NCBI GenBank assembly: GCA_024763075.1
Contig: JANTGF010000035.1
Span: forward strand, 1 to 41,130
From: Bacteroidales bacterium
Lineage (GTDB): Bacteria; Bacteroidota; Bacteroidia; Bacteroidales; VadinHA17
Direction: 5' to 3'
Length of the DNA stretch: 41,130 nucleotides
The position numbers and the translations under genes are program-made. How positions within the stretch are numbered: the first letter of the stretch is position 1; every line of letters starts with the position of its first letter. This document shows positions 1 to 41,130 of this stretch, in pieces. The notes beneath the pieces are model-generated. The model had not been told where the DNA came from. It worked only from the letters and a program-made list of their open reading frames with translations, and ran no database searches.

Positions 1-34
1 GATCTTGTTTCTTGGATCTTGTTTCTTGGATCTT
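1..34. repeat. Short tandem repeat at left edge, 14-bp unit
   Basis: The unit GATCTTGTTTCTTG occurs twice in succession and is followed by a third partial copy (GATCTT). It lies in the non-coding stretch downstream of the GH29 gene that ends at 77. The array may continue beyond the window, so its full copy number is unknown. Confidence 0.8.
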
Positions 35-76
35 CCAATTATCCTTCATCGTTCATCATTCAACCTTATAATCAAA

Positions 77-2155
77 TTATTCGACCATAATTTCATCCAC
101 AAACAACCATGCTTTTTTGCCTTCACCGGCATGACCGGGAGGACATAAGCCAATATTTTTGGCAAAAACATGCAGATACCTTGCTTTCTTACCCGGTAAT
201 TCAATCTCCAGTTTTTTAATATCTTTTCCATTGGTAAAACCTATATCAAAATCCTCCAATTCACCTGCTTTTTTATAGTTTTTACCATCCACCGAATATT
301 CAACTTTGTAATTTACAGGCCAGAATATCCAGGACCCTGTATTTTGAAGGGTATTGATGCTAACTTTATGAACAGGTTTCACCTCTCCCAGGTCAATGAC
401 CACATCCATGTCCGTTCCTTCCCAGCCCAACCACTCACCATCACGAATATTCTTCGAGCCTGTAACTCCGTTTCCCAGTGTTAAATCACCGTATGCTGCA
501 TATTTTGGGCTGTAAGGATTTTTTACCCGGATATTGCTGAATGAAGTGATTTTTTTCAGTTCTACATCCTCAACCTGACTGTCAGCCATCCCGTTTTTTA
601 TGGCCATACTTGTAATTACCATGGATTTGTCCACTAAAAGCGGGTCTTTATAAACAGCAGAAGACTGATCCGGAGTTTCTCCGTTCAAGGTATAAAGTAT
701 TTTTGCATCCTGTGTTTCAGAAGTTAATGTAACCCTGACCTGATTTGTAAATAAAACCTTATCCTTTGCCTCTTCCCCATCCACATGAATGAGCGGAGTA
801 TTTACTACTTCTGCCATTTCCCCCTTCACCTTAAAAACCCATGCATATTTACAAGGACGATTTACCGGATCCTGCAAAGAAACCGGAAGTTGAATACGAA
901 CACCTGTTCCCTCCATTTTTTCCCAGTTGAGAGGTTCGGAATATCCCAATAAAGTTACATCAGAATCTTTTTCCGGCATAATATATTTTGCAGATAGTGT
1001 TTCACCCGGCCAGGTAGTTGCAATCGCATAGACCCATTTTCCGTTTTTACTTTTAATATAATACAGATTCTCAGACTCCCTGTAATTTTTCACTCCCCTG
1101 GATTTATGAATGACCTCTCCGTTTACTTTCATCCATTCACCCATTTCTTCCAGTCTTTCAATGCTTTCATCCGGGAAAAGACCCTCGGATGTCGGGCCGA
1201 TATTTAGCAAATAATTTCCTCCTTTGGCAGCAATATCAATCAGATTGTGGATCAGCATTTTCGCTGATTTAAAGTTCTTATCATAGGAAGCATAGCCCCA
1301 ATGATTGTTCATGGTCATGCATGATTCCCAGTCCATATTCGATGTACCTTCAAGTATTTCCTGCTCCGGTGTACCGAAATCACCCACTGCATCCTCATAA
1401 GCATTCATGCCCTGCATTCCGGAGCGGCCTTTTCCAACCCGGTTATTAATGATCAGATCGGGCTTAATGTTCCGTAAATAATTATACAAGTCCCTACCCT
1501 GATCCTCAGTCCACTCTTCAATCCATTCACCATCAAACCAAAGAACTCCGATGTCCCCATAATTTGTCAGTAATTCTTTCAATTGGGGCTTAAGATATTC
1601 CTCCCGGTATTTTGGAAAATTCTCACCCTTCGCATCGGGATGGTGCCAATCCATGATGGAATGATAAAAACACAACCGGATCCCTGCCTTTTTACAGGCT
1701 TTTGATAATGCTTTCAGTACATCCTTTTTGTAGGGAGTTCTATCCATTATATCATAATCTGAAACTTTGGAATCCCACATGCAAAATCCATCATGATGCT
1801 TGGAAGTGATCACTATATATTCCATTCCGGCATCCTTCGCAAGGTTCACCCAATAATCTGCATTAAACTTAACCGGATTAAAAGAGGCTGCATATTTCTC
1901 ATATTCTTCAATTGGGATATGCGCCTGATTCATAATCCATTCCGCATAGGCAGCTTTCCCCTTGTAAATTCCTGCCGGAACTGAATAAATCCCCCAGTGG
2001 ATGAACATACCAAATCCGGCATCCCTCCACCACTCCATGCGTTTATCCTTATCTTTCTGTGATTCATGAAGATAATCTTTAGGTTCTTGATTACATCCGG
2101 GAATCAAAATCAACAATACAAAAACAAACAAAAGGTACTTTTTCAAATTTTTCAT
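77..2155 (-). CDS. GH29 alpha-L-fucosidase lipoprotein with CHB_HEX_C-like and F5/8C-like C-terminal domains
   Basis: Predicted to hydrolyse terminal alpha-L-fucose (or alpha-L-galactose) from a glycan at the cell surface or in the periplasm. The reading frame opens up to 2248, but I place the start at the ATG at 2155. From there the protein begins with a short basic stretch, a hydrophobic run and the lipobox LIPGC (Cys21), a lipoprotein signal; the longer start would also overlap the upstream gene. The product is 692 aa. GH29 hallmarks are GMFIHWGIYSVP (about 49-60), SKHHDGF (118-124) and WFDGEW, whose D208 is the expected nucleophile. Residues about 455-530 resemble a chitobiase/hexosaminidase C-terminal domain, and about 540-692 an F5/8-type (discoidin-like) domain. 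The tail is nearly the same as that of the GH116 protein two genes upstream. It is the last gene of the operon visible here. Confidence 0.9.
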   Translation of the reverse strand: MKNLKKYLLFVFVLLILIPGCNQEPKDYLHESQKDKDKRMEWWRDAGFGMFIHWGIYSVPAGIYKGKAAYAEWIMNQAHIPIEEYEKYAASFNPVKFNADYWVNLAKDAGMEYIVITSKHHDGFCMWDSKVSDYDIMDRTPYKKDVLKALSKACKKAGIRLCFYHSIMDWHHPDAKGENFPKYREEYLKPQLKELLTNYGDIGVLWFDGEWIEEWTEDQGRDLYNYLRNIKPDLIINNRVGKGRSGMQGMNAYEDAVGDFGTPEQEILEGTSNMDWESCMTMNNHWGYASYDKNFKSAKMLIHNLIDIAAKGGNYLLNIGPTSEGLFPDESIERLEEMGEWMKVNGEVIHKSRGVKNYRESENLYYIKSKNGKWVYAIATTWPGETLSAKYIMPEKDSDVTLLGYSEPLNWEKMEGTGVRIQLPVSLQDPVNRPCKYAWVFKVKGEMAEVVNTPLIHVDGEEAKDKVLFTNQVRVTLTSETQDAKILYTLNGETPDQSSAVYKDPLLVDKSMVITSMAIKNGMADSQVEDVELKKITSFSNIRVKNPYSPKYAAYGDLTLGNGVTGSKNIRDGEWLGWEGTDMDVVIDLGEVKPVHKVSINTLQNTGSWIFWPVNYKVEYSVDGKNYKKAGELEDFDIGFTNGKDIKKLEIELPGKKARYLHVFAKNIGLCPPGHAGEGKKAWLFVDEIMVE

Positions 2156-2228
2156 TTTACCAGGTTTTAAAAACTTATTAAATAATTTGTAAAACAGTTC
2201 CAAACTTCCATTATTCCATGTCCTTTTC

Positions 2229-3692
2229 TCACTCTGTGCCCCCTTCAATTCTCACCACATAAGCAGCACTTTCAACCGGTTTGGCTGCAGGCATATGAAT
2301 GACCAGGTCTTTCCCTGTATTTTTCCACTCAAGGGAACCTTCCCGGTCTAAAAGACTTACTTTAACACCCTTTTTAGCATGAAATTTCCTAATCACCAGT
2401 TTTTCACCCGGCCACTTCGGACTTATGGCATATAAGTTCCCATCCTTTTTTGTAAAAAACAATTCTTTTACTGCATAACCAGGCTCCGGATCAATCGTCT
2501 GTTTCAGGATGAAATCTCCTCCCAGATAATGTTGTTCAGGTTTATAGTTCCTGTCACCATCCGACCATTGAACGGCTCTTTTCCATTTCCTTGTACCATA
2601 AATGGCTTCTCCATTCACCTTCAGCCACTCACCCATCTGAAGCAGTCTCTCCTGCATAATCACAGGAATCTTTCCATGGGCGTCAGGGCCTATATCCAGT
2701 AATAAATTTCCTCCATGGCTGACAATGTCAACGAGCATGAGGATCAGGGTTTTCGGTGAATTGTAATCCTCAATATCTTCCGCTCTGTTATAACCAAAAG
2801 AGAAGCCCATTCCCCTGCATTCTTCCCAGGGTTTATTAAACTCAGCCGAAGCCTCATATTCGGTTGTAAAATAACCTCCATGCTTTTTCCGTAAACCTTT
2901 TCCCCAGCGGTCATTAATAACAATGGTATTCCCTACCGGAGATTCATTAAACAACCAGGCCAGTAATTCCGGTGTTTTCCAATCTTCAGCTGTCATCTCC
3001 CATTCTCCGTCCGGCCAGATTATATCCGGTTTATAACGTTCAATTAAATCTTTAAACTGAGGGTGAAAGTGCTCAGAAACAAATTTCTCCTTATCATAAA
3101 TCCACAGAGGATGAAACCACTCATATAATGAATAATATAAACCAAATTTCACATCGGTTTTGCGTATTGCCTGCTCCAGTTCACCCACCAGGTCACGATG
3201 TGGACCGATATCCATACTGTTCCAGGGGAAACCCCTGTCGTTTGCCTCTTTGCTGGGCCACATACAGTATCCATCATGATGTTTTGAAGTAGCTACGATA
3301 TATTTTGCACCCGATTTCACAAAAAGGTCAGCCCATGCATCCGGGTCATAAAGCTCTGCTTTAAACAGATCACCAAAACGGTAATATGTAAAATCTTTTC
3401 CATACTTATTTATATGGTAATCATAAACTTCCGTTCCTGTAAACTTCCCGTTTCCAAAAAGTGTTTTATTCTGTAGCCAGTATTGATACCACTCGGAGTA
3501 GGTCCCTTTCGGGCTCCAGGCAGGAACCGAATAGGGCCCCCAATGAATAAAAATTCCAAATTTTGCTTCGCCGAACCATGCCGGTACCGGTCGGGCATCT
3601 ATAGATTCCCATGTTGGTTCAATCTTCTTCTGGGAAAATGCCAACATTCCAAATGCAAGCATGATCATTGATAATAACAAGAACTTTCTCAT
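2229..3692 (-). CDS. Secreted GH29 alpha-L-fucosidase
   Basis: A second family 29 fucosidase (487 aa), expected to act outside the cytoplasm. The N-terminus has a Sec signal peptide ending near AFSQ (about residues 1-21). Family motifs are KFGIFIHWGPYSVPAW (44-59), ATSKHHDGYCMW (134-145) and IIWPDGEW, where D228 is the likely nucleophile. E290 in PWEECRGMGFSFGYN is a plausible acid/base, by position only. Unlike its downstream neighbour it has no accessory C-terminal domains and ends after a short beta domain. The two GH29 paralogues differ enough (insertion at about 65-100, WPDG against WFDG) that they probably cleave different fucosyl linkages. It follows the GH116 gene by about 34 bp and precedes the lipoprotein fucosidase by about 73 bp. 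The exact linkage cannot be read from sequence. Confidence 0.9.
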   Translation of the reverse strand: MRKFLLLSMIMLAFGMLAFSQKKIEPTWESIDARPVPAWFGEAKFGIFIHWGPYSVPAWSPKGTYSEWYQYWLQNKTLFGNGKFTGTEVYDYHINKYGKDFTYYRFGDLFKAELYDPDAWADLFVKSGAKYIVATSKHHDGYCMWPSKEANDRGFPWNSMDIGPHRDLVGELEQAIRKTDVKFGLYYSLYEWFHPLWIYDKEKFVSEHFHPQFKDLIERYKPDIIWPDGEWEMTAEDWKTPELLAWLFNESPVGNTIVINDRWGKGLRKKHGGYFTTEYEASAEFNKPWEECRGMGFSFGYNRAEDIEDYNSPKTLILMLVDIVSHGGNLLLDIGPDAHGKIPVIMQERLLQMGEWLKVNGEAIYGTRKWKRAVQWSDGDRNYKPEQHYLGGDFILKQTIDPEPGYAVKELFFTKKDGNLYAISPKWPGEKLVIRKFHAKKGVKVSLLDREGSLEWKNTGKDLVIHMPAAKPVESAAYVVRIEGGTE

Positions 3693-3726
3693 AATTTCAA
3701 ATTTTTTAAGGGTTTGCTAAAAAATC

Positions 3727-6700
3727 CTATTTAATTATTACTTCATCTGCAAATAACCAGGCTTTTTTGCCTGCTCCCGGATGGCCGGGCGGGCATACTC
3801 CCAAATTTTTTGCCTCAATTTTTACATACTGAAACAGCTCATTATCCAGATCTGAAACAGCAAAATAAACACTTCCTTTTTCGGCTTTTTTAATCTCAGT
3901 TATATGAATGTTCGCAATTTCCCTATAACTTTTTCCATCACCAGAGACCATTATTTTCACCTGCTCCGGAAGAAAGATCCACGATCCGGTATTTTTAAAA
4001 AAGCCAATTTTAATTTGCTTTACCTTCTGTTCTGATCCCAGATCAATCCGAAGCTTCATATCTTCACCCTCAAATCCAAGCCATTTTCCATCCGCAAAAT
4101 TACAACAACCCTGAATCCCGTCATTCAGAACATCTGCATTTCCTCCAGCGTATTTTGGAGAAGGTTTTGTTTCCAGCTTTAGTTCTTTGAACTTTTTGTA
4201 TTTAAAAAAATCCGCTTTCGTGATAACCATTCCCTGCCGGCCTTTCAAAAATGCCCGGGCTTTGATTTCACTGTTTTCTTTAATTACCAATGGTGTTTTA
4301 TATATTGAAGATCGCTTCGCCGGGTCAGATCCGTCAGTCGTGTATCTGATAACAACTCCCTTTGTCTCACAGGAAAGGGAGACTTTCAAAAAATCAGTAA
4401 AGGCAGCCGTTTTGATTTTTTTTTCGTTCTCATCCAGAAATACTACGGGTTTAATAACCGGAATCTTTTTGTTCACCATCAGATTTAAGGTTTCACCTGC
4501 CTTTGGAAAATTGTTCTTTACCCGCAGAGCCAGTTCATCCCCCTTTTTCAGCTTCCCTGTTTTTAATTTAATTTTTCCAAACCCCTTAAGTATCAGCGTT
4601 TCAATCTGCACATTTCCTTCCATTACCTTAATGACTACCTGTTTGTCAGTCGTTTCATCCTTAATGATAATGCTTCCATAGGCGTACCCGTTTGACCAGA
4701 AATAATTACCAGCCCTGGAGTTTATAGTCATTTCTCCTGTCACAGCGGAATACTGAAAACCCGTTAGAGCAGGTACTGCAGACCAGCTTGCCATAGCCCT
4801 TCCGTAATGATGGCCACATTCTGCCTCATCAAAGGGGCTTCGTTTATTCCCGTCATATCTGTTTCGTATGCTGCTTATACATTTCAGACCATTTTCCATT
4901 TGGTTTTCAAACAGCATACCTACTGCTGCTGTATATTCAAATCCGGTCATTACTTCTGTGAAATAGGGAAAAGGATCTTCCGGTCTTGAAAAAGGATAGC
5001 TTGCCATCAACAATGCGGCTTCATCTCCCAGAGCAAAAGTCCGGAAACAGTTAAAATGATCCCTTAGCTTTTCCTTATAATTGTATTTCATTATACTTTT
5101 CAGAGTTGTTTTCACATGAACAGGGTCTGTGAGATATCCCAGTCCGGTTACATGGGCCACATATTGCCCCACCAGCTGATCCACCAGACATCCTTCTCCC
5201 AGCTGATACTCCGGGTTGAAGCTATCCTTTGCTCCCATCCCCACTACCAGTCCCGGATTTATGTCATCCAGGCTTTTGGGAGGTTGAATTTTATGAATGT
5301 AAAATTCTCCGTTAAAAAGGTTTTCATCAATCCATTTCCTTCCGTTTCCGTACAGAGCCAGACAATTTTGGGCAAACTCTTTGTCTCCCATATATTTTGC
5401 CATTTCAGCCACGGAACGTAAAGCTCCCAGATACCAGATGCCCATTTGCGGATTCGGCCCGTAATACTCCACATCCATTGTGTTGTGCTGCACCCCTTCC
5501 ATCACTCCATCCATATCTGCATCCCATCCACCCGGCAGCCAGCAAAATTCCAGTGCCTTTTTCACCTGTGGATATAAGCGTTTCAGCATCTCATCATCTC
5601 CGGAAAGTTGCCAGTCACGGTACATTTTCATTATGGAACCCATCTGACCATCGGCAGCAGCTCTTCCAAAATTACGTATATTATCTTTAGGGAGGCTTAC
5701 TCTGAAACTCATTAATCCCTGATCATCCGTAGCCAGACCGAACTCAATTTCTCTTCTGCTTTTTGCAAGTTCACCAAATAAAAAGCCCGTCGCCTGTTCA
5801 TAATTCCATACATGCGTACAGGAGCCAAAGCAACACCCCGATTTATCATTACATCCTTCCCATGCATAAAAATTGCCATCATCCAGGCGAAAACAGGTTT
5901 GGGTACGCAGGGTACTCACATTAAAAAGTGCTGCTTCCTTCACAACTTCCGGTAAATCACTCCTGATAAAAGCATTCACAAAATCCTTTGTTTCCTTTTC
6001 CAAATCGGACAACCGGGGCTTCACCTTTGCAATTACATCCCAGGCATCCTCATATTGAGTGGTATAATAATTTTGTAACATTGAACTGGCCCAGGCTCTA
6101 CGATTCGGGAAATGCCAGGTAATGTAAAACTCTATTTTCCTGGTTTCTCCGGGTTTTAACAGGATTTCAGACGCAAGTGAGGACATAGGCTTATTCTCAC
6201 CCGTTTCTTTTCTCTCTGACAAAATACCATCTGCTGTAAAATCATCCCAGAAATCAAGTACTGAAGAACCCCAGCGCTGAGGTTTCCAATTTGTCCTATG
6301 GCTTATTGTCTGTCCTTCTGAAAGCGTGGTCAGAGCCATTGTTCCCCATTGCTCAAGACTTGAATCCACTCCTTCGGAGTACATATAAATCCCTTTCAGT
6401 CCATCTACATCCCTGAACTGATTTTTATTGGCAATGGATATTCCACCTGCCCCATCCTCCCCAATAAAATTCTGCATACTTCCGCAAACAGAAACCGGAA
6501 AACTTTCATTTGTAGTATTTTCGATTTCAAACTTCAAAATAGCCACCGGAATCCCGCTTTTATCGGCATCTCCAGGGATTAAGGGATTGTAGGCTTTGAT
6601 CCTGACTTTGACCGGCATTTCGGGATCACTCAATGAAACCATTCCAAACGGATAGGCTGCACTAAAAGATGCATCGGAAAAGCGCGGCAACCCATGATTG

Positions 6701-7047
6701 GTCACAACTGCTCCTGAACTTCCTTCATAATCATACAAAGGGGCCGGCCCTTCCAGTAATTTTGTCTTTTCTTTTCCCTTTTGACCGGTGAAAATAACAA
6801 AAAAGGGAGCCCGGTTATTTCCCGGACCAGGATTATAACCCTTAGCCGGCCGGTTCATGATTTCCCAGTCCTGTAAATTTCCTCTCCCTCCCAAAGAAAC
6901 AGTACCGGTTCCTATTCCCCCCAAGGGCAAAGCAATTTTATCAATATGAGTAGCATCATAATTTTTTAATACCGGCCATTCAGAATCCTGTCCGGTTGCC
7001 ATCGAAACAGCAAAAATAAACACTAAAAAAGTCAATATAGTTTTCAT
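3727..7047 (-). CDS. Secreted GH116 (GBA2_N/DUF608) glycosidase with CHB_HEX_C-like and F5/8C-like domains
   Basis: A large (1106 aa) exported glycoside hydrolase related to the non-lysosomal glucosylceramidase/beta-glucosidase family GH116. A signal peptide (about 1-20, ending MATGQ) precedes the N-terminal GBA2_N-type beta-sandwich, which opens with LPLGGIGTGTVSLGGRG. The (alpha/alpha)6 catalytic domain spans roughly 350-800. Its WEGC motif (E397) and NTMD motif (D525) occupy the places where I expect the nucleophile and acid/base of GH116; this assignment is from memory of the family. ECGHHYGRAMASW is also family-typical. After about residue 880 come a chitobiase-C-like domain and an F5/8-type domain. 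These end in CPPGHPGAGKKAWLFADE, almost matching the tail of the GH29 protein ending at 77. GH116 members act on beta-glucosides, beta-xylosides or N-acetylglucosaminides, so the substrate is open. Confidence 0.85.
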   Translation of the reverse strand: MKTILTFLVFIFAVSMATGQDSEWPVLKNYDATHIDKIALPLGGIGTGTVSLGGRGNLQDWEIMNRPAKGYNPGPGNNRAPFFVIFTGQKGKEKTKLLEGPAPLYDYEGSSGAVVTNHGLPRFSDASFSAAYPFGMVSLSDPEMPVKVRIKAYNPLIPGDADKSGIPVAILKFEIENTTNESFPVSVCGSMQNFIGEDGAGGISIANKNQFRDVDGLKGIYMYSEGVDSSLEQWGTMALTTLSEGQTISHRTNWKPQRWGSSVLDFWDDFTADGILSERKETGENKPMSSLASEILLKPGETRKIEFYITWHFPNRRAWASSMLQNYYTTQYEDAWDVIAKVKPRLSDLEKETKDFVNAFIRSDLPEVVKEAALFNVSTLRTQTCFRLDDGNFYAWEGCNDKSGCCFGSCTHVWNYEQATGFLFGELAKSRREIEFGLATDDQGLMSFRVSLPKDNIRNFGRAAADGQMGSIMKMYRDWQLSGDDEMLKRLYPQVKKALEFCWLPGGWDADMDGVMEGVQHNTMDVEYYGPNPQMGIWYLGALRSVAEMAKYMGDKEFAQNCLALYGNGRKWIDENLFNGEFYIHKIQPPKSLDDINPGLVVGMGAKDSFNPEYQLGEGCLVDQLVGQYVAHVTGLGYLTDPVHVKTTLKSIMKYNYKEKLRDHFNCFRTFALGDEAALLMASYPFSRPEDPFPYFTEVMTGFEYTAAVGMLFENQMENGLKCISSIRNRYDGNKRSPFDEAECGHHYGRAMASWSAVPALTGFQYSAVTGEMTINSRAGNYFWSNGYAYGSIIIKDETTDKQVVIKVMEGNVQIETLILKGFGKIKLKTGKLKKGDELALRVKNNFPKAGETLNLMVNKKIPVIKPVVFLDENEKKIKTAAFTDFLKVSLSCETKGVVIRYTTDGSDPAKRSSIYKTPLVIKENSEIKARAFLKGRQGMVITKADFFKYKKFKELKLETKPSPKYAGGNADVLNDGIQGCCNFADGKWLGFEGEDMKLRIDLGSEQKVKQIKIGFFKNTGSWIFLPEQVKIMVSGDGKSYREIANIHITEIKKAEKGSVYFAVSDLDNELFQYVKIEAKNLGVCPPGHPGAGKKAWLFADEVIIK

Positions 7048-7077
7048 AATTATTGTGTATTATTAATTTAGGCTTAA

Positions 7078-8112
7078 TTATTCTTTAATACATTCAAATC
7101 GAATCAGATATGGATCCTGGCCATGATGGATCATTGAAATTCCCCATTCAAACTGATGGCCGGAAATTTCCGGAAAGGACAAATCGGGCCTGAAGATACC
7201 AGGTGCATTTGGTCTGTTATGCACCTTTAAGTGAACGGGCTTACCCATGAAGTTAATTCCATCCGGTGCAAACTCAATGCTTGAACTTATGGATGCCAAA
7301 GCTCCTACGCCATTCCCTTCTTTCCATACCAGTACTTCATGACTGTGAGGGAGAATCGGAACTGCGTGTTTCTTAAACGGTCCTTCCGGTGAATACGAAA
7401 TGGCTACACCCATTTTTGTCTGTGCAGGGCCATGTTTCCCGTAGATTTTACTTCTTCCTTTGTAATACAACCATATCTTTCCGTTTCTTTCTATAATAGC
7501 TGCATCATCTATCCGGTACGAGTCGAATTTCAGGGAGTCATCACTAATCTCCAGGACAGGAGAAGAGGATACGCGTTTAAACGGACCATTCGGAGAAACA
7601 GAAACAGCCAATCCGATTGCAGTAATATCACTGACAGAATTATTTTCAAAAACACTATCCTCTTTTCCCGGGGTATGTTTTACTCCGGTATAATATAAAT
7701 AATACTGTTTAGCTTTTCTGAAAATGTTTGGGGTAAAAACTGCAAATGAATCAAAGCTGCCAGGTGCTCCTTTTCCAAGGGCTTCACCCTTTTCCTTCCA
7801 GGTTCTTCCTTCATCCTCTGAAACAGCATACCAGATGGTTCCCCAATACCCGGCCGCTCTTCCTTTTACTTTTGTGTACCAGACAAACCATTTATTTCCC
7901 ACCTTTATTATATCACTGGGATCTCTCCTTGCAAAACCTTTTTCATAACCAATTCCAGAAATTTCATCGTAATTGAATTCTACACTATGATATTTCAATC
8001 CTTTCTCTCCTTCTAAGATAGATCTTCTTCCACCTATGGTCACCAGAATTAAAACAAGGAGAAAGCTATATACTCCAATCCATTTTAAAAATATCTGACC
8101 TCTGCTCTTCAT
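7078..8112 (-). CDS. GH117/GH43-like five-bladed beta-propeller glycosidase, membrane-anchored or secreted
   Basis: A 344-aa protein with one N-terminal hydrophobic segment (about 11-27; uncleaved anchor or signal peptide) and a repetitive propeller sequence. The repeats include NKWFVWYTK, KQYYLYYTG and GKIWLYYKGR. Acidic residues sit at blade starts: RRDPSD (D64), GSFDSF (D121) and YRIDDA (D202). A HSHEVLVWKEGNGVGAL segment (about 256-271) is reminiscent of GH117, the exo-alpha-1,3-L-(3,6-anhydro)galactosidases. GH43 or a related unclassified propeller family is the alternative. If it is GH117, alpha-L-galactosyl-type linkages would fit with the two GH29 enzymes, because L-fucose is 6-deoxy-L-galactose. 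It starts 3 bp after the stop of the GH172 gene, indicating tight co-transcription. Confidence 0.6.
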   Translation of the reverse strand: MKSRGQIFLKWIGVYSFLLVLILVTIGGRRSILEGEKGLKYHSVEFNYDEISGIGYEKGFARRDPSDIIKVGNKWFVWYTKVKGRAAGYWGTIWYAVSEDEGRTWKEKGEALGKGAPGSFDSFAVFTPNIFRKAKQYYLYYTGVKHTPGKEDSVFENNSVSDITAIGLAVSVSPNGPFKRVSSSPVLEISDDSLKFDSYRIDDAAIIERNGKIWLYYKGRSKIYGKHGPAQTKMGVAISYSPEGPFKKHAVPILPHSHEVLVWKEGNGVGALASISSSIEFAPDGINFMGKPVHLKVHNRPNAPGIFRPDLSFPEISGHQFEWGISMIHHGQDPYLIRFECIKE

Positions 8113-8115
8113 TAT

Positions 8116-9291
8116 TTATTCATCCTTAATTCTGAGTTTCTCTGCATTTGGAAGGTCAGAAAATTTATTATGTGGTTCTGTCTGATACCAATAGGCAACA
8201 GCCGACAAGTCATCTTCCAGAGGCAGGTAACGTCCTTCACTTTGCCAACCAAGACTCTGGATGGTAACCTTAAGATCATTTTCAAACCGAACAGGATCAG
8301 TAATATGCCAGCGATATTCCCCAACCTTACTCAGATACTTTCCTTTCCCAGGGTCTTTAACAAAATAAAATCCTGAATAAGGTGAACTAAAAGATGTATA
8401 AATATCTTTGTCACCTTCTCCCTTTCTCATTTCAAAGCCATAAGAACCATTAAAATAATCTTCTTCTCCGGTTCCACAAATAGTTGGAAACTGGGTATCT
8501 CCATCTATAAAAAATTTAATTTCTCCTTCGCCCCACCAACCTTTACTGAATGCACCGTGTGAAAGGTAAGTTCCAACGTACTGCCCTTTTCCTTTAATGT
8601 TATCAACGATTGTAAAATCAGTTTTATATGGCAAAGGATTTATTCGTCTGAACTGAGCATGAAAATAGGCCGCATCTTCATCTGTTTCAGTCAAAACATA
8701 GTCCACCTGGTAATAGAGAGTCATCCTTTTTTCATCCAGGTTTTCCATGGTGATTTTACATTTTTTTCTGAACGGCATCTGCCAGTATGAATTAAAACCG
8801 CTTCCGGGGTTCACACAAACAGCCAGGGATCGGATTTCGGGTTCATTTCCTCTTCCCCATCCCGTAGCAAAAAAATCACCTACCGGAACTTCCACTGATG
8901 GCTCCTCTTCATCATCCCAGTAAATCCGCAAAATGCTTAAGCGATAATTACCACTGGGTGTCATCCAGATGTGATTTATGGCCCCCGGGCCTTCCATTTC
9001 AGCTAAAGTAAAAGTCTTCCCGGGTTCAATGTGAATGTAAGGATTCACTTTCCATCCCTGACCCAACTCCCGTGCCGCTTTTGCTGCAGAGCCCTCTTTC
9101 AGGGTAGCCATTCCCCCTTTTCCTTTCTCTCCGCTAAAATTCTCCGGACTTATGGACCTTGATTTTGCTCCGGATAAACGGTAAAGATTACCCATATGGG
9201 TATTGATTCCGTTAAACCCGGTATCTTTCTGACCAGCTACAGAGAAGGTCAAAAACACCAGAATTAAAAAAACAATTGAATTTTTCATCAT
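8116..9291 (-). CDS. Secreted GH172 (DUF2961) glycosidase
   Basis: A 391-aa exported protein with a signal peptide (about 1-21, ending SVAGQ) and a DUF2961 fold. Characterised members of GH172 act on alpha-D-fructofuranosides, difructose dianhydride and alpha-D-arabinofuranosides, usually as oligomers. The motifs GEGEIKFFIDGD (E255) and CGTGEEDYFNGSYG (E276) put two glutamates 21 residues apart. That matches the spacing I recall for the catalytic pair of the difructose-anhydride enzyme. The ATG at 9291 is followed by a second Met, so the start could be three bases later. It is the first enzyme gene after the LacI regulator. The real substrate is unknown; a furanoside side chain on a fucosylated glycan is one possibility. 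Confidence 0.82.
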   Translation of the reverse strand: MMKNSIVFLILVFLTFSVAGQKDTGFNGINTHMGNLYRLSGAKSRSISPENFSGEKGKGGMATLKEGSAAKAARELGQGWKVNPYIHIEPGKTFTLAEMEGPGAINHIWMTPSGNYRLSILRIYWDDEEEPSVEVPVGDFFATGWGRGNEPEIRSLAVCVNPGSGFNSYWQMPFRKKCKITMENLDEKRMTLYYQVDYVLTETDEDAAYFHAQFRRINPLPYKTDFTIVDNIKGKGQYVGTYLSHGAFSKGWWGEGEIKFFIDGDTQFPTICGTGEEDYFNGSYGFEMRKGEGDKDIYTSFSSPYSGFYFVKDPGKGKYLSKVGEYRWHITDPVRFENDLKVTIQSLGWQSEGRYLPLEDDLSAVAYWYQTEPHNKFSDLPNAEKLRIKDE

Positions 9292-9340
9292 AATCTATTT
9301 TTTTGATTAAAAAACATTCATTCCTGTTTACCGTTCCTGC

Positions 9341-10390
9341 TTATCCATACCTCAGATTCCCACAAGATCTTCGTACCATAAACCGGGTGGGAAGGACTAC
9401 CTTTTGGAGTCCGGATGATTTACTCTTCAATTCATCAACCAGGATGTTCACAGCTTTTAGTCCAATTTCATCAATGGGTTGTTTTATTGCAGTTACAGGT
9501 GTTTCAAATAACTTATACTCTGCCGGATCGTCAAAGCTTACCACGGCAACATCTAGGGGAACCCTGAATTTCATTTCCCGGATACACTCGAGTCCGACTA
9601 TCCCCATAATGCAGGTCTGAAAATAGAGTGCCCGGATATTATAAGGAGGCATCAGAAGCTTCCGTACATTTTCATATACACTTTCCCTGAAATTTTCAAA
9701 ATCAACCTTTCCTACATATTTGTTCTCAAAACGAATGCCTGCATCACTCAAAGCGTCTTTATATCCATTCAACCGATCGTTCATTTGAGTTAACTCAGGA
9801 AATATGCTAAGTGTTCCGATTTTTTTATATCCGAATTTTGTCAAATGGCTGACTGCTTTATACGAAGCGTCAAAATTATCCACCACTACGTAATTGGTAT
9901 CCAGATTCCTGAAAAATCTGTCAATCAAAACAAACGGAATATTTTTTTCTTTAAGTTGCCTGATCAGCTTCAGACTACCAAGTGTAGGAGAAATAATAAA
10001 CCCTTCTACCTTTCGCTCCAGGAACATATTCAGCATTCGTTCCAGCTTAACAGGGTTTTCATCCGAACTCCCAAACATTACCTTATAACCGTATTTCTCA
10101 GCCTCATCTTCAACCACCCTTGCCATTCTGGCAAAAAAGATATTCGATATATCGGCCATTATGAATGCAATGGTGTTGGTTTTACCGGTTCTTAATCCAC
10201 GGGCAAGTTGATTCGGCCGGTAATTTAATTCTTTGGCCATCAATAATACCTTCTCTGCGATCTTATCACTGATCCGGCTTTGCTTTGCCTTTCCATTTAA
10301 TACCAGAGAAACCAGGGTGACCGAAACTCCCAGTTTTTTTGCAATATCCTGTAATGAGGTAACCTTATGATTATTATCCTGGCTTTTCAA
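9341..10390 (-). CDS. LacI-family transcriptional regulator (TTG start)
   Basis: A 349-aa LacI/GalR regulator. The helix-turn-helix (about 12-35, SLQDIAKKLGVSVTLVSLVLNG) and hinge (NYRPNQLARGLRTGKTNTIAF, about 56-76) are intact. A type-1 periplasmic-binding-protein-like sensor domain runs from about 72 to 340. The only start that keeps the full helix-turn-helix is TTG at 10390: an in-frame stop lies three codons upstream, and the nearby ATG at 10397 is out of frame and terminates after seven codons. Its position at the head of the glycoside-hydrolase series, 49 bp before the GH172 gene, suggests that it controls that operon and perhaps itself. The inducer is not evident. Confidence 0.92.
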   Translation of the reverse strand: MKSQDNNHKVTSLQDIAKKLGVSVTLVSLVLNGKAKQSRISDKIAEKVLLMAKELNYRPNQLARGLRTGKTNTIAFIMADISNIFFARMARVVEDEAEKYGYKVMFGSSDENPVKLERMLNMFLERKVEGFIISPTLGSLKLIRQLKEKNIPFVLIDRFFRNLDTNYVVVDNFDASYKAVSHLTKFGYKKIGTLSIFPELTQMNDRLNGYKDALSDAGIRFENKYVGKVDFENFRESVYENVRKLLMPPYNIRALYFQTCIMGIVGLECIREMKFRVPLDVAVVSFDDPAEYKLFETPVTAIKQPIDEIGLKAVNILVDELKSKSSGLQKVVLPTRFMVRRSCGNLRYG

Positions 10391-10718
10391 ATTGCATTAT
10401 TATAAGTTGCTAAAACGAATATATTTTCAGATCATGCTGTATAGTACTAATAATCAATATTATATAAAATACAACGAGACTTCTTTCCTCTTTTTAAAAT
10501 TAGTTCAAAACTATGTATTATCCAACAAAACAAATTATTTTTTTTAATTCCCCCCAAAACTCACTAAATATAGGATAATTTTAAACTAAATCGATTAAAT
10601 TACTCTGTTAAGTAATTACAATCAAAATGTTTCATAGCAAAAATAAGCTGTAAAAATGGTCAATTTATATAAATTGATATTATTTTTGGGGCCCGTAAAC
10701 ATTCAAATTGTTTTTATT
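10391..10718. promoter_or_regulatory. Divergent intergenic region between LacI regulator and membrane-protein gene
   Basis: About 330 AT-rich bases that must serve both directions. For the minus strand, TAGTTTTG (10513-10506) fits the Bacteroidota -7 element TAnnTTTG, with TTTG about 17 bp upstream (10534-10531). For the plus strand, TATTTTTG at 10681-10688 fits the same element and would place transcription start just before the ATG at 10719. A small palindrome AATCGATT with a central CG (10589-10596) might be a LacI-type operator, but it is short and weak in so AT-rich a background. Confidence 0.45.
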
Positions 10719-11603
10719 ATGGAAGATTATCGCAAGAATCCTTATTTCCGGAAAATGGATATCGACATATTATTTCAAAGCACCTGGGAATTGTATAAAA
10801 AACATTTCGGATGGTTCTTTTTCTATTCTTTTATAGTTGTTGTACTGATGCAATACGCCAGCTCTTCTTTGCTTGAACCTTATTTTGAGAATATTCAAAA
10901 ACTAAACACTGACCCGGGACTGGCAACAGAAATCATTAAACAGGCCATGTGGCTTTTACTGATCACTATTACAGCTTATACCTTTTTGTACATGTTCTTC
11001 ACATATATATTACTTCATCCTGATGCTGAAACACCCTCCCGGCAAATGTCTTTACTTGGAGAAGCCATTAAAAAGCATTATCTGCCATTGCTGGGAGCGA
11101 CTCTTCTTGCTGCTGCTCTGGCATTACTGGGGACTATGCTGGGTGTATTTGTCCTAATAATCGGATCATTTTTAGCTGCAATTTACCTTGGTTCTGTTCT
11201 TTTTATTATTATCCCGCTAACCATTGTCGAAAACACCAGACCAACTGAGTCTGTTTCCCGTTGTTTTAAGCTTGTACACACCGATCTCTGGAAAACAATT
11301 GGCTGGGTATTAATCTTTTTTGTATTGTTTTTTGTAGTCTCTATGGTTATCTCCATCCTTACTATGATCCCCTTTGCAGGAAACTTTTTAGAAATGATAA
11401 AAGATCCGGTAACTTCATTGGAAGCCGGAGGAGGGAACATCCTCAATAACCCGCTTCAGTTTTTACTGACAAGTGCCGGCAATGCCTTACTTATGCCTTT
11501 TATGCCCATCTTTTCGACCCTAATTTATTTAAATCTTAAATACGGTGAAAGTCCGGGAACAGAAAAAAAGGATGAGTTTAACATTCTGGAACATTTCAGG
11601 TAG
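10719..11603 (+). CDS. Polytopic inner-membrane protein of unknown function
   Basis: The reading frame opens from 10656, but I choose the ATG at 10719 (MEDYRKNPYFRKMD), giving 294 aa. The -7-like element at 10681-10688 lies inside the longer version, and the residues before 10719 do not look like a native soluble start. The protein has a short cytosolic N-terminus and five or six strongly hydrophobic segments. These lie in the stretches starting FGWFFFYSFIVVVL, MWLLLITITAYTFLY, LLGATLLAAALALLG, FVLIIGSFLAAIYLG, WVLIFFVLFFVVSMV and LLTSAGNALLMPF. The style is like uncharacterised YciC/GPDPase_memb-type bacterial membrane proteins, but I cannot assign a family. It is probably monocistronic, lying between the two LacI-controlled units. 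Confidence 0.75.
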   Translation: MEDYRKNPYFRKMDIDILFQSTWELYKKHFGWFFFYSFIVVVLMQYASSSLLEPYFENIQKLNTDPGLATEIIKQAMWLLLITITAYTFLYMFFTYILLHPDAETPSRQMSLLGEAIKKHYLPLLGATLLAAALALLGTMLGVFVLIIGSFLAAIYLGSVLFIIIPLTIVENTRPTESVSRCFKLVHTDLWKTIGWVLIFFVLFFVVSMVISILTMIPFAGNFLEMIKDPVTSLEAGGGNILNNPLQFLLTSAGNALLMPFMPIFSTLIYLNLKYGESPGTEKKDEFNILEHFR

Positions 11604-11670
11604 TATTCCATACTAAGCTCCTGGTCTTCAATCGAATTAATCTCCCAGTTGAAAAATAATAAAAAAATAT

Positions 11671-11688
11671 TGCGGGAACGTTCCCGCA
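11671..11688. promoter_or_regulatory. Perfect 18-bp palindromic operator (LacI-type, central CG)
   Basis: The sequence TGCGGGAACGTTCCCGCA is its own exact reverse complement and stands out in an otherwise AT-only stretch. A central CpG is the signature of LacI/GalR operators. It lies 65 bp before the start codon of a LacI-family gene and just upstream of a -7-like element. A further half-site (GTTCCCG) occurs at 11712-11718, across the predicted transcription start. Autoregulation of the downstream operon by its first gene is the simplest reading. Confidence 0.8.
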
Positions 11689-11704
11689 TAATAAAATAAT
11701 TGTA

Positions 11705-11712
11705 TATATTTG
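11705..11712 (+). promoter_or_regulatory. Candidate -7 promoter element of the uronate operon
   Basis: TATATTTG matches the Bacteroidota TAnnTTTG consensus. The expected -33 position falls within or at the edge of the palindromic operator, so a bound repressor would block the primary sigma factor. No good TTTG is seen at -33, so the promoter call rests mainly on the -7 box and its position. Confidence 0.5.
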
Positions 11713-11752
11713 TTCCCGAAAAAGAATTTCATTTGCTTAATTCCATGCTGCC

Positions 11753-12814
11753 ATGATTGAAGATAATGAAAAAACAGGGATCAATGATATTGCCAGGTTA
11801 GCCAATGTTTCTAAAGCAACCGTTGACCGGGTACTTTACAACCGTGGAAGAGTTTCAGACGAGACCCGCGAAAAAGTACTGAATATCTGTAAAGAACTTA
11901 ACTACCAACCAAACATACTCGCTCAAAGGCTTGCTTCTGACAAAGTTTACCGGTTAGCTGTATTGATCCCTAAATCAACACCGGACAATCCATACTGGGA
12001 ATATCCCTTAAAAGGAATAGAAAATGCAGAAAAAGAAGTGGAAAATTATGGAATTAAAATTAAAAAATACTTCTATGACCTGAAAGACATCCGCTCCTTT
12101 CGAAAAGAATCACTCCAGGTTCTGACGTCTGATCCGGATGGTATTGTATTCGCACCCGAATTCAATCGTGAATCGATTGAGTTTTCTCAAAAATGTTCTC
12201 ACAAGAAAATCCCATACATCTTCATCGATTCAAACCTTCCAAAACAAAACCATCTGAGTTATTTTGGACAGGACACCTATCAGGGTGGCTATCTTGCAGG
12301 TAAATTACTGAGCCTTCATTTAAAAAAACACTCTGAAGTTCTGATATTGAATTTTGCAAATGAACTGGCAAATTACCCTCATTTTATGGATCGCGAAAAA
12401 GGAATGAGAGATTATTTTACAGAACATAATTACCACGGAAAAATTACTTCTTTAAATATATCCCCAGACCAGGAAACAGAATTAAAAGAAATTGTAAAAG
12501 GGAAATTACACCGCAGGACACGGGGCTTGTTTATTACCTCCTCCGCTCACAAAGTAGCCCGGCAAATACAAAAAACCGGAAAAGGGAACCTAATGATCCT
12601 GGGATATGACCTTACTACTCCCAATTTAAAGTACCTGAAAAATGGAATCATTGACTTCCTGATATGTCAAAAACCCGTAACACAGGGCTATCTGTCAATA
12701 ATGGCCCTTTTTGATCATCTGGTACAAAAGAAGGATATTCAAAAAAGTAATTTCATGCCCATTGAAATCATTGCGAAAGAAAATTATCAATATTATTTAG
12801 ATTCTAATATTTAA
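11753..12814 (+). CDS. LacI-family transcriptional regulator of the uronate/LarA operon
   Basis: A 353-aa regulator with an N-terminal LacI helix-turn-helix (about 8-30, GINDIARLANVSKATVDRVL) and hinge helix (NYQPNILAQRLAS, about 50-62). The C-terminal half is a periplasmic-binding-protein-like sensor (about 67-350) of the kind that binds sugars or sugar acids. It is distinct from the LacI protein ending at 9341; the recognition helices differ, so different operators are expected. The stop is 5 bp before the SDR gene, so it is the first cistron of that operon. The perfect palindrome at 11671-11688 is its probable target. Its ligand may be a uronate or aldonate intermediate, by inference from the neighbours. 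Confidence 0.92.
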   Translation: MIEDNEKTGINDIARLANVSKATVDRVLYNRGRVSDETREKVLNICKELNYQPNILAQRLASDKVYRLAVLIPKSTPDNPYWEYPLKGIENAEKEVENYGIKIKKYFYDLKDIRSFRKESLQVLTSDPDGIVFAPEFNRESIEFSQKCSHKKIPYIFIDSNLPKQNHLSYFGQDTYQGGYLAGKLLSLHLKKHSEVLILNFANELANYPHFMDREKGMRDYFTEHNYHGKITSLNISPDQETELKEIVKGKLHRRTRGLFITSSAHKVARQIQKTGKGNLMILGYDLTTPNLKYLKNGIIDFLICQKPVTQGYLSIMALFDHLVQKKDIQKSNFMPIEIIAKENYQYYLDSNI

Positions 12815-12819
12815 AAAGA

Positions 12820-13671
12820 ATGAAAAACTTACATTTTGAAGATCTTGAAGATAAAGTTTGCGTGTTAACCGGAGGCGGCGGGGCCATTGGTTCTTCTCTT
12901 GGTATTTACCTGTCTGAGATGGGCCTAAAACTTGCTATCCTTGATCTGAATGGACCCCGTGCTATTGAAGTCGCAGAAGAAATAACAGCTAAAACCGGCA
13001 ATCAGGCCATCGGACTGGCAACTAATGTTCTGGATAAGGAGTCCCTGATTTCCGCAAAAGCAACCATCAATACAGAACTCGGAAAAGTAAACTTTTTGAT
13101 CAATGCAGCGGGAGGAAATTCTCCAAAAGGAACTACCGATCTGGAAACACTTGATACGGTTTCAGAAGAGAATCTTGAAAAATCTTTCTACGGCATGGAT
13201 GTGGACGGATTCAGAAAAGTTTTTGACCTTAATTTTAACGGCACACTGCTACCTACCATGGTATTTAGCACAGATATGCTTGACCTGGGAAAAGGTTCTG
13301 TTATAAACTTTTCTTCTATGAGTGCTTACCATCCTTTAACAAGGGTGGGTGCTTATTCGGCTGCCAAAGCAGCCATCAGTAATTTTACAGAATGGCTGGC
13401 CGTACATCTGGCTAAACAAAATATCAGGGTAAACGCTGTTGCTCCCGGTTTCTTTGTAGGCGAACAAAACCGGTTCCTGCTTTATGATGAGAAAACCGGT
13501 GAACTTTCGGCACGAGGTAAAAAGATCATTCAAAACACCCCGATGGGCAGGTTCGGTGAATATGAAGAAATTCACGGAACGGTTACATATTTGCTTTCCG
13601 ATCTGGCAAATTTTGTTACCGGAATTGTTATTCCGATTGATGGAGGATTTAATGCATTTAGCGGAGTATAG
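12820..13671 (+). CDS. SDR-family oxidoreductase, probable D-fructuronate reductase (D-mannonate oxidoreductase)
   Basis: A classical short-chain dehydrogenase/reductase of 283 aa. The nucleotide-binding glycine motif TGGGGAIGSSLG is at about 17-28. The catalytic set is a serine in NFSSMSAY (about 165) with Y179 and K183 in YSAAK. The C-terminus ends with the IPIDGGFNAFSGV pattern that I associate with the Bacteroidota SDRs annotated as D-mannonate oxidoreductase. The proposed reaction is reduction of D-fructuronate to D-mannonate with NAD(P)H, the step after uronate isomerase, which is encoded nine kilobases downstream in the same operon. The family call is secure. The substrate is inferred from context and end sequence; another sugar-acid ketone such as tagaturonate is possible. 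Confidence 0.8.
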   Translation: MKNLHFEDLEDKVCVLTGGGGAIGSSLGIYLSEMGLKLAILDLNGPRAIEVAEEITAKTGNQAIGLATNVLDKESLISAKATINTELGKVNFLINAAGGNSPKGTTDLETLDTVSEENLEKSFYGMDVDGFRKVFDLNFNGTLLPTMVFSTDMLDLGKGSVINFSSMSAYHPLTRVGAYSAAKAAISNFTEWLAVHLAKQNIRVNAVAPGFFVGEQNRFLLYDEKTGELSARGKKIIQNTPMGRFGEYEEIHGTVTYLLSDLANFVTGIVIPIDGGFNAFSGV

Positions 13672-13712
13672 AAATATCAGAGAAATAATTAAGTATCAAT
13701 AAAAGTAGAAAA

Positions 13713-14993
13713 ATGAGAAAGAATGTAATCGTTGCACAATCGGGCGGGCCTTCCCCGGTAATAAATAATTCTCTGAGAGGGATCATCGATACCTGTAAGA
13801 TGTATCCGGAAACGTTTGGAACAATTTATGGCGGATGGCATGGCATTGAAGGCGTATTGAAAGAAGAACTGCTGAATCTATCAGACCAGGATACTGATGA
13901 AATAGCCCTTCTCAGGAATACACCTGCTGCAGGGAGTATCGGAACCTGCCGTTATAAGCTAAAAGAGCATCAAAAAATGGACTTTGAACGGATCATTGAA
14001 GTCTTTAGGGCACAAAATATTGGCTATTTCTTTTATATCGGCGGAAATGATTCTCAGCATACGGCATTTAAAGTGAGTGAGATTTGCAGGGAAAAAGGAC
14101 TGGATGTTATTGCCGTAGGTGTTCCGAAAACTATTGATAATGATGTTGGGGATAACGAATTCAAGCTGATAGATCACACTCCTGGATATGGTAGTGTGGC
14201 CCGCTACTGGTCTCATATTGTGCAAACTGCAAATGAAGAAAACATGGGTTCGTCACCAGCTGATCCGGTACTTGTACTTCAGGCCATGGGAAGAAAAATC
14301 GGTTATATACCGGCAGCTGCCCGGCTGGCCGACCCAAACCGTGAAATGCCCTTGCAAATTTATCTGGCGGAATCAGGTGTTTCCCTTCCTGAACTTGCCG
14401 ACAAGGTAAACGATCAGATCAAAAAAGACGGAAGATGCCTGATCGTTGTCAGCGAAGGATTCGATGTTGGGGATCTGGGAGATGTAAAAGACTCGTTTGG
14501 CCATACCAGTTTTGGTTCTACAAAAAATTCTGTCTCCCAGACGATCGTAAATTATCTGAATGATAAAGGCCTGAAAGCAAGAGGATCTGCCCGAGGACAG
14601 GTTATGGGAACCGATCAGCGCGATACAGCTATTTACGCTTCGGTTCCTGACCTTGAAGAAGCATATTTTGTAGGCCAGAAAGCCGTGGATATTGCAATAC
14701 ATGAAGGAAATGGATGGATGGCAACAATTCTCAGGAAACCCGGATCAATATATCATGTTTATTATGATAAAGTACCACTTGAGAAGGTTGCACTCTCAGA
14801 AAGAACTTTTCCTGAAAAATGGATCACAGAATCCGGTACCGATGTAAGCGATGAATTTCTGGATTATGTCCGGCCGCTAATTGGAAATGACTGGCCTTCC
14901 GTTCCACTTATAAACGGAATTCAACGATTTACAAAATTCAAGCAGATTTTTGCAGAGAAAAAACTAAAAGCTTACTTACCCGAAGCCTATTAA
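13713..14993 (+). CDS. Phosphofructokinase-family enzyme, pyrophosphate-type
   Basis: A 426-aa PFK-fold kinase beginning VAQSGGPSPVINNSLRG. Two diagnostic sites point to pyrophosphate rather than ATP as phosphoryl donor. GGND (110-113) has Asp at the position that is Gly in ATP enzymes, and PKTIDND has Lys139 where ATP enzymes have Gly. D142 is the expected catalytic base. The first Asp of the usual GGDD is Asn112, a variant I recall in some PPi-type clades. The standard role is reversible fructose-6-phosphate phosphorylation. PPi-PFKs also phosphorylate sedoheptulose-7-phosphate, which would suit an operon feeding the pentose-phosphate pathway. A gluconate or other sugar-acid kinase activity would be new but would fill a gap here. 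Confidence 0.85.
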   Translation: MRKNVIVAQSGGPSPVINNSLRGIIDTCKMYPETFGTIYGGWHGIEGVLKEELLNLSDQDTDEIALLRNTPAAGSIGTCRYKLKEHQKMDFERIIEVFRAQNIGYFFYIGGNDSQHTAFKVSEICREKGLDVIAVGVPKTIDNDVGDNEFKLIDHTPGYGSVARYWSHIVQTANEENMGSSPADPVLVLQAMGRKIGYIPAAARLADPNREMPLQIYLAESGVSLPELADKVNDQIKKDGRCLIVVSEGFDVGDLGDVKDSFGHTSFGSTKNSVSQTIVNYLNDKGLKARGSARGQVMGTDQRDTAIYASVPDLEEAYFVGQKAVDIAIHEGNGWMATILRKPGSIYHVYYDKVPLEKVALSERTFPEKWITESGTDVSDEFLDYVRPLIGNDWPSVPLINGIQRFTKFKQIFAEKKLKAYLPEAY

Positions 14994-15025
14994 TGTAAAA
15001 AGAGAAGTTTAAAAAACAATTATTT

Positions 15026-15916
15026 ATGGACCCGCAACAAATATTAAAAGATCTGAAACCAAAAAAAGAATTTTTTATAGGAATTGATTCTGATGGTTGT
15101 GTTTTTGATTCCATGGAGCCAAAACAAAAAGAATTCTTTTGCCCTAATGTAATCAGGTATTATGGCTTATTGCCTATTTCAAAAATAGCCCGTGAAACCT
15201 GGGAATTTGTTAATTTATATTCCCGCACCAGAGGAGTAAATCGTTTTCTGGCTTTGCTGAAATGTTTTGAATTACTGAGAGAACGCCAGGATGTAAAATC
15301 AAGAAACTTTGAGGTACCCGACATGAGCGCTCTGGAAAAATGGACGAAAATTGAGACAAAACTTGGCAATCCGGGACTGGAAAAATATGCCAGTGAAGTA
15401 AATGAGCCGGATATTGACCTGGCCCTTAAATGGTCAAAGAAGGTAAATGAAGAAATCGGTTACTGGGTAAAAGGTCTCAAACCTTTTCCATTTATAAACG
15501 AATCACTTGAAAAGATGCAAAAAAATGCAGATGCTATTGTGGTTTCTCAAACTCCGGTGGAGGCACTTGAAAGAGAATGGGAAGAAAATAATATTGATCA
15601 TTTTGTCAGAGTAATTGCAGGACAGGAATTTGGCACAAAAACCGAACACCTCGCATTCGCTGCCAAAGGTAAATATCCGGATGATAAAATCCTGATGATC
15701 GGGGATGCTCCCGGGGATTATAATGCTGCTTCGAAAAATAATGTTCTTTTTTATCCGATCATCCCGGGGAAAGAAGATGAATCATGGAAACACTTTCATG
15801 AAGAAGCGCTGGACAGATTTCTTTCGGGAACTTATGCCGGAGAGTATGAGAAATCACTGATCAGAGAATTTGACAAATATCTGCCATCCACTCCTCCATG
15901 GCAACAAAACAGGTAA
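15026..15916 (+). CDS. HAD-superfamily hydrolase with large cap domain, substrate unknown
   Basis: A 296-aa haloacid-dehalogenase-fold protein. Motif I is FIGIDSDGCVFD with D21 and D23, motif II is IVVSQTP, motif III is the lysine of GTKTEHL, and motif IV is MIGDAPGDY. The region between motifs I and II (about 30-165) is a long, mostly helical cap, larger than in phosphoglycolate-phosphatase-type members and rich in aromatic residues. Such enzymes are mostly phosphatases. It is packed between the PFK-like gene (32 bp upstream) and the LarA-like gene (3 bp downstream), suggesting a linked metabolic step or removal of a side-product phosphate. I do not recognise an experimentally characterised close relative. 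Confidence 0.8.
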   Translation: MDPQQILKDLKPKKEFFIGIDSDGCVFDSMEPKQKEFFCPNVIRYYGLLPISKIARETWEFVNLYSRTRGVNRFLALLKCFELLRERQDVKSRNFEVPDMSALEKWTKIETKLGNPGLEKYASEVNEPDIDLALKWSKKVNEEIGYWVKGLKPFPFINESLEKMQKNADAIVVSQTPVEALEREWEENNIDHFVRVIAGQEFGTKTEHLAFAAKGKYPDDKILMIGDAPGDYNAASKNNVLFYPIIPGKEDESWKHFHEEALDRFLSGTYAGEYEKSLIREFDKYLPSTPPWQQNR

Positions 15917-15919
15917 AAA

Positions 15920-17194
15920 ATGATCTATTTCCAACAAGGTTCACAAACTGCCATACTTACCTCCGATGATTTAAAAAACGGATTATTCAGTGCTCTTGAT
16001 AAGATCGGGAAAAAGCAAAATGTCCTTACAATCCCACCGGATATTACCAGATATCATTCGAGAGCCGGAGAGTTAACTAATTTTGTGTATCAGTATTATG
16101 GAACAAGATTAAAGGATATCCTGCCTGCACTCGGCACGCATACCGCCATGACTGAGGAACAGTTAAAATCCATGTTCGGGAATATTCCAATAAAGCTTTT
16201 CAGGGAACACGACTGGAGAAATGATGTAATTACGCTCGGAAAAGTCCCGGGAGATTTTATCTCAGAGGTTTCCGAAGGTAAATTGTCCTTTGAATGGCCG
16301 GCACAGGTCAACAGACTTCTGGTTGAGGGTGGTCATGATCTGATAATTTCACCCGGACAAATTGTTCCGCATGAAGTGATAGGAATGGCAAACTACAATA
16401 AAAACATATTTGTAGGAACCGGTGGATATGAAGGGATAAATAAAAGCCATTATCTGGGCGCTGTTTATGGAATGGAGCGAATCATGGGACGCGCAGACAA
16501 TCCTGTAAGATCGGTTCTGAACTATGCCTCTGACCATTTTGGCTCAAAATTACCTCCCGTTCTATATGTTCTCACGGTTATTGGAAAAAGCGAGAATAAT
16601 GAATTGGTAGTGCGGGGTTTATTTATAGGCGATGATTCTGAGTGTTTTTATGAAGCTGCAAAACTTTCCCTGAGTGTCAATTTTGAAATGATGGAAAAAC
16701 CACTTAAAAAAGTAGTCGTATTTCTTGATCCTTCCGAATTCAAAAGCACCTGGCTGGGAAATAAAGCAATTTATCGTACACGGATGGCCCTGGAAAACAA
16801 AGGAGAGCTGATCATTCTTGCACCCGGGGTGCGAGAGTTTGGTGAAGACAAACAGATTGACCTGCTCATCCGGAAATACGGTTACCGGGGAACGGAAAAA
16901 ACCCTGAAGAATGTTCAGGAAAATAAAGATCTGGAAAATAATCTTGCAGCTGCAGCCCATCTTATTCACGGTTCTTCCGAAGGAAGATTTAATATCACTT
17001 ATTGCCCCGGACATTTAAGCAGAGAGGAAATTGAAGGTGCCGGATTCAGTTTTTGGGATTTGAACCAGGCCATGAGCAAATACAATCCCGATCAGTTACA
17101 GGATGGGGAAAACACAATGCCCGACGGTGAGAAAATATTTTATATATCTAATCCCGCCCTGGGACTCTGGGCAACTAAAACGAAATTTTATTAA
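15920..17194 (+). CDS. LarA-family nickel-pincer racemase/epimerase (DUF2088), candidate D-gluconate/D-mannonate 2-epimerase
   Basis: A 424-aa LarA homologue. Residues corresponding to the LarA active site are all present: D41 and R44 in DITR, H74 in GTHTAM, H151 in VPHEVIG, K161 in NYNKNIFVG and H177 in NKSHYLG. The 151-161-177 spacing equals the 174-184-200 spacing of Lactobacillus lactate racemase, where the lysine holds the nickel-pincer nucleotide cofactor. The superfamily includes racemases of lactate, malate and related 2-hydroxyacids and a D-gluconate 2-epimerase. With a mannonate-forming SDR upstream and 6-phosphogluconate dehydrogenase downstream, interconversion of D-mannonate and D-gluconate is the best-fitting role, but this is inferred. 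The cofactor genes larB, larC and larE are not in the window. Confidence 0.85.
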   Translation: MIYFQQGSQTAILTSDDLKNGLFSALDKIGKKQNVLTIPPDITRYHSRAGELTNFVYQYYGTRLKDILPALGTHTAMTEEQLKSMFGNIPIKLFREHDWRNDVITLGKVPGDFISEVSEGKLSFEWPAQVNRLLVEGGHDLIISPGQIVPHEVIGMANYNKNIFVGTGGYEGINKSHYLGAVYGMERIMGRADNPVRSVLNYASDHFGSKLPPVLYVLTVIGKSENNELVVRGLFIGDDSECFYEAAKLSLSVNFEMMEKPLKKVVVFLDPSEFKSTWLGNKAIYRTRMALENKGELIILAPGVREFGEDKQIDLLIRKYGYRGTEKTLKNVQENKDLENNLAAAAHLIHGSSEGRFNITYCPGHLSREEIEGAGFSFWDLNQAMSKYNPDQLQDGENTMPDGEKIFYISNPALGLWATKTKFY

Positions 17195-17209
17195 CCTAAA
17201 TCAAATACT

Positions 17210-18640
17210 ATGGAAAAATCAAAGTTCAGTAGAAGAAACTTTATTGCTACCACAGGAGTTGTTGCAGCAGGCAGTCTTTTCACTAATCCGGCCACTGCTT
17301 TTGCTTCTTCCCTGAAGGGTGAAAAAAGAAAGGTTGTTCTGGTTGGAACAGGGGTAAGAGGAACCTCTTTCTGGGGAAAACGGCTTGTTGAACAATATTC
17401 TGACATCCTTGAATTTGTAGGTCTTTGTGATATTAATCCGGGCCGGCTGGAGTATGGTAAAAACTACATTGGTGTAAGTTGCCCTACTTTTACAAATTTC
17501 GAGGAAATGATGCACAAAACCAAGCCTGACCTGGTCATGGTTACAACGGTTGATGCAACCCATCATGAGTTTATTATTAAAGGACTGGAAATGGGGTCTG
17601 ACGTGCTTACGGAAAAACCGATGACAACCGATGAGGTTAAAGCCCAGAAAATCCTCGATACAGAAAGAAAAACCGGAAAGAAAGTTATTGTTGGTTTTAA
17701 TTATCGCTACGGTCCGCATCCTACAAAAATCAAAGAATTACTGGATAAGCAGGAAGTCGGACGTATTACCTCCGTTGATTTTCACTGGTATCTGAATACC
17801 TATCATGGCGCTTCCTACTTCAGAAGATGGCATGGTATCAGGGCCAAAAGCGGTACATTGCTGGTTCATAAAGCTACCCATCATTTTGACCTCCTGAACT
17901 GGTGGATAGATTCTGATCCGGTTGAAGTTTTTGCTTATGGAAAGCTGGAACATTATGGTAAAAACCATCCTTTCAGGGGAGACAAATGCCGTACCTGCCC
18001 CCACACAAGTGAATGTAAATTTTTCTGGGATATTACCAAAAGTAAAAGAGACATGGATCTGTATGTTGCCAATGAAAAATACGATGGATATATCCGTGAT
18101 AATTGTCTCTGGAGAAATGAGATAGATATTTTTGACAAGATGGCTGTCCAGATTAAATATGCAAACGATGTTCAGGTAAGTTATTCATTAACCACCTACT
18201 CACCTTACGAAGGCTGGAGAGTAGCATTTAATGGTATGGATGGCAGGATAGACTCATGGCTGGATATCCCCTGGATGGAACAAACAAAGGTTAATCAGGC
18301 TGAATTGCATGCGCTGGAAATGTCGCAGAATAAAACCAAAGAATCCACAGATTATCAGGAGATCATGGTAATGAAAAACTGGAATGATTACAATCTGATA
18401 AAAGTTCCGAAAGCTTCAGGTGGTCACGGTGGCGGAGATCAAAGACTGCAAGACATGATTTTTAGAAATCCAGATATGCCTGACCCTCTGCGCCATAGTG
18501 CCGGAACCAGGGATGGAGCTCTTTCAGCACTCATAGGAATTGCTGCACGAAAAAGTATTGATACCGGGAAACCTGTTAAAATAGCTGATCTCATAGACAT
18601 AGAATTAATGGCGAAAAGGCCTCAACAAAAACAGGGATAA
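17210..18640 (+). CDS. Tat-exported Gfo/Idh/MocA-family oxidoreductase with cysteine insert
   Basis: A 476-aa NAD(P)-dependent oxidoreductase with a twin-arginine signal (SRRNFIATTG, RR at 8-9, likely cleaved after TAFA near residue 32). Export is therefore probably in the folded state with bound cofactor. The Rossmann motif VLVGTGVRG (about 44-51) and the EKP motif (135-137) are intact. A HKATHHFDLLNWWID segment carries the expected catalytic His region. An insert has three cysteines at 260, 263 and 269 (CRTCPHTSEC) that could bind a metal or form disulfides. Relatives act on sugars and glycosides, including 3-keto-glycoside chemistry and GH109-type hydrolysis, in which NAD is used catalytically. 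Its place in a mostly cytosolic operon suggests that it prepares the extracellular substrate. Confidence 0.85.
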   Translation: MEKSKFSRRNFIATTGVVAAGSLFTNPATAFASSLKGEKRKVVLVGTGVRGTSFWGKRLVEQYSDILEFVGLCDINPGRLEYGKNYIGVSCPTFTNFEEMMHKTKPDLVMVTTVDATHHEFIIKGLEMGSDVLTEKPMTTDEVKAQKILDTERKTGKKVIVGFNYRYGPHPTKIKELLDKQEVGRITSVDFHWYLNTYHGASYFRRWHGIRAKSGTLLVHKATHHFDLLNWWIDSDPVEVFAYGKLEHYGKNHPFRGDKCRTCPHTSECKFFWDITKSKRDMDLYVANEKYDGYIRDNCLWRNEIDIFDKMAVQIKYANDVQVSYSLTTYSPYEGWRVAFNGMDGRIDSWLDIPWMEQTKVNQAELHALEMSQNKTKESTDYQEIMVMKNWNDYNLIKVPKASGGHGGGDQRLQDMIFRNPDMPDPLRHSAGTRDGALSALIGIAARKSIDTGKPVKIADLIDIELMAKRPQQKQG

Positions 18641-18650
18641 AATTCTGGCA

Positions 18651-19646
18651 ATGGATACAGTAAACTGGGGAATCATTGGATGCGGGGCCGTAACCGAATT
18701 AAAAAGCGGTCCTGCATTTCAGAAAATCGAAAATTCAAACCTGGTTGCAGTAATGCGGCGTGATGCTGTTATGGCTAAAGATTATGCCCGGCGCCATAAT
18801 GTGCCTTTATGGTATGATGATGCCCAAAAGCTGATTGATGATCCGAAGGTGAATGCAGTTTATGTTGCCACACCTCCCAGTTCCCATGCCCGGTATGCAG
18901 TAATGGCAATGCAGGCAGGGAAACCTGTATATGTTGAAAAACCCATGGCCTTAAATTATAAAGAATGCCGGGAAATGATTGAAGTATCCGGAGAAACCGG
19001 GCAGAAATTATTTGTGGCTTATTACCGTCGTGCACTGCCCGGGTTCCTGAAAGTTAAAGAACTTATAGATTCTGGCAAAATCGGAAAAGTAAGGTACGTG
19101 AATGTCCGGCTTAATAAACCCTTTGCAGAAGGAGATCTCAATCCAGGGAAACTTCAATGGAGAGTGGATCCTGCAATTTCAGGGGGTGGGCATTTTTTTG
19201 ACCTTGCCTCACACACGCTTGATTATCTGGATTATATTTTTGGTCCCATTGTCAGGGCAAATGCCATTGCCAAAAATCAGGGAAAGAAATATTCAGCCGA
19301 GGATATTGTTCTGGCAAACTTTGAATTTGAGTCTGGCGTATTGGGTACCGGATCATGGTGCTTCACATCCGACCCGGTTGCCGAAGATGATACCCTGGAA
19401 TTCATCGGTGAAAAGGGAAAGATTATTTATTCCACTTTCAACCCGGTTCCCATTCGTCTGTTCACGGGAAATAAAGAAGAAGTGTTAACATATTCAAATC
19501 CGGAAAATATCCAGTACAATCTGATCCGGAGCATTGTGGAAGAGTTAACCGGAAAAGGAATGAATTGTCCCAGCACAGGAGTGAGTGCTGCAAGAACATC
19601 GAAAATATTAGATGAAATAGTTCAGGAATATTATTTAAATCATTGA
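18651..19646 (+). CDS. Gfo/Idh/MocA-family oxidoreductase, cytosolic
   Basis: A 331-aa NAD(P)-dependent sugar oxidoreductase with no signal peptide. The N-terminal Rossmann motif is WGIIGCGAV (about 6-14), followed by TPPSSHA and VEKP (E96-K97-P98). The C-terminal alpha/beta domain carries GGGHFFDLASHTLDYL, typical of the family's substrate-binding His and Asp residues. It starts 10 bp after the Tat-exported paralogue and is much shorter, lacking the cysteine insert. The two may act on the same compound on either side of the membrane, but the substrate is unknown. Members oxidise glucose, inositol, 1,5-anhydrofructose or dihydrodiols, among others. Confidence 0.88.
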   Translation: MDTVNWGIIGCGAVTELKSGPAFQKIENSNLVAVMRRDAVMAKDYARRHNVPLWYDDAQKLIDDPKVNAVYVATPPSSHARYAVMAMQAGKPVYVEKPMALNYKECREMIEVSGETGQKLFVAYYRRALPGFLKVKELIDSGKIGKVRYVNVRLNKPFAEGDLNPGKLQWRVDPAISGGGHFFDLASHTLDYLDYIFGPIVRANAIAKNQGKKYSAEDIVLANFEFESGVLGTGSWCFTSDPVAEDDTLEFIGEKGKIIYSTFNPVPIRLFTGNKEEVLTYSNPENIQYNLIRSIVEELTGKGMNCPSTGVSAARTSKILDEIVQEYYLNH

Positions 19647-19677
19647 GGTTGAATTATCCTTTGAATTGAAAAAATAA

Positions 19678-20817
19678 ATGATGCTAAATAAAAAAATAAG
19701 GATAGTTGCGGATGATAAAATCCCCTTTCTCCGGGGGGTACTGGAACCTTTTGCAGAGGTTGAATATTTTCCCGGTGCTGAAATAAACCAGGGCATTCTT
19801 AAAGATGCAGATGCACTGATTACACGAACCCGTACAAAAGTAACCGAAGATCTTCTGAAAAACACAAAAGTGAAATTTGTTGCTACCGCCACTATTGGTT
19901 TTGACCATATTGACACCCGCTGGCTGCAGAATAATAAAATTAAATGGACCAATGCTCCGGGATGTAATTCGTCTTCCGTTATGCAATACATGGCTGCCGT
20001 TCTGGTTTACCTTTCCCGGAAGAAAGGGTTCCGGTTTAAAGAAAAAACACTGGGGATTGTGGGCGTGGGAAATGTAGGCTCAAAAGTGGCAAAACTAGCC
20101 GAAATCCTCGGATTCAAGGTTCTTTTAAACGATCCTCCAAGAGAAAGAAAAGAAGGAGAAGGCTCATTTGTCTCCATGCAGGAAATCAAGGAGGAGGCAG
20201 ACATTATTACTTTTCATGTTCCACTTAACAAAACCGGAAGAGATAAAACTCTTGGCATGGTTGACCCGTATTTTTTTTACTCATTAAAAAAATCACCGGT
20301 ACTAATCAATAGTTCAAGGGGTGCTGTAGTGGACGGGGAAGCTCTGAAAAATGCCATCGCTTCAAAAATACTTTCAGGAGCCGTTCTGGATGTTTGGAAT
20401 AATGAACCCCACATTGATCCGGAACTGTTAAACATGCTGGATATTGCCACACCTCATATTGCGGGCTATTCCATGGACGGAAAAGCCAATGGAACTGCTA
20501 TGTCCGTAAATGCAATTGCCGGCTTTTTCGGTTTCCCATTAAAAAACTGGTTTCCTGAACGCCTTCCTGAACCGGAGAAATCTGTAATTCAAATCGATAA
20601 TACCAGATTCTCAGAACAGGAAATATTGGAAACAGCCATCTACCATACCTATCCGATAGAAAAAGATGATCATAATTTGCGCTCAAAACCCATCGGTTTT
20701 GAGAAACTTAGGGGAAACTATCCTGTAAGAAGGGAATTTCCTGCATATAAAATAGAATTAGATTTAAAAAATGAAAAAATTTCAAAACAATTATTAAAAC
20801 TTGGATTTAAAATATAA
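19678..20817 (+). CDS. pdxB: Erythronate-4-phosphate dehydrogenase
   Basis: A 379-aa member of the D-isomer-specific 2-hydroxyacid dehydrogenases, matching PdxB in length and architecture. It has an N-terminal catalytic half, an NAD domain with GIVGVGNVGSKVAK (about 124-137), the RGAVVD motif carrying the catalytic Arg region, HIAGYS with the catalytic His, and a PdxB-type C-terminal dimerisation domain (DUF3410, about 290-375). It oxidises 4-phospho-D-erythronate to 2-oxo-3-hydroxy-4-phosphobutanoate in the DXP-dependent pyridoxal-phosphate pathway. Two adjacent Met codons (19678, 19681) leave a one-codon start ambiguity. Its presence inside a sugar-acid operon is unusual, since PLP genes usually sit with serC or housekeeping genes. 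Confidence 0.88.
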   Translation: MMLNKKIRIVADDKIPFLRGVLEPFAEVEYFPGAEINQGILKDADALITRTRTKVTEDLLKNTKVKFVATATIGFDHIDTRWLQNNKIKWTNAPGCNSSSVMQYMAAVLVYLSRKKGFRFKEKTLGIVGVGNVGSKVAKLAEILGFKVLLNDPPRERKEGEGSFVSMQEIKEEADIITFHVPLNKTGRDKTLGMVDPYFFYSLKKSPVLINSSRGAVVDGEALKNAIASKILSGAVLDVWNNEPHIDPELLNMLDIATPHIAGYSMDGKANGTAMSVNAIAGFFGFPLKNWFPERLPEPEKSVIQIDNTRFSEQEILETAIYHTYPIEKDDHNLRSKPIGFEKLRGNYPVRREFPAYKIELDLKNEKISKQLLKLGFKI

Positions 20818-20823
20818 AAGAAA

Positions 20824-22278
20824 ATGAAACAAAAAGCAGACATTGGTTTAATTGGACTCGCCGTAATGGGCGAAAACCTAGTCCTGAACATGGAAAGTAA
20901 AGGCTATACGGTTGCTGTTTATAATCGTACTACTGAGAAAGTTGACCGTTTTATTAATGGTCGGGGAAAAGGAAAAAACTTCATTGGAACACATTCCATT
21001 CAAGAATTCATGGATGCACTGGAACGCCCCAGAAAAGTGATGTTGCTGGTTAAAGCAGGGAAACCTGTGGATGATTTTATAGAACAGATCATTCCTTTCC
21101 TGGATGAAGGAGATATCATTATTGACGGAGGAAACTCCCACTTCCCTGACACCATTCGTCGTACAAAATATGTGGAAAGCAAAGGTTTACTGTATATCGG
21201 AACCGGAGTTTCCGGTGGAGAAGAAGGCGCTCTTTTAGGACCATCCATGATGCCCGGAGGTTCTGAAAAGGCATGGCCGTTTGTAAAAGATATTTTCCAG
21301 AGCGTAAGTGCCAAAGTAGAAGATGGTTCTGCCTGTGCAGACTGGGTTGGAAGTGATGGCGCCGGACATTTTGTTAAAATGGTTCATAATGGAATTGAAT
21401 ACGGTGATATGCAACTGATCTCGGAGGCATACATGATCATGAAAAACCTCCTGGGGATGACTGCAGATGAGATGCATGAAGTTTTCAATGAATGGAACCA
21501 GGGAGAACTGGATAGTTACCTGATTGAAATTTCTGCGGATATCCTCAAATATAAAGATGAAGATGGTAGTCCGCTTGTTGAAAAAATACTGGATACAGCC
21601 GGTCAGAAAGGTACAGGAAAATGGACAGCCATCGCCTCTCTTGACCTGGGGGTTCCTTTAACTTTAATTGCCGAATCGGTTTTTGCCCGGGCTTTATCTT
21701 TCCAAAAAGAAGAGCGGGTTGAAGCGGCAAAAGTCCTCACTGGTCCTGAAATTCAATTTACCGGTGATAAAAAAGAGTTCATTGAAAACATTCGCCAGGC
21801 CCTTTATGCATCAAAAGTAATCTCCTATGCACAAGGCTATTCTCTGCTCCGGGAAGCTGCAAAGGAATACAATTGGGATCTTAACTATGGTAACATAGCT
21901 TTGCTCTGGCGTGGTGGATGTATCATCCGTTCAATATTTCTGGGGAAGATCAAAGAAGCATACGATACAAATCCCGGGCTTCCCAATCTTATTATGGATC
22001 CCTATTTTAAAAACATTATAGACAATGCGCAGGAAAGCTGGCGCAAAGTTATAAGCACTACCATTAATAACGGAATACCCGTACCATCTATGGCAGCGGC
22101 TCTGACTTATTATGACGGGTATAGAAACGAAAGGCTTCCGGCCAATATGCTTCAGGCTCAACGCGATTATTTTGGCGCCCATACCTATGAACGAATTGAT
22201 AAGCCCAGAGGGGAATTCTTCCATACAAACTGGACAGGCAGAGGAGGAGATACTACTTCTAATACTTATACTGCATAA
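20824..22278 (+). CDS. gnd: 6-phosphogluconate dehydrogenase, decarboxylating
   Basis: A 484-aa full-length 6PGDH that converts 6-phospho-D-gluconate and NAD(P)+ to ribulose-5-phosphate, CO2 and NAD(P)H. The N-terminal coenzyme fold has IGLIGLAVMGENL (about 7-19). The following YNRTTEKVD, with Arg after the second strand, favours NADP. The active-site cluster GHFVKMVHNGIEYGDMQ contains K185, N189 and E192, with the same spacing as the catalytic Lys/Asn/Glu of the E. coli enzyme. The C-terminus carries the RDYFGAHTYERID substrate-binding segment. It starts 6 bp after pdxB and 16 bp before uxaC. Co-transcription with uronate genes, and no glucose-6-phosphate dehydrogenase or lactonase beside it, suggests that its 6-phosphogluconate comes from gluconate. 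Confidence 0.95.
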   Translation: MKQKADIGLIGLAVMGENLVLNMESKGYTVAVYNRTTEKVDRFINGRGKGKNFIGTHSIQEFMDALERPRKVMLLVKAGKPVDDFIEQIIPFLDEGDIIIDGGNSHFPDTIRRTKYVESKGLLYIGTGVSGGEEGALLGPSMMPGGSEKAWPFVKDIFQSVSAKVEDGSACADWVGSDGAGHFVKMVHNGIEYGDMQLISEAYMIMKNLLGMTADEMHEVFNEWNQGELDSYLIEISADILKYKDEDGSPLVEKILDTAGQKGTGKWTAIASLDLGVPLTLIAESVFARALSFQKEERVEAAKVLTGPEIQFTGDKKEFIENIRQALYASKVISYAQGYSLLREAAKEYNWDLNYGNIALLWRGGCIIRSIFLGKIKEAYDTNPGLPNLIMDPYFKNIIDNAQESWRKVISTTINNGIPVPSMAAALTYYDGYRNERLPANMLQAQRDYFGAHTYERIDKPRGEFFHTNWTGRGGDTTSNTYTA

Positions 22279-22294
22279 GTAAACTCTAATTATT

Positions 22295-23698
22295 ATGAAA
22301 AAATTTCTTGATTCCGATTTCCTTTTACAGAATAAAACAGCAGAAAAACTCTACTTTGATTATGCTGAGAAAATGCCAATCATTGATTATCATTGTCATC
22401 TTCCGGTAAAAGACATCGCAGAAAACCGGCAGTTCAAGGATCTTACCGAAGCCTGGCTCGAAGGTGATCATTATAAATGGAGGGCCATGAGAGCAAATGG
22501 CATTTCTGAAGATTTTATCACCGGTAAGAACACTTCTCCTGAGGAAAAGTTTAAAAAATGGGCGGAAACCGTTCCCTATACTTTACGAAATCCGCTTTAT
22601 CACTGGACTCATCTTGAACTTAAAAGGTATTTTGGTATCTCCGATCTCCTGAATAAGGAAACTGCCACCGGAATATTCCAGGAAGCCGGCAATAAGCTCA
22701 GGCAGGAAAATTATTCCTGTAAAGGTCTCATGAGAATGATGAATGTCGAGCTGGTTTGTACTACTGACGACCCGGTTGACTCACTGGAGTATCATCAGAA
22801 AATCATAGAAGAGGGATTTGAGATCAAAGTACTGCCTGCTTTTCGTCCGGATAAGGCGATGGCCATTGAAAATGCCCGGACTTATAACTCCTATCTTGAA
22901 CAATTGGCAGAGGTGGCAGGAACAACTATTCTCTCTTATGAAGATCTTCTCTCCGCACTGAAGAACAGGCATCAGTTTTTTCATGACAGGGGATGCAGGC
23001 TATCAGATCATGGAATAGAAACGTTTTTTGCGGAGGATTACAATGAAAAAGAAATTTCGGAAATCTTCACTAAAGTGAGATCAGGCAAAGATGCTACGCT
23101 GATGGAAATCCGTAAGTTCAAGACTGCCATGCTGGTTGAATTTGGTAAAATGGACCACAGGGCCGGCTGGGTACAACAGTATCATTACGGAGCTATCAGA
23201 AACAATAATTCCTTTATGTATAATAAATTAGGTCCGGATACAGGATATGATTCCATAGGAGATGAGCCGGTTGCTAAAAATATGAGCCGGTTCCTGAATC
23301 TGCTGGCTACAGAAAATAAACTGGCAAAAACCATCCTTTACAATCTGAACCCTGCTGATAACGAACTGGTGGCAACAATGACAGGCAATTTTCAGGATGG
23401 CTCTGTACCCGGTAAATTGCAGTTTGGCTCCGGATGGTGGTTTCTGGATCAGAAAAATGGGATAGAAGATCAGATCAATTCTCTGTCCAATTTGGGTTTA
23501 CTCAGCAGATTTGTAGGAATGCTTACCGATTCCAGAAGTTTTCTTTCCTATCCCAGACATGAATATTTCCGCCGGATTTTATGCAATATCATTGGTTCAG
23601 ATGTGGAAGCCGGTTTGTTACCCAATGATCTGAGCTTGCTCGGAAAAATGGTCCGGGATATCAGTTATTACAATGCTAAAAATTATTTCGGTTTTTAA
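22295..23698 (+). CDS. uxaC: Uronate isomerase (glucuronate/galacturonate isomerase)
   Basis: A 467-aa amidohydrolase-fold enzyme that isomerises D-glucuronate to D-fructuronate and D-galacturonate to D-tagaturonate in the cytoplasm. The metal-binding HxH is in IIDYHCHLPV (H33, H35), and the length equals the usual size of UxaC. Other family-typical segments are HWTHLELKRYFGI, TTDDPVDSLEYH, RPDKA, FGKMDHRAGWVQQYHYGAIRNNN, LQFGSGWWFLD and GMLTDSRSFLSYPRHEYFRRIL. It is the last gene of the tightly spaced operon and anchors it in hexuronate catabolism. A mannonate dehydratase (UxuA), the usual partner, is absent from the window. Confidence 0.95.
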   Translation: MKKFLDSDFLLQNKTAEKLYFDYAEKMPIIDYHCHLPVKDIAENRQFKDLTEAWLEGDHYKWRAMRANGISEDFITGKNTSPEEKFKKWAETVPYTLRNPLYHWTHLELKRYFGISDLLNKETATGIFQEAGNKLRQENYSCKGLMRMMNVELVCTTDDPVDSLEYHQKIIEEGFEIKVLPAFRPDKAMAIENARTYNSYLEQLAEVAGTTILSYEDLLSALKNRHQFFHDRGCRLSDHGIETFFAEDYNEKEISEIFTKVRSGKDATLMEIRKFKTAMLVEFGKMDHRAGWVQQYHYGAIRNNNSFMYNKLGPDTGYDSIGDEPVAKNMSRFLNLLATENKLAKTILYNLNPADNELVATMTGNFQDGSVPGKLQFGSGWWFLDQKNGIEDQINSLSNLGLLSRFVGMLTDSRSFLSYPRHEYFRRILCNIIGSDVEAGLLPNDLSLLGKMVRDISYYNAKNYFGF

Positions 23699-23746
23699 AT
23701 TGTTAATAAAAAAATTTAACAGACTTTATGCAGGACTAGAAATTTG

Positions 23747-23754
23747 TATTTTTG
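23747..23754 (+). promoter_or_regulatory. Candidate -7 promoter element for transketolase
   Basis: TATTTTTG fits the Bacteroidota TAnnTTTG element and lies 47 bp before the transketolase ATG, within the only gap of about 100 bp in this gene series. No clean -33 TTTG is seen, so the call is tentative. An AT-only inverted repeat precedes it at 23701-23721. Confidence 0.45.
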
Positions 23755-23800
23755 CATCTTATTTGAATTTGAATCAATAAACATAAATTAAATTTTAATT

Positions 23801-25843
23801 ATGAATTCCAACACGATCAACAAAGCAGCAGATAACATCCGGATATTATCCGCCGCTATGGTTGAAAAAGCCAGGTCAGGACATCCTGGGGGAGCCATGG
23901 GTGGTGCCGATTTTATTAACATTCTATTTTCAGAGTTTCTCCGGTTTGACCCGGATGATCTGACTTTCCCTGAAAGAGACCGCTTTTTTCTGGATCCCGG
24001 TCATATGTCTCCAATGCTCTACTCCCAGTTGACATTGATCAATGCTTTCAGCCTTGATGATCTGAAAAATTTCAGGCAATGGGGAAGTGTAACACCCGGC
24101 CACCCTGAAGTAAATGTTTCCAGGGGCATTGAAAATACTTCCGGGCCACTGGGGCAGGGTCATACATTTGCTGTGGGAGCTGCTATAACAGAACGTTTCC
24201 TGGCCAGCCGTTTCGGAGAATGGATGGAACATAAAACCTATGCTTTTATTTCAGACGGAGGAGTTCAGGAAGAAATATCACAGGGGGCGGGTCGTTTAGC
24301 CGGCTATTTGAAACTGAGCAATCTGATTATGTTTTATGATTCAAATAAAATTCAATTATCTACCGGAACAAATGCAGTTACCAGGGAGGATACCGCTAAA
24401 AAATACGAAGCCTGGGGCTGGAAGGTAAAAACCATTGACGGAAACAATGCAGATGAGATCAGAGAAGCATTAAAAGAAGCAAATGCAGAAACAGAAAAAC
24501 CTTTTTTGATTATTGGTGAAACCATTATGGGAAAAGGATGTGTTACTGAAACCGGTGAGAATTTTGAAGGACAGTCATCCACTCACGGAATGCCTATTGG
24601 AAGTGCCGGTGCCTCTTTTGAAAAAACCATTGCAAACCTGGGTGGCGATCCGGAAAATCCATTTCAGATTTTCCCTGAGGTACAGGAGTTTTATCAGGAA
24701 GTTCTGGAAAAGAAAAGAAAAGAAATTTCAGAAAAAAAGAGACTCAAAGAACAGTGGGGAAAAGAAAATCCGGGACTTTCAAAGGAGTATGATTTCTTTC
24801 TTTCCGGCAAAGCTCCTGAATTTGATTTCAGCAAAGTAGTCCAAAAAGAGAACATTGCAACACGGGCTGCCTCCGGAATTGTTTTGGGTTATTTTGCCAG
24901 GGAAATCGAGAATATGATCGTAGCTTCAGGGGACCTGTCTAACAGTGATAAAACTGATGGCTTTTTGAAAAATACCAAAGCATTTACCCCAGATAACTTT
25001 TCCGGTTCCTTCTTACAGGCCGGAGTATCAGAACTTACCATGGGAGCAGTTATGAACGGAATGGCATTACACGGAGGCGTGATTCCTGCTGGTGGAACCT
25101 TCTTTGTTTTCTCTGATTATATGAAACCTGCTGCGCGGATGGCTGCTTTGATGGAGCTTCCCGTAAAATATGTATGGACACATGATGCATTCCGCGTTGG
25201 AGAAGATGGCCCCACACACCAGCCGGTTGAGCAGGAGGCTCAGATTCGGCTAATGGAACACCTCAGGAACCATTCCGGAGAACGTAGCATGCTGGTTCTC
25301 CGGCCTGCTGACGCTGCCGAGACTACCGTTGCCTGGAAAATGGCAATTGAAAATACAAAAACACCCACAGCCCTCATTCTTTCCAGGCAGGGAATCAAGG
25401 ATTTGCCAACGAACGGAAAATCCAGATACGCAGAAGCCTTACAGGCTGAGAAGGGTGCCTATATTGTAAAAAATACGGAAGAAACACCGGATTTGATCCT
25501 GATTGCCAGTGGTTCGGAAGTTTCCACACTCATTGAAGGGACAGCCTTGCTTGAAAATGAAGGATTGAAAGTCCGGGTAGTCTCTGCTATTTCAGAAGGC
25601 TTATTCAGAGATCAGGATGAAGCTTATCAAAAAGAAGTTATACCTGACAATGTTCCTGTAATGGGACTTACAGCAGGTTTGCCGGTTACACTGGTTGGCC
25701 TGGTTGGTCCAAAAGGAAAATCAATCGGGCTGGAAAGTTTCGGTTATTCTGCTCCTGCCGGAGTTCTTGATGAAAAACTCGGATACACCGGAGAAAATGT
25801 ATTCAATAAGGCTATGGAATATCTTAAAGAGTATAACAAGTAA
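23801..25843 (+). CDS. tkt: Transketolase
   Basis: A 680-aa thiamine-diphosphate enzyme that moves two-carbon units between ketose and aldose phosphates in the non-oxidative pentose-phosphate pathway. Recognisable sites are RSGHPGGAMGGAD (H28), GPLGQG, FISDGGVQEEISQG (TPP/Mg region), the pyrimidine-binding Glu in GVSELTMGAVMNGMALHGG, and WTHDAFRVGEDGPTHQPVEQ. Several motifs depart from the E. coli TktA type: SDGGVQEE replaces GDGCLMEG and GVSE replaces GVRE. It therefore belongs to a divergent clade, but the key residues are present and I expect activity. Its position after gnd and uxaC suits disposal of ribulose-5-phosphate. A separate promoter is likely. Confidence 0.92.
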   Translation: MNSNTINKAADNIRILSAAMVEKARSGHPGGAMGGADFINILFSEFLRFDPDDLTFPERDRFFLDPGHMSPMLYSQLTLINAFSLDDLKNFRQWGSVTPGHPEVNVSRGIENTSGPLGQGHTFAVGAAITERFLASRFGEWMEHKTYAFISDGGVQEEISQGAGRLAGYLKLSNLIMFYDSNKIQLSTGTNAVTREDTAKKYEAWGWKVKTIDGNNADEIREALKEANAETEKPFLIIGETIMGKGCVTETGENFEGQSSTHGMPIGSAGASFEKTIANLGGDPENPFQIFPEVQEFYQEVLEKKRKEISEKKRLKEQWGKENPGLSKEYDFFLSGKAPEFDFSKVVQKENIATRAASGIVLGYFAREIENMIVASGDLSNSDKTDGFLKNTKAFTPDNFSGSFLQAGVSELTMGAVMNGMALHGGVIPAGGTFFVFSDYMKPAARMAALMELPVKYVWTHDAFRVGEDGPTHQPVEQEAQIRLMEHLRNHSGERSMLVLRPADAAETTVAWKMAIENTKTPTALILSRQGIKDLPTNGKSRYAEALQAEKGAYIVKNTEETPDLILIASGSEVSTLIEGTALLENEGLKVRVVSAISEGLFRDQDEAYQKEVIPDNVPVMGLTAGLPVTLVGLVGPKGKSIGLESFGYSAPAGVLDEKLGYTGENVFNKAMEYLKEYNK

Positions 25844-25868
25844 AGTACGGTATATCCTTTGTATCTAA

Positions 25869-25908
25869 AAAGAAGCCTCAGTCTGACCGGATTGGGGCTT
25901 CTTTCATT
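25869..25908 (+). terminator. Rho-independent terminator after transketolase
   Basis: AAAGAAGCC (25869-25877) pairs perfectly with GGCTTCTTT (25896-25904), and two further pairs including a wobble lie inside the stem. A T-rich tract (CATTTTCATT) follows. It sits between convergent genes and, because the stem is flanked by A and T tracts, may terminate both directions. Confidence 0.8.
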
Positions 25909-25916
25909 TTCATTGA

Positions 25917-27164
25917 TCAAAATTCATGGATATAAACTGTTTTTCCCTCTAGCCGTGATTTCTCAGCTGCAAAAACGATGGCATGCGACTTCCTTGCTTC
26001 TTTTACATCTACAGCAACTTTTAATGAATCCTGATCTAAAACAGCTTCAATCCAGTTTTGCACTATCTCCCGGTCTTCCGGATGAGTATGCGGATCAGGG
26101 TCAAATGTATATTTCATTTCTTTTCCGGAACCAAATTTTGCAACAAGAATCTCCTGTTTCGCTTCATCAAAAAAAAGATCACCTTTTGTGCCATGTATCC
26201 TTGTTTGCCTTCCAATAAAAGAAGTAAATCCACTCATGGTAAAAACAGCTGTAACATTTCCCTCAAATTCCATAGCTACTACCTGATGATCGACCACATT
26301 ATTTCCCGACCTCCATACACATTTGCCAAATGGCCCGGTTTTTATCGCATCCAGATGAGATTGAAGTGAATGATCTTTGGAAACGGTATTGGCCGGCCAT
26401 ACTCCCCGGTTGGTATGGACATACAATTTTAATGCTGAATAAATACAAGTGTCCTCAACCGGACAATCATCTGTACATCGCAGGGAAGCTCTTTCCGGAG
26501 CATTCTCAGGTTTGAAATATTTTAAACCACCATAGGAAGAAACCTTCACGCATGGTTTATCAATGATCCATGAGATAAAATCCAGGTCGTGGCTGCTTTT
26601 ATGCAACAATAAGAAAGTATTATCCTCCACCCTCCCCCATTTTCCACGAACATAATTATGTGTAAACCGGATGTTGCCAATTCCTTCCAGGTGTTCCAGA
26701 CCAACCACATCTCCAATCTGTCCGCTTTTTACCAGTTCTTTAACCTTCCTGAAATTCGGTTTATAGCGCAAAGTCTGACAAACCGAAATAATTCGTCCTG
26801 ATTTTTTTCCTGCCAGCTCAATTCTTTGTACATCCGCAAAACTGTCAGCTACCGGTTTTTCAAGCAGAATATCCCATCCTTGCTTCAGGCAGGCAAGTAC
26901 CGGTGCAGTATGCTGATTATCCAGTGTGGCAATGATGGCTGCGTCACAGGGGATCTCACTATTGATCATTTCTTCCCAGTCCTCAAAGCAATATTCCGCA
27001 GGTAAAGAAAATTCTTTTGATAAAGCATACCTGACTTCCTCGCGTGGTTCGGCTACTGCTACCAGTTTTGCTTTACCTGAAAAACTATTCAACTGCCGGG
27101 CAAGCTGCGTACCACGCTGACCTGCCCCAATAAGACATACCCGTATCAACTCTGTTTTTTTCAC
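25917..27164 (-). CDS. Gfo/Idh/MocA-family oxidoreductase with cysteine insert, cytosolic
   Basis: A 415-aa dehydrogenase-like protein without a signal peptide. The Rossmann motif is CLIGAGQRGTQLA (about 10-22), with EKP at 102-104 and the catalytic region HKSSHDLDFISWIID (about 188-202). An insert holds cysteines 230, 234 and 240 (CTDDCPVEDTC). The HKxxHxxD...W.ID segment and the three-cysteine insert recur in the Tat-exported protein at 17210-18640, so the two are paralogues of one subfamily. This one is predicted to work inside the cell on a related substrate. It lies 9 bp downstream of the homocysteine methyltransferase-like gene. The substrate is unknown. Confidence 0.87.
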   Translation of the reverse strand: MKKTELIRVCLIGAGQRGTQLARQLNSFSGKAKLVAVAEPREEVRYALSKEFSLPAEYCFEDWEEMINSEIPCDAAIIATLDNQHTAPVLACLKQGWDILLEKPVADSFADVQRIELAGKKSGRIISVCQTLRYKPNFRKVKELVKSGQIGDVVGLEHLEGIGNIRFTHNYVRGKWGRVEDNTFLLLHKSSHDLDFISWIIDKPCVKVSSYGGLKYFKPENAPERASLRCTDDCPVEDTCIYSALKLYVHTNRGVWPANTVSKDHSLQSHLDAIKTGPFGKCVWRSGNNVVDHQVVAMEFEGNVTAVFTMSGFTSFIGRQTRIHGTKGDLFFDEAKQEILVAKFGSGKEMKYTFDPDPHTHPEDREIVQNWIEAVLDQDSLKVAVDVKEARKSHAIVFAAEKSRLEGKTVYIHEF

Positions 27165-27173
27165 AAAAAAAGA

Positions 27174-28055
27174 TTATTCTTTAGCAGCATTCATCATTTT
27201 TACAATATGCTCAGGAGTGGTACCACAGCATCCTCCAATAATGTTTGCTCCCACATCCATGATTTTTGGAATAAATCCCGCCATTTCTTCAGGACTTTCC
27301 GGGAAAACTGTTTTTCCATCATGCAAATGAGGCATACCGGCATTCGCATTTACCAGGATGGGCACATCTTTAAATTCAGCCCTGATCTCCTCAATTATCG
27401 GAATCATCCTTTCCAGTCCGTTTCCGCAATTGGTTCCAACTATGCTAACCCCTTCCGCAATGACCGCAGAAATTGCTTCAACAGGCCGGTTTCCCATCAT
27501 AGTCCGGAACTCTCCGGCGCCGGTAAGTTCAAAAGTAAAGGAGGCAACAATCTCCATATCTGTATTTTCCCTTACTGCTTTAACGGCAATCAATGCCTCG
27601 TCCAAAGCGGTCATTGTCTCAACAATCGCAGCATCTGCACCTCCGGCTTCCAAACCTTTTGCCTGTTCAGCAAAGCCATCATATAACTCTTCCTCTGTTA
27701 CGTCCCCCATCATTAATATCTTACCTGTCGGGCCTACGGAACCCAATACGATCTGATCCTCACTTAATGCTCTTTTTGTCAGCCCGGCTGCTGCTTTATT
27801 AATTTCAAAGACCTTATCTTCCAGTCCGAAATTTCCTAGTTTAAAACGAGTGGCGCCAAAACTATTTGTTTCAACCATATCCACACCCAGATCGGCATAT
27901 GCTTTCGCTATCTCATACACTTTCTCCGGATGTTCCAGGTTCCACAATTCCGGACATTCACCGGGTTTCAACCCTGCATTCTGCATCATAGTTCCCCATG
28001 CCCCGTCCACAAATAAAGTGCCTTTTTCCTTTAATTTTTCCTGAATCTTATTCAT
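27174..28055 (-). CDS. Homocysteine S-methyltransferase-domain protein (MetH N-terminal-like)
   Basis: A 293-aa stand-alone Pfam-type S-methyl_trans barrel. Zinc/thiol ligands are C210 in GTNCGNG and C276-C277 in GGCCGTTP, and the N-terminus reads LFVDGAWGTMMQNAGL, like cobalamin-dependent methionine synthase module 1. Such proteins transfer a methyl group to homocysteine from a methyl-corrinoid or from S-methylmethionine or betaine-type donors. The corrinoid, folate and reactivation modules of MetH are absent from the protein and its neighbours. It may be one piece of a split system or a demethylase for a methylated catabolite. It is co-transcribed with the Gfo/Idh gene downstream. The family call is secure; the donor is unknown. 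Confidence 0.85.
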   Translation of the reverse strand: MNKIQEKLKEKGTLFVDGAWGTMMQNAGLKPGECPELWNLEHPEKVYEIAKAYADLGVDMVETNSFGATRFKLGNFGLEDKVFEINKAAAGLTKRALSEDQIVLGSVGPTGKILMMGDVTEEELYDGFAEQAKGLEAGGADAAIVETMTALDEALIAVKAVRENTDMEIVASFTFELTGAGEFRTMMGNRPVEAISAVIAEGVSIVGTNCGNGLERMIPIIEEIRAEFKDVPILVNANAGMPHLHDGKTVFPESPEEMAGFIPKIMDVGANIIGGCCGTTPEHIVKMMNAAKE

Positions 28056-28128
28056 TACCTATCGAATTTTAATAAACTACCTCAAAGCAGAGCTCAAGGT
28101 ATTACAAAGAATTGTCCATTTCCAATAC

Positions 28129-28188
28129 AGAAGGCCGGGGCATTAAACCAAGACCTTCTCGTCCACCATAGCAGAACGCAAAGGTGGA
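28129..28188 (-). promoter_or_regulatory. Leader with two inverted repeats and a -7-like element upstream of the methyltransferase gene
   Basis: Two adjacent inverted repeats occur. TCCACC (28162-28167) pairs with GGTGGA (28183-28188), and AGAAGG (28129-28134) pairs with CCTTCT (28154-28159). On the minus strand CACCTTTG (28186-28179) is one mismatch from the TAnnTTTG -7 element and overlaps the first repeat, which could therefore be an operator. An 8-codon minus-strand ORF (28169-28143) reads MVDEKVLV. The arrangement does not match a riboswitch class that I can identify. Confidence 0.35.
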
Positions 28189-28268
28189 ATAATAAAAATG
28201 CTGCTGAAAAATAAATATAACAGCTACTAAAATTAATCATTTCATTCAGACCAAAGCAAAAAATAACC

Positions 28269-28276
28269 TACTTTTG
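28269..28276 (+). promoter_or_regulatory. Candidate -7 promoter element for the HAD gene
   Basis: TACTTTTG is an exact TAnnTTTG match 20 bp before the ATG at 28297, which implies a very short leader. The -33 region is not convincing. Confidence 0.5.
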
Positions 28277-28296
28277 CGAACTCAAAGACAAACAAA

Positions 28297-28905
28297 ATGA
28301 AAAAAGAACTTTCGTACGACATAATACCAACTGAAACAGAAGCACTTATATTCGATCTGGACGGAACACTGGCTGACACTATGCCATTACATCTGAAAGC
28401 ATGGATGGCTGCCTGTAAACATTTTAAGCTCAGGTGCCCTGAAAATGAAATGATGCAATATGCCGGGTTATCCACTTATAAAATTGCAGGTGAGATACTT
28501 AAAACATATAATCCGGAAAGAACCTCCCCTGGCTCCGGGGAATTGGCAGCGATTAAAGTTCAGAAATTCGATCAACTTCAAAAATATGTAACCTCCATCG
28601 AGCCGGTAGTCCAAATGGCAAAAAAATATTTCAATAAAATACCCATGGCTGTTGGAACAGGCGGAACCCGTGAAACTGCACTTAAAACACTTCATTTATT
28701 AAACCTGAAAAAATACTTTCCGGTTTTAATTGCTGCCGAAGATATTGACAATCATAAGCCTGAACCCGACACCTTCCTGAGATGTGCAGAATTATTAAAG
28801 GTTAATCCTGAAAAGTGTGTGGTTTTTGAAGACGGTGACAGAGGAGTGGAAGCTGGTAAAAGAGCCGGGATGTTTGTCGTAGATGTTCGGAATTTCAATC
28901 TTTAA
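28297..28905 (+). CDS. HAD-superfamily phosphatase, beta-phosphoglucomutase/YqaB-like
   Basis: A 202-aa HAD subfamily IA protein. Motif I is LIFDLDGTLADTMPLH, with the two Asp residues as nucleophile and acid/base. Motif II is VGTGGTRETA, the motif III lysine is in NHKPEPDTF, and motif IV is VFEDGDRGVEAG. A short helical cap lies between motifs I and II. The size and motifs match the fructose-1-phosphate/6-phosphogluconate phosphatase YqaB and beta-phosphoglucomutase group. It lacks the extra residues usually needed for mutase work, so a small sugar-phosphate phosphatase is likely. It is convergent with miaA (28 bp between stops) and has its own promoter-like element. Confidence 0.82.
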   Translation: MKKELSYDIIPTETEALIFDLDGTLADTMPLHLKAWMAACKHFKLRCPENEMMQYAGLSTYKIAGEILKTYNPERTSPGSGELAAIKVQKFDQLQKYVTSIEPVVQMAKKYFNKIPMAVGTGGTRETALKTLHLLNLKKYFPVLIAAEDIDNHKPEPDTFLRCAELLKVNPEKCVVFEDGDRGVEAGKRAGMFVVDVRNFNL

Positions 28906-28933
28906 TCACTACTACATTTTTTTAGTTCCTGTT

Positions 28934-29863
28934 TTATTTGCTGTAGAAAGATAATTTTCCAGTGACAGCCTGGATTTTTTCATCCATATGCAGCAACACG
29001 TCTATCCAATGTATTTTATACCCCCGCCTTTCCATTCCACGGAACCAGGTCATTTGTCTTTTGGCAAACTGGTGAATGGCTGTTTCAAGACGTTTGGACA
29101 TTTCTTCATAGCTCAGCTTTCCAAGCAAATACATGGTAATGAATTTATATTCCAGACCATAATAGATCAGGGTATCGGGATCAATATTTTTCTCCAGCAA
29201 ACATCTTACCTCTTCCACCATACCTGTTTCCAATCTTGCCTTCAGCCTCTCAGAAATCCTTGACCTCCGCGTACTACGATCTACATCAATCCCTAAAATC
29301 AAAGGAACAATTTCCGGGTATGATACTTCCTTCAGTGGATGATCCTTATAATACTCCTCTATTTCAATTGATCTTACCATGCGCTTCCTCTGTGTAATAT
29401 CCGTAGTGTTGTGTAATTTTTTGTAAGATTTGAGCATCGTTATCAAATCTTCAGTACTCAATTCTGTCAGTTTTTCCCTTAATGCCGGGTTCTCAGGCAC
29501 TTCAATTAAGCGGTAACCCTTTAAAACAGCCTCGATGTACATACCGGTGCCCCCACATAAAACCGGAGTTTTTCCTTTCCCGGAGATTTCTTTAAAAGCT
29601 TTTATAAAATCGCGCTGATACTCATAAACATTATATTTATACCCTGCATCAACAATATCAATTAAATGTACAGCTACCTGTTTTCCGTTTACAATATAAT
29701 CATCGTAATCTTTTCCTGTGCCCAGGTCCATCCCACGGTAAACCTGTCTGGAATCTGCACTTATGATCTCCGTCTCAAGTCTGTCAGCCAGATTCGCTGC
29801 AAAAGCAGTCTTCCCGGAAGCCGTAGGGCCAAGGACAACAATCAGATTGGGTGTGGTATTCAT
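28934..29863 (-). CDS. miaA: tRNA dimethylallyltransferase
   Basis: A 309-aa tRNA-modifying enzyme that transfers a dimethylallyl group from DMAPP to N6 of adenosine-37 in tRNAs reading UNN codons. The P-loop is GPTASGKT (12-19), followed by the family signature ISADSRQVYRGMDLGTGK (about 34-51), VHLIDIVDAG, CGGTGMY and DITQRKRMVRSIE. The C-terminal RQMTWFRG motif is the tRNA/DMAPP-binding signature. Length and architecture are normal. It is divergent from smpB, with which it shares a 113-bp spacer. Confidence 0.97.
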   Translation of the reverse strand: MNTTPNLIVVLGPTASGKTAFAANLADRLETEIISADSRQVYRGMDLGTGKDYDDYIVNGKQVAVHLIDIVDAGYKYNVYEYQRDFIKAFKEISGKGKTPVLCGGTGMYIEAVLKGYRLIEVPENPALREKLTELSTEDLITMLKSYKKLHNTTDITQRKRMVRSIEIEEYYKDHPLKEVSYPEIVPLILGIDVDRSTRRSRISERLKARLETGMVEEVRCLLEKNIDPDTLIYYGLEYKFITMYLLGKLSYEEMSKRLETAIHQFAKRQMTWFRGMERRGYKIHWIDVLLHMDEKIQAVTGKLSFYSK

Positions 29864-29900
29864 TTTTCAGACTAAAAGAGAGAAACAATAAACACAAAAA

Positions 29901-29929
29901 TTGTTTGCTGATAAAATTAGTTAAATTTG
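29901..29929 (+). promoter_or_regulatory. smpB promoter (TTG-N18-TAAATTTG)
   Basis: TTG at 29901-29903 and TAAATTTG at 29922-29929 are 18 bp apart, a good approximation of the Bacteroidota -33/-7 promoter. The start codon of smpB follows 47 bp downstream. Confidence 0.6.
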
Positions 29930-29976
29930 CCAAACATTTCACAAGAACCAGAGGTATGTAAAAGCCTGGCTGCAAA

Positions 29977-30429
29977 ATGAAACAAAATTCCATAAATATT
30001 AAAAATAAGAAGGCATGGTTCAATTATACCTTCCTTGAGAAATTTGTTGCAGGCATCCGGCTTACCGGGACCGAGATAAAATCAGTGAGAGCTGGAAAAG
30101 TAAGTCTTGTGGAGGCATACTGCTCATTTATCAATCATGAATTGTATGTTCACAACATGAACATTTCAGAATATTCCCACCGTGGTTATGCGAACCATAT
30201 TCCCGAGCAGGACAGGAAATTACTACTTAACCGGAAAGAGTTAAACAAACTTGAAAAAAAAGTAAACGAAAGAGGTTTAACCATTGTTGTATTAAGAATA
30301 TTTATAAATGATCGTGGTCTGGCAAAACTTGAGATAGCTTTGGCTAAAGGAAAAAGAGAATACGACAAAAGAGAAACTTTAAAGCAGAAAGATGCCAAAC
30401 GGGATCTTGACAGGCTCAGAAAATACTAG
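29977..30429 (+). CDS. smpB: SsrA-binding protein SmpB
   Basis: A 150-aa RNA-binding protein that delivers tmRNA to stalled ribosomes during trans-translation. Family motifs are NKKAWFNYTFLEKFVAGIRLTGTEIKS (about 10-36), the SLVEAY...ELYVHNMNISEYS core, RKLLLNRKEL, and a basic C-terminal tail (KGKREYDKRETLKQKDAKRD). It has full length and a conserved start. It is convergent with the outer-membrane gene, with 8 bp between stops. The tmRNA gene itself (ssrA) is not in the window. Confidence 0.97.
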   Translation: MKQNSINIKNKKAWFNYTFLEKFVAGIRLTGTEIKSVRAGKVSLVEAYCSFINHELYVHNMNISEYSHRGYANHIPEQDRKLLLNRKELNKLEKKVNERGLTIVVLRIFINDRGLAKLEIALAKGKREYDKRETLKQKDAKRDLDRLRKY

Positions 30430-30437
30430 AATTCATG

Positions 30438-31772
30438 CTATTCCTGAATAAAATAGAAATCCATCATTTCATAAATATCCTTCAATGAGAGGAAGGTCTT
30501 GAAATCAAAGAATCTTGTAATGGCCTCCAGTAGTTCATCAAAAGAAAGGTAATTGTCATTGTCCAGATCAAATTCTTTAAATTTGGGAGGAACTCCAACA
30601 GGCCTGTCAATAATTTTCTTGTCTTCTTCTCTTGCCATCAGTAAATAATAATCAAGATCGGCCCTGTCAATGGCTTCCCCTGGCTTCAGCATTTCAATCA
30701 GTACCGAATCCGGGATTTGCTGTCCCTGTTCATCCACAAAAGCATTGAAGGGTGTATTTTCTTCCTTGTCCAGATAATCCGGAACCCCGTCCATGTCACT
30801 GTCAAGCGGACAGCCAAGTGAATCAACCTCAACTCCATAAGGGGTATGCGGACATTCATCTGCCATATCAAGTACCCAGTCATTATCCTCATCACCCACT
30901 AAAATATCATCCTCTTCAAATTCAGCAAAAAGATGCTCTACTGTTTTTACTTCCGGTGGGGAGAATAAATCAAGATGAATGGAAACGAAGGAATAGCTAA
31001 AGAAGTCCAGATGACCATTTGACTCTACACCCATACTTTTTGAAGAAACATTATCAATATAATCTGTTGTAGTAAAATTAAAGGTGGTTCCCATCCGCAT
31101 ACTCACCCTTTTAGATAAATTAGCCGCAAATCCGATACCCACCGGAAACATTATACCAAACTGAGAATACTTCCCCTCCCCGTACAAATCCAGTTCACGC
31201 AAATCTGTTTCATAGGAAAAATCCCGGCCGGCAATTTCATCCATCTGATTTCTTATGGTACCATCCGGTGCATAAATGTATGGATTCCCGTTCTGATCTT
31301 TCAGGTCTCCTTTGGCACCAAACTGCAATGTTCCAACCCCTGCCTCAATATAAGGGGAAAATCCTACTTTCTTTATATCAACCATGGGGAAAAAATCGTA
31401 ATGAATCATTCCTCCCAGACTCAGAATTTTACTCTGAAAATTCAGATTTCGTTCAAGAGTCCTTTCATTTCCCGTCACACTTCCACCCAGAATAAAAAAA
31501 TCAGCTTTCCATAAATGTTTTTTATCAATATAGGTTGAAACATTAAACCGGTAACCTGTTCTGCCTGCCGAGAAATTTCTGAAATTATCATTTACATCCC
31601 CGTAGAAGTTAAAAACACCCAGCCCAAAACCCAGAACCGGTTTAAAAACAGGATTTCCTACTTTAATTTCTTCAATAAGAAGACTATCAAAATAGCTTTC
31701 CTGGGCCAGACTGACAGTAGAAACGCCAAGAAAGAAAACAAAAAGAAGGAAATACTTATTTAACGGCCACAT
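30438..31772 (-). CDS. Outer-membrane beta-barrel protein with thrombospondin-type-3/EF-hand calcium-binding repeats
   Basis: A 444-aa exported protein. The signal peptide covers about 1-24 (ending SLAQ). Residues about 40-270 form a predicted beta-barrel with alternating hydrophobic strands (GFGLGVFNFYGDV, FSPYIEAGVGTLQFG, FGIMFPVGIGFAANL, SMRMGTTFNFTTTDY), like OmpA-type barrels of Bacteroidota. After it come Asp-rich thrombospondin type-3-like repeats (DEDNDWVLDMADECP and DSDMDGVPDYLD, about 293-335). A canonical EF-hand loop, DLDNDNYLSFDE, lies at 402-413. There is no OmpA peptidoglycan-binding domain. The function is unknown; a structural or cell-surface role is likely. The 27-bp gap to the SPOR-like gene upstream suggests co-transcription. 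Confidence 0.78.
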   Translation of the reverse strand: MWPLNKYFLLFVFFLGVSTVSLAQESYFDSLLIEEIKVGNPVFKPVLGFGLGVFNFYGDVNDNFRNFSAGRTGYRFNVSTYIDKKHLWKADFFILGGSVTGNERTLERNLNFQSKILSLGGMIHYDFFPMVDIKKVGFSPYIEAGVGTLQFGAKGDLKDQNGNPYIYAPDGTIRNQMDEIAGRDFSYETDLRELDLYGEGKYSQFGIMFPVGIGFAANLSKRVSMRMGTTFNFTTTDYIDNVSSKSMGVESNGHLDFFSYSFVSIHLDLFSPPEVKTVEHLFAEFEEDDILVGDEDNDWVLDMADECPHTPYGVEVDSLGCPLDSDMDGVPDYLDKEENTPFNAFVDEQGQQIPDSVLIEMLKPGEAIDRADLDYYLLMAREEDKKIIDRPVGVPPKFKEFDLDNDNYLSFDELLEAITRFFDFKTFLSLKDIYEMMDFYFIQE

Positions 31773-31799
31773 AATCTAAGGTCCGGGTAATTAACTATT

Positions 31800-33065
31800 T
31801 TATTTAATCCATTTCTGATTGGTTAAACGCAAAGCCTTTCGGACCGGAATCCGTTCACCGTCCTGATAAGCTATAACAAATGCCTCATTCAATTTCACTC
31901 TTCCCAGTTTATCAATAAAATACTTTGCATCCTTGTAATTTGTAAAAGTTCCCGTTGTATATTTATATAAGTTTTCAATATATTCTTTAAAAATACGGCC
32001 CAGTTTTAATTTTGAGAAATATCGCTCTGCATCCACAGGCTTACTTGTGGCCAGTATCTGCACCCGAAAATACACTCCTGTTTTAACAGGTGCCGGTTCA
32101 TTTATAATCTTTGTAGCCACCGGCCTTTGAACCGACCGGCCTTCCATTTCAGCTGCAAATGCAGCTACATAACCAGCCAGTTCCTGTTTATCCATGGAAT
32201 GAAAGGAAACATCTTTCTCAAAAACCGGTAAGGAATTCATATTTTCACCCTTCATATAACTGATTGTACCATTAATTACAGGTGGCTTTTCCATATCCCC
32301 GTCCAATGGAGTCAATTTGTAAGAAACCGTAAAATATTCTTCAGGAGGAATATTCATCCAATTATATCTGACAACCCCATCTTTAAAAGAAAACACTGCA
32401 TTATGTGATTCAATATTTTCAGCACTGAACCGGCTGGAAACCACCTCTTCTATTCTTGCCATCTTTTCCAGCGCACCTCTGTTCACAATAAGGTTTATAA
32501 TCCATCCGTCACCCGTAGGGGAGAGATAGGGCTTTTCCCTCAAAACGGCTGCTACCGAATACTCCGGTTCCATTGACCCGGGCCTGTCGCCTTTGAAACT
32601 ATACAAATCAACCACCTGATTTTCTTCAACCAGCAGGGAAGGATTCACATGTATTATCCCGGGACCAAATGTTAACTCCTCACGCTCAGAATCAATTATG
32701 TAAGAGAACTTTCCGGTAAGCTCAAAATCTCCTTTTACCGTTTTATCAAATTCAATATAATAGCGGATCACAATTTCTTCCTTTTTTGGCAGATTTAGCC
32801 AGATTAAATTCAGGTTTCCGTTTTTGAAACTAAAATCACCGCCTCCGGGATCATCCTCTGTAATTCCAACTGCCAGCGGAAAACTTTGTTGCAAACGGGC
32901 AAAACCTGAAAGCTTATCCTTAAAAATATGCAAATAAATTACATTTACCTCTCCTGCTGTAACTTCCTCAGGAGCGGTAATTTTCACAGCAGTTTCCTGC
33001 CCGAAAGAAATAAACCGGAAAATTGCCAGAGCAAAAATAAATACAGTTATAAACTTTTTATTCAT
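31800..33065 (-). CDS. Secreted protein with duplicated beta-domain and SPOR-like C-terminus
   Basis: A 421-aa exported protein with a signal peptide (about 1-22, ending ISFGQ). Residues about 28-150 and 190-300 look like two copies of one beta-rich domain. Matching elements are FSFKNGNLNLIWLNLPKKEEIVIRYYI and FSFKDGVVRYNWMNIPPEEYFTVSYKL, each followed by a G-FSYI / G-ISYM strand. The C-terminal 95 residues (YFRVQILATSKPVDAERYF..., TGTFTNYKDAKYFIDKLG) resemble a SPOR-type domain, which binds denuded peptidoglycan glycan strands. An envelope or division-related role is plausible but unproven. It is separated by 102 bp from the LOG gene upstream and precedes the barrel protein by 27 bp. Confidence 0.72.
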   Translation of the reverse strand: MNKKFITVFIFALAIFRFISFGQETAVKITAPEEVTAGEVNVIYLHIFKDKLSGFARLQQSFPLAVGITEDDPGGGDFSFKNGNLNLIWLNLPKKEEIVIRYYIEFDKTVKGDFELTGKFSYIIDSEREELTFGPGIIHVNPSLLVEENQVVDLYSFKGDRPGSMEPEYSVAAVLREKPYLSPTGDGWIINLIVNRGALEKMARIEEVVSSRFSAENIESHNAVFSFKDGVVRYNWMNIPPEEYFTVSYKLTPLDGDMEKPPVINGTISYMKGENMNSLPVFEKDVSFHSMDKQELAGYVAAFAAEMEGRSVQRPVATKIINEPAPVKTGVYFRVQILATSKPVDAERYFSKLKLGRIFKEYIENLYKYTTGTFTNYKDAKYFIDKLGRVKLNEAFVIAYQDGERIPVRKALRLTNQKWIK

Positions 33066-33167
33066 CTCAAAGAAATTTATTGAATCCGGATCGATATGTT
33101 TACAATATTAACAATAATTGTGCTTTTCGAAAAATATGTACCTAAAAATAATAAGAATAAATAAAGA

Positions 33168-33875
33168 TCAGAAGTTCGGTGTAAGGATATACTTTGTGTA
33201 AAAAGCATCAATTGTTTCCACTGCATCTTCTGCTGAATCTACAACTTTAAACAAATCAATATCCTTATCACTGATATTATGCTCCTGATCTCTCATTGTT
33301 TCCTTTATCCAATCAATCAGACCTTTCCAGTAAGATTTCCCAACCAGAATAATCGGGAATTTTCCGATTTTTTGTGTCTGAATTAAAGTAATAGCCTCAA
33401 AAAGTTCATCCAGAGTTCCAAAGCCTCCGGGTAACACAATAAATCCCTGAGCATATCTCATAAACATTACTTTCCTTACAAAAAAATGATCAAAAGTGAT
33501 TAGTTTATCGGGATCAATAAACAGATTGGCAGACTGTTCAAAAGGCAGGTCAATATTGATGCCCACAGATTTTCCACCTCCTTTTTTAGCACCCATATTA
33601 GCAGCCTCCATAATTCCGGGACCACCACCTGTTATAACCCCATAGCCTTTTTGTGTCAATTGAAAAGCAACTTCTTCTGCCAGTTTAAAATATTCCGAAT
33701 CAGGCTGAGTCCGTGCCGATCCAAAAATTGAAACACAGGGACCAATCCGGGAAAGTTTCTCAAAACCTTCTACAAACTCTGCCAATATCTTAAATATTTT
33801 CCAGGAATCCGTTGTTTGTACTTCATTCCAGCTCTTGTATTTAAAAGCATTTTTTATCCGTTCATCACTCGTCAT
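33168..33875 (-). CDS. LOG-family protein (TIGR00730-type nucleotide 5'-monophosphate phosphoribohydrolase)
   Basis: A 235-aa Rossmann-fold protein of the 'lysine decarboxylase-like' LOG family. The family hydrolyses cytokinin riboside or other nucleoside 5'-monophosphates to base and ribose-5-phosphate. Diagnostic motifs are GGGPGIMEAANMGA (about 83-96), the arginine in VRKVMFMRYA (R140) and PGGFGTLDE (149-157). An N-terminal extension of about 45 residues precedes the core, as in the longer bacterial group. The physiological substrate in Bacteroidota is unclear. It starts 16 bp after the stop of the T9SS protein. Confidence 0.88.
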   Translation of the reverse strand: MTSDERIKNAFKYKSWNEVQTTDSWKIFKILAEFVEGFEKLSRIGPCVSIFGSARTQPDSEYFKLAEEVAFQLTQKGYGVITGGGPGIMEAANMGAKKGGGKSVGINIDLPFEQSANLFIDPDKLITFDHFFVRKVMFMRYAQGFIVLPGGFGTLDELFEAITLIQTQKIGKFPIILVGKSYWKGLIDWIKETMRDQEHNISDKDIDLFKVVDSAEDAVETIDAFYTKYILTPNF

Positions 33876-33891
33876 AATTAATTTTTTAATC

Positions 33892-36633
33892 TTATTTCAC
33901 AATAAATTTATTTCTGTAACTCCTTCTTCCTGTCCCAACCTGTATAATATAGGTTCCTGGAGTTATCCCATTCAAATGGATCTGCAAATTCTCTGTACCG
34001 TATTTATCTTTTAAATCTTTCCGAAATACCAATTTACCATCTATTGAATTAATAGATACGTCTTTAGCCTCAATTTGTTTTAAGTCCAGACGAAAATTTC
34101 CATTGTTTGGATTCGGATAAATCATAAAATCCAGGCTCGCATCCTTTTCAGAAGCCTGATTAAAAGTTCCCGTACTACGTGTAACATAGAGCCCACGCCC
34201 GTGTGTGGCTGCAACAAATGTCTGGTCTGATTCCCTGTATTTAAACATATCCACACGTACATTAGCCAGGCCGTTATTTGCCGGTTTCCAGTGTACAGGT
34301 TGAGCATCCAGATCTTCCGTTACCCAAATACCCAGTTCTGTTGCAATTATTGCTTTTCTCGGAAAAGAAGGATGGTACATTACCCATCTGACAGGCATAT
34401 CAGGTAAATCACCTTCCACTGATGACCATGTTTCTCCTCCGTCTTTTGTTTCCCAAACTGATTTCACACCATAATTACTAAAAGAAACTAATATTTCATT
34501 CTCTGAACGTCCCGGATCAACACAGGAGATGTTTGCAGTCGGGAAATCCAATCCTCCTATTTCTTCGGTTGCACCGGAATTTTCAGCATCCATTATCTTA
34601 AAAAGCCTTCCGGCCTGAGTACCCACAAACAATGTTGTGGTTGAGTCCGGTGAAAATTCAGATACCCTGATATGGGAAAAAGGTACGGATGATCCGGATG
34701 ATAATGAAACAAATTCACCATCCGGAGCAGAAGTTGCGTCTTTAATCACCAGCAATTGATCCTGATATTGCAAAGTGAATGTTGTTGCATTTGCATAAAG
34801 AATATTCAAACGGTCATCGAAATCAGCAGGATTAATAAAGATGCCACTGTAATAATCGCTAATACTCCCATACAGATACGACTCATCGTTTATGTCTGTT
34901 TTGTAAACATAATACCTGTTGTAGTAAACAGAGGTAATAAAAGTATTTGGTTCATCCCTGTCGGTAAAGCAATAGGCTCCATCCCCCCCGGACATCATGT
35001 CATTATTTGTTACAGGGTCACTCTTATACCGCATGGTTCCGTTATCCTGTGCTCCAGCAATGTAAAAATTCTTTCCGGCAGCAGGGTGTGCCGCACAGGA
35101 ATAAAACTGTAAAGTATTGTAAGACATGTTTCTTTCAGCAACCGCCGGATATTCTGCACTACCATCAGCGGAATAAAAAACACCACCGTCGGTTGAAAAA
35201 ATCATTTTATCGGAAGAATCGTTCAAAAACACAATCTTATGCTGATCTGCATGAATATAAGAAACATTATCATATCCCTGGTACATCCCCCGCCAGTCTG
35301 AAATCCGGTGCCAGGTATTTCCTCCGTCCAGAGATTTATGCACATCGAGGCCTCCTGCATAAACTACATCCGGATTAAGGGGATCCACCTTTATGATCAG
35401 GGCATGCCATGCCAGATATGCCCAGCTTCCATCAGCTGCCGGCATATTAGTCCTGGCCCATGTTATCCCTCTGTCATCAGATTTTAGAATGGCCCAGGCA
35501 ACATCTTTTATAAACCCTTCTGGTGACAAACCTCCACTGGCTACAACGGCATAAACGATATTACTGTCTGAAGGTGAGGCCGACAGGATAACTCTTCCGG
35601 GAATGTTTCGTTCCGGATCAGAAACAGTGTCAATTTCCATCTGAATATCAGTAAATGTGTCCCATGTCCTTCCATCGTCAGAACTCAGAATTACAGCAGC
35701 CCCCTTGTTCTCAATATTTCGCTGTGTACCTACATAAAGTCTCCCGTCAGCGCCCAGTTCAATATCTGATGGTGCATAGGGATCCTTAGCCCCGGGAATA
35801 TTTGGCAGAACCTGTTCCCAATCGGTTCCTCCGTTGTCCGAACGGTATAAACCATCAGTTGGCCGGGACAAATGAGCTTCTCCCATATAACTTCCTGAAA
35901 CAGCAGCAGCATATATAACACTAACTCCGTTTTCCATCCTGATTATCATATCAGAAATATAGGAAAAACGCCTGGAGGTCCAGTTCCATGTCAGGCCACC
36001 ATCTGTCGATTTCATTATTCCGGATCCCAATCCTGAAGACTCCCGGTACATTTTCGTTGCTGTTTGTGATTCTCCTGTACCCGCATAAATAACATCAGGA
36101 TCTAAAGGATCAAAAACAATACAACTAATAGAAAGATTGTCCATAAAATCGTTTACCGGTTTCCAGGGGCTGAGTACTGAAGTAATATCCTCATTATACC
36201 ACAGTCCACCTGTAACAGAACCTGCCCAAACTTTTTTCCCGTCCGGAGATGTGGGATCCACAGCCAGGGCACGGGTTCGCCCACCCATATCTGAGGGCAG
36301 CTCTTCCCATTCCAGGTATATTCCATCTGCAAATGAGTTTTTCTGCCTTTCCAGTTCTTTCATCCGGATGAAGGCTTTTTTTAATCTATACGAAGGGACT
36401 TCTCCTGTTTTTGGATCAAAAGTCATTATGTAATTTTGGAAAAAAGCCAGATCAGGCCGGTCAGGCTTTAACTCTTCATTTTTTCCTCTATAATCCCGGA
36501 AATTTGCTTTATTGAACTTTTTAATTAGCAAAGTTTCATAATCACATCGCTTATTCAGCTTCTTTTCATGATGAATAAGAAGTGACATAATTACGATAAA
36601 AAGAAAAACCAGGAAATAGAAAATGTATCTCAT
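33892..36633 (-). CDS. T9SS-exported BNR/sortilin-type beta-propeller protein
   Basis: A 913-aa extracellular protein. An N-terminal hydrophobic segment (about 5-22) serves as the Sec signal. Residues about 70-810 are filled with Asp-box (BNR) repeats of the type S-x-D-x-G-x-T-W: STDGGLTWNW, RSDNGGTDWEQ, SSDDGRTWDT, KSDDRGITWAR, KSLDGGNTWHR and ETKDGGETWSS. This implies one or two large propellers like VPS10/sortilin or xyloglucanase-type proteins. The last ~75 residues (IYPNPNNGNFRLDL ... PGTYIIQVGTG ... KFIVK) are a type A T9SS sorting domain. No catalytic residues can be assigned, so it may be structural, adhesive or an unrecognised hydrolase. It lies downstream of uvrA by 24 bp. Confidence 0.88.
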   Translation of the reverse strand: MRYIFYFLVFLFIVIMSLLIHHEKKLNKRCDYETLLIKKFNKANFRDYRGKNEELKPDRPDLAFFQNYIMTFDPKTGEVPSYRLKKAFIRMKELERQKNSFADGIYLEWEELPSDMGGRTRALAVDPTSPDGKKVWAGSVTGGLWYNEDITSVLSPWKPVNDFMDNLSISCIVFDPLDPDVIYAGTGESQTATKMYRESSGLGSGIMKSTDGGLTWNWTSRRFSYISDMIIRMENGVSVIYAAAVSGSYMGEAHLSRPTDGLYRSDNGGTDWEQVLPNIPGAKDPYAPSDIELGADGRLYVGTQRNIENKGAAVILSSDDGRTWDTFTDIQMEIDTVSDPERNIPGRVILSASPSDSNIVYAVVASGGLSPEGFIKDVAWAILKSDDRGITWARTNMPAADGSWAYLAWHALIIKVDPLNPDVVYAGGLDVHKSLDGGNTWHRISDWRGMYQGYDNVSYIHADQHKIVFLNDSSDKMIFSTDGGVFYSADGSAEYPAVAERNMSYNTLQFYSCAAHPAAGKNFYIAGAQDNGTMRYKSDPVTNNDMMSGGDGAYCFTDRDEPNTFITSVYYNRYYVYKTDINDESYLYGSISDYYSGIFINPADFDDRLNILYANATTFTLQYQDQLLVIKDATSAPDGEFVSLSSGSSVPFSHIRVSEFSPDSTTTLFVGTQAGRLFKIMDAENSGATEEIGGLDFPTANISCVDPGRSENEILVSFSNYGVKSVWETKDGGETWSSVEGDLPDMPVRWVMYHPSFPRKAIIATELGIWVTEDLDAQPVHWKPANNGLANVRVDMFKYRESDQTFVAATHGRGLYVTRSTGTFNQASEKDASLDFMIYPNPNNGNFRLDLKQIEAKDVSINSIDGKLVFRKDLKDKYGTENLQIHLNGITPGTYIIQVGTGRRSYRNKFIVK

Positions 36634-36657
36634 AAACCGGATAGTTGCCGTTAAAAA

Positions 36658-39546
36658 CTATGAAGATAACTCTTTTTTCAAAAACTGAGCCGTATAACTC
36701 CTTTTCTCCTTTATGATTTCCTCCGGAGACCCCTCAGCAACAATCTCACCACCCTTACTGCCTCCTTCCGGACCCAGGTCAATTATATAATCCGCCATCT
36801 TAATTACATCCATATTGTGTTCAATGACCATTACGGTATTTCCTTTACCAACTAATCTGTCCAGTACCTGTAACAATACCCTTACATCCTCAAAATGGAG
36901 GCCGGTAGTAGGTTCATCCAGAATGTACAGCGTTTTTCCTGTGTCTTTTTTTGAAAGTTCCGCTGCCAGCTTAACTCTCTGCGATTCTCCACCTGACAAG
37001 GTTGTTGATGGTTGTCCGAGACGGACGTAGCCCAGTCCTACTTCCTGCAGAATTTTTAATTTTTGGTTTACTGAAGGGATGTTTTCAAAAAAGTCAACTC
37101 CCTGGTTGATCGTCATTTCAAGCACATCGCTGATTGACTTTCCTTTGTAAAGAACTTCCAGTGTCTCCCGATTATATCGTTTCCCGTTGCAGTCTTTACA
37201 TAAAACATATACATCCGGCAAAAAATTCATTTCTATGGTCTGTACTCCTGCTCCCTGACAGGTTTCACACCTACCTCCCTTCACATTAAAAGAGAATCTG
37301 CCAGCTTTATAACCTCTGATCTTTGATTCCGGCGTTTGCTCAAATATTTTCCTGATATCCGAAAATATTCCTGTATATGTTGCCGGATTGGATCTTGGCG
37401 TCCGGCCAAGTGGTGCCTGATCCACTTCAATTACTTTATCCAGGTTTTTAATTCCATCAAGAGACTGAAATGGTAAAGGTTCTTTCAGTGAACGGTAAAA
37501 CTCCCTGCTTAAAACCGGCTGCAAAGTCTGATTGATCAATGAAGACTTTCCGCTTCCGGAAACACCTGTCACACATATAAAAAGGCCCAGGGGAATTTTC
37601 ACATCCACTTGTTTCAGGTTATGACCTGAAGCGCCCGTAAGCACCAGATAATTCCCTGTTAAAGATCTCCTTTTTTCAGGCGTGGGTATTTTTTTCCTAC
37701 CTGATAAATATTGAGAGGTTATCGTGTCTTCGGACATAATATCAGGCAAGCTTCCCTGAGCAACCACCTCTCCTCCATGCCTGCCAGCCCCGGGTCCCAT
37801 ATCAATAATATGATCAGCCGAAGAAATCATTTCCCGGTCGTGCTCAACCACAATAACTGAATTTGCCGAATCCCGCAAATCTTTCAGAGAATCAATCAAA
37901 CGGTGATTATCCCGCTGGTGGAGTCCTATGCTTGGTTCATCCAGTATATAAAGGACATTCACCAGTTGAGATCCGATTTGAGTTGCCAGCCGGATCCGTT
38001 GGCTTTCCCCTCCGGATAAGCTGCGTGTAGGACGTGCCAAAGACAAATAATCCAGTCCCACATCCATCAGAAACTTCAACCTGGATCTCAGCTCTTTTAA
38101 AACATCCCTGGCAATAAGATTTTGTTTATCTGAGAGACGTTCTTCCAAACCGGAGAACCATTCAACAAGATCGCCAAAATCCATCTCTGACAACTCGCCA
38201 ATATTTTTACCGTCAATCCTGAAATGCAGGGATTCTTTTTTCAAACGATATCCATGGCAAGCATCACAGGTTTCAAATTTGATAAAAGGATTGGGTTTCT
38301 TTCTCCCTTTTCCATGATTATTCTGATTGTTCTGGTTTGTAACATAATTTACTATTCCGTCAAAACTCAGATAATATCCTGAAGATATGCCGAGAGAAAC
38401 ATTTTTCAGTTTGAAAGATTCCTCCGAACCATTTATAATAATATTCAAGGCATGCTCAGGAATATCTTTTATGGGTGTATCCAGATCGAAGCCATATTTC
38501 TGGCCAATGGCTTCAAGCTGCCAGAATACAAGTCCGCTTTTATAGGGGCCCAATGGTAAAATACCACCTTTCCGGATAGAAAACTCCGGATTGGAAACAA
38601 TTTTTGAGACATCCACAACGGGAACGGTCCCCAGTCCGTTGCATTTTGGACAGGCTCCCTGAGGAGAATTAAAAGAGAAGGTATGGGGGGCCGGTTCATC
38701 ATAAGAAATACCGGAAACGGGGCACATCAGCTGGCGACTGAAATACCGCACTTCGTCGCTGTCTTTTTGAATGATCATAATAATTCCCCCACCATGATTC
38801 ATCGCGAGCTTCAGAGAATCCTTCAGTCGTTTCTGATCTTTTTTTTCAACTTCCAGCTTATCTATTACAATCTCAATAAAATGGGTCTTATACCGGTCCA
38901 GTTTCATGCCATGGGAAATATCCCTGATTTCTCCGTCAACTCTGACATTCAGGAATCCTCTCTTTCTGATTTGCTCAAATAATTCTTTATAATGCCCTTT
39001 TCTGCCTTTTATAACCGGTGCCAGAATATAAATCTTCTGTCCAACATATTCATTCAGGATAAGTTGCAGGATCCGTTCATCCGTATAACGAATCATTGGC
39101 TCACCTGTCACCCATGAATAGGCAATCCCTGCCCGGGCATAAAGGAGGCGAAGGAAATCGTAAATTTCGGTAATCGTTCCTACCGTGGAACGGGGATTTT
39201 TTATGGTTGTTTTTTGTTCAATGGAAATGACCGGGCTCAAACCTGTAATTCTATCCACATCGGGCCTCTCAATTCCTCCCAAAAACTGTCTGGCATAAGC
39301 GGATAATGTCTCCATATAGCGACGCTGACCCTCGGCATAGATGGTGTCGAAAGCCAGGGAAGATTTCCCACTCCCACTCAAACCTGTAATAACCACAAGC
39401 TTATTCCGTGGAATTTTCAGTGAAATGTTCCTCAGATTATGAACTCTTGCGCCATACACACAAATTTTTTCTTCATATTCCTGAAACTGCTCATCCTGAG
39501 CCATTGCATCTACTTCCGATGATATTGTATTCCCGCTATTCCCCAC
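36658..39546 (-). CDS. uvrA: Excinuclease ABC subunit A
   Basis: A 962-aa damage-recognition ATPase of nucleotide excision repair. It has two ABC modules, with Walker A in GLSGSGKSS (about 55-63) and GVSGSGKSS (about 660), and signature motifs [12 protein letters not shown] and [12 protein letters not shown]. The cysteine-rich zinc modules include [24 protein letters not shown] and CKDCNGKR. The first ~20 residues precede the conserved start and contain a second in-frame ATG (residue 15), so the start is slightly uncertain. Length is typical. It begins 12 bp after the lytic transglycosylase gene. Confidence 0.97.
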
Positions 39547-39558
39547 AACAATAGTCTA

Positions 39559-40545
39559 TCAGTTTTTTGATTCAAATAATTTCGGAGAATAGCTACCTGC
39601 ACGAAAATCCGAATTCACGGGAATTTCAATTGAATAGGTCTTCTTTTTATGATTTGTCAGACGATTGTCCCTTAACCATGGATTAAAATACTTTAAAGTT
39701 TTATAATTCAGGTTAAAATGTCTGGCAAAATCTACCATAGAATGTATAGCTGAGTCCACTTCTATCTTTTTTGTGCGGATGGGTGGGTAAAGGTCCTCAC
39801 TCCTGAAATAGAAACCATACTTCTCCGGATCATTTATTATGGTTTTTAAAGATAAAATCCTGAATAAATACCTGCCGGTTTCTTCATTCAGAAGCAAATC
39901 ATAATAATAATCTTCATCCTGTCTGTTGATTTGCTTAATGAGGCCGGTCCGCCCGTTATTGTAAGAAGCAGCAACCATTGTCCAGCTGTTGAATCTCTCA
40001 TAAGCTTTTTTTAAATATTTACATGCGGCAAGGGTAGATTTTTCAATATTATACCGTTCATCCACCTCTTCCGAAACCTCCAGCCCGTATTCCCTGGCTG
40101 TACTTTTTAGAAATTGCCAGAAACCAACTGCATTTTTTGGTGAAACTGCCTGCATTAAACCACTCTCGGCAAGTGCAAGATATTTGAAATCATCCGGAAC
40201 ACCATTCTCCCTCAGAATCTTTTCTATCATCGGGAAATACCTGTTGGCTCTTTTTATAAACAATAAGGTCTGCGACTGCCAATAGGTATTCACCAAAAGT
40301 TCTCTGTCAAAACTCTCCTTGACATCAAAATATTCCAAAGGAACATTTTCACCCGCAAAATCAAGTTTTTCAGGAATTTCAAGCGCAAATACTGCATAAT
40401 TCCGGTTAAATATTTCCTGAAAGTCATCTTTCGGAATGCTATCCGTTTTAAAAAAAGAATAATTTAAAATTATCAACCCACCGATTACCGGAATAACAAA
40501 AATACGAAAACCCCGGTGTAAAAATATCTTTTTAATTTTTTTCAT
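39559..40545 (-). CDS. Membrane-anchored lytic transglycosylase (SLT/MltD-like)
   Basis: A 328-aa cell-wall enzyme with an N-terminal membrane anchor (about 12-29). The SLT domain (about 115-235) has the catalytic Glu in YLALAESGLM (E127). It is followed by AVGFWQFLKSTAREYGL and VAASYNNGRTGL, the usual GLT and peptidoglycan-contact motifs. The last ~65 residues (SMVDFARHFNLNYKTLKYFNPWLRD) look like a single divergent LysM-type peptidoglycan-binding module. It cleaves the MurNAc-GlcNAc bond with anhydro-MurNAc formation. It is the first gene of the minus-strand run that includes uvrA. Confidence 0.88.
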   Translation of the reverse strand: MKKIKKIFLHRGFRIFVIPVIGGLIILNYSFFKTDSIPKDDFQEIFNRNYAVFALEIPEKLDFAGENVPLEYFDVKESFDRELLVNTYWQSQTLLFIKRANRYFPMIEKILRENGVPDDFKYLALAESGLMQAVSPKNAVGFWQFLKSTAREYGLEVSEEVDERYNIEKSTLAACKYLKKAYERFNSWTMVAASYNNGRTGLIKQINRQDEDYYYDLLLNEETGRYLFRILSLKTIINDPEKYGFYFRSEDLYPPIRTKKIEVDSAIHSMVDFARHFNLNYKTLKYFNPWLRDNRLTNHKKKTYSIEIPVNSDFRAGSYSPKLFESKN

Positions 40546-41130
40546 TTATCATTATATTAATTCAATAAATTATAACGGGAAATTTCAGGTAAAGTTTTTT
40601 CGAAAGACTGATTAAACCTGTTTCTTATCCCGGAATCTGCAAAAATAGCTTTTTTAACTCAAAATAAAGTATACACCTATGACCAAGTTCAGATAAAAGC
40701 TGTTTTAACCAGCCTTTTTCACCGCAATTTTTAAATATAACTGCTAAATTAATGAGATATAATACATTGAACTGTATTTTTCAAAAAACATAATTACTCA
40801 AAACTGGTGTCTGTTTTTAGCTTGCTTTTAATTTCACACATCTACTTCGTTGCGAACCCCTTGAAATATAAGGATATTAATGTTTCCCATGGCTAGTATA
40901 ACACTGATTACCGGAGAAGGTCATTTTTATTTGTGATTATTAAACAGTATTATAAGAAATTAGCAAAATTCCATTAAAAGTTAGAATATTATTTATTGTA
41001 GAAGAATAAATATAAATTCAGGATCATAACACGTTGTTACAATAAGTAAATAAGTTGAATTATTTCCGCCTTGGGAAAAATGCGTTAAAAAAATCAATGA
41101 ATGAAGCGTTAAGAAAGAAAATCTGTTTGA
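40546..41130. other. AT-rich non-coding right edge, no supported gene
   Basis: These 585 bases contain no convincing gene, RNA or repeat. A minus-strand -7-like TATTTTTG (40647-40640) may serve the lytic transglycosylase, but its -33 spacing is poor. On the plus strand an ATG at 41097 opens a frame (MNEALRKKICL) that runs off the window. It could be the start of a gene, but 11 codons are not enough to tell. Confidence 0.5.

Follow-up and report, generated by a model that had tools for sequence, protein, structure and literature searches.

The left end of this DNA carries a set of glycosidase genes that we tentatively read as an operon of exo-acting enzymes, with no SusC/D in view, which would strip L-fuco- and D-arabino-configured sugars from a probably sulfated glycan and feed an L-fucose pathway (FucP, FucI, and FucK) encoded elsewhere in the genome. 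The window, which is the whole stretch of DNA analyzed, is a complete contig of 41,130 bases that ends 76 bases past the operon. The sequence-only reading had described five exported-type glycosidase genes and a LacI regulator at 77-10390; this arrangement was borne out, with all six genes on the minus strand. The features discussed below are as follows.

9341..10390, minus strand: LacI-family regulator heading the unit (Pfam LacI and Peripla_BP_3)
8116..9291, minus strand: GH172 (DUF2961), ExoMA1 clade (Pfam DUF2961, 294 bits; quick tree)
7078..8112, minus strand: GH117, separate clade (PDB sequence match and fold; weak Pfam GH43 match)
3727..7047, minus strand: GH116, ExoMA2 type, with Fn3_assoc and F5/8 type C tail (Pfam, PDB match, and tree)
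2229..3692, minus strand: GH29b, alpha-L-fucosidase family (Pfam Alpha_L_fucos, 410 bits)
77..2248, minus strand: GH29a, alpha-L-fucosidase family, lipoprotein-like (Pfam Alpha_L_fucos, 332 bits)
10656..11603, plus strand: membrane protein, GPDPase_memb-like (Pfam)

The six minus-strand genes are separated by short gaps (34, 30, 3, and 49 bases from GH29b up to LacI). GH29a as listed, from a TTG start, overlaps GH29b by 20 bases; judging from its lipoprotein-like N terminus, its true start is likely the ATG 31 codons further in, at about position 2155. All five enzymes have signal-peptide-like N termini (judged by eye) and are apparently exported. That of GH117 forms a helix (residues 6 to 38) in the structure model and might instead anchor the protein in the membrane. 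In grouping a regulator with glycosidases that look exported, the unit is like the SusCD polysaccharide utilization loci of Bacteroidota. The window differs from these in that a LacI regulator takes the place of hybrid two-component or anti-sigma control and in that SusC/D models had no match among the 29 of 48 listed open reading frames (ORFs) covered by our Pfam scan, within a contig that stops 76 bases to the left of the operon. Two scanned ORFs (30438-31772 and 31800-33065) had no Pfam match at 1e-6.

The two GH29 enzymes would be expected to release alpha-L-fucose. The closest chains to GH29b are human tissue and Thermotoga-type fucosidases, and an alignment read by eye places residues of GH29b at both positions of the 1hl8 chain that we take to be the nucleophile and the acid/base. 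GH29a was assigned to the family by domain; beyond Alpha_L_fucos, it has Pfam matches to Fn3_assoc/CHB_HEX_C and F5_F8_type_C. This C-terminal tail recurs on the window GH116 (36% over 224 amino acids), and, among the ORFs of fetched loci, the same type is also present on a GH116 (G001), a GH172 (G003), a GH20 (G013), and a sulfatase on contig C29 of the window's own genome.

GH116 (Pfam Glyco_hydr_116N, 217 bits, and DUF608, 120 bits) and GH172 both resemble enzymes of D-arabinan degradation, in which ExoMA1 is an exo-alpha-D-arabinofuranosidase of GH172 and ExoMA2 an exo-beta-D-arabinofuranosidase of GH116 (PMC10509167); the DUF2961 domain corresponds to GH172 (PMC10115798). The best solved relative of GH116 is ExoMA2, of GH116 subfamily 4 (37% identity, E value of 6.6e-133), whereas the best beta-glucosidase reaches only 5.8e-21, making a beta-glucosidase unlikely. 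In an alignment that left out matches with fewer than 400 aligned residues (among them the split second GH116 of L064), the window enzyme keeps all four key residues of ExoMA2: the nucleophile E431, the acid/base D557, and H446 and R483, which recognize the sugar (PMC10509167). However, these four residues are also retained in GH116 proteins of other locus types, such as L070, which has a pectinesterase, and thus do not prove D-arabinofuranosidase activity. The GH116 tree puts ExoMA2 on the window's side rather than that of L081, a locus from the same order (support of 94/92), on a long branch that makes this placement unsure. GH172 is closest to ExoMA1 among solved structures (49.6% identity over 343 positions, E value of 3.8e-106), and a quick tree without bootstrap places it in the ExoMA1 clade. 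At the position of ExoMA1 Asn253, the residue that excludes fructose, the window enzyme has a Gly. The identity of this residue does not settle the specificity in either direction: DgGH172c, which has a Cys here in our alignment, still cleaves alpha-D-arabinofuranosides (PMC10115798). We tentatively expect GH116 to release a beta-linked furanose of D-arabino configuration and GH172 to release either an alpha-linked D-arabino furanose or instead a ketofuranose, such as alpha-D-fructofuranose.

This likeness raises the question of whether the locus serves D-arabinan utilization, with GH172 and GH116 finishing D-arabinan of mycobacterial or pilin type and GH29 and GH117 as accessory enzymes. In its favor, ExoMA1 and ExoMA2 are the nearest proteins of solved structure, ExoMA2 falls on the same side of its tree as the window enzyme (with the uncertainty noted above), and the published GH172-GH116 clusters, from Microbacterium arabinogalactanolyticum and Dysgonomonas gadei PUL42, act on D-arabinan and hold the two enzyme types together, as the window does (PMC10509167, PMC10115798). 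Unlike those clusters, the window shows no GH183, SusC/D, or ABC importer among its scanned ORFs, adds two GH29 enzymes and a GH117, and has the Asn253-to-Gly change, at a position where the ExoMA1-like GH172 of L081 keeps the Asn. The Microbacterium exo-enzymes also lack signal sequences, whereas the window enzymes look exported. In the window's genome, which is 96% complete, all four matches to GH183 (DUF4185) fall below the cutoff (best, 27.8 versus 39.5 bits), while the GH183 of L081, whose locus also contains GH116 and GH172, scores 320 bits. A D-arabinose polymer is thus unlikely as the target, and a D-arabinan locus, which would also leave two fucosidases unexplained, is improbable. The claim that the enzyme combination is unusual stands in part: GH172 with GH116 is a known partnership in D-arabinan degradation (PMC10509167), but the full set of GH172, GH117, GH116, and two GH29 enzymes, each of a known type, was absent from the literature that we searched, as was any pairing of GH172 with GH29.

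The 7078-8112 product has only a weak Pfam match, to GH43 (41 bits), and the sequence-only reading had allowed that this propeller might prove to be a common GH43 arabinanase or xylosidase. PDB sequence matches and fold instead identify it as GH117. None of its eight PDB sequence matches is a GH43 chain; GH117 enzymes occupy the first 18 of the 50 PDB chains listed by the fold comparison (E values of 4.8e-26 to 1.1e-19; the next is 5.2e-11), and the first arabinanase among those listed is at rank 21 (1.8e-9). The active site of GH117 3,6-anhydro-L-galactosidases includes the base Asp90, a His302/Asp320 dyad, and Glu303 (PMC11574756). With BpGH117, ZgAhgA, and SdNABH, which are 3,6-anhydro-alpha-L-galactosidases, the window enzyme shares the fold and, by alignment, Asp90, Asp245, Lys260, His302, and Glu303 (the last two being His258 and Glu259 in its own numbering); it differs from them in having Asn for Glu167 and Asp for the His before Asp245 and in missing Asp320 of the catalytic dyad. 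The missing Asp320 and the change at Glu167 argue against an agar-type 3,6-anhydro-L-galactosidase. The earlier assignment of the propeller to a GH117-like family is supported, but its description as alpha-L-galactosidase-like is uncertain, as two residues of the 3,6-anhydro-L-galactosidase active site are lacking in its clade. In a tree that left out rows of fewer than 230 residues (among them the L096 and L102 fragments), this clade is a separate one, with a bootstrap that had not settled and a long branch that, as the program warned, may join falsely. We suggest that GH117 removes a terminal L-galacto-type sugar, probably not 3,6-anhydro-L-galactose.

Neighbors of this GH117 clade bear on a second alternative, an algal locus acting on a sulfated fucan or an L-galactose-containing galactan, with GH172 and GH116 acting on furanoses or other sugars new to such glycans. 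In the fetched stretches, a sulfatase accompanies GH117 in five of seven tree members, a count that lacks a proper control, with only one other GH117 neighborhood compared (L123, which has a sulfatase motif too), and a fucosidase family is present in three of seven, the window included. The sulfatases of L120 were assigned by motif rather than by Pfam, and the Pfam-checked sulfatase of L066 lies about 12.6 kb from its GH117 gene. Some close relatives with sulfatases also have GH29 (L118 and L119) or GH95 (L118), and the window's genome has 36 sulfatase matches. When named genomes were scanned with GH117, the two loci returned were a close one in Dyadobacter jejuensis (55%) and a weak second match. 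Against an algal locus, our scan of 29 window ORFs turned up no endo-acting algal enzyme, and the GH117 active site is unlike that of agar-type enzymes; we regard this explanation as rather unlikely. The earlier statement that sulfatases are absent holds for the window (0 among 29 scanned ORFs) but not beyond it, given the related loci, the genome total, and three sulfatases on C29.

The sequence-only reading had also pointed to the neighborhoods of the GH172-GH116 pair, which we compared within the family. Seven of 36 family genomes, including the window's own, carry this GH116 at no less than 59% identity. GH29 adjoins it in five of the seven and GH172 lies within about 5 kb in four, and GH29, GH116, and GH172 occur together in other genera of the window's family as well. 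Among these seven loci, GH117 sits beside GH116 in the window alone, and the stretches fetched from the six relatives showed neither GH117 nor the first LacI. The latter result could reflect a loose collection of glycosidase genes lying beside a conserved metabolic operon and sharing no common substrate. Indeed, 29 of the 36 family genomes have the hexonate-epimerase gene of the neighboring catabolic operon (11753-25843), against just 7 that have the window-type GH116, and for this reason we do not favor that operon as the consumer of the released sugars. The single strand and tight spacing, the related C-terminal tails, and the recurrence of GH29, GH116, and GH172 across genera all speak against a loose collection, which we consider quite improbable.

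A candidate route for the sugars is encoded elsewhere. An L-fucose isomerase gene lies beside this GH116 in two of the seven family genomes (G004 and G014, the latter with fuculokinase and GntR) but not in the window. In the window's own genome, FucI and L-fuculokinase exceed NCBIfam cutoffs on contig C36, and C29 carries a FucP locus with two GH29 genes, three sulfatases, and DUF6786; FucP is over the TIGR00885 cutoff but under that of a second fucose-permease model (272 versus 427 bits). The L-fucose type of isomerase also isomerizes D-arabinose (PMC6894278), and fucose isomerase is abundant in D. gadei on D-arabinan (PMC10509167, PMC10115798).

Under the exo-glycosidase reading that we prefer, the enzymes would work outside the cytoplasm, where related C-terminal modules would keep two of them in place, and would remove terminal sugars from a single complex glycan that is probably sulfated. 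Sulfatases with genes in other parts of the genome, such as those on C29, would clear the sulfate. L-Fucose would enter via FucP, and free L-fucose and D-arabinose would pass to the same isomerase and kinase, FucI and FucK. A fucose- or L-galactose-decorated glycan with furanose side groups, as first proposed from the sequence, is what we infer as well. A keyword-level literature search found no published glycan with both L-fucose and D-arabinofuranose. More speculatively, the target may belong to an undescribed glycan class with L-fucose (or L-galactose) and D-arabinofuranose-type ends, the GH117 clade may have a new specificity for a non-anhydro L-galacto sugar and a catalytic His that needs no Asp partner, and the GH172 pocket may have opened for a ketofuranose or another C1-substituted furanose. 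If so, D-arabinofuranosidase-type GH172 and GH116 enzymes would reach beyond mycobacterial arabinan, the GH117 clade would have a different, testable mechanism, and a natural glycan would join fucose and D-arabinose-like furanoses.

The earlier assignment of control to a LacI regulator agrees with the place of this gene at the head of the unit, from which we consider it likely that LacI controls the operon. Every NCBIfam match of this regulator is under its cutoff. Accumulation of a product sugar would cause LacI to release the operon. Inverted repeats occur both ahead of the LacI gene and in the gap that separates it from GH172. The repeat at 10584-10601 has a central CG but, lying in AT-rich DNA, carries little weight as a LacI operator. 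Beyond this repeat on the plus strand, the GPDPase_memb-like protein (10656..11603) has homologues that adjoin GH172/GH116 in three relatives (L130, L063, and L133).

The window is the entire contig JANTGF010000035.1 in an assembly of 4.59 Mb and 197 contigs. The sequence-only reading had described five glycosidase genes in an operon with a LacI regulator, and this observation stands, with all six genes located on the minus strand.

Genes of the operon, in order of transcription
9341-10390, minus, LacI (first)
8116-9291, minus, GH172 (second)
7078-8112, minus, GH117 (third)
3727-7047, minus, GH116 (fourth)
2229-3692, minus, GH29b (fifth)
77-2248, minus, GH29a (sixth, last)

The intergenic spacings from LacI to GH29b are 49, 3, 30, and 34 bases. 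GH29a is listed with a TTG start, overlapping GH29b by 20 bases; its true start is likely the ATG near 2155. The contig ends only 76 bases past GH29a. This is an exo-glycosidase operon, with no SusC/D in view, that unites D-arabinofuranosidase-type enzymes, fucosidases, and an altered GH117. A secretion-system sorting domain is present in window gene 33892-36633, which points to Bacteroidota as the probable source.

The closest solved structure to the window GH116 is the exo-beta-D-arabinofuranosidase ExoMA2 (8ic6; E 6.6e-133; top beta-glucosidase match, 5.8e-21), and that to GH172 is the exo-alpha-D-arabinofuranosidase ExoMA1 (8ic8; E 3.8e-106). Both are partners of the endo-D-arabinanase GH183 in D-arabinan breakdown, and comparable clusters are known in further bacteria, including one with a GH116 gene in Dysgonomonas gadei (PMC10509167, excerpt). 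The gene combination had been called unusual; its GH172-GH116 half is known from D-arabinan clusters (PMC10509167, excerpt). In the paper library searched, none was found on GH172 together with GH29.

Four ExoMA2 residues named in PMC10509167 (excerpt) are kept in the window GH116 and 21 aligned relatives, one of them a partial row that ends before the last residue. These relatives come from differing locus types, one (L070) with a pectinesterase; because such varied loci share the four residues, they mark the GH116 group rather than a substrate. Two glutamates that we take to be catalytic are kept in the window GH172. ExoMA1 Asn253 blocks fructose (PMC10509167, excerpt), and its position is Gly in the window GH172, as in alphaFFase1, in L063 and L026, and in L064, where the two GH172 proteins share it. 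This position is not decisive, however, because DgGH172c, which has Cys there, cleaves alpha-D-arabinofuranosides (PMC10115798, excerpt).

A locus from the same order (L081) contains GH183 (320 bits), GH116, an ExoMA1-like GH172 with Asn at that position, a second GH172 with Tyr, and, by eye, SusC/D-like genes; it is likely a D-arabinan locus. The window and L081 lie on separate branches of the GH116 tree. ExoMA2 falls on the window's side (94/92), on a long branch whose placement is unsure; this speaks for arabinofuranosidase activity of the window GH116, for which D-arabinofuranose may well be a target. A profile search of the window's own genome found no GH183 over cut-off. The comparison thus makes a D-arabinan locus an unlikely reading of the window. 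Proteins of ~410 to 430 aa with weak, sub-cut-off DUF4185 similarity in two loci (L024 1870-3108 and 7634-10162; L025 6977-8206) possibly represent a GH183-related family.

For the propeller, GH43 was considered and rejected: 8 of 8 PDB sequence matches are titled GH117 or neoagarobiose-hydrolase, and a structure search with the AlphaFold model (mean pLDDT 84) returned GH117 chains in places 1 to 18, the last at E 1.1e-19 and the next match far behind at 5.2e-11. The propeller is GH117. The earlier interpretation was partly right: the propeller is not GH43, but the GH172-GH116 pairing was already known. In a 44-row tree, for which the tool warned of long branches, the window GH117 belongs to a clade of seven (support 100/100). 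Using BpGH117 numbering (PMC11574756, excerpt), anchored on the H302E and E303Q mutant chains, we found that the five complete close members keep Asp90, Asp245, Lys260, His302, and Glu303, with Asn for Glu167, an Asp just before Asp245, and an empty Asp320 position. In the two more distant members, Asp320 is replaced by Thr, and one of these also has Ala for Glu303. The agar enzyme loses its activity when Glu167 is mutated, and a proton is shared between its Asp320 and the catalytic histidine (PMC11574756, excerpt); the clade therefore probably differs in specificity from the agar enzyme.

Within the fetched stretches, a sulfatase lies near five of the seven clade members (Pfam in L118, L119, L066, and L009; motif in L120), fucosidase families near three (window, L118, and L119), and DUF6786 (Pfam) near two (L118 and L066). 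No sulfatase was found beside the window GH117, and the same-genus member (L029) sits on a 4.5-kb contig that offers no informative neighbours. The sole GH117 locus examined outside the clade (L123) also has a sulfatase motif. In L066, one protein (14179-15738) has a GDSL-type esterase domain followed by a GH117-clade domain; two GH116 genes, a sulfatase, and DUF6786 lie in the same stretch. L121 (G605:C6) carries a stop-interrupted, apparently decaying GH117-clade gene near a short fragment that is sulfatase-like by eye.

Window-type GH116 (at least 59% identity) occurs in 7 of 36 family genomes, the window's own included; these loci were read to contig ends or the limits of the fetched stretches. 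The same-genus genome G001 has GH116 (87% over the aligned part) and GH29b (85%) in window order on a 3.2-kb contig, and its GH117 on a separate contig.

Gene order at the GH116 loci of the other family genomes
G003: Gfo/Idh, membrane protein, GH172, GH116, GH29a
G013: sulfatase, GH20, GH29b, GH116, membrane protein, GH172, sulfatase, second LacI, SDR, PFK
G022: GH116 (truncated by contig end), membrane protein, GH172, sulfatase motif, second LacI, SDR, PFK
G004: GH29a, GH116, L-fucose isomerase
G014: GntR, FGGY kinase (L-fuculokinase over cut-off), L-fucose isomerase, GH116

The synteny of the seven loci identifies GH29, GH116, and GH172 as the recurring core; the window's lineage appears to have added GH117 and the first LacI (9341-10390). 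Across the wider order, 28 of 393 genomes have GH116 (E <=1e-60) and 6 of 393 have GH117 (<=1e-20); in the phylum sample, GH117 reaches the same threshold in 11 of 395.

L-fucose isomerase, an enzyme type that also isomerises D-arabinose, adjoins GH116 in two of the seven loci (G004 and G014). A fucose isomerase was abundant in D. gadei on D-arabinan (PMC10115798, excerpt). Released L-fucose and D-arabinose would enter one common pathway, so an enzyme set freeing both would supply a single route. The window's own genome has one fucose isomerase match, on contig C36, with L-fuculokinase and GntR close by. A search through the ORFs of the fetched loci shows the GH29a C-terminal tail again on the window GH116, G001 GH116, G003 GH172, G013 GH20, and a sulfatase on contig C29 of the window's own genome, which suggests that the tail-sharing enzymes encounter one glycan.

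Contig C29 clusters two GH29 genes, three sulfatases, FucP, and DUF6786; this stretch (L134 2938-17005), likely a sulfated-fucose locus, also encodes a sugar transporter, and one sulfatase has the GH29a-like tail. DUF6786, of unknown function, appears repeatedly in GH117-clade, GH116/GH172, and fucosidase/sulfatase loci (L118 8283-9557, L066 15837-17066, L064 3559-4827, and L134 12644-13966).

The plus-strand operon at 11753-25843 encodes the second LacI, an SDR, a PPi-type phosphofructokinase, a HAD protein, a nickel-dependent putative hexonate epimerase (NF052594; gene found in 29 of 36 family genomes), two Gfo/Idh proteins, a PdxB-like dehydrogenase, 6-phosphogluconate dehydrogenase, glucuronate isomerase, and transketolase; it looks like an oxidative route from uronate to pentose phosphate.
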